The notes below the pieces were generated by a model. The model made no database searches. It was not told the origin of the DNA and was given only the letters and a program-made list of their open reading frames with translations. A program made the translations under genes and the position numbers. A stretch of DNA of 64,000 nucleotides from Sialis fuliginosa (lineage: Eukaryota > Arthropoda > Insecta > Megaloptera > Sialidae): positions 22,019,098 through 22,083,097 of the forward strand of contig OY540812.1 in NCBI GenBank assembly GCA_961205875.1, in the 5' to 3' direction. Of this stretch, positions 1-64,000 are shown one piece after another. Within the stretch, counting starts at the first letter, position 1; the number at the start of each line of letters is the position of its first letter.

Positions 1-120
1 TTAAGTATATAAAAAAATATATTGTGTGGAGCCGGTCAATCCGCGGGGCCGTGTGCACCTCTAACTCCGACACCTCTCTGGTTTCAACATTGGTAGGATT
101 TTGTAGGGATACCTACTATA

Positions 121-1649
121 AAGGCTGTAGCCGGGTAAGCATGCAAAACATGCCTTTACATGGATTTGGCTGATTATTTTTTTGGAAGTCACATTCTATT
201 AAACATTCAACCTGACCAAATATTAGCTTCCAAAAATTTATAGTTTTCGAAAAAAAAATTTTTTTTGATTTTCAAAACAAAATTTTTTTTTGATAATCTG
301 TCAGTCGAATTTGATGGTGCTTGAAATATATTATAGAGGTACTTATGACTCATCAGAGGTAATTTTATTATGATCCTCTGTACATAATAAACCAGAAAAA
401 AAAATTAATAAAATTTAAAAAATCAAAAAAGACCATGTTGTCTTCGGAGGGCAATCACAATTTTTTTATATATTATACCTTGAATGTACCCAAACAACAT
501 ATCAAAATCCCAAATTGATACAAAGGGTATAACATACTCGTATAAATTCGCATGCGGTCGTATCGGAGTGGCGCGAGCGTGGCGCGGGCGAGTTCAAGTG
601 TGTTAATACTTTTAAAATATCTCTAATTTGTTGCTAAACAGGACTGGGCTAACCCAGAAGCATATCGAAAATTTGACGGGACCCATAGTCTGACAAAAAC
701 AAAATATAGAGGCCGTAGCCGGGAATATATGGGAACTGCTCCATTGAATTAATTTTACAATTTTTTTTCTCATAGGTTGCTTTTTAAGTAACAAAAAATC
801 GCCCCAAATCGCTTATAAATGTTTATAATCGACTTTAGTAGTAACAAATCACATTTCCGCTGAGAACTAGCGAATCTTCTTCCATTAAAAACTATAGACA
901 AGATTTATTTATTTTTTCTAAAAATGATCTGAGCAAAAATGAATATATTGAAGCACAGACATTTAGGGCGATTTAATTTTACTTAAAAAGCAACCTATGA
1001 GAAAAAAAATTGTAAAATTAATTCAATGGAGCAGTTCCCATATATTCCCGGCTACGGCCTCTATATTTTGTTTTTGTCAGACTATGGGTCCCGTCAAATT
1101 TTCGATATGCTTCTGGGTTAGCCCAGTCCTGTTTAGCAACAAATTAGAGATATTTTAAAAGTATTAAGACACTTGAACTCGCCCGCGCCACGCTCGCGCC
1201 ACACCGATACGACCGCATGCGAATTTATACGAGTATGTTATACCCTTTGTATCAATTTGGGATTTTGATATGTTGTTTGGGTACATACAAGGTATAATAT
1301 ATAAAAAAATTGTGATTGCCCTCCGAAGACAACATGGTCTTTTTTGATTTTTTAAATTTTATTAATTTTTTTTTCTGGTTTATTATGTACAGAGGATCAT
1401 AATAAAATTACCTCTGATGAGTCATAAGTACCTCTATAATATATTTCAAGCACCATCAAATTCGACTGACAGATTATCAAAAAAAAATTTTTTTTTGAAA
1501 ATCAAAAAAATTTTTTTTTTCGAAAACTATAAATTTTTGGAAGCTAATATTTGGTCAAGTTGAATGTTTAATAGAATGTGACTTCCAAAAAAATAATCAG
1601 CCAAATCCATGTAAAGGCATGTTTTGCATGCTTACCCGGCTACAGCCTT
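121..1649. repeat. 1.5-kb near-perfect foldback (long-TIR) element
   Basis: The two ends read AAGGCTGTAGCCGG and CCGGCTACAGCCTT, and the inverted match continues for about 685 bp on each side (about 121-806 and 964-1649) with only scattered differences, leaving a loop of about 155 bp. A TATA tetranucleotide flanks both ends (117-120 and 1650-1653), a possible 4-bp target duplication, although the AT-rich site leaves 2-4 bp possible. A second internal motif, GCCGTAGCCGGGA near 711, repeats the terminal theme. There is no open frame of useful length; short ORFs on the two strands mirror each other because of the palindrome. Non-autonomous DNA transposon is the likely class; the superfamily is not assigned. 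Confidence 0.85.
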
Positions 1650-2272
1650 TATAAATTTATAAATAATAAAATATGAAATTAATTAAATTAATTAAAAATA
1701 AATGGAATTTTTTAGTTATTATTTTGATAATTCTTACAAGAAAATTAAACGATGAAACGCGATTTTGAAACTATAATAGGAATTCCCATTTTGATATTTA
1801 ACCACAAATAAAAACGTGAATACCGAATAGAAATATTGCACTATAAAAGTATTTTTGTCTCATTGCATTTTTTAGTTGAAACATACGATAAGAAAATTAA
1901 TTTTAATTGAGTGTGGGCAGTATAAAAGAATGTCAATTCATCAGTAAAGAAGAAGATATCTATTTAATTACTTTGAAAGTGTCGGTATATTATAATTATG
2001 CATTTGAAGCAGATTTCCCCTTGTTTAATATCATCAGTGTGCAATTTGTATTTGCATATCGTATATAAAACAGGTTTGTGTGAGTAAATACCGCCATGAC
2101 TGTTAATATTAATGACGTATATATTGCTGTCCGTTGACGTCATGTTAAAATTCTGTGTTTTTGTGTATAAAAAAGTTTCTCTTTGTTTAAGATTAATAAC
2201 TATTAATTTAATTCGAAGCATATTATTTCCTTAGGACAATATACATTTTTATTCCTATATCTTTTTTATTTG
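1650..2272. other. Unassigned AT-rich DNA
   Basis: Between the foldback and the hAT-like element I see only AT-rich sequence with short ORFs of no recognisable content. Confidence 0.5.
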
Positions 2273-2280
2273 TTGATGGA

Positions 2281-2586
2281 CATGGGCGCCGGGAGGGGGG
2301 TGCAAGGAGGTGCACTTGCACCCCCCTGGCAAATGAAATAATTAAGAAATACAATTGTTATTTTAAAATTTAATTTATTTGCACCTCCCTGGCAAACATA
2401 TAATAAGTTATAAATGTGAAAATATAAAACTGAGGACCTTTTTTTTTTTTTTTTTAGTCGTGTCAGTTTCAAATTGTATATATATGAAAACTGAAGACCT
2501 TTTTTTTTTACTCATATTAACTTCCATCAAATTTTTTTTTTGTATATATTTGCACCCCCCTAAAAGAAATTCTGCCGGCGCCCATG
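2281..2586. mobile_element. hAT-type miniature element (MITE)
   Basis: Perfect 12-bp terminal inverted repeats, CATGGGCGCCGG at the left and CCGGCGCCCATG at the right, are flanked by an exact 8-bp duplication TTGATGGA (2273-2280 and 2587-2594). An 8-bp duplication with CA...TG ends is typical of hAT elements. Inside, a block of the form ACTGAGGACC followed by a long T run and AGTCGTGTC occurs, and a second ACTGAAGACC-T run follows about 55 bp later; the same module recurs in two other elements of this window (37507 and 44079). No coding capacity. Confidence 0.9.
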
Positions 2587-2810
2587 TTGATGGATGATAT
2601 TTTGAATTTATGTATTTATTTAATTAATAGCTAATAAATTATTGTTTTAAAATATGCATCAGCAAAATTTTATAATGAAAAAAACTTGATTCTTGATACT
2701 GAAAATAATAATGCTTTCTTTTTGTTTCAATAATATAAAATAAATAAAATTAGGGGTATCAATAAATTACGGCACAGGTTGAGGAGAAGGGGGTCTACAA
2801 AGTGTGACAA

Positions 2811-2828
2811 GGGGGGGGGGGGGGGGGG
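2811..2828 (+). repeat. G18 homopolymer
   Basis: Eighteen consecutive G residues between GTGTGACAA and TAGGAGTCACAAG. The flanks are a weak inverted match, so the run may sit inside an old miniature element, but no ends could be defined. Confidence 0.8.
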
Positions 2829-3299
2829 TAGGAGTCACAAGTCTAGTGATTTAACATCTAAAAAATCAAAATAATTAATTTTATATGAATAGAGCAAAAA
2901 TTTGAGGAAAAATTACTGTTGTTGGTAAGTCGAGACCGGTGAACAGTTATTGGGAAATTTTTAAACGTGATTGGTAAAATTTCATATAATTTTTACTAAT
3001 AAACGAAAAAAAAATTATATGTTCTTTTGTTTTTGTTTTTTGGTGATTATTGATTTTTCGTTTCTATTCAAAAATCAATTTATTGTAATTTTTATCTCAT
3101 CGACCTTATAAACTTCTGTATAGGCAAATTTATATACACATCAATGAATATGTTGCGTGCACAACGCAAACGTTTGCATGAGTTTTGCCAATCGAAATAA
3201 ATTAATGAATGATTAATTTTGTGAACAGTAATTTATTTAAATATATAATTGTAAGTTAATTTAAAAGTATTCAATTGGAATTATTACTGTTGTGCAGTT

Positions 3300-3542
3300 G
3301 AAATCAGTCCAACGCAATATTTAGCAGTGGATCGAATCGAATTTATAGCCGCAGTGTCACAACCACAGGTCACAACTGTCACGCGAAACTCGACCATATT
3401 GCAGAGGATTGGCAAACAAGGCTAGAAAATGGCGGCCAGTGTAAAGTCGAGATGTAGTGATGGTGGTACTTTAAATGGTGATTAGTGGTTTTATATCGGT
3501 GAATAAAGTGTTTTAAAGACTTTTTAATGTTAAGTAAAGACT
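3300..3542 (+). promoter_or_regulatory. Probable Hiat1 promoter / 5' UTR
   Basis: This stretch upstream of the Hiat1 ATG is less AT-rich than its surroundings. It contains AAAATGGCGGC at 3426-3436, which matches the AAnATGGCGGC consensus bound by YY1/Pho-type factors near many metazoan start sites. No TATA box in a clear position was seen. The transcription start itself cannot be read from sequence; the assignment rests on position just upstream of a well-supported first coding exon. Confidence 0.5.
3429..3485 (+). other. Upstream ORF in the Hiat1 leader
   Basis: An 18-codon ORF (MAASVKSRCSDGGTLNGD, stop TAG at 3483) begins within the YY1-like motif, in a good initiation context (AAAATGG), 114 bases before the Hiat1 ATG, and ends 57 bases before it. 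If transcription starts upstream of 3429 it would be a classical uORF able to lower main-frame initiation; if the start lies downstream it is meaningless. Confidence 0.4.
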
Positions 3543-3626
3543 ATGCCAACAACAAAACCCTCCCGAAAGGTTGTAGGAATGATAATTCGAAGTAGAAAGA
3601 CTATAATAAAGGATGGTGTAATGACG
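3543..3626 (+). CDS. Hiat1: Hiat1 exon 1 (start codon exon)
   Basis: Encodes residues 1-28, starting MPTTKPSRKVVG and including KTIIKDG, which lines up with the KKIIIKDGG N terminus of vertebrate MFSD14A. The donor I chose is GTAAAT at 3627; a second in-frame GT at 3618 would give a protein three residues shorter (also phase 0). This is the first ATG of the frame. Exon identity rests on the short cytosolic N-terminal match plus exact phase compatibility with exon 2. Confidence 0.85.
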
Positions 3627-6600
3627 GTAAATAATAAGACCCATTATGATCGAATCAACACACTAGGCCCATGTATTGCACTTCTATTTCCCTTTACTTT
3701 GAATCAATTATCGTTTGATTGTTTTGTTTGACAGCTTCTTTATCTGTTCACATTGTTGTAATACATTAGTTCTGTCAGCTATTTGATTTATGCACGTATT
3801 GGAACCTCATTTAGAAATTATCCTTGTAGTATTAGTAGTGAATTATTAATCAAGGTCTATGGAGAATACCCTCAAGTATTCATTATTTTGTCACACAGTG
3901 TTTTGTCAAAAATAATTCTTTAGTGACGTGTGACGTTATAATCTAATACCTGCAAAATTCAATGAAAAGTACTGATAAAAATACCCACATGAGTTCTTAT
4001 CAATGTTCACTTGGTCATCAACTTCCTACATTGCACAGTGCTTTATAACAATTAAAATTATTATATATGAACTTTCTTTAAGTGCTTAATTAAAAATATC
4101 ATAAATTCTCATTGGAATAATTATGTACAATTGTGATAACAACACTTGGACTTATTTTTGATAAACAAACTTTTGTGAACATGTATGTTCTATCTAATAC
4201 TAACTTCTAAACTAACTGATTATTTACATGGAATTTATCTTATTTTGTATTGGTTATTCTTTAAATAAAGGTGTGCTAGGTGTACTATCTTCAGGCATAC
4301 ATTTAGCAAAACATGGTGTTTAATTAACTTCATTATTCATCATGAAGCTCATATCATTTGTCGAGATAACATAAATTATAACATATATGGAATAACTAGA
4401 TTGCTAATATAAATACACATAATACAAATTATAATTTATAATTAAATGATTTCCAATAAAAATGTTTTAAACGGTAATTAAACGTTGTTAATTTTTGTTT
4501 TGTCAATAAAACAACTGTACAAATGTACAGAAAAATATTAGTGCATTCTGGCATAGACACAATTTTAGTTAATTATCAAAATAGGTTGGTAAAAATAGTT
4601 AAAAAGAAGGTACATTCATGATTTTACCTAGCCCCTCATTGTTACATATTTTATCTGATATGTACAAACGGATTTCAGTAGTACCTAGTTTTACAATTTT
4701 AATATTTTTGTATTTATTGTAATTCTATTGATTGTACATCAAACCAGACTTTTATAGCTATGTAGTTATCAATATAATATAAATATGTACATTAGTTTTG
4801 TATGTAATATTAAATTATTTGTATGAAATCAATAATACCTAACTACGAATGTTTTGTACCTGTACGTAGAACAATTTATTGGAAATGTTTTATGAATTTT
4901 TCTATAATATATTTATTCGATTAGTACTTTATACATATTTATATATGTTATAAGTTATTATATACGAGGATATATGTACATACTTTAATTTATTTACTAC
5001 TAAACGGTACTGAGATTTTTGTTGTTGTTTTTGAATGCTTCTTTTATTTAAAATAGAAAAAATATTTTAATGCTGCAAATGGCATTAAAAATATAGTGGC
5101 CTCGAAATGTAAGAATTTCCTCATCAATTTAATATTTTTTATTTACATACTTGAAAACAAACTAATGTATACAATTTTAAAATGTCGTATATTAATTTTT
5201 ATTAACAAAAGTGAGGCCTGAAAAAATAATTCATAATATTTAGCTAATTGTAAGTGTATAGGGTCATTTTGTTGTGTTTATTTTAAAAGTTAACGCGATC
5301 TATAAAATACGTACGGTTTCTTAAAAAAATACCTTAAAAATTATTACTTCATTAAAATTTAAACAGGGTTCCATTAATTTAAATCATACTGTTGTTTTTA
5401 TTAAATTCAAATGATTTAAATCACTTTTTTATATAAGTTTATCAAAAATTAGAAGAAGTAAATATTTTTCATTTTTATTGCAAAGAATACGGTTAATAAA
5501 AAAAATAGCAAGAAAGTAATTTTAATATAAAATACATTTTAATTTTTTTTAAATGTATATTTTATACCGTCAATATATCGATAGTACTAGATCATAACAT
5601 GTTAACTACAAAAAAATTTAACTTTTCAGAAGAGCGATTTGAACATTTGAATTGTGTGTGTGTTATTCTAAGATATTGTTATATTATCCTTTATTTTAAC
5701 GTATTTCTCGAACGATTACGAATGTATCAAACGAAAGAATACATAAAAACTAAATCAGAATACGTTTTATATGTATCAATATTCGCCTATATAGTAACAG
5801 TTCGTTGTGGCGGAGATTGAGTCCCCGTTTTAAATTATATTAACCCCCAGCTTCGTCACCGGAGATTAGGGTGCGTAGAGATTGCCATAACCAAGGACAA
5901 TTGTATAAGTAATATCCGTGCGTATATGTAAAGTACAATTGTACACTTATCGTCTTTGTTCATTTATGGGGGTATAATTAATAAGTGCCAAAATGTTTTG
6001 AAACACAAACATTTATTTTAAAAAATTTTCCAGTGACTAGTGAAAAATTGTTTAAATAACAGAAGTTTTAACAACTGTCCCAACACTATGTCAAAGTTCA
6101 ATATTTCATTTATTATAACAAATGGAAGAAAACTTTAAATACAAAAGTTGTCAGTATAGACAAGCAGCAAATTTTGAAATTAGTTGTATCTATACAGGGT
6201 GTGCCATAAGTGCGTTACAAATCAAAGTTATATTTTTTAAATACAAAGGCGTTTGTAACCTATCATTGAAATTAATTTAAATCTTCAAATAACTCTTTAA
6301 AGATTGGATTTAGGTTTAGAATTGAATAGGCGATTCGAAAATGTGAAAATATATAGATGTTACGTTTGAAAAAAAAATGGGTTCAGAGTTGTGATACATC
6401 CTGTACAAAGAATATAATTTTGTAAATGTTTGATCTAATATCGCAATAATAGAGCATATACTAAACCTATTTTTAACAGAGAACACATTTTTTTGTACTT
6501 AATTAGAAAATTACAAGGTATTGAAAATATTCCAATTTTCTTACAAAAATGGCCATAATTTCTAAACCGCTCAGTATAATCCCACAGATGCTTATATCAA

Positions 6601-9600
6601 AATGTCCAGAAAAATAATGCTTTTTGATTATTAATTAAAAAAATATAACTGATTTGTAATGCACTTATGGCACCTGTAGAAATGTAACTATTTTAAAAAT
6701 TTGCTGCTTGTCTATCCTGATAACTTTTGTATTTAAAGTTTTCTTCCATTTGTTATAATAAATGAAATATTAAACTTCTACACAGTGTCGGAACATTCTG
6801 TATAAAGTTATAATAATGAAATATGTATAGTAGGGTGTTTCGTTTGAAACGAATATTTTTTTTTTCCTCCGACACTGTGAAATATTGTTCTCAACACTGA
6901 AAAAAAAATTCCCTGAAAATTTGAGCCCTTAATTTTAATTTAAAGTATACTTTAAATATACTATAATATTAATTTTTTTGAGTTTTACTGTCTTAAATTC
7001 ACTTTAGGCCTGTAGAGAAATGTCGTGAGAAAATTATAAGAGAAAAATTTCAACAATAATAGGAAAGAAAAAAATTAATATTTTTTTATTTTCAAATATT
7101 CAACTGTTCATATTTCCGAAACTATGCATTCGAGCGACATATTTATAGACATCATTTTTGTAGAAAATTTGATTTCCTACAATTTTTGTCTCTACATTTT
7201 TTCAGCCAGACAAGCCATTTTCTCAATATTTTCAAAAATATGTGAAAAAAAAAAAAAAAATGACTAACAGGGCTAATAAAAATAATATGAAATAAGTTGG
7301 GTTGAAATTGTCCTAAGGTCTTCAAAAGAGCGTTAAATATACTACAAATATCAATGCTTATCAACATAATAGTTTAAAATCCAGCCAAGATATAGAAATT
7401 AAAAAAAAACGTGGTTTAAAATACATGTATTTTAAATGGGAAAAATTCAAAATAAAAAAGGAAGTATACTTTAAATTAAAATTAAGGGCTCAAATTTTCA
7501 GGGAATTTTTTTTCAGTGTTGAGAACAATATTTCACAGTGTCGGAGGAAAAAAAAAATATTCGTTTCAAACGAAACACCCTAATGTATAGTGAATAATTC
7601 ACTTGTAACCACAACATACTTTTTATTCTTGCTGTAATCGAAACATCAAGCTTACTCGAATCTTTATTTATTTTATTTTACCCTCCCATCATGTTAACAC
7701 CATATTATTTAACGTATTTTAAAAATTGGAATGATTTAAAAAAATTAAATCGGATTTTCATGCAACCCTGATATTACTCTTGGTTAAATTATAAAATAGA
7801 TAGAAGAATATAACATTTTTATTGATATTTAAATATTTTGTATGAAACTAGTAAAACATCTTGGATTTTTTCAAGGTGTCACTATTGCATCAGAGCAGAA
7901 AAATGCAGCAAATAATACAACAAAACGCCTCTATTATTCTTACCTTTTATTTTCATTTAAACACGCAATCTTTTAAACTAATACCTACAAATCTAGGTTA
8001 ATTTTATATACACATTTATCTGTACATACATCTATCTTATCAATGTAGCGAAATGTTTACCGACTTGTATTGTAATCGTCTAACTTGACTTGCCCGATTA
8101 TTTTATATATTTGTAAAATACAACACACGACGACTTGCGGGTCATCGGATTAAACATCTACATATTATAAACTTTAAATAAAGTAAAACTGTAAACTAAA
8201 AGCAGATGTTTTTAATTATGTGATAACCTTGCATACGATGGTTGCAAGTATTTGAATTATGTGTTCTTTAAGTGCACAAAATGCCTGGATTTAATTTTCG
8301 GGTGAGATATTATTTAATATTTTTTATAATTTTATTTTGGCTGTGTATAAAGTACTATAACAAACTGCTTTATTTATTATTGCGTAGGAATATAATCAAG
8401 GTTTGGAGTTTTTAAAATATATTTTTGTATTATTTAAAGTGTCATTCAGATCTGTATGAAGATGGCAACGCAAGCTTTGAAAAAATTAAAAAAAACAACT
8501 TATGAATAGCATTCAAATAGTTCTATAGTATAGACTATAGACTATACTATAGAGTACCATTATATTTTGAATAGTATTTTTTGCGTTAAATTTATAGATT
8601 TTTTTTCTTCATAATGTAAGTGTTCTAAATTTTTTTGAAATTTGAAGTGCTGTCTTCATACAGTTATTTAGTGGGATGTCATGTTATTAGGGACACTGGG
8701 AATTTTCATATTTTAATAACCAAAGTAAACCAAAAATCTTTTTAATAGGTGCAATTTCCAGTGAAATTTCATATAATATAGGCCAAAAGGTTGTCGAAAT
8801 TGTATTTTTTTATTTTATTTTAATAAATACTTCACCATATTAAAATTATAAAATAAAAGCATTTGTAATAAAAATGCAAAAATACATAATATCATATATT
8901 AAACACCGTTAATACGTAAAACCCCACAGAATTGATGAGAAATTCCCAATTATAGAGGAGTTTGACGAAATAGTTTTGCCACCTCTTGGATTTTAGAAAC
9001 ATATGGAAGTATATGTAAAATTATTAAAAATAAAATTGTAATGGTATCTACATATAAAAAAATACATAATGCCCTACTCCCTAATAATCGTTATGACAAA
9101 TCACTATTTTACTAAAATATTTTAATTTTAAATTAGTTTTGATATTTTTTGTGAAATTGAGTAAAATAACGATATATTGTTATAAATTTAATATCCAACT
9201 ACATATTACATAATATTTTATAACGATATCTTATGTTAGTATTTATACAGATAATTAGGAAAATTCAAGGAGGTCGACTAAATATCTACACCTTGTTTGT
9301 ATATCGATTTAACAGTATCTATATTTTAATTCTATTTTTTATTTAAAATTTTAAAGAATAACTTAAATATAAAATTGCCAAATTAATTATTAGTTTATGA
9401 TAAAAATCAAAATTACATTTACATAGGACATTTTGCATTATCAATAATAATAATGATTAATATATTTTACTAAATATTAATATATTTACTAAAAAGCTTA
9501 AAATTATTAAGTTAATGGTGAATTATAATTATATACCTATTAGTGTTTTTTTTTAAGAAAGCGGGGATCATTAAATAAAAATAAATAAAAACTAGCCATT

Positions 9601-12600
9601 GTACCCAACTTTGTCCGGATGGATGTTGGAATGCCTCCAAATTACTTTAAGTACTTTTAATTATTATTATTATAAGGTGTTTGGTGCAACAACATTATAA
9701 GTTTCTAGCACATTACTATATACGTTGAACGAGGCTACTAAATAATAGAGTATATGCTACCTCTTTTTTTTTTGTTTGGTGAAAGTTTCATTCAAATCGG
9801 TACAGTACTTTCTGAGATAGGTGTTAACAAAGATAAAAAGACACAAACTCACAAACTTTATTATATTAATTTAGTTTCCTTGTATCTATGGACTTTATTT
9901 TATTTTAAAACTACCTTAATTGTTAAAATTCATAGATGAAAATTGACACTGTGGGATTTTTACATGGGACAATATTTCCTAATAAAAGTACTATAAAAGT
10001 ATTTGTTATTTTTGTCCTTAGTAATCTTCTTGCACTAAGCATTTCTTCGTGGAGGTCGTTATATCCAAAACGAGACAATTTAATTTATTTTTATCCTATT
10101 ATGATGTCATTTTTACGATTATACAATTAATAATAGATTATTTTATTTTGTAGTAATAATAAAATATAGATTACTATATTGCTATGTTTATAATAAAATA
10201 AAACGAGCGTGTAATATCATGTACATTAATATATTATGTTATCAAATTAATTTTTTTTAATGTTTGCTATAATCGCGGCCTTTTTGTTGTTTTTCAATAT
10301 TTTTTTCTGGTAAGATAACATACACTATATTATTTAAACGTGTGCTCAAGGTTGTCTCATTTTTTTAAATCTCAAATTATTGTATCTATTTCTAATAATA
10401 TAATTTAATTAATATAATATTTTCAGAACCATTTGTGTTAGTCAAAATTAGGAACTGAGTATTTATTATATTTTAATAAATCAAGCCTACACAACTCAAA
10501 ATGTAAAGCGGGCCATAATACTTTATGAAAAACTTGTGCGGGCCGAATGAAAATAAGACAAGGGGGAAAGTTATTAAGAAAATAATAATATTATATAATT
10601 ATTTAAAAACTAGGGAATATTATTTTTAATTTATAATATTAAGAATTTTCACTAAAGTCTTCGCGGACCGCATGTTGTGCAGGTCTGTTTTAAATGATCA
10701 GAGGTATTGAAGTACTGATCTTTAAAATACATTTTGAAGACATTGCGTACGGAATTTAAATTTATAGGTACGGCAGGGTTAATTGAATCACTTGAATATG
10801 TCGAAAAAATTAGAAATATTGTTGTGATATCAACGTGTTATCAAATTTACGAAATGGTTTTGATATACCTGACTTTGTAACGATGATAGTAAACTAAGAA
10901 AATACTTTTATCATAAGTACGATATTGTTAATATTTATTATCATACATGGGGTTTGTTGAACTAGTCCACTGGATTTATTGAAGTAGTGGCTTTAATTAA
11001 AATAAACATCTGCCAAGTAAATGCACAGTGCCTCCTCGTGCTAAATTCACGAAAGGTAGTTAATTATTGAACAATATATGTATATATTATACAATTTTAA
11101 TAAAAAATATTAGTTCGAAATTTTTCTTAAGACGCACCTGATTATTTTTTAGTTTCATTTATAATTTTTTAACAATTTTTTAATAAATCTAAATTTTTCT
11201 GTTATGCAAAAGTCAAAGTGATATTTAATATGTCAAAGTAAATATCAATTAAAAAAAACAAATTACGATTTTTTAAAGCAAATTGAGATAAATCTTTGTC
11301 TGGAAATATTTTACAACAAACGTTGACCTATATTATAGGAAATTGAATGCTCTACAAAAAAGATTATATACAATTTTGACGTAACATGTGTCTTTCTTGA
11401 CATAACTTAAAAAAATAAATATTTTTTGGGATGTCATCCCTTTCTGTTACACATGATTATGTTGATTTTGAAATGAGGCCGTCCTCAAGCCAGACTCAAC
11501 CAATCAAGTAACTTTTCATTAATATCGGTTCAGTGGTTCATTAGTTATGCATGTAACAAGGATTTACTCGACAGACAGACAGACATACACACATCCAGAC
11601 AGACAGACAGACAAGGAACGAAAAGTGTTGGTCTTGACCTGAAACGGAATGATCAAGTTAAAATTTTGAAATCGGAGAACAATTTTTTTTCTCATTTTAA
11701 AACGATCACAAAACTTCTCGTATCTTCGATATGGCGAGGAAGAAATATTTAATAGAATACTTGCCAAAATAAATTTTATAATTTTAATCCAACACAATAT
11801 CCATTGAATCATTCCTTGACGGTAAATGTATAATTTAAAATCAAATTTGTGTTGTATTATTCTTGGAAGATTTTATTATTTGTTTGTCTATTCATGAGGC
11901 AGAACATTTCGATGTTTGAAAAAACAGAGTGTCTATACTTTGAATATATATATGTATGTGATCACAAAAAATAACACCGTTTTCTTAGATTGTCTTTTTC
12001 CTTTTTTGTCAAGAATATACTGTCTTATGTTTGTAAATTATTCTAGAACTGGAAATCCTAATTTCGATAAAAAATATACGACAAAAAAATTCTCTGTTTG
12101 CTGCAGGGTATATAACAACTTTTCTAGGGTAATTTGGACACGCTGAATCCAAAAATGACCATCATTTTGCTCAATCAGCTCTTGTTTTCGCAATATTTAA
12201 AAAAAAAACGTTTTTTTCGATATGCAAACATTCAAATTCGTATATGTATATACATTTTAATCTAATACTTCAACCAAATATTATTCATAATAAAGCTATG
12301 GGTCCTAATTGAAATAAAAAACTTTGAATTATACACATTCATTAGTTATTCCCTTCAAAAATTATATTTTGAACGAAAAAAAATCGATTTTTAACCAAAA
12401 TTCGGCAATTTTCAGGATTCAAAGTGCTGTTACACAAACTATTTTTATCCAATTTATTAAATTTGTAGCTTTATCTATCTTATTTATTGTGTTAAACGTA
12501 ATCGAATGAAAATTGGTGAAATGGTACTAATATCAACTTCGCGTGTCAAAATTGGTAGTTACGGACATTTCCGCTCCTGGCTTGTGTATGACTCGTTAAA

Positions 12601-15600
12601 TAAATTCTGTGAACAGAATAATGAATTGAAATGTGTATTTATTCGAGTTTCAAAACGAAAAATAATAACACAGTTTTACAAAAATTAAAATAAAATTAAA
12701 ACGTTCTTACCCATAAATTTTTTTATAAAAAAATAAATGTCACAAAATGGGCAAATTTAATAATTGTTTTCAAAATCATATTAAATAAATAAAATTTTAA
12801 TCATTACTCTGTTCATACTCACTTACACTTGTTGACTACTGTTTATTAACAAAAAAATATAAATGAGGCGTTAATTTTGAAAGTGGCCTAAGTCCATTTT
12901 CCACTTTTTTTTAGTTAAATGTAGTAACGTGTAGAATTAGAAGTAATATATCATAAAAAACAATTTTTGATTAAATATATTCAAAGGAAAAATTTTTTTT
13001 CAACACGTTAATTTTCACACTTAATTTAAAGTTAAAAACTTTATTTTGAAAGTGGCCCAAGTCCACTTCAATATTGATAATGTTATTAATTTATCACAAT
13101 GGCTGAAAAAATTAAACCTTTTTACGGAAAATGTTGGGTACAAAAGTTTTAGGATTTAGCAGGGCAAACCTAATGAAGGTAATAATTTTGACCTGGAGTG
13201 GAGGTTTTAATTAATTTTTTTTAAATGGAAACATAGTTATTTTTTTGCAGATTTGTATTTTGCAGAAAATTAGAAATAATTTTTGTCTGAAATTTTTTTA
13301 AAAAAACTTTAATTTTAACGTAATTTTTTTTTTTTACATCAAAAAATTTTTTTTGTAACCAAAATTTTTGAAATTATTATCTTAATGTTTGAGAAAAAAT
13401 GCAGTTTAAAAAAAAAATTTTTTTATAATTTCATAATTTTTTAAATAAAAAAAAATTTATTTTTTAATGTAACAAAATTTAAAAAAATGTTAAAATTAAA
13501 ATTTTTATAAATTTTTTCAGACAAAAGTTGTTTTTTTTTTTCTGCAAAATACGAATTTAAAAAAAAATAGGTTTCGTTTGAAAAAAATTTTCTGACCCCA
13601 AAATGACCTGACCCTCCACTCATGGTCAAAATTGTTACCTCCATTGATTTTGTCCCTCTAAATCCTGAAACTTTTGTACCAAATATTTTCCCTAAAAATG
13701 CATAGTTTTCCCTATACACTTAAAGTAATCTCATAGTTTTCCATTTATTAATAATCTCAAGATTAAAAAATCAACCTGTATACATACTTAGATTTCCTGA
13801 ATTGTATACATTTTTTAAGAGTTATAAAGAAATAATATAAATTAAAGTGAATGTTTTTTTTTTCAATTTGAAGCATTTTATGTTACAACAAATGGACTTG
13901 AGTTCTTTTCAATTTATAACAAATGTAATTGTTAATTTTGAAAGTGGCCTAAGTCCATTTGTGGTAAAAAAACACATATTATTCATTTAATATTTGGGGT
14001 TATTTTAATAGTAATTGTAAATTTAACTCTCTTAGAAACACTTAATCAATGTGGCACATTGATATCTTACACGTATATTTTTAATTTTATTGAAACGTAA
14101 ACCCTTAAATATCTCAGTTTAAACATAAGTGGACTTAGGCCACTTTCAAAATAAACGCCTCAAATATACATTTAGTTATATTTGAAAATTAATACATTCA
14201 GGAAGTTACTAGTGTGCGTAAAATAGTTTTTCTGCTTTTATAGCTCTAATTCCAATAGCATTAATACTTCTAGCAATTCTCGTCGTGCCACTAATATTTA
14301 AAAAATAGGGGTTTGCCGAAAAAAAATTATAGCTCTAAAGAGTTTTTTCCCACATACCCGGCTCATAATGGCTCTAAAGGCCTCTATACACCACCTAATC
14401 TGCAGGGCCGATTTGTCGGGAGGAAGAGTGGGGGTACTGCAGATGGGGTCGCGTATAGGCAAATCGGGCCAACTTTTCGCGGAATAATCGGCCCGATTTG
14501 CCTATACACGACCCAATCTACAGTACCCCCACTCTTCCTCCCGACAAATCGGCCCTGCAGATTGGATGGTGTATAAAGGCCTTTAGGGTTCCGTGTGTCG
14601 ACGAAATTTGCAGGGTCGTGAATAGGCAAATCGGGGCGATTATATACATATACAAAACTCCACTTTCTAGAACAGTACCCATATTACCCCAATCTATCTC
14701 CCTACAAGACCTTTAGTCGTATAACGTATCAATCGAGAAAATTATTAAAATATATTTTTGAAACGCGAAGAAACACAGCAATGATTTCCAAATATATATT
14801 TCATTATTAAAATGATAATTGTATTGCGAGTTTTATTTATTAATACAAAATTGGGTAATTACAGAATTACAAATAACATGTTTATTTTATTTCGGAAACC
14901 ATATTTATAATTTTAAAGTTTAGAACTGTTATATTTTGCACTTATGTTGTAATAATTTAATAATTTTAAAACTTAAGTTTTTCGTCGAAAGTCATATTTA
15001 GAAAAAATTATAGTGATCATAAAACAATGAAAATAATTAGAAAGTATAAAAAAAAAAATTTTAGAACATATCTTAAGATTGTGCACGTTTTGTTTTTTTT
15101 GGTATTTGAACAACCACATAAATACGCATACCTAAATAAATTTTTATACGTTGGAGGTTACAATTTTGTTGCCAAAAATAAAATATTTTTTAGCTGTATA
15201 GATTCTTTAATCAAAATGCTATTTTGTAATGTAAAACACCGATGCATTATATCTACTTTACATTTCTTAATCTCGGATTTACAAAACTATTATATTTATA
15301 AATGTGTCAAAGGTCAATTATGTACATTATTTATTTATAATAAATATGTGTTGGTTAACATATGTGATATTTTGCTTATTTTTAACTAAATACAGTGATT
15401 ATAATAAGTAATTGGAAGAAAATTCACTATGTCGAGAAAATGTATTGAATTGAAAATTGAAAATCACGTTCGTTCGTGCAAATCTCTTAAAAATTCAGCA
15501 GGTATCGATTAAAACGATATTTGGAATATATCAGAGAAGAATGTAAATATTTATACATATTGTATTAAGAGAGGACAAAATATTATAAAGGTGCTGACAA

Positions 15601-18600
15601 AACAGAAACGTGATAGTTTTAAAACAAAATCGTGTTCCTGTTTTTGTCAGTTTAGTTTTAAACAGGCATATGCATATATATGAATTACTTTTTTGCAGAG
15701 TTACACGAAATTTTTATTAATAGAATTTTTTGCTAAATTCTTCAACACATATTAAAATATCTGCCATAAGAACCACGGGAATTTCTTATACGTAATCCTG
15801 ACAGTGAACAGTGTACGTGATTCTTAATTTATTAAAACAAATTTTTGACAAACTAATAAAAGATAAAATAAAATGAATGGGACATAAACTATAGATAATA
15901 TTATTCTCTACATTATGTATCAAATGAATTTTTTTAACGTTATAACCGAAAACGGATTGTTACTCTTGTCAATTTTTGAATTTGCGAATTATTTTTGAAG
16001 TAAGAAAAAATGTTTTAGATAAAAATGTCGATTATGTTATTATCTATAATTTATTCCCCATACATTTATTTCCAATATTTATGATTTAGTCAGAAGGAAT
16101 TTTTTAAAATAATTATTTAGAATCGCCCACACTGTTCACTCTTAGTATTACGTATAAGAAAGTCCCATGGTATCCTGGGCAAACACGCATACTGTTCAAT
16201 CTCTGTAATACGTATAAGAAAAATTCATGACAGTCATGGCAGATATTTCTTTTCTGTTATGAACCATTTGAATTATAATAAAGTTTTTTTTAATTGGGTT
16301 TTTTGAAAAAATGAATAGAACATAAATTATAGATATTAATGTTACCTACAATTTTTAACTTGACCATTTTTCTCTATTTTGCACTGTTTCAAAGTAATTC
16401 GAAAAATTCAAAAATCGACGTAGGTAAACATTCGTATCCGATTGAAAGGCCGTTTTCAAAAATAGGACGTTTTCTTCCCAGACAAAAATTATTCTTAAAT
16501 ATAAAATTTCACCCTAAATGTCAATATACTTTTCAGTCTACGAGAAGGGGGTCCGAATTTTTTTTTTTAAATATCATCGTTTCTGTTTTTGGGTTATCAA
16601 TCTACGTCTGTATACCAATCTTAATCGGTATAAAATTTATATAGACGGACGGGCGGACAGAGCGAAAAGTTTTCTACGGAACCCTAAAAATCCCAAAACT
16701 AAAACTTGCTATTCAAAATAATTTGTCTACAAGTCTGAACGCATTTATTCTTATTACACAACATTTGTGATGAATTTAGTCAGCTATTTCATTTTTTCTA
16801 AATTTTAATGTAAAATGAACCTTAACCTTTACCAATAACATGGTCGTCTAGTTAGTCCCAATTTACCAAGGTTACGAATATATGATAATATCATCGTATG
16901 TATATTCACACATGACTGGTTTGTTTTGATTCGGACTCAGTAATTCAAAGCAGAACTAATAAATTCCACATACTTACGTGAATATATAAATCTCTTATAT
17001 ATTTTTATTAAAACCGTAATAGTAACAAACATGATGAATTTATGATTTCATTAACAATCTCCTACATACCTATATAAAACCGATTATAAAATGTTTGTTT
17101 GTCTTGATCTGAAACGGAAAGATCGAGTGAAAATTTTGAAATCGGAGAACAATTTTTCTTTAAAAAGCAATCGCAAAACTTCTCGTATCTTCGATAATAA
17201 AATAACCATAACAAAGATACACAACGTATTTTATTCATTATTGAATAAAAATCACAATAGCCATGAAAAACTAAAATATGTTTGAGGTAACAATCACTCG
17301 AGTCAAGAAAGCTTTGGAAAAAAGAATGGTTGATGTTTGAAATTTTTATATTTATTAAAATTCGTTGCTTATTTTGTTAATGTATAACAGCGATGCCGGC
17401 TTTTGGGAGGGAGAGTGGGCTACCGCTTGGGGTGCTACTTCAGTAGAGGCGGCGGATGACCACATGGAGAAAAAAAACTTAAAATCAAGAAGAATTTGTG
17501 TTTTCTCTTTAAAAAACAATCACAAAGCTAGAGAATATATCGGAGTAATTTGGTAGCAATAAATATCGAAGATATTAGAAACTTTGTGACTGTTAAGAAA
17601 AAGTTGTTCTCCGATTTCAAAATTTTCACTTGATATTTCCGTTTCAAGTTATTTTTAATGTTTATTCCATTTCTTCAGATCTCATTGTGATATAGTTATG
17701 AAATTTGATAATCGGTTTAATATTAATTACGTGTTATCGATTTCTATTATGAACTAATGATTATTTAGACCAGGAGTGTGTGGGGCCAGTGGGTCCTTTG
17801 ATTTTCATCTAGTATTTTTTCGTTCTTAAATTGTTTCCTATGTTTGGAACTTTTATAAGGTCATATGCCACAAAATACACAGATATGTCGTAAAATCAAC
17901 CGTTTACGAGAAATACGATAGTAAAGATAGTACCTACTACAGAATTAGGCACAAAACTGCCCCCTCTTAAAGGTAACTTTAGTCTCATTTAACCGAATCC
18001 TCTATCTCTTATAGTTTCTAGGATCCTCGTACTGTACACTGTATTTATTTAGACACTCTGTATAACAATGTACATGTATATTTGAAAACTGAATCATTAA
18101 TCTTCTTCGCTTTATAATCTGTGAAACTTCATTATAAAAAAAAAATTAAATTGTGAAGAAACAAATTGAAAACTTAATTAAATTGTATTACTATATATAA
18201 CATATCAAGATAAGAAAAGGTACAATCCGAATTGAGAGTATGCATAATACAAAAACACCTTTTGGAATTTAAGAGATAAAAATAATGCAAATATTATTTT
18301 CCTTTTAAAATATATGTTTGTTTTTAAAACATAATATAATACATTATTAATTATATCATATCAAATGTAATTTAAAATTACTAATATTAAATTAACTATA
18401 TATCTTATCAAAGTATAAAGAATCGATAGATTTTAAAAAAAAATAGAATATACGCGAAAGTTAAAAATATAAATGTGTCAAAAAAGACAGACAAGTGCGA
18501 GTAGGATTCGCGCCCTGAGGGTTCCATACCGTTATATAAAACTTAATTATTGACAATAGTTAGTAGCGTAGACGATGGACCCGATTATACGGCGTCTTTT

Positions 18601-21600
18601 TTATGTAGGCGACTACGTAGACACTGTATGAAAGAAACCGCAAAATCAAATTAGAATTAGAAAATAATGATTTTCGGATTTTTCCTGTTCTTGTCCTACA
18701 ATAAGACCTTCTAGTACCCTATAGGTTTTGATGATCAGTCAGTGAGTCAATTTGTCAGTATCAAATACGCTTTGAAAGGTCGTAGCCTTTTTATTGCATT
18801 GAGATTAGAAACTTGAATTTTTTTGCAGGACTATGAGACTATAGACCTTAGTATTAATTTCAACTTGATACCTCTAGCCGTTTTCGTCAACAAGAAATAA
18901 TAATTGTTGATACATACCTATCATCAAGTAGAGAATGTTAGTGAGAGTGGTTACGGGATTCTATCATATGCGTGCCCAACACGCACTTGACCATTTAGGA
19001 TCGATCCACATTATCGTGCCGGTCAAATATTCAGTATATAGTAAATTCTATATCAGAACGTGACTGGACCGAGACCGGCACGATACCTATAGTGTGAATA
19101 ATTTCATTGTTTATTCTTTATTTATATTTGATTGGAGCGAAACCGGACCGGGACTGGCACGAGTCTGGATTAACCCTTATTTCATTTTGAGGTACGAAAC
19201 CATAAAAAAGATTTAAAAAGCAGAAACTTAATACAAACTGATAGCTTACCCTATACTTACATAATTTCAGATCAGTATTTTTAACCCCCCCCCCCCCCCA
19301 TTAGATAAAATAATTCTTCTATCGGTTTTAATACAGTTTGCGTGAAAATTTCACTGCTTTAAAAATGTTTTCTCCTCAAATAGTTGGGAAACATCGATTT
19401 ACTAAAGTAATACCCTCCCCTTTCCAAGAAGAATTACGTTTTAAATATTCCCCTGAGTTCAAAATAGTTAACATTATTTTTAAGAGTGCAATTTAAATCC
19501 GCCCTTGAGTCTATTGTTTGATTTTCGTAGATTTCTACTTTCGCAAACGTTTTCAAGAACGTAGAGGACCGTCTGTAATTGAATACCGTTATGATTGTGA
19601 TAACAACCTTGCAGATATCAAACGTGGACTGAATTTTAAACACCAAACTATTTGTATAATGTGCAATACCCGTTTTTATCAACGAACTCTACCAAATAAC
19701 ATGTTAAATGAACTGCTAAATATTTTAAAATTGGTTAAATTTACCGGAAAATGGATACTTCATATAAATCATAGATAATAATATTCCCTGCAAGTTTTAT
19801 TAAATTTTTTTTTTCTATTACGTATACGTACTCTTATACAAAAATAATTCAGAAAAATACTAAAATTGGCAATTGACGATTTAGTGATGTTTTTTAAAAA
19901 TAGGGGGTGCACGTCTTTTTTGGGATACATTCATTTTAAGATGTTTCATCGTTTTGGATGTATATACTATATGGGCTGAAAAGTCTTTGTCCTAAAAATG
20001 AAAGACGATTTTTTTAATAAAAAAAAACTATTTTATTCTTCGACATAATCTCCATCTAGTGTAATGCACTTGTTCTAACGGTCCATTAACATTTCGATAC
20101 CGGTCTTATAGTGGTTCGTGTCAAGTCCCTCAAAATAGGCGTTTGTTTCCAACTCTACCTCTTCATTAGAGTAAAATATTTTGCCAGAGAGCCACATTTT
20201 CAATTTCGGAAAAAGGTAGTAGTCGCTGGGGGCCAGGTCAGGAGAATACGGTGGGTGTGGAACCAATTCATAGCGCAATTCCTTCAATTTATCGGTCGTA
20301 ACGTGAGCCTTGTGAGATTGTACATTGTCTTGGTGAAACAGCATTTTTGGGTTTTCGTATGCAAATTTTCATAAAAGATATGGTCAACACATTCCTTTGA
20401 GATGCTTATGGTGTTAGCTAGCTCACTTACTTTCACTGTGCGGTCATTCAACACAATTTCACGAATTTGTCGAATGTTTTCTGGAGTAACTGCCTCATTT
20501 GGGTTTCCTGAACGGGGTTTTGTGAACACAGTTGAAGACCACTGATATAGGACAGTAATAATATTTTTTTAATTCCCTCCTTCAACAATATGTACAGTTA
20601 TAATGTAAAAAAAAAAACATAATAGTATTATGTAATGTTAATTAATACCTACCTACTACTTCATGTCAGTATTATTTCTTACCGAGGTTTAGTTATTTCA
20701 GTTTTGTTCTTCTCCGTTGTATTTGATTCTTTTAATTACGACTAATTAAAAGTTTGAATTAAAACGTCGTCCAATTAGCGTTGTATATTCATATCTAACA
20801 ATCTTCTTGAGCTGCCTCTTTAGCATAATATCTTGACATTTTCTTTGTTTGAAACATGTTCTCTGTTTATTGATGATTATTTTTTTAATCTGCAACATTT
20901 TTTACGGTTTATTAAAGGGATTTGTTTTGTATTCATTTCATAAAAAAACTTTAACTTTTTAGCGTTTTTTGTTTAGATATTAAGTTTTTTTTATAATCTA
21001 TTGATTGTCATATTCATGTTTTTTTGTTTTACATTGCAGTATACTGCGTATCGTATTTTTATGTGATCTGAACGAAATTTTTCTTTACTACTTATTCTTC
21101 TCGTTGGGTTACTCGGGAAATCATAAGGAACACGTTGGTGAAAATTTCATCCAAATCAGTTCGGTACTTCTGGAGATTAACGTTAACAAACAGACAAATA
21201 TACAAAAAATTTCTCTTTTCTTTCTTAATTATATTAGTTTAGATTTTCGTGAAGAGCGCCTTCAATAAAATCAGATTTGCGATTTCCATTTTTAATAAAA
21301 TATTGACGTATATTTTATATTATTCAGTGATAGTAACACATATTATTTATTATTAATATTATATACATATGCACATTTGCATTTTATTCCCTATATAGGA
21401 AGTTAATGTAATCAAACTGCAAGGAAATTATCAAGTATCCATAATTTTTATGATAATTAGTTGCACAATGCAAATTATCTTTTTTTTTTAATAAAATTCC
21501 ATATCTACAGTGCCAAGTTGGCTATGTAATATTTCGGCCAGGGCTGTGGAGTCGGTACAAAAATCAACGGCTCCGACTCTTACTTGTTACTAAAAATTAG

Positions 21601-24600
21601 CACAAGGCATTTGATCGCCATTACGTGAATTATACAGTGATGTAGATATTTTAAAATCCGTTGAGGGGTTGATGAGTTTAAAAATATTTTTTGAAAAATG
21701 TACGTTTTTGAACATAATTTAAAAAATCATTTTAATTTTGGAAATCTATTCTTGTATTATGGTGTGGCGTGTGATAATAGCCTAAACTATACACCACCAC
21801 AATTCGTGTAGAATTTGTTTATTTTATATTACAAATTCAAAGCTACAAAATTCTTCTTTTTTTATGTGAAATCCTATATATTTCTATTTTATAGTATGTA
21901 ACATTCAATACCCTTCAAATTTTGTATTTAATATGTTCTGCGTCTAAAATTATTAATTATCGTGTTATTTCTATTTATTGATTTAAAAAAGATAATTTAT
22001 ATACTTTTGTCCGGTATTATAAAGAAGCTAGCAAATTTGTTAGCTAGCAAGCACTTTCAAATAGGGTATTAATTCTGTACTAATATCTATGGATTAGCTA
22101 TGGAATTTAGAGCAGTGATACTTCAACTAACTGTAACAAAGTTGGCGACATTATTCATTCGTAATATTACCACTGTTTTAATGTAATACCGTTGGTGTTT
22201 ACTTACGATGCGTGCGCGAAAATTTTCAAACATTTCATTAAACTTAAAAGAACTCTCATATACGTTTGAAACCTCATTAATGAAGTGCTTGTAAGCTAGC
22301 AAATTTTGCTAGTTCGTTTATAATACCGGACTTTAATCCTCAAAATACATTCTAGTTAAGACGGAGTCAGTACCTTTTTACCGACTCTGTCTCCGTAGTC
22401 CTATTAGCCAATTATGTTGTGTTTAATATTGTCCAAAGAACGTAGATGATCAATATTTATTGTAATTACATAATACCTACTGTAAAATATGATGCGCCGA
22501 AGTCAGTGCCGGATTAAAAAGTTGAGAGCCCCTGAGCAGTGAACTATGGGGGCTTAATATGTTGATATTTGGACACTAAATAATTACAATTTTCTTTATA
22601 AATATTTAAAGACCTTATTTATTGTAATACATATATTACTGAAAATCCGATATTTGGACACTAAATAATTACAATTTTCTTTATAAATATTTAAAGACCT
22701 TATTTATTGTAATACATATATTACTGAAAATCCGTCATCATAGATTTCCCAGATGTTATGAGTCATAGCAATATGGCGCATAAAGTTTACTTCGTTTAAA
22801 TAGTGGCTAATAATTGTAATATATCATCGACCCTGTAGATTGGGTATAGTGTATAGAGGCCTTGCCTTCTGGGTATTACCGCTTTGTTTTGGTCGTATAT
22901 GAAGAAAAAATACTTACACACAGAAGTCAAGAATATTTCTATTTTTTTCATTCTTTACAAAATGTATTTTGTTATATTATCATTATAAAGTAAACCGAGA
23001 ACTAAAAGATAAAATTGGAATTTCTATTGTTAAGGTAAGCAATATTTTATGATTGCGTGTACCTATGTAAACATAAAATTAATTGCTTAATTTTAATAGA
23101 GTTTCAGTGCTAGACATTAGCGGTGTGTTTGTTTTGGGAGGCCATAGCCTTCGGTTTTGTATTTTATTTAAAAAATTATTCTATTAAAAATATGATTCAT
23201 TTAATTTAATTATTGTTTTGTTGTGAAATTATGCTTGTAAAAAGATTTTAATGAATAATACATTTATGTAGGGTTTTGTCGCGTTCGAAAGGAATATATC
23301 CAGTGGCGGCTACTGTATTTTTAAATTAACATTTTTTTAAAATTTTTAGCTAATATAGTTTCATATAAATAAGTTCTAATCTAAAAAAATATTCGGGCTT
23401 ACCAACCATGCTTATTGGCGAAATTTCAATAGACTGAGTAGGCTATTACCCTTCTAGAGCGTCATATTTTAGGGGGCGGTAAAATTTCAGCGACGACGAA
23501 AAAAACGGTAATATGAGCCGTTTATTTTGAAAGTGGCCTAACTCCATTTTTCAAATTTTTTTTGTCGACTGTACTAACGTGTATAATTAGAAGTAAACTA
23601 TCATAAAAACAATTTTTGGTTAAATATATTCAATGGAAAAAAAATTTTTGAACACATTAGTTTTCACAATTAAGTTAAAAAGTTTATTTTGAAAGTGGCC
23701 TAACTCCACTTAATTATTAATAATGTTGTTTTATTTATCATAATAGCTGGAAAACGAAAGCTTTCTATGGAAAATATTTGGTACAAAAGTTTTAGGATTT
23801 GTCGAGGCAAACCCAATGAAGGTAACAATTTTGACCTTGAGTGGAGATTTTAAGGTCATTTTGGGGTCAGCAAATTATTTTTAAATAGAAACTTAGCTCT
23901 TTTTTTGCAGATTTGTATTTTGAAAAAAAATCGAAATAACTTTTGTTTGAAAAGTTTTAGGAATAATGCAGTTTAAAAAAATAATTTTTTTATAATTTCA
24001 TAAATTTTTAAAGCAAAAAAATTTTTTTTAATGTTACAAAATTTTAAAAAATATGTTAAAATTGAAATTTTTTATAAAACTTTTCAGACAAAAGTTATTT
24101 ATTTTTTTCTGCAAAATACGAATCTTTAAAAAAATAAATAGATTTCCTTTGAAAAAAAAATTCTTGACCCCAAAATGACCTTCAAACCTCCACTCAAGGT
24201 CAAAATTGTAAACTCCATTGATTTTGCCCCTTTAAATCCTGAAACTTTTGTACCAAATATTTTCCCTAAAAATCCATAGTTTTCCAGATATTAAACAATC
24301 TCAGGACTTAAAAATCACCTGTATACATACTTAAATTTCCTGAATTGTATAATTTTTTAAGAGTTATAAAGAAATAATATAAATTAAAATGAGTGTTTTT
24401 TTTTAATTTGAAGCATTTTAACTAACTACAAATGGAGTTAAGTTCTTTTAAATTAATAACAAACGTAATTGTTGATTTTGAAAGTGGCCTAACTCCATTT
24501 GTGGTTAAAAAACACATATTATTCATTTAATAATTGGGGTTATTTTAATAGTAATTATAAATTTAACTCCCTTAGAAACACTTAATCAATGTGGCACATT

Positions 24601-27600
24601 GATATCTTACACGTATATTTTTAATTTTATTGAAACGCAAACTATTTAATATCTCAGTTTAAACATAAATGGAGTTAGGCCACTTTTAAAATCAACGGCT
24701 CATATATGAAAATATTGTAATGATAATAAATACGATAACAGCAAAAATTAGGTGAGAAATTTGAAAATTTGATATTTATCTATTTTTATCTTTTACTAAA
24801 TTTCTATTCCACCGTGAGTATATATGTATGCTAAATAACACATTACTAAATCGATACAAACATCGATTTATAACAAAAATCCCATTTCGGATTTTCTAAT
24901 ATAAGTATTAGTAAAATAAATGAAGTGAACTATAAAATATTGAGTTTAATCAAATGCATTTTGTTTTTAACTGAAAATTAAATATAATCAATATCAAAAT
25001 AATTATCATAAATTGTTTAACAGATTTTTATTATTTTAAATTTAAATGATTAATTAATTAACGAAATGAATAATACTTTTTTAAATTGATTTCTAAATAT
25101 TAAAAAAATCCTATAATTTATTTTTTCCGAGCGCCGCCACTGATCTTATTAATAAAAGGAAAACCCGTGAGTACATCCGTTTAGTTTGTTCAGTGAGAAA
25201 TTAGTGTTTAACCTAATTTCAATAACAATTAGGAATTAGTGTTGTTTGCACTCAAAATCATTTGCTTGTTCTGTTTTATTTATTGATTTATTAATTTAAT
25301 ATCTTATAACTTACATTTTAATTTGATTTATTATAATACATTAAATACCTACTTATAATCAAATATTAAAATTAAAAATAAACGATGATTAAGTTCTAGT
25401 ATTTTATAATATTATTTCACAATATGATATATTGTGTAATTGTTAACATGCATATCGTTTTTAAAAACATAATTATTTTTGTGCTGAAACAATGGGCAAC
25501 CATGAGCGTAGCCAGGATTTTGTTTAGTGGGGGGGGGGCATTTTTTTTAAACAGGTAGTCGGCGCGTCTTGCATAGGAAGGGGGGGGGGGGGTAAGGGTC
25601 TCGAACAAACGGTAGTTAAACTTTTAAACACGTTTTATTAATATTTTTTTAATAAAAAATATTTTCAATGGGCCTCAGATTTTAACCCCCGTGTAACACC
25701 ATATAAACAATAGCCTTTAATAACAACAACAACCCATCCTAATGTTTAAAATTAAAACTATTTCAGCATGAAGTATTTGATTTTAATTGTATGAATGAAT
25801 ATTGCGTAACATTTGAATATGACCCTCAATCCCCCATGTAATACCATGTAGACAATATAGCTGTATCCCCCCTCCCCCCTAAAAGTGTGTATTGTGTATG
25901 CACATACATGGTGGAGGTAGGGGGCAAAAAAACGAATATTTAATAAGGTTTTATATAGATAATAATGACTAACATTAGTAATTTAATGATATGCTTTACA
26001 TTTTTTTATACATCCTCATTATTTATATTAGCAACGAACTGTGCAATTATTTTAGATTTATATTTGTAATAGAACATAATGTATCTACGTTTTATTCATA
26101 CTGAATAGTTGACCGCGAAAAATATTTCAAGAAAAAAAGTTCATATAAACATGTGTTCGGAAATTCTTCTTGGAAGAGCTACTGGTTCCCAAAAATTAAG
26201 CATAAATTTAGTTTTTATTTAATATTTGAAATATAAGAAATTTTATAATCGGTTTAGTATTAAACACATATCAATACTAAATGTATTTATCTTGATCTCA
26301 AACGGAAAAATCGAGTGAAAAATTTGAAATCGGAGAATAATTTTTTTTCTCTTTAAAAAATAATTACAAAGCTTCTCGTATCTTCGATAATAAAACTACT
26401 CATAACAAAGATACAACACATTTTATTCATTATTGAATAAAAATCACAATTGCCATGAAAAACTAAAACATATTTGTTGGTCGAGGCGTCATCAACCAAA
26501 ATTACAACAATCACTCGAGTGCGATATTAATTAAATTCAAGTCAAGTAAGCTTTGGAAAAAAGAATGGTTGATGTTTGAAATTTTTATATTTATTTAAAT
26601 TCGTTGTTTATTTTGTTAATATACATATAACAGCAATGTCGGCTTTAGGGAGGGAGGCTGAGCGACTGCTTGGGCTGCCAATTCAGAAGGGGCGGCGGAC
26701 GGCCACATGGAGAAAAACTTATTGTTAGCTTCAATTCTAGTAAAAAAAATTTGTTTTTAAAAAACGATCACAAAGCTTCTCGTATCTTTGATATGAGGAA
26801 GCAAAATTAATATTTTCGAATAAGTAAGACGAGAATATGTTGGAGCAATTTGGGAGCAATAAATATCGAAGATATGAGAAGCTTTTTGATTCTTAAAAAA
26901 TGTTGTTCTCCAATTTCAAAAATTTTCACTTGATATTTTCGTTTCAAGTCATTTTTAATGTTTATTTCATTTCTTCAGAACTCATTGTGATATAGTTATG
27001 AAATTTGATAATCGGTTTAGCATTAATACGTGTTATTGATTTCCAGTATCAACTAATGATTTTAGACGAAGGGTATATGGGGGCCAGTGGGCTCTTTAAT
27101 TTTTATCTACTTATTTTTTTGTTTTTAAATTTATTCCTATGTTTGGAACTTTTATAAGGTCATATGCCACAAAATACACTTTATATACTTTTTATTACTA
27201 GGTACTATTTATTATTTTTTTAACTCGAAAATGGCGCCTCAAGGGGCTCCAAACAGTTCACGTAGTTGGAACCTTCGGAACCCTAATGACATGCACCTGT
27301 GGATGTCTTGACCGATTTTTTGTAGTTTCATATAATTATTTTGCATGGCCCCTACAAAAGGGGGATGGGGGTGGAGTTGATTGAACAATAGCCAGTGAGC
27401 CCGGAGTTTGATGGGAAGCGCGGTGCATCAAACAACAAGCCTTTTTTAGCTGTAATATGAATTATTAACAATTAACCTTAAGAAAATTATTAAAGGACCC
27501 CACACTTTTCTAATGGAAAGTGGCTTTCGGGCAATTTTTTTGAAACTTTAGTATGTTGTTCCTTGTACTCTCCTGAATAAAAGCCTCCATAGACACGAAG

Positions 27601-30600
27601 CTCCAAATACCCAGCAAATAATTTCTTGCTATTCATTTTAGATTTTCACGAATTTTTTACTTTCAACTTTAGAGAAAAAATAAAAAATGTTTATTTTATC
27701 TGATTAACTAGGAAAATTATTTTAGGATTTTTTTTAACTTTTGCCGTTCAAAATAGTACAAAAAAAATTAACAAAAAATTAAAAAAATCCTAAAATAAAT
27801 TTCCTAGTTATTATAACAAATTAAAATAAACATTTTTAGTTTTTTTTCACTTTTCTTCTAAAGTTTATGGTTTCCGAGCAAAAAATTCGTGAAAATCTAA
27901 AATGAATAGCAAAACCAAAGAATTTAATACTTCCTGAGTCTTTAGAATTATTTGCTAAGTACTTATTTGGAGACTTTTATTCGAGAGAGTACAAGGAACA
28001 ACATACTAAAATTTCAAAAAAATTAACCGAAATCCACTTTCCATTAGAAAAGTGCGGGGTCCTTTTTTAGCGAAAGTGGGGCCCGCAATAGAATGTGGGG
28101 GTCATGGTATTTTTATTCGTTAATATTATTTTTAATGTCAATCGTAAATTTTTTTTCATATTATTGTAATAGTTTATTTTTGAATGAAACACTTTTTTAT
28201 CGTTAACAAACTTTTATCTATTAAATAATTCTAAATTTATAAATTCAATTAAATGTCCTGTTTTGTATAATTTAATTTTACAATAATATTTCGTTTACTT
28301 GAAATAAATTAAAGATAATGAAAAGAACAAAAAAAATATTTCGATTTTGTTTCTTTTTGTAAAATAGCACGCAAAAGTATGTAAATATTATAAAACAATT
28401 CATTGATGTACTTAATTATATTTAATTAAATTGTATGTAGAATAGTAATTATCTTAATGTTATATTAGACGTAATTTTTATTATAGTTCTTAATTTGATG
28501 TAACTATCTATAATAAAATATAATTTTGAACTTAATTTTAATTAAGAATATAATTTCTCAAAAGCACTTTATATGTTTAGTTTCATATATTTTAATTTGA
28601 AAATATTGAATATATTATATATTCCTTAAATGTGTATATACCTCCCTTTAATTTTTATTCAAGGGTAAAATTAATAATTTATAATTAATAACATAATTTT
28701 TTTATTTTTTATATATAATTACAGACTTCAGGGATAGGAGAACCAAGCGTGTACCATGCTCTGGTTGTTATTTTCCTCGAATTTTTCGCATGGGGGCTAC
28801 TCACCATGCCCGTCATAACGGTATGTAAATACGTTAAATAAAATAATTATGTTGAACAAATACTAAAAATTATATTTTATATTTCAGACGTTAAACGAAA
28901 CATTTCCAGATCATACATTTTTAATGAATGGACTTATCATGGGAATTAAAGTAAGTACATCTTAGATTTTATTGTAATTTTCAAGACTTACTGAATAACA
29001 ATCTAATTGCATTTAATGAAGGCTATTTTTCTCATTTATTCAAAAGATGTTGGAAAGTACTAAGCAGGGGGTCCTTCCTGAGAATAAATGTTTTAAAGTA
29101 TTTAAAATTATAGCCTTGAAATTCGGTAATTCATATTGCACTGAACAAGAACTTTTTATTAATTATTTAATTATTATTAGTAATTTACAAATTCATAAAT
29201 CTGTGTTTTTTCAAAATATCTTATAGAAGGCCGCACTGGCAATGAGTACAGAAAAAGGCGGCAAGTTCTCCATTTCTGGAATTTATAAATTATAATATAA
29301 TATTTTAAGTAAAATTAATTCTGAACCCCTGGTTTATTTAAAAGTTTGTATTCTTGAAGCAGTTTTTACAATAATATTGATATTTTTACAGGGTATTTTA
29401 TCGTTCCTATCTGCCCCTCTAATCGGCGCTTTGTCAGATGTATGGGGCCGTAAGTTCTTTCTGTTGATAACGGTGTTCTTCACATGTGCGCCTATCCCAC
29501 TGATGACGATCAACACTTGGTGGTTTTTTGCAATGATAAGCATCAGCGGCGTATTTGCTGTCACTTTCAGTGTTGTTTTTGCTTATGTTGCGGACGTCAC
29601 GGAAGAACACGAACGATCACTTGCTTATGGATTGGTAAGTATAATATTTATAAATATATCTTTCATATAAAGTAATATCTTAAACTATAATTTAGATTTT
29701 TATTATAATTACTATAGTTTGAAAGGATTTTCCAAGGGGTTATGAAATTGAAAACAATTTACTATGGAAAAGTTACTGAATTTTATTTTTTATTCAGGTA
29801 TCCGCTACATTTGCTGCCAGCATGGTGATTTCTCCAGCTCTCGGTGCTTATCTAATGGCTGAATGGTCCGAAAGTTTAGTGGTTGCGCTGGCTACGGCCG
29901 TCGCAATCCTAGACGTGTTCTTCATACTTGTGGCAGTGCCGGAATCATTGCCAGAAAAAGTCAGACCCAGTTCTTGGGGGGCACCAATTTCATGGGAACA
30001 GGCAGATCCATTTGCGGTCAGTTTGAGTTTTAATTATTGTTAAACAATTTTAATGATGTAATTTTGATGAGGTATTTATCTACTGCACAAATATAAATAT
30101 AATTTTTTTATCTTAGGCATTACGGAAGGTTGGCAAGGACTCAACCATCCTGATGCTGTGTATCACCGTGTTTCTGTCGTACCTGCCCGAGGCTGGTCAG
30201 TATTCGTGTATATTCGTCTATCTCAAGCTTGTGATGGGATTCAGTGTCGTGATGGTCGCCGTGTTCATAGCTATTGTTGGTGTTCTGTCTGTCGGAGCGC
30301 AAGTGTTACTCGGTGCGCTCATGAGGACGCTTGGGTCCAAACATACGATCATGCTTGGGCTGCTGTTCGAGATGCTCCAGCTCATGTGGTATGGTTTCGG
30401 AAGTCAGACTTGGTAAGTTGATCAAAGGACATATCTTATAATGGAAAACTTTAAAAACCTGATTGTTTACTATATTAGAACCGTATTGCTACTGTCCGTT
30501 CATCGTTATTGTCCAATTCCTGACATCAAAGCACATGTCTCATTTTTATATGTATTCTGTGTATGAAAATGTGCATATATATTCATATGCACTGTATGCG

Positions 30601-31909
30601 CGTGATAGAAAAAACTCAGACTGGGAAAACAATACAAAGTTACAATATTGGGATAAGGTTGCCCTGACCAGCGGATAATAATTAGATTCTACTGAATGAT
30701 GGAAAAAAGTCAGAAAATTTTGTTTTAGGTACTGGAAAATCTGCAAAAGTCAGGGATTTTTTTTTCAGATATTTAAAACTACTCTAAGGGAAGAGATAGA
30801 ACTAAAACACAGTCAGTAATTTTTAATTAATATACATTTTAATAAGTTTGTAATACATCTAACCTAACTACTTTTAACCAGGATGATGTGGGCAGCAGGC
30901 GTATTAGCGTCAGTATCTAGCATCTCGTACCCAGCGATCAGCGCGTTTGTTTCTATGCACTCAGACGCAGACAGGCAGGGTGTTGTGCAGGGGATGGTGA
31001 CGGGAATGCGTGGTTTGTGCAATGGCCTAGGCCCTGCCATGTTTGGACTGATCTTCTATCTGTTTCACGTCGATCTCAACGAGGAGCATGTAAGAGGCCC
31101 TAATGTCACTGCCTCTGCTCATCCCGAAAATTACACTCAGGTTGGTTACGATATTTAATATTAATACATTGTTACTAACTACGGTACACCAGTGTTATTT
31201 CAGATACATGCAAATATTTGCTCTCTAGTTAAAATTACAGCAAACTCATGAATATATTTTTTCTTGTAAATACGAAGCTTGATACATATTTATTAAATCG
31301 AAATTTTGCCCTCTAGTTTTGCCATAAGCACTAAAGAAAGTAATATACCTTGTATTGTTTTACTACTGTATTAATTCCATTCATTCTTTGTCATTAATAT
31401 CTTACTAATGATTTTCAGTTGGTGCCAGGTCCTCCATTTGTATTCGGAGCTTTGTTGGTAATTTGTGCACTGCTTGTAGCTGCATTCATACCTGAAGGTG
31501 CTCCAATCGGTAGCAGTCTAGATGTTTCGTCCAGTAAGTAAACTTGTCATTGACTTAATCCTATGTAACCTTTGAATTTTCAATAGTTTGATTTTTTTAA
31601 ATATTGATCAAACCATTTGTAACTTAATTTTGTTTATTATTATTTTAACGAAAACTGTGTATTTTAAAATCATACGAAAGTCAAAAAACATAGTTGTATA
31701 CAGATGACATTTTTATAAGAATGTTTATTTACAACTCATTAAAAATATGTAAATATTGTAAATAACAAAGACGATAAATAATAATAAAATAACGTGTTGA
31801 ATTTGCAGGTTTGCCAATCGACACTCATTACGAGGTAGAACACGGACACAAAGTAGCCGGAACCCTCTCACCGTTAATGACGGGTCATACAGATACGGCC
31901 GTGCTGTGA
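3543..31909 (+). CDS. Hiat1: MFSD14/Hiat1 major-facilitator transporter (9 exons)
   Basis: Joined exons 3543-3626, 28725-28820, 28888-28950, 29392-29634, 29798-30016, 30117-30412, 30882-31140, 31419-31533 and 31809-31909 give 1476 nt, 491 codons before the stop is counted out, versus about 490 in human MFSD14A. All introns are GT-AG and phases agree. The protein is a 12-helix MFS carrier of the tetracycline-resistance-like branch; family members are orphan transporters of intracellular membranes, and the substrate is not established. Visible family marks: KTIIKDG near the N terminus, SVYHALVVIFLEFFAWGLLT (helix 1), the MFS motif A GALSDVWGRK at residues 93-102, VPESLPEK, SWGAPISWEQADPFA, FLSYLPEAGQYS, GVVQGMVTGMRGLCNGLGPA and PGPPFVFGA. 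Exons are richer in GC than the introns. Oddity: intron 1 is 25.1 kb, while all others are under 0.5 kb. Confidence 0.95.
3627..6068. other. Start of Hiat1 intron 1, no element recognised
   Basis: About 2.4 kb of AT-rich intron without inverted repeats, target duplications or coding signal that I could define. Confidence 0.5.
6069..6811. repeat. Inverted-repeat element, diverged arms
   Basis: Two arms of about 160 bp face each other. Shared blocks include ATTTCATTTATTATAACAAA with GAAGAAAACTTTAAATACAA on the left, their complements at about 6720-6775, GACAAGCAGCAAATTTT at about 6157 versus its complement at about 6695, and GGTGTGCCATAAGTGCGTTA at 6199 versus its complement at about 6658. Arms are only moderately similar, so the element is older than its neighbours. 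Exact ends are not resolved. Confidence 0.65.
6831..7582. mobile_element. TIR element with 8-bp target duplication
   Basis: Terminal inverted repeats of about 124 bp, starting TAGGGTGTTTCGTTTG and ending in its complement, are almost identical. The exact octamer ATGTATAG occurs on both sides (6823-6830 and 7583-7590). The interior is AT-rich and non-coding. Eight-base duplications fit hAT-like or related superfamilies. The ends resemble those of the element at 41221-41862. Confidence 0.88.
7591..9588. other. Unassigned intron DNA
   Basis: AT-rich sequence with no supported element. A short imperfect palindrome built on TATAGACTATA lies at about 8518-8555. Confidence 0.5.
9589..9874 (+). mobile_element. 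Degenerate non-autonomous retroelement-like repeat
   Basis: It begins AACTAGCCATTGTACCC with AACTTTGTCCGGATGGATG and ends with TTTCATTCAAATCGGTACAG, AGATAGGTGTTAACAAAG and a TTATATTAATTTAG tail. This series of phrases (ACTAGC, a diverged GACTTCGTCCGCGTGGA, a TCAAATCGGTTCAGTA core, ATATTAG) is familiar from short retroelement-like repeats in many insects. The family name cannot be fixed by eye. A related 3' part lies at 21119-21242. Confidence 0.55.
10482..10687. mobile_element. hAT-like miniature element, old
   Basis: Ends CAAGCCTACACAAC and GTTGTGCAGGTCTG are imperfect inverted repeats, followed inward by GCGGGCC and CGCGGACCGC. Flanking octamers TAATAAAT and TTTTAAAT agree at six of eight positions, fitting an aged 8-bp duplication. 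Confidence 0.55.
11005..11745 (-). repeat. Dispersed repeat family F, copy A
   Basis: Read on the minus strand it runs from TTCCTCGCCATATCGAAG through ACGAGAAG, a (TCTG/TGTC)n microsatellite at 11571-11613, GAACCACTGAACCGATATTA, GACGGCCTCATTTC, and TAGAGCATTCAATTTCCTAT to GAGGCACTGTGCATTTACTT and GGCAGATGTT. Three more long copies occur at 42331, 46412 and 48508. The four copies share both boundaries, so these are true element ends. No coding capacity. Confidence 0.8.
11746..12864. other. Unassigned intron DNA
   Basis: AT-rich; several short ORFs without domain content. No repeat boundaries found. Confidence 0.45.
12865..14161. mobile_element. 1.3-kb foldback element (family S, copy 1)
   Basis: Ends GAGGCGTTAATTTTGAAAG and CTTTCAAAATAAACGCCTC, flanked by AAAT at 12861-12864 and 14162-14165. 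Arms of several hundred bases are inverted: GGTACAAAAGTTTTAGGATT near 13138 faces its relative near 13670, and the TTTTGACC...GAGTGGAGG block faces CCTCCACTCATGGTCAAAA. Five copies of a GTGGCCTAAGTCCA-type motif are spread through it (about 12883, 13051, rc at 13893, 13933, rc at 14129). Four-base duplication and 5'-GAG ends are compatible with a Sola-like or other 4-bp superfamily, not proven. Confidence 0.82.
14374..14586. repeat. GC-rich palindrome
   Basis: Arms 14374-14469 and 14491-14586 are nearly perfect complements around a 21-base loop. Blocks such as GGGCCGATTTGTCGGGAGG and AGGCAAATCGGGCC are markedly GC-rich compared with the AT-rich surroundings. Because of the symmetry both strands carry almost the same peptide-like ORF, which is an artefact. 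An orphan copy of its outer end lies at 22828-22868. Confidence 0.85.
14587..15756. other. Unassigned intron DNA
   Basis: Starts with a further GGCAAATCGGGGCGAT phrase related to the adjacent palindrome (about 14624), then AT-rich DNA. A 120-codon ORF at 15027-15389 is rejected as coding. Confidence 0.45.
15757..16246. repeat. Inverted-repeat element with unequal arms
   Basis: ATATCTGCCAT at the left faces ATGGCAGATAT at the right. Inside, TTTCTTATACGTAAT with GTGAACAGTGT on the left is opposed by two successive units on the right, each with ATTACGTATAAGAAA (about 16146 and 16207). A second inverted pair, GACATAAACTATAGATAATA near 15892 and its complement near 16037, lies deeper. The right arm has therefore one extra duplicated unit. 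Confidence 0.65.
16309..16690 (+). mobile_element. Degenerate insect repeat fragment (3' end)
   Basis: Contains ACATAAATTATAGATATTAA near its start and ends AGACGGACGGGCGGACAGAG with TACGGAACCCTAAAAATCCC. A GACGGACGGACAG...GGAACCCTAAAAA terminus recurs in repeats of many insect genomes. Related opening phrases occur at about 15890 and 19765, and the complementary 5' type end (GACAAGTGCGAGTAGGATTC) at 18490. Confidence 0.45.
17088..17880 (+). repeat. Dispersed repeat family G, copy 1
   Basis: Near-duplicate of 26278-27180. Shared landmarks: CTTGATCTGAAACGGAAAGA, TTTTATTCATTATTGAATAA, AAGAATGGTTGATGTTTGAA, GCGGCGGATGACCACATGGA, AATCGGTTTAATATTAATTA and the common end GGTCATATGCCACAAAATAC. Both outer parts carry, in opposite orientation, the family F block GAAATCGGAGAACAA, so the unit looks like a composite built from two inverted F ends around unique DNA. 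Confidence 0.75.
18487..18960 (+). mobile_element. Degenerate insect repeat fragment (5' end)
   Basis: Opens with GACAGACAAGTGCGAGTAGG, GATTCGCGCCCTGAGGGTTC and CATACC, a terminus familiar from repeats widespread in insects, and continues through short recognisable phrases (GATGATCAGTCAGTGAGTCA). Downstream boundary is unclear. Confidence 0.4.
18997..19172. repeat. Short TIR-like repeat, uninterrupted copy
   Basis: Runs from AGGATCGATCCACATTATCG through CAGTATATAGTAAATTCTAT and GAGACCGGCACGATACC to GGCACGAGTCTGGATTAA. The same element is found at 52061-53743, but there it is split in the CAGTATATAG region by a 1.5-kb foldback. This copy therefore shows the empty site. Confidence 0.7.
19285..19299 (+). 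repeat. C15 homopolymer
   Basis: Fifteen consecutive C residues, of the kind seen inside several hAT-like miniature elements here; no element ends found. Confidence 0.8.
19966..20545 (-). pseudogene. Mariner transposase relic, internally deleted
   Basis: On the minus strand, 20529-20348 encodes part of the N-terminal DNA-binding region (SGNPNEAVTPENIRQIREIV, VKVSELANTISISKECVDHI), and 20344-20075 encodes the C-terminal catalytic part with FHQDNVQSHKA (second Asp) and PPYSPDLAPSDYYLFPKLK (third Asp). The roughly 100-plus residues between, including the first catalytic Asp region, are missing and the join changes frame. A TAG at about 20072 replaces the usual Trp before NKCITLDGDYVEE. The 3' flank ends in GGACAAAGACTTTTCAGCCC, like a mariner terminal repeat; the 5' terminal repeat was not found. 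It cannot encode active transposase. Confidence 0.9.
21119..21242 (+). mobile_element. Retroelement-like repeat, 3' fragment
   Basis: ATTTCATCCAAATCAGTTCG, GAGATTAACGTTAACAAACA and TTATATTAGTTTAG parallel the 3' half of 9589-9874. The 5' half is absent or unrecognisable. Confidence 0.5.
21539..22414. mobile_element. hAT-like element, old, with nested insertion
   Basis: Left end CAGGGCTGTGGAGTCGGTAC is the same terminus as the element at 47229-47593. The right side has ACCGACTCTGTCTCCGTAGT with CCTA, a diverged complement. Target duplication is not recognisable. A separate TIR element (22009-22331) sits inside it, consistent with greater age. Confidence 0.55.
22009..22331. mobile_element. 323-bp nested TIR element
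   Basis: Ends GTCCGGTATTATAAA and TTTATAATACCGGAC are perfect 15-bp inverted repeats, followed inward by further inverted GCTAGCAAATTT blocks. TTT flanks both sides, so a 3-bp duplication is possible. Non-coding. Confidence 0.75.
22564..22733 (+). repeat. Perfect 85-bp tandem duplication
   Basis: The unit starting GATATTTGGACACTAAATAA occurs at 22564-22648 and again at 22649-22733 with no difference that I can see. It follows a CAGTGCCGGATTAA phrase at 22505 that resembles a hAT-type left end, so the duplication lies inside a probable old miniature element. Confidence 0.9.
22828..22868. repeat. Orphan end of the 14374 palindrome family
   Basis: CGACCCTGTAGATTGGGTAT and GTGTATAGAGGCCTTGCC match the outer arm of 14374-14586 (AATCTGCAGGG, ATACACCA, AGGCC) in inverse orientation. 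Confidence 0.5.
23301..25142. mobile_element. hAT-like element hosting a later insertion
   Basis: Ends CAGTGGCGGC and GCCGCCACTG are perfect 10-bp inverted repeats of hAT miniature type. Flanking octamers AATATATC and ATCTTATT do not match, so either the boundary pair belongs to two elements or the duplication has decayed. A 1.2-kb foldback (23515-24701) lies within. Confidence 0.5.
23515..24701. mobile_element. 1.2-kb foldback element (family S, copy 2)
   Basis: Ends GAGCCGTTTATTTTGAAAG and CTTTTAAAATCAACGGCTC, flanked by ATAT at 23511-23514 and 24702-24705. Collinear with 12865-14161 over its length, with the same inverted arms. Its five internal motif copies read GTGGCCTAACTCCA (about 23533, 23693, rc 24431, 24485, rc 24670) where copy 1 has AAGTCCA. 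Confidence 0.82.
25143..26277. other. Intron DNA with G-rich hAT-like fragments
   Basis: CATGAGCGTAGCCAGGATTT near 25501 followed by G runs (about 25529-25540 and 25579-25592) looks like a hAT miniature left end. A matching right end was not found. C- and G-rich phrases near 25865 and 25917 may be further remnants. Confidence 0.4.
26278..27180 (+). repeat. Dispersed repeat family G, copy 2
   Basis: Collinear with 17088-17880 to the shared last phrase GGTCATATGCCACAAAATAC. It has an extra segment around TTGGTCGAGGCGTCATCAAC (about 26477) that copy 1 lacks. Non-coding. Confidence 0.75.
27492..28065. mobile_element. 574-bp foldback element
   Basis: AAAGGACCCCACACTTTTCT at the left faces AGAAAAGTGCGGGGTCCTTT at the right, and the inverted match continues (GTATGTTGTTCCTTGTACTC and its complement, ATTCATTTTAGATTTTCACG and its complement) to a short centre near 27775. 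Arms are about 285 bp. Target duplication is not clear. Confidence 0.8.
28066..28724. other. End of Hiat1 intron 1, no element recognised
   Basis: Very AT-rich DNA leading into the exon 2 acceptor. The first 50 bases are GC-richer (GTGGGGCCCGC) and may be the edge of an older repeat. Confidence 0.45.
28725..28820 (+). CDS. Hiat1: Hiat1 exon 2 (helix 1)
   Basis: Acceptor ACAG ends at 28724, donor GTATGT begins at 28821, phase 0 on both sides. Encodes TSGIGEPSVYHAL and the first membrane helix ending LLTMPVIT, residues 29-60. Confidence 0.93.
28888..28950 (+). CDS. Hiat1: Hiat1 exon 3
   Basis: A 63-nt microexon, phase 0, encoding TLNETFPDHTFLMNGLIMGIK (residues 61-81), the loop and start of helix 2. 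TTTCAG acceptor and GTAAGT donor. Confidence 0.93.
29392..29634 (+). CDS. Hiat1: Hiat1 exon 4 (MFS motif A)
   Basis: Residues 82-162. Contains GALSDVWGRK, the helix 2-3 signature loop of MFS carriers, then two hydrophobic segments and FAYVADVTEEHERSLAYGL. GTAAGT donor. Confidence 0.95.
29798..30016 (+). CDS. Hiat1: Hiat1 exon 5
   Basis: Residues 163-235, from VSATFAASMVISPALGAYL through VPESLPEKVRP to WEQADPFA, including helices 5-6 and the central cytosolic loop. Donor GTCAGT is non-optimal but maintains the conserved DPFA-ALRKVG join. Confidence 0.93.
30117..30412 (+). CDS. Hiat1: Hiat1 exon 6
   Basis: Encodes ALRKVGKDSTILMLCITV, FLSYLPEAGQYS and helices 7-9, ending in FGSQTW, whose TGG codon is split after two bases by a GTAAGT donor. 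Confidence 0.94.
30882..31140 (+). CDS. Hiat1: Hiat1 exon 7
   Basis: Completes the split TGG and encodes MMWAAGVLASVSSISYPAIS, the conserved DADRQGVVQGMVTGMRGLCN loop and NGLGPAMFGLIF helix, then the variable loop ending HPENYTQ. Confidence 0.94.
31419..31533 (+). CDS. Hiat1: Hiat1 exon 8 (last helix)
   Basis: Encodes LVPGPPFVFGALLVICALL, the final helix, ending in VSS with the serine codon AGT split after its first base at a GTAAGT donor. Confidence 0.92.
31809..31909 (+). CDS. Hiat1: Hiat1 exon 9 (C terminus and stop)
   Basis: TTGCAG acceptor; encodes SLPIDTHYEVEHGHK and a cytosolic tail ending GHTDTAVL, followed by TGA at 31907-31909. The tail is not conserved with vertebrates, so the frame rests on splice phase and lack of stops. 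Confidence 0.88.
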
Positions 31910-34900
31910 GCGTTGACCTCGTCAGATTTGTAACAGTTGTGTGACAAGTAAAAAGGAACAGTTACGATTTTGTACATGTGGTAATTTTTATGGAAGATGT
32001 GTGAGTAATAATAGAGATTGTTGAACGGATCGCGTGAAATTTTAATAAGTGCTGTTGTTGTCGTCGTGTCAAAAGAGAAGAACATATATTTTTTTGTGTG
32101 AATATATCTTCATATGTTTGTTTGTTGCAAAGATTATTTTTAATGCAGTAAAATGTTAATTATCAGAGGCCTTTTTTTATTATTACTAAATGTTGGTTCA
32201 AAAATTTATGTAAACAGTTATGCTATTTATTTTTAATTTTAATATCGATCGTAAGATATGTGTGTATATATCATATTCTATTGCATTTCATGTGATTTCT
32301 AGTCACCGATTATTGTATTTTAAAAATACCTCTATTGAAATTTTCAATCGAGTGAACATAGTCGCATTTATTAAAAAGAATAGTTATTCTTTGTAATATA
32401 GGAAAGCAATAAAATATCAAATGTGATTATAGTTTTATTAACAGACCGGTTATTATTATATGGCCTGAAATTTTCATTAAATTTGTAATTATACTTATAT
32501 TTATAACAATAATTTAATGTAAGATATAAAGCACAAAAAATAAAAAGGAAATATTTATAAGTAAAACAGTATTTTCTGTTATTTGTAGTCATTAAGTAAA
32601 AATGAAAAGAAAAAAAATTGAAATATGATTTAATAACTCAAAATTTACTGATAATTGAGAATTTACTGTATTGAAATTATTGCAAAATACAAAATCGTAT
32701 ATACGAGTGGTCTTTTCATCGAATGTCTATCTAAAAGTTTCAAAAATGTTCTTGTATTTAAAAAAATAATACAGTCATTGAAGAAATTTGATTTGGATTT
32801 ACAATTGGAAATTTGGACAACAGTATTTATATTTAGGGTTGCAACAAAAGAAATGACAAAAATACTATTCTATAAATTTCATTTATTTCCCCAGTGATTT
32901 TTTAAAATGAGAATTTAGGTCAAAATAAGTTTTTATATTTCATATGTACTAGCTATTTCACCACATCCCGTATAATAAAAATTACAGCAACTCTATGTAT
33001 AAAGTTTTTGTGCTGTCAATTTTTTTGTAGAAAAAATGCTTGCATTCCCGTAGATCCATAAAATAAAATCCCGGTATTGAATTTCTTCATAGCTGATTTT
33101 TTTTGTATTTAACAGAGGATTTTAAAAGTAAAATAATATCATAAGTCAAGTTATTGGTTGAATAGTTAAAGACAGTTTGTCTTTACAGAAAATCCTCAAA
33201 CTGTTTAGAATTTTAAAGGGCAATGTTAGGTATGCGGCCATAGTGTAGGCACGTGAAATGTCAATCCGATCCTTCGGGGAAATTCGTAGTTAAGCAAAGT
33301 TCATTCAGTGCATATAGTCTGATCTTATGTCAATTCTCTTTGCCTGGAAAGGATATTCTACATTGCTTATACTGTTTTCAACATTGATCTAATGTATTTA
33401 TATTCAACAAACAATGTAACATATAATAATTAAATATATTATCTCACACGCTGTCGCTTTTGTTCTTGTGCTGACATCTAGGAAAATGCAAAGAACTAAT
33501 AGAAGTGACAGTGTGCAGTGTAGTAATAATTATATCAATATATTTCAGTCACAATAAATAACGTATTTTTATTTTAACATATTTGTAATGGTCAATGTTT
33601 AAAACATGGTTGAATGATTGTTTTAAATATAAAAATTATTTTTAAAAAATCACAACAGGCTCAACAAGCACAGACAATTTTATATAACGTAAGTTTTTTA
33701 CTATTAGCTGAATGAACGATAGTGATAAACTTAACAATAAATTTTCAGCCCCGCTGTCTGCTAAAAAATAATGTTGAGAATCAACACTTACGATTAGAGA
33801 ATTGCAGTGCATATGTTTATAAAAAAATATGTTCTTTATGAACAAATGTGTTGTATTAACAAAGCTCTTATAACCGGTCGTACATTTTCAGCATAGTAAT
33901 TGTACTTTTAATTGATTATTTTGTATTTGTGTGATATTGTTCCTTAAAATATTTTATCTTATATAATGTGTTATGTATCAAAATCAAAAATTACGTGTGT
34001 TTTTTTCCATTATATGTTTAGTAATGATTTTGAATGCGTTTACTATTATTTTTTAAGAAAATCAATTACATATTTGATTAAATAACTACCCTAGTGATAA
34101 TTCAATGATTTTCTTTGTAACATTAATATGCAGATCCATTTTTGATTGGTGATAGAAATAAAAATTGCACGCTGTCGCTTGTTGCCACTTGAAGTCGTTA
34201 ACTTTAAAGAAAATATGGAAATAAATGAAAACACTTTGTAGCTGAAACTGTAAACAACTAATCAACAACTGTTTATGTTTCTATTTATGCTTAAATATTA
34301 CAAATAACCTTGCTGCTCCGATGGATACAGTTTATTCCTACAGCAATGTAAAACGGTAGTTTTACAGAAATAGGAAAATTAGGGTTAATGCTAGGGTGGA
34401 TAATAGAATTAAATTATAGAATATCTTAATTAATAAGTAATAATTTATTGCAGTAAATATAATTACGTTCACTTTTAAATCTTGATAACATGAGCTTTGT
34501 TAATATGATAAATTTGTATGTTATAGATCATGCTAATGATATAGTATTATTGCGTTAAGCATACCAATTATTTTTATAATTTATTTTTTATACAAATGTG
34601 ATATTGGGCTTTGTGATCATAAGATTCTTGTTATTGCATCATTAAGAAGTGCTTCCTTGATATAAAATGTTTACTTATATTTTATCTAAATCGAGAGTGT
34701 ATTTTCTGAAAATAATGGTGTTTAAAATTTAAGTAAACGCAACATTAGTAGGTTCGTTTTATTGTATTTATTTTATTTGTCATGGAATATAATATGTTAA
34801 ATGTCGGCACGTATATATATATTCTTTATTAACATATTTTTTATTGTTGTAACAATTAATTAAATATATACAGTAGTATATTGGTTGATATTTACTTACA

Positions 34901-37506
34901 TCAAAAAAGAACCTATTAAATGAGATAAACTATTGTTGTAGACTTATGAAGACGTATTGATTATTTTTAAATTAAAAATAATTATACCCAGTTTTATAAA
35001 CGATAGTTACCAAACATTTATTGTTATTTCCGAACTTAATATAACAACTGATAACTTTTTGTCACTCCTACTATTTAAATTTCAAATAACTTGTACTCAT
35101 CTTGTGGTTTATTTATGTCAAAAACATAGATTTTCAAACAGTTAGCTCCAGTGAAATTAAATAGTGACAAAAAGACAACTGTTATTATATTAAGATCGGA
35201 GATGACTATAAAATTTCATTTGGCCAAGCAGAAAGTTCTTTGCAGATTTCATTTGCCTGTTAACCTTAGGCTGTACTGCAGACGGTTAGTGAGTAACTTA
35301 GAGGGTAGAGGCTGGAGACAGGTTGATAGATGATGAATATACTTTGACAATGGAATATAACCTAGAACCCAGAGTGAAAATATCAGTCATGCGTACGTAC
35401 ATGCACCTCTAAAATTTTTCCAAAATACTTCTTTTCTATGATGGTGATTTATAAAGATGAGATGGATGAGTGTAGTCTGTAGTCTTTTGATCATTTTCTA
35501 AGTCAAGTGCAAGGCAAACTGGAGAGAATGTTTACAAATTTCAGAGAAGCAATTTCTGTCCAAAATGTTTTACACTTTCAAATTCTTCCTCAATTCATCA
35601 GCTAGATTCGATAATAATAATGTTTTCTGCTTGTTAGCTGTCCCTCTATTGTTAAAAGCGCCGTGGCTAGATAAAATTATCCTAAATGACTGATCCCTTC
35701 GCTAGGTTAGTTGAGTACGTTAGAGGAGGTATGTTTATGACGGAAACTTATCTCGCAGGTTTCTTGGTGACTCATCAACCACTACCCTCTGAGTAAACAA
35801 TCTGCATTGTGACCGTAGCATTAAAGTTTATTGATGTGTTTCTAGCAGCCGATATTTGTGATCCAGAAATTGTCTAAACAAACTCATTCATCATTATAAT
35901 AAAAATTGTGATTTTAGTATGCACAGTAAATGTTCCTTACTGTGAATGTCCATACAGTGAACCGTATCGGTAGTTCTATTATAAATGACAGCTGTAGAAA
36001 TATAGGGGCTTCTTTGAGGAGTGGGAGTTCACAATATGGAAGGTATCGAACCCAACTGGGTTCACAGTCACAGTGTGGAATGTCTACTGTATGTATGTAT
36101 ATATTGACAGGATTGTAAAATGATCATACCGAAGCTAAACTAATTGTAAACTTGGATAAAATATGGACTTTTTGTGTTAATTTTGATAATTGAACCCTTT
36201 GTATGTGACGGTTGATCAGGATCGTAGAAGTGTTATTTGAATGCAGGGAATGATACGTCTTGTAATTTGTATGAAATATTTGACTTGTTTATAACTTGCC
36301 TGTACGTTATGAATTTTCTGATCTCAAAGCTAGAATTTTATATATTTCTCACTGTTTGTCCGACACTATGTGTTTATTTTTTCTTGTTAAGGATTATTGG
36401 TTGTAGATATACACGCATGTATATAGTTTCTAGGTTAAGTTAATCGATTTATTATTTTTCATAGGCAAGGAAAATTAATTGCATCTAGTTTTTATGAAAT
36501 GAAATTCACGTGAAGATTGTTTTTTTTAAATTAAGAATAATATTTATAAATTTTTAGTATGTAGATATTTGAATATTTAATAAAGAATAATGAAATAATT
36601 ATATTAAATTTATTTTTAGTTTGAGAAACTTTAGAAGAATATGGATGTAATTGAAGTTTTGTTTTATTTGTGTATGTTCACACAATAAATTTAGAGGCAA
36701 TTATTTTTGTAACCTATTGGAAAATAGATTGTTGTACATGCAAAACCTAAGTAGAGTTTTCATTACTTTGTGACGTCAAGCCACAGAATGCAGTTTGTTT
36801 TTAAACTGTCGTAGATTCAATTAACAGATGATACCTAAATTATATTTATTAGAAACTTATTAAATCAACTAGTGTAATAAATGAAAAAACAAATAATAAT
36901 TAATGTTAATTTTTTGTAGTTGTTATTTATTCAATATACCTTATAACTCTAATCCTACAACATTTAAAAAAAATTAACACAGTGTATTTCAATAAAGCCA
37001 AATAATTTAACCTTTTATTAGTATAAATTATAAATATAAAATGTTTTTTTTAAATTATTGAATTTTTTATGCCATGATTTTACTAACCCTCATATTCAGT
37101 ATCAACATTTTGATAATGGCATTATGCTATATCCAGGCCAAAAACAATAAAAAAAATACCCCATATAATTAAAATAAACCATAAAATCAATCTTTTAAAT
37201 AATAGCTGTTATTTTAATTTTAATTAAATATGCAGGACTGGATTTATGTACCAAAACTTGAGTAGTTACAGGAGCAGGGCGCCAGGAGCGAATCCAGAAA
37301 ATGGTCAAGGTGGTAGCCATACAATAAAAACTATTTAATAGTATTTTGTAAAATTTTCTTGTGAATAATGTTAATCAATGGCGGTGATATATCAATTAAT
37401 ATCTACTTAAGGAGATGGGGCTATCCTCTTTGTATCTGCCCCCGTGACGTGCCCTGTCACCGTCATAGTTCATACACAAATTCTCCATCTTCTTCGAGAT
37501 AAAAGT
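31910..37506 (+). other. Hiat1 3' flank / possible long 3' UTR
   Basis: Contains no foldback or miniature element with definable ends, unlike the rest of the window. AATAAA signals occur at 32408-32413 (about 500 bases after the stop), 33553-33558 and 36579-36584, so the transcript could end at any of these. The stretch 35100-36400 is somewhat less AT-rich but no exon could be supported. The last few hundred bases include a GGCGCCAGGAGCGAATCCAG phrase (about 37278) like a hAT remnant. Confidence 0.45.
32408..32413 (+). terminator. Candidate Hiat1 polyadenylation signal
   Basis: First canonical AATAAA on the sense strand with a following T-rich stretch after the stop codon; would give a 3' UTR of about 0.5 kb. 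In such AT-rich DNA the hexamer is common by chance. Confidence 0.35.
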
Positions 37507-37790
37507 CAGTGGCGTAGCGAGGGGGGGGGTAAGGGGGTCTATCATGCTCCGGGCGCCACTTACAGAAGGGCGCCAAAAGGTCCTTAAGACCAACCTTTTG
37601 AACCTCATAGCATAAACCCAATTTACGAAGGGCCATAGGCCAGAATATGTAACTGAAGACCTTTTTTTTTAGTCACGCCAATTTCAATTCAGATTTATTA
37701 TAAAATTATTATTATTTTTTATTTTATTATTTTCGAGGGTGCTAAAAAGATATCGTGCCCCGGGCGCCAATTATGCTTGCTACGCCACTG
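37507..37790. mobile_element. hAT-type miniature element (MITE)
   Basis: Ends CAGTGGCGTAGCGAG and TTGCTACGCCACTG with an exact 8-bp duplication ATAAAAGT (37499-37506 and 37791-37798). The interior has a G run, GGGCGCCACTTACAGAAGGG, and the ACTGAAGACC-T run-AGTCACGC module shared with 2281 and 44079. Confidence 0.92.
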
Positions 37791-37921
37791 ATAAAAGTTA
37801 ACTAAAAATTTTGCCTAGAGCGTTAGAAATTTAGCGCCAGTTTATAATAATAATTACGATATTTTATTTCATGGTAAGTTACAAATGAATTATTTCATAT
37901 TTCATGCAAAATCGACCCAAA

Positions 37922-39018
37922 TATAATAGACCAAGAGCCAGTGGCTTATTTCCATTGTTTATTTCAAAAGTCATGAAAATTTTGGTACTAAATCTTATAT
38001 ACCTACTGAACAACAAAAGTCGATTCTGGCAGCCCTCCGCGGCCGGGTTGTACTGCAGCAAAATTATAAAGAGGGTGAAAAATAATACTTAATTTATTTA
38101 AAGTAAAAGTCATGAAATTTCAGGAGGTTACTTTCGATAATATTTTTTATTCATAAAAATTATTGCCAGAACATTTGCTCCTCACCTAGATGCTGCCAGA
38201 ACGCTGTAAATGTTTATTTTAAACACACTCATTTTTGTTATTTATGTAGGATAGATAGTTTAAAAAGCCAGAATAAAATTCCATCACCAAATGCCTACCA
38301 GAACAAAAAACGTTTCCACATTAGTGCGATACAGTTATATAGCGGCGTGGGGGTTAGAGAGAGAACGTATATGGGGAGCGCGGGAATGACACTCTGGTGA
38401 TAAAATTGGTAAGTATATGGAGAGTAAAAAAAGTTAGATATATAAAATTCAAGAAAAAAATTATTGTAAAAATAAAAATAAAAAACATTTATTTAATGTA
38501 TCAAAAAATACAATTTTTTTATTCATCTTCTTCTTCATCTACTTGATTATCATCCTAATTGACAACATCCTCATCAGATATTGTAATCATTTGAATCCTC
38601 GATTAAATTGATTTGAGGTATTAATATTTCATCATCTGTAAAAATGATTGATAATAATAATTATTATAAATTTTATAAATTTTCTTCTTGAAGTGGGGGT
38701 TTTCTATGGTCAAAATAAAAATATTTTTTTTATCTCAGCAGTGTAAATTATTTAATTTATTTGCGCTTAATTATAAATTTTCGAAAAATATATATTTTTT
38801 CTTCATCAGAACATGGTTATTATTACTTTCATTATTCTACTATAGTTGCAAAAGCAATAGAAAATAAAATAACTATTTGATTTATTCGATAATTCTAATA
38901 TACGGGGAGGGTTGTCAGAATCAACTTTTGTTGTTCAGTAGGTATATAAAATTTTGTACCAAAATTTTCATGACTTGAAATAAACAATGGAAATAAGCCA
39001 CTGGCTCTCCGTCTATAA
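37922..39018. mobile_element. 1.1-kb TIR element next to LRP1
   Basis: Arms of about 120 bp: left includes GAGCCAGTGGCTTATTTCCA and ATACCTACTGAACAACAAAA, right the complements at about 38926-39010. Similarity is roughly nine in ten. The interior is AT-rich with four GCCAGAAC-type phrases (38163-38300) and, on the minus strand, an acidic tail-like string DDNQVDEEEDE before a stop at about 38520, too broken upstream to name. Target duplication not resolved. Confidence 0.65.
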
Positions 39019-39241
39019 CCCTCGAACTAGCTTTAAGTCACAGAATAATCTTTAAGTAGCGTAGTGAGCACACTTGTGACATATTTGAAACAGCAGTCGT
39101 CTCTTAACTAGACTCGTGTAAACGAGGCCTCAACTTGTGCTCTAACCTGATTGGTCAGTCTTGAAATGTCATTTTGTGTTTCCAATGAAAAGGCGATGAG
39201 TGAATAATTTCTGTATATTTATTATTCTGTGCTCTATCAAA
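39019..39241 (+). promoter_or_regulatory. Probable LRP1 promoter / 5' UTR
   Basis: Between the TIR element and the LRP1 ATG. It has an inverted CCAAT box (GATTGGTCAG, about 39149) and a direct CCAAT at 39182, but no clear TATA. Function is inferred from position. Confidence 0.4.
39166..39207 (+). other. Upstream ORF in the LRP1 leader
   Basis: ATG at 39166 opens a 13-codon frame (MSFCVSNEKAMSE, stop TAA at 39205) ending 34 bases before the LRP1 ATG. Only meaningful if transcription starts upstream of it. Confidence 0.3.
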
Positions 39242-39380
39242 ATGGTGCGATTAAAAACAATGCGTGTGTGTGAGTGGTTGTTTTTATTGTTATTTATATA
39301 TGTGGACTGCGATGGCAGCGAATTAGAATTAAATGCAAGAACGGCGTCTACAGTGCCCCACAGAATACCGACAAGTACAG
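39242..39380 (+). CDS. LRP1: LRP1 exon 1 (signal peptide)
   Basis: Starts [12 protein letters not shown] followed by the hydrophobic [11 protein letters not shown], a secretory signal. An in-frame TGA at 39197 lies upstream, so this ATG (context CAAAATGG) is the first possible. It ends with one base of a split codon, G, before GTACGG; joining to AA at 54702 gives Glu and a phase-consistent frame. The 46-residue exon has no conserved domain, so assignment rests on signal peptide, phase and position. Confidence 0.8.
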
Positions 39381-42300
39381 GTACGGTGTAAACAAAGACC
39401 GACTGTTATACAGACAATTTTATTACAAAATAATTACACCTCTATTAAAAGTAGTTAAACATTTATTAATTTAAATTAGCAACTTTGACAAGAATGATAC
39501 ATAACTAATATATTGTTATGATAGTTGCCTATGCAATGTTTACAAAAATGCAAGTAATTATTTAAGTAGGTACGATCTTTATAAATTAAAATTGTAACAA
39601 AAAGGAAGAGTATTTTTATTATTTTGTAGAATTTAAAGAACGTAACGTAACTTTGACATTTATATTAAGCGCCATCTTCTGAACTATAAATGAAAACGTA
39701 TTGGTACAATATAAATAAAGTATGTATACATTGATGGAGAAAAAACGAAAATAAATTGAAATTATACTCGTGCGTGAAAATACAAGTTCTCAAATAGAAA
39801 AGTATATAAAGGAATCCAATTATTATAATACATTTTGCGAATCATTTGTATTTTTTCAGTAATTGATATGTAATAATAAATATTATATGACGAACAATGC
39901 TCGCTCTTATTTCAGCGAACGAATAGTAAATTTTGCTCGTTTTCTCTGATTGGTAGTATTACACACTTGACCATATTTAAATAAGTTTTAAAGTTAACAA
40001 GAAATATTTTGTGTTTTTAAATTTGTATACCTATTTTACGAATAAATAAATTTGTAGAACTAGAATTAGATAAAAAATCGAAAAAATTAACAGTTTTTTT
40101 GTTTATTTGTGAATACAGAAAAAGTTTCGGGTTCATTATTTTATCTGTTAGGTCATGCATAATTTAAAAAATAAATTTAATCAATTATATTCTGAATTTA
40201 AAAATACAAAAACACTTTTGATATTACATTAAAATAATGCAGTATTAAAAACTAAAATTTGATAAATTTTACTTTAAATGAATATGATATAAATATTATA
40301 TAAGTAGACCGTTTAGTTCTGAACTAAATTATTAACATTGTTATACTAAACTGTTCGTGATTCACTACTTGGGGTCAAAGGTAGAATTGATTAAAATTTG
40401 CGTTTCTAATAGAATAATTCTTAGAAGTTAGCAGCCATACTGTCTCAATATTCAATTAATTTTTGATAATATAATTTTGATAAAATATCTATAAATATGT
40501 ACTAGTGGTGGCCAGCAAACCGATCGCGGTGAATTTAGAATAAGAATTTTAAATAAACAACAATTTTGTGTTTTTTTATTTTTATTTCTTCTAATTAGGT
40601 CAACGAAAATCAAGACATGATATTTTACATCACACCTGTAATATATACATTATATTATTATTTTTATGCAAATTTGAAGAGAGCGGTGGGCCGGGGCGAT
40701 CTCACAAGCGACTCGCATTAATATCATTTTTTCAAAATTTTTGGTTTTGGTACGTTAGATTTTATAAACGATTTCTGACACGTTACTGAAGGAAAAAGCA
40801 ATAAAATATTGTTTACTAATGAGATACAAGTCTTTTTAGTTTATTGCCTTTCGTAATTTAGTTGCTTATTTAAAGTGAGAATGTAGTTAAACATAAATGC
40901 AGTAAAGGTTATAATTTTGGCATATAATGATATAATAAGACACTAGCATTAAATCAACCTCAAACTATTTACCCAGTTAATTAAGTGAGACCTGAAAGTT
41001 CTAAAAACTTTGATTGCATTTTCTCAATTTTTTACATTTTGCTTCTTACCGCCTTTTACCTACTTAAGCACGGTAGTGGAGCCGCGAACAATCTAAATTA
41101 AGACAGTAATTAACTTCATAACTGTTACCAAAGTGTGTTCAAAACTTGCATTTTATATTTTTTATTTGATGCATTGGTACATTGGCTCCATAGCGTTGTA
41201 ATAGTAGGTAATATGCATATTAGGATGTTTTTAAAATTTTTATTTATATTTATTTTTTCGGTCATGCAGGCCTATGTTTTAGCTTTGGATCAAAAGTTAA
41301 TTGTCCCAAAATTTCAGACTCATAGATCAAACCTGTGGACGGCACAAACCGAGTCTTTTTCCCATTTGATTAACATGGGAAAAATTACGTTTTTACTTAT
41401 GCGTGAATATCTCGTTGAAAAATTTATTTATTTTAATTTCTTACAGCAGCATATCATAGAGAATTAAATTTCTTACAAAAAAGATCCCAAGTGCTCAATT
41501 CATAGATCGAATATTTTTAAAGATAATTATGTTCGTTTAAACATTATCATAAAAAGTAAAATCCAATTTTTATGATAATTTTTAAACAAACATTTCTTAA
41601 AATTTATCGGGTTTTTGAATTGAGCACTTAATTCTCTACAAAATATTCCCCTGAGAAATTTTCAAAAAAATATTTTTCAACAAGATATTCTTGCGTAAGT
41701 AAAAAAATAAATTTTCCTATGTTAATCAAATGGGAAAAAGACTCAGTTTGCGCCGTCCACATTTTTAATCTATGAGTCTGAAATTTTGGGACAATTAACT
41801 TTTGATCCAAAGCTAAAACATAGGCCTGCGGGACCGAAAAAATAAAAATAAAAAACACCCTAATGCATATTCTATTATCACGTTTTTAATTAGGAATAAA
41901 ACTATGGATACATAACAACCAATGCTAGTCCGTGTATGAAACTGTTACCAAAATTTGACGGCGGCCATCTTTTCTTAAATGTCGCTTTCGCCATTTCCAT
42001 GCATATTATCCCAGAGGCGTCAGTTGAAAATTTATAATATATAATTATGTCTATATCTTTCCTTGTCTAAGTTCTTACGAGTTAAAGAAAATAGGACCGA
42101 AAAGGGGGCGGCAAATCTTCTTTGCCCAGGAGTACCGAGTTTACAAATAGGTCACTGATTATACTGATTAGAATTGCGTTGAAACTATAGGGCTGCCGCA
42201 GAATATCTCTTTTAAAGAGAACATTTTCTCTTTTTGAGCTTTGATCTTTCCTTTTCTTTTTTTATATTGAAATGTTCTCTTTTGTTCTCTTTTTTAATGA

Positions 42301-45300
42301 AGCATATTTTGATTTACGATAGTCCTGGTTTTGCTTCCTCGCAATATCGAAGATACGAGAAGCTTTGCGATCGTTTCAGATTGAGACAAAAAAATGTTCT
42401 CCGATTTCAAAATTTTAAATTGATTTATCCATTTCACGTCAAGGCAAACACTTTTAGTTCCGTGTCCGTCTGTTTGTGTGTCCGTCCGTCCGTCTGTCCC
42501 CTGAATCCTTGTCACACGCATAACTCATGAACCACTAAACCGATATTGTTGAAACTTGGTCGGATGGTTGGGTCTGGCTTGAGGACGGTCCCATTTCCAA
42601 ATCATCAAAATCGTGTGTAAGGGGGAGGGGTGACACCCCAAAATATTAATTTTTTCAAGATATCTCAAGAACGACACATGTTACGTGAAAATTTTATAGA
42701 ATATTTTTTGTAGAGCATTAAATTTTCTATAATATGGGTCTACAACGTTTGTTGTAAAATTATCCCTTACAAAGATTTATCTCAATTTATTTTAAAAATT
42801 CGTGTTTTGTTTTTCTAAATTGATATTAATTGTTTGGACATATTGAATGCCATTTTGACGTTTTAAATGTCATTTTGACGTTTCAAATTTCATTTTGACG
42901 TTTGCATAAATTTAAATTTAAATTGAAATTGTCAAAAAATTAAAAATATATGAAAAAATATTCAGGTGCGTTTTAAGAAAAATTTCGAACTAATATTTTT
43001 TAGTAAAATTGTATAAAAATTAAATGGTTAACCAATTCCAGGTAATTTATATAAACACTATAGGTTTTTATTTAAACTGTTGAATAATTAACTACCTTTG
43101 GTGAATTTAGCACGAGGAAGCACTGTGCATTTACTTGGCAGATGTTTTTATAACTTAAAAACATTTTCAATCAAATGTAAAAATAATTTAATTAGTATCC
43201 TTAAAAAAACTACAAAAAATAAAAGTTTAAGATACCTACGTCGATCTAGAAATTTTCATCAAAAATATTGCTGTTTATAACTTTAAAAGTTTAATTTTAA
43301 TTAATAATTTTATTTACGCGTAATGATAATAATTTATTTGAACTAACAAAAGTTTCATTTAACTACAATTTATTATAATTTTTGTATAAGGAAGATATTA
43401 TGTAGATTATTTTCACATGATTTGGAATTATTTTCTGTAGCTATAATTTTCTTAGGTCACGAGCTACCCATTGTATACACTTCTTGTCAACATAGACGCA
43501 TAAGTATTTCTCTCACCCTATATTAACTACGTCCTAATAATCGTGTTATTGGTTAATTGAGGAATGTAAAAGTTAAAGTTCACTTTCATTTGCTTAAGTT
43601 ACCTTACCTACTGTTGTTACTGTAGTGTTTTTATTTAGACAATCTTGAAATTTTGAAAATTCATGAATACATAAATGAGGACATTTTTGAGGTAAAATTT
43701 AACGTTAAATTCACTGCAAAAATTACCAGATTCATTATAACGAGAACTCGTTGTCACTATCATGACCCCCACATCCTATCACGGCCCCCCAGGCAGGATT
43801 TTCGACGGACCCCCTTCAGCTAAGAAACCTGTCATTTTTTTATGACCACCAAAAGAAGCTCGAGCTTTGAGCCTCCCTTAGCACCGGGCCCCCAGGATAG
43901 AGCTCTGTCAACTTCCCCTCTGTAGAGGCCATGGTCGATATACTTTGTAAACATCTAATATATTAATTAATTTTTGACAATTTTTTTTATTGGCATAAAT
44001 GATGTATAAACATCTTTAATTTTTAGAGTTCACTTTTCAAAGTATCTCTGAACAAACGAACAACCTAAATGGTAAAAGCAGTGGCGTATTTACGTTAAAT
44101 GCCGCCCTGGGCCAAAAAAAAATGCCGCCCTGGGTAAAAAATAATTGCCGCTTTGGGCAAAAAAATTGTCGCCCTGGTAAAAAAAATTGCCGCCCCTATA
44201 CTAAGGGAAAATATAATATATTTTTAACAGTCAAAATTCCTATGAACTGAAAAGTGAGAATTTTTTTTTACATATAATGGAAAATATAATGTATATAAAA
44301 ACTGATGGCCTTTTTTTTTTTTTTTTAGTCACGCTACTCATTTTTTTTTTCCCTATATATTTTTTAAATATGCTATATTAAACTAAAAAAATCTACCGCC
44401 CCTCTCGATCTGCCGCCCTAGGCCATGCCCCCATGGCCCCATGGTAAATACGCCTCTGGGTAAAAGTGGTGAAAAATGAGTGATAATGAGTATATAGTAA
44501 TGTAAAGGGGCACCGTAATTCGATCTTAAACTAAAACAGAAGCAAAATAAGCAACCGACATAGTCATGAAAAAAGGTCAGAACTAACGTCGACGTTTGCA
44601 TGTAGTAAAATAGTTTTCAAACTTTAACTTCATTTTAATCGAAATCACGTTTTTAATAACTGCAGAAAACGTATCTTGGCCATTTACCGTCCGATCGACT
44701 TGGAATTTTAACTGTGACTTCTTAGATAGATTTTACTTCGAAGTACACACGTTTTTACAATTGGTTAACAATTATGGTTTTTATAAACAATTTAAGGTAA
44801 TTTTTTTCGTCAAAAACGCCATTTTTTGTTCAAAGTGATCAAAATTTGCAAAAATCGATATTTTTTAATAATCGTGTGTACTTCGATGGAAAAACTCATG
44901 TAAATAACAAGAAAACGTATTTTTTTGTTCTGGATGTTGATCCATGGAAGTTCTGTTTTCCGCAGTGAAGCACATAACAAAAAAGATGCGCTCATTGTCA
45001 GTGTAGCAACGCTAAAGTCACCATTTTGTTTTATATTTCATTAACAAAAAAATTTTTTTTTTAATTTTAATTTTTTTTTAGTTTTTTTACATGTACAATA
45101 AACTTTTTAAATTTCATTTGATTGCTTTTTTATGATAAAAAAAATCCTAAAAAGTCCCATTTTCGGAAGTGACAAATAGATGTAACCCCTTAATATACGT
45201 TAAAATAATCAATTAGAAAAAAATCTTACGTAAGGTTTAACGGACCTCCGTCCCAAAGTCTTACGTAATTAATGGAAGCCCCCAAAGTCATTTTTCATGT

Positions 45301-48300
45301 ACTACACAAGAAAAAAATATCTAGTGGGATATAATTTTTTATAGTTTACACTGTAATTTTTACAAAATGCACAGTACAATTCTTACTAAATTACTAATGT
45401 ACTATTTACTAATTACTAAATTACTAAAAATCTTACTAATTATTAAATAAATCGTTTTACCGATAAATATTATACTCTGAATAAGGGGGCCAAAATAGGC
45501 CCGCGATACAGTTAGTTTCTGCTTAGAGTCGCATTTGAAACCCCCTTTTTAATACTGGTGGTTCGACGAGAATTATTTATGCTATTGGGACTAACTACTA
45601 ACTCACAGATAGCTATTTTACGTACACTAGTACCTTCTTATGTGTATTAATTTTCAAGTATAACTAAATGTATCTATATTTTTAGTTAAAAAACACTAGT
45701 CAACTATACTGTGTGAGTGCTTTTTAATTTTTTTTTCGAATTTTTATTTTGACTCGCAAAACCCCCAGAGAGGTACCGCGGATCCCCACGGAACAGAGTT
45801 TCAAGACCACTGATCTAGACTGATGTTGGAGTGCTATTATATATGTATAATGAACATAATCAATAGCTATTTATTTGGAACATGATAGCGTTACATAGCG
45901 TGATAAAGAAACATAATAAGTAATTTATACTGTGGAAGAAATCGAACACTGGACCTCTGAATTCGTGATGTGTGACTATGTGGGTTATAAATAAACGAAA
46001 TAATCGTGAATAATGTACAATAATTGTTTGTTTTAAAAATAAAATACATATATACAAATCATTGTTTTCTTAACTCAATAAGTATTTTTTTTTTATAAAT
46101 AAATTTCTTGTCAGATGGATTTCTTCCTCCTCTGACAGCTCCTTCGTGATATTATCCAATCTAAATTTTTTTTAAGTTAATTGTAGTTGGTCAAGTCGTC
46201 TTATTGTCTGTCAAGTGATGTCAATAAGTATTATTTTATATGAAGCGTTCAAGCTAAAAAGAGAAACTAATTTCACAAGACACCTATTGGGTGGTTCTAC
46301 AATTTCAACATGAAATTATAACTACAAAGCCACTAAACAAAAACTACTTTAAAAATCGACAAATACGTATACATTCGTACAATTAGTACAATATTCCATT
46401 TTGCTTTCTTTTTGCTTCCTCGCAATATCGAAAATACGAGAAGCTTTGTGTTCGTTTTAGAATGAGACAAAAAAAAATCAAAATTTTAAATTGATCTTTC
46501 CGTTTCAGGTCAAGAAAAACACTTTTCGTTCCGTGTCTGTCTGTCCCCTGAATCCTTGTCACTCGTATAACTCATAAACCACTGAACCGATATTAATATC
46601 ATTAATATTCATTTATGAAACTTGGTTGGGTGGTTGGGTCTGGCTTGAGGACGGTCCCATTTCAAAATCATGTGTAAGGGGGAGGAGTGACATCCCAACA
46701 TACTTATTTTTTCAAGATATCCCAAGAACGACCCATGTTACTCGAAAATGTTATAGAATTTTTTTTGTAGAGCATTCAATTTCCTATAATACAGGTCTAC
46801 AACGTTTGTTGTAAAATATTCCCTTACAAATATTTATCTCAATTTGCTTTAAAAAATTGTTTTTGTTTTTTTTTAAATTGATATTTACTTTGATATATTA
46901 ATAATGTCATTTTGACGTTTGCATACATTTAGATTTAGATTGAAAATGTCAAAAAATTTAAAGTATACGAAAAAATAATCAGGTGCGTCTTAAGAAAAAT
47001 TTCGAACTAATATTTTTTAGTAAAATTGTATAAAAATTAAATGGTTAACCAACGCCATACAATTTATTTGAACACTACGGTTTTTATTTAAATTGTTCAA
47101 TAATGATCTACCTTTTGTGCTTTTAGCACGAAGAAGCACTGTGCATTTACTTAGCAGATGTTTTTAAATATTAACAAAATTTTGAAAGAATTAAATTAAG
47201 CTAAAGACTTTCTGCGAGGTGCCAAATCCAGGACTGTGGAGTCGGTAAAAAAATCTACGACTCCGACTCTTTTACTATACTTCAAAATATATTCTCTTTT
47301 AAAAAATTTATAGGTAATACGTGTGTAAAACCATTATTTAATTAACGGAGTAGGAGTTGAAGTAGGGATCCCCTATTTTACACGGAGAAAAATGAAACTT
47401 TAAATATATACAAAAGCTCGACCTGTTTTTACAATTTACAATCCGTAATTGCAATATTTTGCAGTCTTATTGTAATTTTAAATAAAATATAATTTTAAAT
47501 TTAAGAATTGTATTAAAATTTGATTACCCGTTTTCTCCATGTATCGACTCCGACTCCACGTAAAATTGCTCCGACTGAGACTCCACAGCCCTGGTCAAAT
47601 CGTTATGAATTTGGTCTGGATTTTAGAGCAATGGTAATAAATTTATAATAATATATAGCTGCTATCCTTTCTAGGTTGTACACCAATCACCAATGCTTTT
47701 AGATCGTTGATTTCTACTTGGTGCACAGGCGCTGTCATTCATTTCAAATTTAATACTCTGCAGTATAATACCGAACATACGACCTTAAAATTGGATTTTT
47801 TATTACATTTCATTCAGGAGAAGAACCCCCGAACTCACCGCATTACATTACATTTACATTATTATTACATTTTTCAGTTTTGAATTCTAAAATATTTTGT
47901 CATACGCAGGTTTAAAATGTTAACTTATAATTAAAAAATCGATGACTAAAATAATAGGTAAATATTACAAATTTTAATGAAAGCAACTAAACGAATGGAT
48001 AAACTGAAATATAATATTAAATTTTAGCGGATATTATTATATTACATTCATCATCCTTGGTTTGAAATTTCGATAATTAGTATTTTGCTAATTACAGCGC
48101 ATTTACCATGCGATTATAACTTGATACATAATTTAAAACAGGGTCGTGTGAACTGAGCTCGAATTGACGACTCTCTTCATTGTTAATTAATATTGAGTAA
48201 AAGTTGAAAGAATATCACGTAGAGTCACCTTCATATCTGGTTACTATATGTGGTTAAAAATAATGTAAACAGGTTCATTTTTTGTAAATTTTCTTAAGAA

Positions 48301-51300
48301 ATTCCTGACGTCAAAATATGTTAACATTAAAATACATGCAGTATAAAATTAGCACCAAATTAATGTTTATTTAGTTTGTAGTAAATGTATATTCATAAAT
48401 ATTTTGTCGAAAATCGGAGATAGGAGTATTTTCTTGATAATGCATTCGTTATGAGAATTTACAATGTAATTGGTTGTTTATTTATTTTAAAATACCTATA
48501 CAAGTTGTTTCTTCGCCATATCGAAGATACGAGAAGCTTTGTGATCGTTTTAAAATGAGAAAAAAAATTGTTCTGCGATTTCAAAATTTTAACTTGATCT
48601 TTCCGTTTCAGGTCTAAACAAACACTTTTTGTTCCGTGCCTGTGAGTGCGTGCGTGCGTCTGTCTGTCTGTCCTCTGAATCCTTGTCACAGCATAACTTA
48701 TGAATCACTGAACTGATATTAATGAAAATTGTTTGGTTTGTTGGATCTGGTTTGAGGACAGTCCCATTTCAAAATTATTAAAATCGTGTGTAACGGGGAG
48801 GGGTGACATCCCAAAATATATTTTTTTAAGATATCTCAAGAACGACCCATGCTACGTGAAAATTTTATAGAATTTTTTTTTGTAGAGCATTCAATTTCTT
48901 GTAATATAGGATGCAATTTATCTTAACACTTTTTCGGTTTTTATTTAAATTGTTCAAAAATTAACTAACTTGGCGAATTTAGCACGAGGAAGCACTGCGC
49001 ATTTACTTGGCAGATGTTTTTTAAAGTTTATTTTTATACATATTTTGCTTCGAGCTGGATTTAATTTTAAAACATGTATCATGTTCCAAAAGTCCCTGTA
49101 TTTATAATGAATTCAAATGAGCTGAATTTTTGTAAGACCTAAGGAACATTTTATATTTTTTTAATTTTCGTCAGTAATACGTGAGGGAGAGTACAACGGA
49201 CAATTCCTTCCATCGTAAACTAAAACATTGCAATTTTTACGTTTAAAATTAAAAAAAATACTTAATTAAATCAATAATTTTTGTCTAAAACGAACCTCCT
49301 TTACCCATCACTTTTGAGCCCCTATTGATATTTTTAAAGTAATTGTCATCAAAGTAATACTTGCGACCCATTTTCATCGAAATCTGACCCAAACAAAATT
49401 TTAGTATATTCAAAAAAATCACTTTTTTGAAACTTTGTGCTCGTTGCGCGATCTGATGATATATTGACCGATTTAAAAAATCCCATGGTGGCGTTATGCT
49501 TGTATTAATGAGTGTCAACTTTTGCGCACTATACGATTCGGTAATTAAGTACATTACTTTTCAAATGAAAGCAATTGAACTTGTACTTAAAAAAAATACT
49601 TTGTACTTATACACAGAGAGAAAAGTCATGATAATTTTTATACAGAAAATCTTAGAAAAATTACTGTGCTCTCTTATAATGCGTGCGCAATCGACGATAC
49701 AAGTAAAAAATATTTATACGTCCATATAAAAATTATCAGTGCTTACATTATATAAATTGCTTTTTTATCACGGTAAAAATTACGGTGCTAGCATGGTAAT
49801 ATTTGGAATGCTGTATCAGAAAACTGCCTTACCGATTCAGTAAAATTTCTATAGCTTATTATTTTTTTCTTCAAACAGAAAGGTAAAAACAATAAAAAGC
49901 AATTTCATTTTAAGAAAGTTATCGATTTATTTATATAATATACATTGTTTTGAATTTTACAATTAATAATAGTTTACAAATATAGTTGTAGAACAATTTA
50001 CATAAAGATATGACAACCAATACATGTGCAAAGAGACCGATTCACAGAACAAATTAAATATAAAATAACGTATTTTCAATATCTAAAATCTAAACTAACC
50101 TATATTTGTCAAAACTTATTTTACAAATAAAACTTCTAAAAATAACACATTAAAACCGAACAAAACATTATTGTAAAACATTTATCACCCACTTTCATTT
50201 AAAATTCGCACAAAACAATAATTTTAATAAAATAAAAACAATCATAGCCATTTTGAATCTAAATATGCTACATTTCCCGCTTTAATATTATTCACAACAC
50301 TTTTTAATATAAATTAAAATATAATACTTTAAAATCACGATAACATAGAAAAATATCTTTAAAATAGAAAACACTACACAAAACACAATTACAATATGTA
50401 CTTTTAAAACAAATATACATTCCAATACAAGTATGTAACTGTCAGCGTATACGCTGTCGGAAATCGAAAATAGCCGACTGTACTCGAACCTTACTACCTT
50501 GTTTATGCTGATAGTAAAATTTGCTTTAAATCCTAACTTTCTATTAAGATATATCGAAAATCATAAATCTGAGATCTAGACATGATGCGTATGATTTTTA
50601 GAGAATCGTTTTACAAACAAAATAAAACCATACATACATCTCCACGATTAACAGTTAATGAGATATGACATTTTTAGTTTTTGTATTTTCAACATAATTG
50701 GTATCTTCTGTCTTTTTCTTTCTTTCTGCTTTTGCCAGATATCTTTGAAATATCATTGAATTTTATAAGTCAGTATTGTAAAATTTATCAGACCGCCTAA
50801 TAATTTACATCAACTTAAATAGCATTTTTTTTAAGAAAAACAATTAAAAAATACAAATTTGTCGAGATAGGAACTTTTTACTGTGCTGTTTTATAAATTT
50901 CGCTGGCCTGTATTTTAAAAAATAATATTGTGTCCTTTACTTTTTATATTATGAATTTTAATTTTTCTTATTTTACCGTATAAAATTGACCATATTCGAC
51001 TTTCGCACATCGTTTATAGTGCAGAGCACAGTAATTTTTCTAAGATTTTTCTCTCCGTGTACTTGAATATGTATTTACACTTATAAATGTACTTAATTAT
51101 ATTTTCAATGTATTTTAAGTACTTTTGTTAATGTATTTTAGAAGTACATTTTTGCAATAAGAATAAGTATCTGCATTTGTATTTAAGGGTTACACCTCCC
51201 ACCTCCCTGAGATTTTCCAAAAATAAAAAAAAACTTTTTTTTTGAGCTATCGCACTGCTTGCATTGTAGGGTGTTACGGGCCGCTTGTTTGACACCACTG

Positions 51301-54300
51301 ATGTAAACAGAGTAGGTACATGCAGTTTTTACATTAGTTTCGTAATTTTAATGAGTTTATCATCTACATACATAGTTACTAATAATAATTTATGTTGTAA
51401 TTGATTCCTAGAATTTAAAACTATCAAAACGACATAACTAAAGTAAAAGCGCACATTCACCGAATGTACATAATAAGTAATAAGAAGTAGACTGAGTACA
51501 CTTTATATGATCAAAAAAAAAGTTATTTTATTCAAAACTATAATAATAATTTTTTAAATTTTACATATCATTCCCCCCCCCCCCCCCCCCATCGCAAAAA
51601 GTTATCTACGCCACTGAGTACATATTTAAATAAAATGGTATTAATCTCTCGTTTAACCCATTAACACCCAAAAGAAAACTAAAACATGCAGATTTTTTTA
51701 AATGAAATTAAGTACACATGCATACAGTATATTTAACTAAATATGACAACAAAAATTTGTTTTTATATTTACAAAAAAATAACGGTGTGCAATCAAGCGA
51801 GTAAATTTGATAGATATGAAGTCTATTTTGTGTGAGACTGCTTTTCTGATATCATTTTTTTAGATAAATTACATTTAAAAATCAAGTTATATGTATATTT
51901 AAGTTATTCCATAGGATTTAAACGAAATTCGAAATCACATGCTTCAGTTGGATAAAATATATTAGCATATCACATGCCTCTATTCATATACAAATAATTC
52001 GCAGCAATTAAAACACTCATGAAACTAATAACGTTAACAGATTTTGTTTGTTGCACTATTAGGGCTGATCCACACTATTGTACCGGTCACGGTCCGGTCT
52101 TGCTCCAGTCAAATATTCAGTATTAGTATAGGAGCCAGCTGCAAAATCGGTGTAGATTTAACAACCGTCTGCCGTTATGGTTTTTTTGAAGTACTCACTC
52201 AGACAAAGCTCGGACGATGAGTCCGGTCCACCAGCTTGTAGGGATTTAATAGATAGGGCCCACGAAAAATACGCACAAAAAAATCACGTAACAACCGTTT
52301 GAATGAGACGGTTGCTTATAGTAGACCCCAATTAAAGATGTTTTGGATATACGGCAGAAATTTTTGCGTAGGGATTTAATTACAGGGGCCTCTCAAAATT
52401 TCGACCCAAAAAAATCAGATAACAACCGGACCAGACCTGGTGCAAAATGTTTATTTGGACGTATACTTACATAAAAACATAATGGCAGAATTTTTTATGT
52501 AGGGACTTCGGTGCTATAAGGCCTACAAATGGCCAGAATTGGGCCCCAATCTTAAAAATGCTGTAAAATCTAAAATACCGATTGAAAATTTCTGCCGCGT
52601 GGTGTATGCCTTCGTTATGAACTATAAAATAGATATATACCCATGGCAGAAGTTTTTATTCATGTAGTTCCCCCTCCCAGCTCCCCCAAAAGGTAAATTT
52701 GGGTTAGTAATAAAATGCACTAAAAAAATCATAACAAATAGGCCCATAGAGGCTTATAAACTTATAAAATGATAATATATTATTGTATGTAATGTTAGAC
52801 ACCCCCGTGCCCCCCCCCCCCCCCCCCCTCACCCCCAAGAGAAAATTTGGGTTAGTAATAAAATTTGCTAAAAAATCATTACAATTAGGTCCTATAATGG
52901 CTTATGAACTTTTAAAATGATAATATATTATTGTATGAGGGGGGGCACGGGGGGTGTCTAACATTACATACAATAATATATTACCATTTTATGTTTATAA
53001 GCCTTTATAGGCCTATTTGTTATGATTTTTTAGTGCATTTTATTACTAATCCAAATTTACCTTTTGGGGGAGCTGGGAGGGGGAACTGCATGAATAAAAA
53101 CTTCTGCCATGGATATATATCTATTTTATAGTTCATAACGAAGGCATACACCGCGCGGCAGAAATTTTCATTCGGTATTTTAGATTTTACAGCATTTTTA
53201 AGATTGGGGCCCAATTCTGGCCATTTGTAGGCCGTATAGCACCGAAGTCCCTACATAAAAAATTCTGCCATTATGTTTTTATGTAAGTATACGTCCAAAT
53301 AAACATTTTGCACCAGGTCTGGTCCGGTTGTTATCTGATTTTTTTGGGTCGAAATTTTGAGAGGCCCCTGTAATTAAACCCCTACGCAAAAATTTCTGCC
53401 GTATATCCAAAACGTCTTTAATTGGGGTCTACTATAAGCAACCGTCTCATTTAAACGGTTGTTACGTGATTTTTTTGTGCGTATTTTTCGTGGGCCCTAT
53501 CTATTAAATCCCTACAAGCTGGTGAACTGGACTCATCGTCCGAGCTTTGTCTGAGTGAGTACTTCAAAAAAACCACAACGGCAGACGGTTGTTAAATCTA
53601 CACCGATTTTGCAGCTGGCTCCTATACTATATAGTAAATACTGTATTGGAGTGTGACTGGAGCGAGACCGGCACGATACCTATAGTGTGGATGCTTTCAT
53701 TGTTTATTGTTTATTTATATTTGATTGGAGCGAGACCGGACCGTATTCAAAAGATGACATATTTTCTTTGCATTTGTGCTCCCGAGATTACCGCCGCGCC
53801 GGGGAAGATGTACATAGTCCTACTTCAAAGAACGAAAGTGATTAGACAAAAAAAACAATAAGTACGAAATTCGTTGTAAAGCCAGATATTGAACTTTTAT
53901 AATTATTTTTATTTATGTGCGGCCCTAGAAAAATGTTATGTCACAAATGCGGCCCGTGGAGCAGTTTGGGTTGGCCAGGCCTATTATAGGACCAGGCATT
54001 TATTTCAGTAACTATCAAGAGCGTCGTTAGTATTTTTTCTAGGGGGAAGCAAGGTTGATTTAAATAAGTAGTTATTGATATAATATTTATTAAACATTTA
54101 CATATACTTTATACTTATATATTTTTAATTACAATTTCGTTAATTATTATTATTAAATCAAGTAGAAATTTATTTACTTAAAATCATTGATCAAAAATAT
54201 TAATTACATCCAAGATAATAATTATTACGAAATCACGACAGTTATCTTGATAAAAATACTATTCAAAAATATTAGTAGGTAGAACATAGAAATTGTGATT

Positions 54301-57300
54301 TGGATTGGAGTCGGTGATAACACGTCCTAATTATTAATTCCCTAATTAATCTACATTCTGACCCTCGGTCAATTTTTTTTCCCACCTCTGTAGTAGAGTA
54401 AAGTTTTTGGTAATTAAATATTAAAAGTATGTATTCTTATGTATGATATCTATTTTATTATTATTTAATTTCATTAAAATCAAATATATTTTTTATAAGC
54501 AAAATTTCGTTATTTTAATAAATTATAAAGGGTAATTTTTACTCTTATATATGAGTTCTAGCAGCTAAAGTATATAACAACTGTTTTCTATTTGGGTGAT
54601 TAACAAAATACCAAAATTTGAAGAATAAAAAACAGTTGCATATCCCGGAAAGTCCTTCTTTGTCATTAATTGTAAGTTAATAATTAAAATGACTATTTTA
54701 GAAGCCGCCACCACGACAGTGTCACAATGCACAAGCTCGCAGTTCGAGTGTGCGAACGGGAAGTGCATTCTGGCATATTGGAAGTGCGACGGGCACCCAG
54801 ACTGTGAAGACCAGAGTGACGAGCTGGAGGCAGACTGCGCACAGCACACGCCGTGTCGCGCCGGACAGTTTGAATGTGAGCGCACCCACAAGTGTATCCC
54901 TCAGGGATGGACGTGTGATGGAGATCCAGATTGCGGCTTCAGCGAGAGGTTTGGGGTCGACTTGTCCGATGAGGATGTTAAACGATGTGAGTGGAAATGG
55001 AAATGAAGAAGTTTTAGTTAGGTTCAGAGAATCATCCAAATATTTGTTATATCAGAACTTTTTTATTTATTTTAAAGCAAGAATTTACTTGTAAGCAGGG
55101 ACTTGAACCTGAACCCGAACCGCTATATTTCAAAGTCATCAAACCTGAATCTGAATCCGAACTTTTTCATGGATAACCGGTAACCATATATTTTTAAAAG
55201 GTTCAATAAATTAATTTTAATATTTTTCTCCAATGATTTTGAAAAGAGTATTTTACTATTATACTATTATTATATACTATTATTTACTATTATTATACTA
55301 AAATTTACATATTTTTTACTTTCTTTTTTAATTCTATAATTGAATTAATAAAACGTAGGTAATTTTTTTTTGCTCTTTTTTCTAGCCATATTTTAAAGGC
55401 TATTAAGTTTTTTTTTCTTCAGAAAATGTCATTTGTTAATTATAATTTTTTTTCGAACAAAATAATTTTCTTCCATTTGCAAACTTGAACCCGAACCCGA
55501 ACTCGAACCCTGAAATAATAACGGTTTTTAAACCCAAATAGTTTGCACCATGCTGAACCCAAACCTGAACCTGAACCAAAATTTAAATTTGAACCCAAAC
55601 CGTAAATAAATTCCGGTTCAAGTCCGTGCTTCTAAGCTATGCTGAATCTAAGGGAGTGCTGGCAAAAGATAATTCTCCCCAGGCCAAAACATATATTTTA
55701 AGAAAAACAATTGTAAAAGTATGAAAATTTTAAATTATTGGTATTATTTTTACATTCTACAATGTCCATTTGGATTTTTTCCAAAATGTCCAATCCCCCC
55801 TCCCCGAAGTTAAACATAATATCTTTCCATTTTATGCATGCCAATGGTTTTATTTTTATTATCTATTATTATTATACTTTTTTTTATCAGATAATTGCTT
55901 TTATTATATGAATTATGAACATACCTTTCTAATTAAATTCAAAATATTAAGATTATTAGTATTTGCTTCTTCACCATGTAGGATTCCACTTAAATCTGTT
56001 TCAGGTTAAAACAAACATTTTTTGTTCTGTTTGTTCTACAAACTCATGAACCATTAAACCGATTTTAATGAAACTTAGTTTGTTAGTTGGGTCTGGTTAA
56101 TAGATGCTCCCATATTAAAATCGTGAGGGGAGGGGATATCTCTATTTTTTTCTTCAAAATATCTCAAGAATGTTATACTGGACAAATTAATTTATCAAGA
56201 GAATTTTTCATGACTGTAAATTGTCTTTAATAATAATTTTAGTAATTTTATTACATATATTGAGAAAATAAATCATATCTTAAAAAAAAATGTTAACTAA
56301 AATATATATTATTTCAGGTACTACTGAAAATATCTGTCCACCAAACGAAGCGAGGTGTGGAAACACTAATGAATGTCGTCCAATCAGTGCTTTCTGCGAT
56401 GGCGTCCGTAACTGTCCAGATGGTAGTGATGAATATGACTTTTGTGGTAAATTTTTTTAAATGAAACGTATACTTGATGAAAATAATAAAAAATTGTTTT
56501 AATGTTTCTACAGATAATAAAACTTTATGCTTACATAATAAATGTGAGGTGGGTTGTAAACCAACGGGTGAAGGTGAAAAATGTTATTGTGCCAACGGTC
56601 AGCGGCCGGATAATAACAAATGTGTCGGTGAGTTTGTACGCGGCTTTATAAAATGGTTTAAATCTGTATAATGACATTGTTTTTTGATTCTAGATGCTGA
56701 CGAATGTCTCATTGATGGATCTTGTGATCAAACATGTACAAATACTATAGGTTCTTATAAATGTGGTTGTATTTCTGGATATCAACAAAAAGGAAAACAT
56801 TGTATAGCAACTAATGGTAAGTACCTTGAATTACAACTTTCAAATACAGTAGATGCCGATTATTGTGATCACGTAACAAGTGGCGATTCTATTAACCAAG
56901 AATCCTTATTTAATAATAAATTTTTTTTTTTTCAAAAGTTTTATTAATTTTGACAGGTATTATAATATCATAGTGATCTAACTTAAAAAGTTACTAATAA
57001 TTTGTATTTTTCTAAGAGACTAAGGTCTGTATTTTTTTACTTTTATTTATTATTTTTATTTTTTGGTTCCGTTGTTTGGAAATTGAGCATAATATAATAA
57101 TATAATATGCAGCTTAGTCCATTAACCAATAAACATGATAATAGAGTCTACTGTAATTAAAATATTAATTGATAATTTTGTTTCACAGTTCCTGAAAACG
57201 AATCGGCATCAATTATATACGTAACTCAAACAGAACTTCGAAGAATAGCTCTTAATGGTTCGTCATGGATCTCTCTATCTGACAAAAACAAAAATGGGAG

Positions 57301-60300
57301 TACGGTGACTCAATTGTTAAATACACACGCTTTAGATTTTTCTCATCGCAATCGAAGTATTTGTTATGTACATAAAAATATAACTCAAGCTTCAGTGGCT
57401 TGTATGCACATCGACGATTTTTCAAATCGTTGGATATTGCCTCGTCCCACAATATCTCCTGAATTAGATACAATACATCAAATAGTTTACGACTGGATAT
57501 CAGGGAATTGGTATTTTTTAGATGACTCCAAAGAAATAATATTTGTTTGTAATGAAACTTTAACTGTATGTGCAATTATTTTAGAAAAAGAAATAAGTAA
57601 ACCACGAGGTGTCGCTTTAGACCCAACTAAAGGATTGATGTTTTTTACTAAATGGGGCCAAACGGCTGCAATGCTAGAAAGGTGTAATTTAGACGGTACT
57701 GAACGCACAGCACTAGTTAATCAAAAAATAGTCTACCCACACGGCGTGACTGTAGATTTTCCTGTAGAACATGTATATTGGGTTGATACTTACCTAGGAT
57801 TTGTAGAACGAGTTAATTACGATGGCACAAACAGACGCACAATTAAAAAAGGATACGCTGTTCACAATGTTTATGCGGTCACTGTTTTTGAAAATAATTT
57901 GTATGTGTTGTCATGGAAAAACGAAAGCATTGCTCGTGTAAATAAATATCACAATGAAGATTTCACAACGCTTCGTAATGTAACAAAACCTTTTACAATC
58001 CATATTTTCCATCGCCAACGACAACCTGATGTTGCTCATCCATGTAAAAATAATAATGGAAATTGTGAACATATTTGTGTATCTATGTGGAGAAAGAATA
58101 TCGCAGTTGCTCAGTGTGTCTGCAAAGTAGGTTATTTGTTGAAGGATGGGAAATGTGAAGAGATAAAAGCAGATAGTTTTTTGTTGTATGGTAAAGGTAG
58201 TCCTCCGATGATCAAAGCATTAACGATTGATTCACAACCTAATAATGAAACAATTATTGGAATGATAATAAATGACTTGAAGCGGCCGACAGCATTAGAC
58301 TACGATTCTGAAACTAGTTTTGTTTATTTCTCTGACGTCCATAGACATGTTATAGAGCGGCAAATGCTAAACAACTCGAGTCGGGAGGTTGTTGCAAGAG
58401 CTAACACCTGCGAAGGTCTTACGATAGACAGAGTGTGGCGTAATATCTATTGGACAGATGAAGGCATGCAACAAATAAATGTTGCAAGGTTATCTAATGT
58501 GACGATGCGAAAAACATTAATACGAGGGAACATGTCTCATCCAAGAGCCATTGTTGTCGACTCTGAAAAAGGGTACATGTATTGGACCGATTGGGCGACC
58601 CATATAAATCAAAGTGGTAAAATAGAACGTGCCTGGATGGATGGAACTCATCGGGAAATTTTTATTGGTAGTGGTCTTCAGTGGCCAAATGGACTGACTA
58701 TTGATTATGTTGGACGTAAACTTTATTGGTACGTTTAGTATTTTAATACAAAATTTTTGGCAATTGACTTTTGCAATGTTATTTTATAATGGTATTTACA
58801 CTCATAAAAAATAAACTTTTTTAAAATTGAAGTCTAGTTTTCAGACAAAATCTGCTGATGTAGTTCAGAAGTATATAATTTCAGCTTTAACATTCTTTTT
58901 TTAAATTTGTTCTCTAATTTCTTTTTGCACACAGCTATTTGACACAATAGTTAAAAATAATCACTTTTTGCTTGATATTAAAATTTCTGTTTATTATTTT
59001 GCTTGCTTTATAATTTTATAATTATGTGGAAAATAAATTAAAAATCTACAAAAAGCAAAGTATAAATTCATGCCCATTTTTACCATAATTATAGAGCTTT
59101 GAATATTGCTTTCTTTCCTCTAGAAATATTGTGTAATTAAGTCTTTTGATGAGTGTATTTTGATAATCGAAAGTATACATATTTTTACTTCTATCTTACA
59201 GGTGCGATGCATTTTTGGATAAAATAGAACGTATAAGCTTGGACACAACAGATCGTATACCTGAACTAGTGTTTCAGGGACCACAGTTGGATCATTCGTA
59301 CGGTCTAGCTTATTACAACGGGTATCTTTACTGGAGTGAATTTCAAAAAGGCAAACTTCAGTCTTTATCATTAACAACTAACAAAACGACTACAATAACT
59401 GTAGAAAACCCACCATTCTTTGACTTGAAAGTAATAACACGTGACATGCAACATATAAAAACTATTCCATGTAACTGTTCAGAATTATGTCTCGTAACAC
59501 CAGAAGGTCCTAAATGCGGATGCACAGATGGTCGAGAATTAAAACAAGATGGTAGTTGTGGTCCGTCTAGAAAGAAAACACCAAACAGTGGTAGGTGTCA
59601 TGAAGGACAGTTTGAATGTGGTCTTATGGATGATCGAAGAGGAATACAGTGCATCAATGCAGAGCATAAGTGTGATGGGGATGAGGATTGTGAAGATAAA
59701 TCAGATGAAATGAACTGTGGACCTGCGACCTGTAATCCTGAGCAGTTTCGATGTGACGGTGTCAGGTGTATTTCTAAACACTGGGTATTTAAGTTTTATT
59801 TTATTTTTAAAATATAAATTTTTTTTTACACAAGACATAATAAACCTATTATATATCAAGAAATATATATTCTAGGGTAAAAAAATGAATATTTATAGCT
59901 AGTTTGATGTCATCATATCTTTTAAGTTTATATTTTAAACTTTAGAATCAATTCCTTACATTTGAAAGTTTTTATTTTATTTGTATCTTCAGCTGTGCGA
60001 TGATGACCGTGATTGCCATGATGGAACAGATGAAGATCGGGAACGCTGTAAAAGTGTGACATGTGGCAGCCAACAGTTCACTTGCCTCCATTCTGGCCGC
60101 TGCATTCCACAGACGTGGAAGTGTGACGCGGATCCGGATTGTGGACCGGATGACGAAAGCGATGAGAAAGATGGATGCACTGGTCTCCACCCAGAGTGCA
60201 CTGACATGGAATTCACTTGCGCTAACAGTCACTGTGTCCCATTAGAGTATTATTGCGATGGTGATGATGATTGCAGAGATGGTTCGGACGAAAAGGAATG

Positions 60301-63300
60301 CAAACCTTTTTGTGATGTTAATACACAGGTAATGATATTTTTAATTTTATTTAATTTAAATCAATAAAGAGAAGTGCTTATTTTAATGAAAAGCAATTTT
60401 TTCTAGAATGACCCCTTGAATAATTATTCTAGTTATTTAATTTTTGTCTCTCTTTAGATTTATTGCGCAGCTGATGAAATCTGTCTTTCATTATCTGACA
60501 AATGCAATGGCCGTCAGGATTGTTCAGACGGTAGTGACGAATCTAAATGTCCCAGTACATCAGGGACTTCATCTCGTAGGCCTCCAAACCAACACAACGC
60601 TAATCATCACTGTGAAACCCATGAGTTCCAGTGTCACGATGGTATTTGTATCCGTATGCAGTTCCGCTGTGATGGTAAACAAGACTGCATTGACGGTTCG
60701 GATGAGCAGAAGTGTAATACTACAGTGACAGTGTCTTCAGCAACAGCACACAATACTAGTACAAATACAAGTGAATGTGAATATCCATCTAGGTACTGTG
60801 ATGTTAATAAAGTCTGTCTGAGTGTAACACAGCTGTGTGATGGACATCCAGATTGTGAAGATAAAATGGATGAGGGCTGGCGGTGTGATGAAAAGCTTTG
60901 TGATTTTAGTTCAGAATGCTCACACGGTTGTCATAATGCTCCTGAAGGCATGGTCTGCTTGTGTCCGCCCAATTTACACTTGCTACCTGATAGTGTTACT
61001 TGTTCCACCGTCCATCCTTGTGATACTTGGGGTGTCTGTTCCCAAAAGTGTACTCCTCTCAAGACGAGAGCAAAGTGTACATGTGAACCTGGCTATCAGT
61101 TACACGATGATGCTTTTACATGTAAAAGTACTGACGGTACAACACCTCTTGTCGTCTTTTCAAATCGCCATGAATTAAGAGCTGTGGATTTACATACATT
61201 TAGTTTTAAACCACTTGTATCAAGTTTAAAGAATACAATTGCCTTAGATTTTTATTTTGCACCGAATGCTACTATGATATTTTGGACCGATGTGATTGAT
61301 GATAAAATCTATAAAGGCACTCTTATTGGAGGATCTTTATCAAATATAGAAGTAGTCGTACAGACTGGATTATTAACTGCAGAAGGTTTGGCTGTCGATT
61401 GGATAGGTCGCAACTTATATTGGGTCGAAAGTAATTTGGATCAAATCGAAGTTGCTAAACTGAATGGATCGTGGAGACGTACATTAGTTGCAGGTGATAT
61501 GGAATCACCACGAGCTATAGCACTTGATCCCAAAGAGGGTTTATTGTTCTGGACTGATTGGGATGCTGCATCTCCTCGAATAGAAAGGTGTACAATGGCA
61601 GGTCGTAAAAGATTTGTTGTGGTTCAAGTAGACAAGCTCACCGATGGTGCTTGGCCTAACGGTTTAACTTTGGATTATGTTTTACGTCGTATTTACTGGA
61701 TAGATGCTAGATCTGATTCAATACATACAACTAAATATGATGGTACTGATCACCGTGAGGTATTAAAAGGTGATGAGAATTTGTCACATCCTTTTGCAAT
61801 AGCTCTGTATGAAAATTATGTTTACTGGACAGACTGGAGAACTAACAGTGTCATCCGAGCTAACAAATGGAATGGTTCACACGTATCTGTAATTCAGCGT
61901 TCTTTGACACAGCCTTTCGATATTCAGATTCTTCATCCCAGTCGGCAACCTAAAGATGTTGTAAACCCATGTGAAGAAAACAACGGTGGATGTTCTCATC
62001 TCTGTTTGTTGGAAGGTAACGGAACATATGTTTGCGATTGTCCTCATGTGATGAAGTTACAACCAGATAAACGTATCTGTGTAGTAAACGAACGTGTACT
62101 ACTATTCTCCCGTCCAAATGAAATACGAGGAGTTGATTTAGCCCAGCCTTATTACCATACCATACCTACGATCAGTCTTCCTCAAGTTCTGTCTCCGAGT
62201 CAACTTGATTTTGTCGCTCACACTTCGATGCTTTATTGGACAGACCCGGAAGTGAGTGAAGTTAAACGAACAGGCCTTACTAGTGGTCCTACGTATACAG
62301 TAATAGATACAGGTATCGAAGGTCCAACAGGTCTTGCTGTTGACTGGCTGGCAGAAATCCTGTTCATCTCTTCGTCTACTGGAGCTATCATCGCATGTAA
62401 CTTAGCCGGTGAATACCCGACTGTTATTGTTGAAGGAGGAGAAGACCACGGTGCTGTCAGAAGTTTGGCTGTGGATCCTGCAAAGGGTAAATTGTATTGG
62501 ACAAGATCCTACGGAAGCACCCACGTAGTTCCGAAACATTTTGTTGAGTCGTCGTCCATGGATGGAACCGAAGGAGAAATTTTATATGAAGATAAATCTG
62601 ATACTGATGGAGGAGATGGACTTCATAGTAAGTTACAATAAATATTTTGATTTATAATTTAACCACTCAGTAGAACAGGCATAGATAGACTCTTATACAC
62701 GCTTTTGTAATTAATTATTAATATCTGAATTTATATTTGACATCCGAAGTTAATTTAATAATTACTTTCTTTTTCAAATATTATTAATTTTATCCTCTAA
62801 ATACTCTAAAATATTATTTTTTTACTTAGGTAATTTTTCCACTAGTTGATATTAAAACACATTAAGTTTTTGCAGGTTTAACAATGGATATTGAATCTAA
62901 TCGTCTCTATTGGGTTAACACAAAAAATTCGCATGTTGAGTATTACGACTTCAATACCAAACATATTAGACGTGTGATGATATCTGAATCTTCAAAACCT
63001 ACAGCTATAACTATATATGGAGGTCGTTTATTCTATGCAGACCAACGAGATAAAGCCATACACTCGGCTGATAAAACAACAGCTGAATCTGATACCGTAC
63101 TTCGTAATGCTACAGCTGACGTACTGTCTTTACGTATTTACGATCGTTCTGTACAACGTAATGATGGTAATAAAACAATTATTTGTTAAAAATATAAAAA
63201 AAAATTAATGGAAACAAAAAGTTATATTTTTTCTTTACATATTTCATGTTTATAGGTAATATAGGAGCTTGCAGTGACTTTGTTCATGCACCAGTTAATA

Positions 63301-63654
63301 ACGATAAGAACGGTAATATGAACAATAATGGCCACAGTACTGGTAATATCATTAGAAAAAGAGGATGTGCTCATCTTTGTATACCGAAGTCAGACAGAGC
63401 TTATGTTTGCCGTTGTGCTACTGGATATCTGCCTGATCCTAACGATGATAAAAAGTGTATAGGTGTGCCGGAATTAGTACTCTATTCAATCCATTGGGAG
63501 ATTAGAGGAATGCCTTTGAATAAAGTAATTAATCCTCCGGAAGTTATTAGTAATCAATCGGTAGCTAATAATACCAATCAAGCTGAGAATAAGTCTGAAG
63601 TGCTCGGACCAATTTCCAGGGTATCTTTGGCAACTAGTATTGATTTTCATGCAG
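39242..63654 (+). CDS. LRP1: LRP1-like giant LDL-receptor family protein, 5' 11 exons (partial)
   Basis: Joined exons 39242-39380, 54702-54986, 56318-56446, 56514-56627, 56694-56816, 57189-58728, 59202-59784, 59993-60328, 60458-62627, 62876-63166 and 63256-63654 give 6109 nt, about 2036 codons, and the frame continues off the window. Order: signal peptide; three LDLa (56-184); EGF and cbEGF (185-263); propeller 1; EGF (about 545); propeller 2; EGF (about 866); seven LDLa (about 908-1228); two EGF; propeller 3; EGF (about 1588); propeller 4; EGF (about 1909-1972); start of propeller 5. Order and sequence ([35 protein letters not shown]) follow vertebrate LRP1. Family members are endocytic receptors at the plasma membrane, binding lipoproteins and protease complexes. 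Differences from human LRP1: three rather than two leading LDLa, seven rather than eight in cluster II. Confidence 0.95.
39381..41212. other. LRP1 intron 1, first part
   Basis: AT-rich. A probable hAT remnant at about 40503-40730 shows TAGTGGTGGCCAGCAAACCG and, further on, GCGGTGGGCCGGGGCGATC. Nothing else resolved. Confidence 0.4.
41221..41862. mobile_element. 642-bp foldback with 8-bp target duplication
   Basis: Ends TAGGATGTTTTT and AAAAACACCCTA with an exact octamer ATGCATAT on each side (41213-41220 and 41863-41870). The arms are inverted over most of the length, for example AGCTTTGGATCAAAAGTTAA near 41281 and its complement near 41799. ORFs on the two strands encode nearly the same string ([19 protein letters not shown]) because of this symmetry and are not genes. 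Ends and target resemble 6831-7582. Confidence 0.87.
42181..42330. repeat. CT-rich inverted block
   Basis: Several GTTCTCTTTT phrases and an AAAGAGAAC counterpart lie within 110 bases, forming a possible short hairpin. Probably the end of an older miniature element. Confidence 0.4.
42331..43150 (+). repeat. Dispersed repeat family F, copy B
   Basis: Longest copy. From TTGCTTCCTCGCAATATCGA through GTCCGTCCGTCCGTCTG, GAGGACGGTCCCATTTC, TGTAGAGCATTAAATTTTC and TAGCACGAGGAAGCACTGTG to GGCAGATGTTTTT. It contains three tandem 20-bp units (CATTTTGACG at 42851, 42871 and 42891) where other copies have one. Confidence 0.82.
44079..44458. mobile_element. hAT-type miniature element (MITE)
   Basis: CAGTGGCGTATTTAC at the left, GTAAATACGCCTCTG at the right (14 of 15 paired), and exact octamer GGTAAAAG on both sides (44071-44078 and 44459-44466). 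Interior holds repeated GCCGCCCTGGG phrases and the ACTGATGGCC-T run-AGTCACGC module. Confidence 0.92.
44467..46411. other. LRP1 intron 1, mixed remnants
   Basis: A short inverted pair around CGTGTGTACTTC (44870) and GAAGTACACACG (44738). At about 45765-45830 CCCAGAGAGGTACCGCGGAT and AAGACCACTGATCTAG look like the right end of a hAT-type element. At about 45936 GAAATCGAACACTGGACCTC resembles the B-box end of a tRNA-derived SINE in minus orientation, weakly. Confidence 0.35.
46412..47166 (+). repeat. Dispersed repeat family F, copy C
   Basis: Same ends and order as copy B, with a single CATTTTGACG unit (46910) and a short ATATTAATATC expansion near 46595. Non-coding. Confidence 0.82.
47229..47593. 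mobile_element. hAT-type miniature element
   Basis: CAGGACTGTGGAGTCGG and GAGACTCCACAGCCCTG ends, flanked by GCCAAATC and GTCAAATC (7 of 8 equal). Interior repeats CGACTCCGACTC phrases. Same family as 21539-22414. Confidence 0.85.
47602..48507. other. Unassigned intron DNA
   Basis: AT-rich; no element or exon supported. Confidence 0.45.
48508..49023 (+). repeat. Dispersed repeat family F, copy D (internally deleted)
   Basis: Has both family ends (TTCTTCGCCATATCGAAGAT and GGCAGATGTTTTT) but lacks about 250 bases between the TAGAGCATTCAATTTCTTGT block (48891) and the 3' part that resumes near 48935. A GTGCGTGCGTCTGTCTGTCT microsatellite stands where the other copies have (GTCT)n. Confidence 0.8.
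49611..51064. mobile_element. 1.45-kb TIR element, asymmetric arms
   Basis: Left ACACAGAGAGAAAA and AAATCTTAGAAAAATTACTG with TGCTCT face right AGAGCACAGTAATTTTTCTA with AGATTTTTCTCTCCGTGT. The left arm has about 25 extra bases between the two blocks. The 1.3-kb interior is AT-rich with no coding frame. Confidence 0.6.
51065..52060. other. LRP1 intron 1, hAT end fragments
   Basis: TTGACACCACTG at about 51288 and CTACGCCACTG at about 51607 look like right ends of two hAT-type elements; the second follows a C18 run (51573-51590). Left ends were not found. Confidence 0.45.
52061..53743. repeat. Short repeat split by a later foldback
   Basis: The two outer pieces (52061-52123 and 53630-53743) correspond to the uninterrupted copy at 18997-19172: GATCCACACTATTGTACCGG, AAATATTCAGTAT on the left; ATAGTAAATACTG, GAGACCGGCACGATACC, GATTGGAGCGAGACCGG on the right. 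Confidence 0.7.
52124..53629. mobile_element. 1.5-kb near-perfect foldback element
   Basis: Ends TAGTATAGGAGCCAGCTGC and GCAGCTGGCTCCTATACTA. Arms of about 690 bp (52124-52815 and 52938-53629) are close to identical; a 120-base centre holds C-rich DNA and a partial direct copy of the arm (TTTGGGTTAGTAATAAAAT at 52847). Comparison with the empty site at 18997-19172 puts the insertion in CAGTAT/ATAG with a duplication of at most 1-3 bases. No coding capacity. Confidence 0.87.
53744..54701. other. End of LRP1 intron 1
   Basis: GCGGCCCTAG and GCGGCCCGTGGAGCAGTTTG (53930-53970) and GAGCGTCGTTAGTATTTTTT (54020) look like hAT-type remnants. The remainder is AT-rich up to the exon 2 acceptor. Confidence 0.4.
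54702..54986 (+). CDS. LRP1: LRP1 exon 2 (LDLa 1 and 2)
   Basis: Two LDL-receptor class A repeats: C56-C92 with [13 protein letters not shown], and C98-C142 with CDGDPDC followed by an unusually long [13 protein letters not shown] loop instead of the compact acidic motif. GC-rich compared with later exons. Donor GTGAGT. Confidence 0.95.
55096..55628. mobile_element. hAT-type element with GAACCC repeats, in LRP1 intron 2
   Basis: Ends CAGGGACTTGAACC and GGTTCAAGTCCGTG; flanks CTTGTAAG (55088-55095) and CTTCTAAG (55629-55636) agree at 7 of 8. Just inside each end are runs of GAACCTGAACCCGAACC-type hexamers, again near 55490 and 55560. Non-coding, old. Confidence 0.8.
55965..56200 (+). repeat. 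Family F fragment, strongly diverged
   Basis: GCTTCTTCACCATGTAGGAT, CATGAACCATTAAACCGATT, TTAGTTGGGTCTGGTTAAT and ATATCTCAAGAATG keep the order of family F, but the ends and middle are lost. Older than copies A-D. Confidence 0.6.
56318..56446 (+). CDS. LRP1: LRP1 exon 3 (LDLa 3)
   Basis: One LDLa repeat, residues 148-184, with [13 protein letters not shown] calcium cage. Phase 1 in and out, as for shuffled modules. Human LRP1 has only two LDLa in this position. Confidence 0.95.
56514..56627 (+). CDS. LRP1: LRP1 exon 4 (EGF-like)
   Basis: Six-cysteine EGF-like module [20 protein letters not shown]...C, residues 185-222. Phase 1-1 exon. Confidence 0.93.
56694..56816 (+). CDS. LRP1: LRP1 exon 5 (calcium-binding EGF)
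   Basis: [20 protein letters not shown] followed by [11 protein letters not shown]: the D-x-D-E start and aromatic SYKC mark a calcium-binding EGF. Phase 1-1 exon, residues 223-263. Confidence 0.95.
57189..58728 (+). CDS. LRP1: LRP1 exon 6 (propeller 1, EGF, most of propeller 2)
   Basis: 1540-nt exon. Propeller 1 repeats include NPKG-like [20 protein letters not shown] and [20 protein letters not shown]; an EGF begins [14 protein letters not shown]; propeller 2 has [20 protein letters not shown] and [17 protein letters not shown]. Ends within a Trp codon. Acceptor ACAG, donor GTACGT. Confidence 0.95.
59202..59784 (+). CDS. LRP1: LRP1 exon 7 (end of propeller 2, EGF, LDLa 4-5)
   Basis: Completes propeller 2 ([20 protein letters not shown]), then EGF CNCSELC..., LDLa CHEGQFEC...[16 protein letters not shown] with an insertion LMDDRRGIQ, and the first half of the next LDLa, ending KHW before GTATTT. 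Confidence 0.95.
59993..60328 (+). CDS. LRP1: LRP1 exon 8 (LDLa 5-7)
   Basis: Continues [14 protein letters not shown], then two whole LDLa repeats (CGSQQFTC... and CTDMEFTC...[16 protein letters not shown]) and the first residues of another (CDVNTQ). Phase 0 at both ends. Confidence 0.95.
60458..62627 (+). CDS. LRP1: LRP1 exon 9 (LDLa 8-10, EGFs, propeller 3, EGF, propeller 4)
   Basis: 2170-nt exon, the largest here. Three LDLa finish the cluster; two EGF-like modules; propeller 3 with [20 protein letters not shown] and [35 protein letters not shown]; propeller 4 with [21 protein letters not shown] Ser/Thr/Asn-rich linker (about 60719-60773) lies between the last two LDLa. Donor GTAAGT. Confidence 0.96.
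62876..63166 (+). CDS. LRP1: LRP1 exon 10 (end of propeller 4)
   Basis: [20 protein letters not shown] and [19 protein letters not shown] complete propeller 4; ends with [16 protein letters not shown]. Acceptor GCAG, donor GTAATA, phase 1 out. Confidence 0.92.
63256..63654 (+). CDS. LRP1: LRP1 exon 11 (EGF, start of propeller 5)
   Basis: EGF whose first and second cysteines are separated by an Asn-rich insertion of about 30 residues ([16 protein letters not shown]), then [20 protein letters not shown]. Propeller 5 opens [19 protein letters not shown] with another Asn-rich insert before [11 protein letters not shown]. Donor GTATGA. The following exon is outside the window. Confidence 0.92.
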
Positions 63655-64000
63655 GTATGAATGAATTAAATATATTTTATTACAAAAATTTAAAATAATA
63701 TAAATTTAGGTTTGTAATGAAATTTTAATTCTATTTTACACCTAACAAACAAATTAGGGATCAAAATATTACCTACTAGAAAAAAAAAACAATATTCAAA
63801 ACTCTATGCAAAAATGATTTTAAAATTTAAAATCTGTTTTCCAAATTTTATTATTATTTATTTTATTGTAAATCGATATACAATTCATTCCCTAGAGTTA
63901 TAAAGCAAGTAAAAAGTGAAAGTACTTGAAGTACTTTACTTGTTAAAATTAACTATTAAATTCAAGTATTATGAAAAAACACATAAATATCAACCAGAAA
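63655..64000. other. LRP1 intron 11, to window end
   Basis: AT-rich intron; no acceptor or exon recognised before the edge. Confidence 0.6.

Follow-up and report, generated by a model that had tools for sequence, protein, structure and literature searches.

Two sister families of Sola2-like non-autonomous DNA transposons in the genome of Sialis fuliginosa probably match two distinct binding specificities, one per family, the G-to-C change in a repeated motif having come about by successive substitutions at individual sites, with a transposase as the most likely binder. This reading draws on features that are directly observed, namely the anatomy of the families, their target duplications, the linkage of the G/C state within copies, two clades and graded mixed copies. 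Transposases and their end sequences have to change in step, and to our knowledge there are few cases in which intermediate steps of such a co-change can be seen. In the present genome, the two families, with their hundreds of copies and some older mixed ones, make much of the step order readable from sequence. More tentatively, the genome may preserve a stepwise fossil record of a transposon recognition switch, in which the octamers and a single internal site were the first to change and site 4 was later repaired in parallel in both families; if so, the order of site replacement would reveal which sites weigh most for the bound complex.

The window, the whole 64,000-nucleotide stretch analysed, contains two such elements. 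Element 1 (G type, 12865–14161, plus strand) is a 1297 bp non-autonomous DNA transposon flanked by the target-site duplication AAAT (12861–12864, identical to 14162–14165), and element 2 (C type, 23515–24701, plus strand) is one of 1187 bp flanked by ATAT (23511–23514, identical to 24702–24705). The octamer GAGGCGTT forms both the 5′ end (12865–12872, plus) and the 3′ end (14154–14161, minus) of element 1, whereas both ends of element 2 carry GAGCCGTT (23515–23522, plus; 24694–24701, minus), exactly the parallel change that the initial annotation had described. The 35-base ends of each element match in inverted orientation at 94%. In element 1, the full 14-mer GTGGCCTAAGTCCA occupies site 1 (12883–12896, plus), site 4 (13944–13957, plus) and site 5 (14130–14143, minus), site 2 (13052–13065, plus) is a full 14-mer with one mismatch, GTGGCCCAAGTCCA, and site 3 (13893–13905, minus) is a half-site, GAACTCAAGTCCA. 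All four full sites of element 2 read GTGGCCTAACTCCA (site 1, 23533–23546, plus; site 2, 23695–23708, plus; site 4, 24484–24497, plus; site 5, 24670–24683, minus), and its site 3 (24433–24445, minus) is the half-site GAACTTAACTCCA. Five 14-mers per element had been claimed initially, at coordinates that are correct to within a few bases except for 13933, where the real start is 13944; four of them stand as full 14-mers, and the third (∼13893 and 24431) is a half-site comprising the AASTCCA part of the motif. The G/C switch is present there too, such that the reported joint change holds at all five sites, with AAGTCCA throughout element 1 and AACTCCA throughout element 2. The ‘foldback’ part of each element is a central imperfect palindrome (13108–13709 and 23741–24293) with arms that are ∼72% and ∼78% alike, respectively, by self-alignment. 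A 22-mer allowing three or fewer mismatches gives eight matches in the window versus none in 100 shuffles. A region at 37941–39001 with GTGGCTTATTTCCA was rejected as a third relative in the window, as it has three mismatches to the motif, matches at chance level and corresponds to the two arms of a palindrome. In a coding-capacity test, no unspliced ORF of at least 100 aa overlaps element 1 or element 2, which fits a MITE or non-autonomous DNA transposon.

Genome-wide (392 Mb), an exact 18-mer yields 680 matches (345 forward and 335 reverse) and its reversed control none, and 310 exact 32-mer ends illustrate that many dispersed copies have precise ends in common. Of the 58 stretches tried for target duplications, 36 allowed both ends to be read, and 33 of these 36 copies carry an exact 4-bp duplication (ATAT 20, AAAT 6, ATTT 5, AATT 1 and ATGT 1), the single ATGT lying outside the AWWT form. 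Sola2 elements are described with AWWT target duplications, given as ATAT, AAAT and ATTT, and Sola2 copies that have lost most of the transposase region by deletion are also reported (PMC3627910); the Repbase rule for Sola2 aligns ends over positions 1–11 (PMC4455052). The 4-bp AT-rich AWWT duplications and the inverted ends are common to Sola2 and the present families, and on this sequence evidence elements 1 and 2 are classed as members of two sister non-autonomous families that are Sola2-like. In contrast, the five internal sites and the central palindrome are features of the present families that are absent from the description of Sola2 given in PMC3627910. Galileo, of the P superfamily, is likewise foldback-like with several sites, which lie within its ends and are bound by the transposase THAP domain; this domain binds the ends of the K subfamily weakly and those of the N subfamily not at all (PMC3688188). 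Galileo differs, however, in having 1.2-kb inverted ends with sites within long direct repeats (PMC3688188), whereas the inverted ends of the present elements are 35 bp and their long inverted repeat is central rather than terminal. The iMITEdb survey places insect MITE families in Sola1, Sola2 and Sola3, among others (PMC5199201), and the present families resemble insect MITEs in being non-autonomous, AT-rich and of high copy number, but at ∼1.2–1.3 kb they exceed the 800-bp cut-off of that survey (PMC5199201). Membership of P or MULE, with target duplications of at least 7 bp (MULE length from PMC10741241), does not agree with the 4-bp duplications found here, and Academ, with 3-bp duplications (PMC5199201), was set aside on the same grounds. 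Among the literature titles and abstract openings listed, none dealt with the present transposons or with sites switched in steps, and the sole match of motif pieces in a search of literature text was a paper on a bacterial oxygenase.

The linkage of the G/C state inside copies, as initially proposed, is near-complete where copies are intact: octamer and adjoining site are discordant in 6 of the 310 intact ends genome-wide, and none of the 28 multi-site clusters on contig C1 is mixed (shuffles: mean 17.9, minimum 8). On two trees, one to four changes per site are counted versus shuffle means of 16 to 21. As these counts lie far below the shuffle means, within-copy concordance largely reflects plain descent and is not independent evidence. 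The same counts speak for two subfamilies with inherited differences, whose coincidence with the sites would be due to chance or mutational bias; we consider this quite improbable, as the independent evidence, judged from the consensuses, is a set of changes at seven individual positions that distinguish the G from the C family. Between the two consensuses, 107 of 1283 columns differ, and the five sites plus two octamers account for 7 of the 12 G/C transversions (hypergeometric P ~1.5e-11, a post hoc statistic), those at the five sites all affecting one motif index in one direction. A control transversion at another motif position was seen once in otherwise intact ends genome-wide. Trees built without the site columns still part the families (support of 99 for the C clade and 100 for the young G clade). 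L042 and L046 are counted in the consensuses and omitted from the full trees, L042 is badly aligned, and L061 is a member of neither consensus group.

Copies were fetched as the best DNA matches to element 1 (L001–L008), as the first 20 exact-18-mer clusters on contig C1 (L039–L058), as mixed copies (L060–L064), mostly for intact ends (L065–L088), for likeness to L061 or L062 (L089–L104), by the state of site 4 (L105–L117) or by the octamer (L118). The full trees leave out L039, L040, L049, L054, L060 and L104, and include copies with large inserts as a single aligned piece (L045r, L047l and L056m). Single-position calls are unreliable for L057 (site 2), L097 and L100 (5′ octamer) and L117 (site 5 and 3′ octamer), owing to alignment artefacts and missing or mutated ends.

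Mixing of the two states within one element had been named in the initial annotation as a refuting result, and such copies do exist: 9 of the 66 aligned copies with at least two called positions are mixed by alignment, a count that is no frequency, since loci were picked partly for their mixed state. The nine include L057 and L097, which reflect alignment artefacts or mutated ends, and several that had been picked for being mixed or for resembling mixed copies. Mixing is found mainly in old copies that lie between both families on the trees, but L004 is a mixed copy within the young G clade. In the right-end tree (63 sequences, unrooted, with weak deep nodes), intermediates fall in an ordered series. 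The older mixed copies mostly follow one order, with the octamers and site 4 leading, the other full sites next and the half-site last. L109, in which both ends are present, reads C at its two octamers and at site 4, and G at the remaining sites (1, 2, 3 and 5); a small indel is seen in each of its sites 1 and 2. L060, L106, L109 and L111 have in common an octamer C, a site 4 C and a site 5 G, and L108 keeps G at half-site 3 only; the placement of sites 1 and 2 in the order rests on one copy per side, L109 and L108. Site 4 is G and the remaining read sites are C in L100 and L113. Copies that break the order are L004, L062 and L104b (octamer G, site 1 C, other full sites G), the similar L064, L063 (octamer G, sites 1 and 2 C), L061 (octamer C, site 1 G, sites 2 and 5 C) and L090. 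Exact ends of the GAGCCGGT octamer group are G in two of four and C in the other two. The oldest copies, L111, L061 and L101, show mixed or G states, and a mixed ancestor is therefore possible.

Site 4 bears most directly on gene conversion or template switching among the five sites of one element, an unlikely source of their uniformity. In the G family, site 4 reads GGCTTAA where copies are older and GGCCTAA where they are young (split support of 99, full tree), and GGCCTAA is the rule among young C copies; in 39 copies, GGCTTAA is combined with C. The 80 exact T-type copies comprise A..T..G 35, A..T..C 8, G..T..C 29 and 8 others, and the 39 in the C state (A..T..C 8, G..T..C 29 and T..T..C 2) keep a T that is mostly absent from other sites. 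A donor site would have erased this T, and its retention at a switched site argues against site-to-site conversion and favours substitutions made stepwise under selection for binding. Short exchanges are possible given that self-alignment reveals a shared unit of ∼27–30 bp, near-identical among sites, but the sequences flanking the unit remain distinct from site to site, and the four copies with octamer and site 4 C still have G at site 5. Conversion is also favoured by L064 and by L090, with flanks of C-family type at site 2, which look like exchanges between copies (L090 in particular) or between sites, and by the C family, in which the base lying 10 positions upstream has likewise turned G at sites 4 and 5 and at most site 1 copies. 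Of the two mechanisms initially offered for concerted evolution, pressure from a binding protein is thus better supported, and conversion between arms is not supported as the main cause, given the mostly ordered series of old mixed copies and the private T of site 4. A single T-to-C step at site 4 is not clean on the right-end tree, as the T-type copies L046 and L117 fall within the young C clade, and the two types of site 4 are intermingled in the G clade.

Under stepwise substitution, both the 14-mers and the octamers at the ends most probably serve as contacts of a transposase or its DNA-binding domain, which an autonomous partner would supply in trans, with the G and C families each suiting a different specificity. 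Point substitutions would have occurred at one site after another in lineages that went on transposing, probably driven by selection rather than drift. The trees are unrooted, and the path presumably runs from G to C: the end octamers and site 4 would differ first, sites 1, 2 and 5 second and half-site 3 third, followed by T to C at site 4 and by the change to G at the upstream base of sites 4, 5 and most site 1 copies, while copies frozen at several stages persist in the genome. That the binder is instead a host factor, such as a repressor, seems unlikely. Such a protein would agree with the presence of sites both inside the elements and at their ends; but the switch at both end octamers is consistent with end recognition, and escape from a repressor would be expected to favour site loss over exact re-matching of all sites. 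A transposase thus appears the better candidate, and the model predicts two partner proteins, one preferring AAGTCCA and the other AACTCCA.

No autonomous partner or transposase was recognised among the longer and incomplete copies examined. In L045, ∼2.1 kb of other DNA is inserted near element position 235, and four frames gave only weak Pfam matches below family cut-offs. L047 has a ∼2.35 kb insertion near its right end, with flanking alignments that overlap by 8 bp, and six of its frames gave nothing against Pfam at E up to 1. In L059, most of the right part is replaced by ∼2.1 kb that contains inverted and direct repeats of its own. Among the frames listed at nine loci whose copies are truncated or incomplete, those of L058 are reverse transcriptase-like by eye. 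An unusual base downstream of the motif was found at seven sites, five of which lie in the fetched family copies L042, L068, L086, L087 and L108.

The two elements of the window, the G-type element 1 (12865..14161, forward strand; 1297 bp, flanked by AAAT) and the C-type element 2 (23515..24701, forward strand; 1187 bp, flanked by ATAT), are non-autonomous DNA transposons that terminate in GAGGCGTT or GAGCCGTT inside 35-bp imperfect inverted ends, and it is the central palindrome of ~550–600 bp, not the ends, that makes up their foldback part. No unspliced open reading frame of at least 100 amino acids overlaps either element. The exact 18-mer GAAAGTGGCCTAASTCCA has 680 matches across the 392-Mb genome (20 contigs), with none for the reversed control. 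From 58 stretches tried, both ends were readable in 36 copies, and 33 of these carry an exact 4-bp target duplication (ATAT 20, AAAT 6, ATTT 5, AATT 1, ATGT 1). Because these duplications mostly agree with the AWWT form (ATAT, AAAT and ATTT) given for Sola2 in a study of Fanzor proteins (PMC3627910), we call the family Sola2-like, a putative assignment named from the target duplications. No partner gene was found in the longer family copies examined. One copy is interrupted by an insertion (L047:2991-5344); the alignments on its two sides share 8 bp, and it holds broken reading frames, including a cysteine-rich stretch, with no Pfam match in the six frames tried. Another contains a ~2.1-kb insertion (L059:95-2276) that has inverted and direct repeats of its own (near CGCCCAAGAGTGCGTCAACGCAACATTA). 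Elsewhere in the window lie a tandem pair of an 85-bp unit with 100% matches (22564-22734), a distinct foldback-like element (37941-39001) with inverted ends AGAGCCAGTGGCTTATTTCCA, whose resemblance to the 14-mer motif is at chance level, and, at the right end (57305-63698), frames of an LRP2-like (LDL-receptor-related) protein with Ldl_recept_a, Ldl_recept_b and EGF-type domains, which point to an animal source.

The variable base of the motif, AAGTCCA (G) or AACTCCA (C), is present at four full sites (1, 2, 4 and 5) and one half-site (3), and the octamers at both element ends are likewise of G or C type. The joint switch of all these positions, as proposed in the initial annotation, is real and more regular than that first reading could show. 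Genome-wide, with any base admitted at both variable positions, 310 intact 32-mer ends are present, of which 4 pair GAGG with AACTCCA and 2 pair GAGC with AAGTCCA; among 100 of these ends listed, 98 are concordant, 1 is discordant and 1 has GAGA. The half-site and both octamers obey the same rule in 40 aligned copies, the G/C exceptions being L004, L061 and L062. Copies mixing the two states, which the annotation had held to count against its claim, do occur in a larger alignment (9 of the 66 copies with at least two called positions, the other 57 being pure), although these nine include artefact calls and copies fetched for being mixed. On C1, one contig of the genome, the 100 sites listed form 53 clusters, and none of the 28 with at least two exact sites is mixed among the sites listed (10,000 label shuffles: mean 17.9, minimum 8).

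The consensus built from 19 G-type copies and that from 20 C-type copies disagree at 107 of the 1283 columns compared, and individual copies diverge from their own consensus by 1.3–6.6% (G) and 1.3–3.7% (C), the misaligned L042 (18.8%) apart. Twelve G/C transversions separate the consensuses, and the five sites and two octamers account for seven; with 313 G/C columns, the 12 would include all seven named positions with a probability of ~1.5e-11, a figure for positions picked after the data were seen. If every full site changes once, four 22-base units would do so at one shared index and to one shared base with a probability of ~3.5e-6. A different G-to-C change in the motif, taken as a control, was seen a single time in ends that are intact apart from it.

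A tree of 50 taxa (1133 columns, all site units removed) resolves a C clade (support 99) and a young G clade (support 100) with older copies between them, and a second tree of 65 taxa recovers the same two groups. On both the full tree and the right-end tree, every site has 1 to 4 changes (shuffle means 16 to 21); concordance within copies is therefore mostly due to descent, and few events are informative. On these unrooted trees G to C is an assumed direction of reading, and the ancestor of both families may have been mixed.

The source of interest is the preservation of intermediate copies, which are graded on the right-end tree (63 taxa, 279 columns, site columns removed; uneven support at deep nodes). 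With site 4 written as the base 10 upstream, T/C at motif position 6 and the variable base, stage (a) has octamer G, site 4 ATG, and G at site 5 and the half-site; stage (b) has octamer C, site 4 ATC and site 5 G (L109 and L111 with half-site G, L106 with half-site unread), and L060 matches it at the octamer, site 4 base and site 5 base; stage (c) has octamer C, site 4 ATC, site 5 C and half-site G (L108, L110; L107, put here, has T at site 5 and an unread half-site); in stage (d) the half-site is C and T is retained at site 4 (L104, L113, L114, L116); and stage (e) is the young C family, with site 4 GCC. L109 has both ends and AAAT duplications. Its two octamers and its site 4 are C, and its sites 1, 2, 3 and 5 are G; the octamers carry further changes as well, site 1 has gained 2 bases and site 2 has lost one. 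The placing of sites 1 and 2 within the series comes from two copies, this one and L108. Site 4 is still G in L100 and L113, with C at the other read sites. Ends with octamer GAGCCGGT have G in 2 of 4 exact cases, one being L118, whose single readable site is G.

Several observations count against this reading. L046 and L117 have a T-type site 4 yet fall inside the young C clade of the right-end tree, and in the G clade of that tree copies with a T-type site 4 are intermingled with those of C type. Other copies break the order. L004, L062 and L104b combine octamer G and site 1 C with G at the remaining full sites (L064 is similar), L063 has octamer G with C at sites 1 and 2, L061 has octamer C, site 1 G and C at sites 2 and 5, and L090 has C-family flanks around site 2. 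These combinations, from L004 to L090, suggest that copies have exchanged sequence to some extent or have mutated further.

For the switch itself the initial annotation had offered conversion or binding-protein pressure. One-step concerted conversion from a neighbouring site would replace T and the variable base together, but 39 copies carry the switched base beside the old T at site 4, and this reading is not favoured. The 80 copies with an exact T-type site 4 read A..T..G (35), A..T..C (8), G..T..C (29), T..T..C (2), T..T..G (2), and C..T..G, G..T..G, G..T..T and A..T..A (one each). In the young C family the switched base is accompanied by C at the T/C position, and within the G family the full tree places the T-type copies before the C-type ones (split support 99); with a root between the families, T to C at site 4 would have occurred in parallel in both. 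We favour pressure from a binding protein, since step-by-step point changes at individual sites, all arriving at one motif, are the outcome expected under selection for binding. That the octamers at the two ends change as a pair suggests recognition of the ends and so a transposase, of which the motif sites would be the contacts. A precedent is Galileo, for which one report (PMC3688188) describes a THAP domain that binds several sites inside the ends, with that of one subfamily binding the ends of another weakly or not at all.

GTGGCC is replaced by GTGACC, GTGACC and ATGACC at the three sites on the left of the C-type copy at L042:1493-1811, possibly a further motif state, and GTGACC is also seen in a few other C copies, at site 5 or at sites 1 and 2. 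Three C-type loci (L044:1533, L045:636 and 5168, L050:3679) also contain, outside the element, a motif-like 18-mer, MAAAGTAGCCTATGTCCT, which is probably an unrelated repeat.
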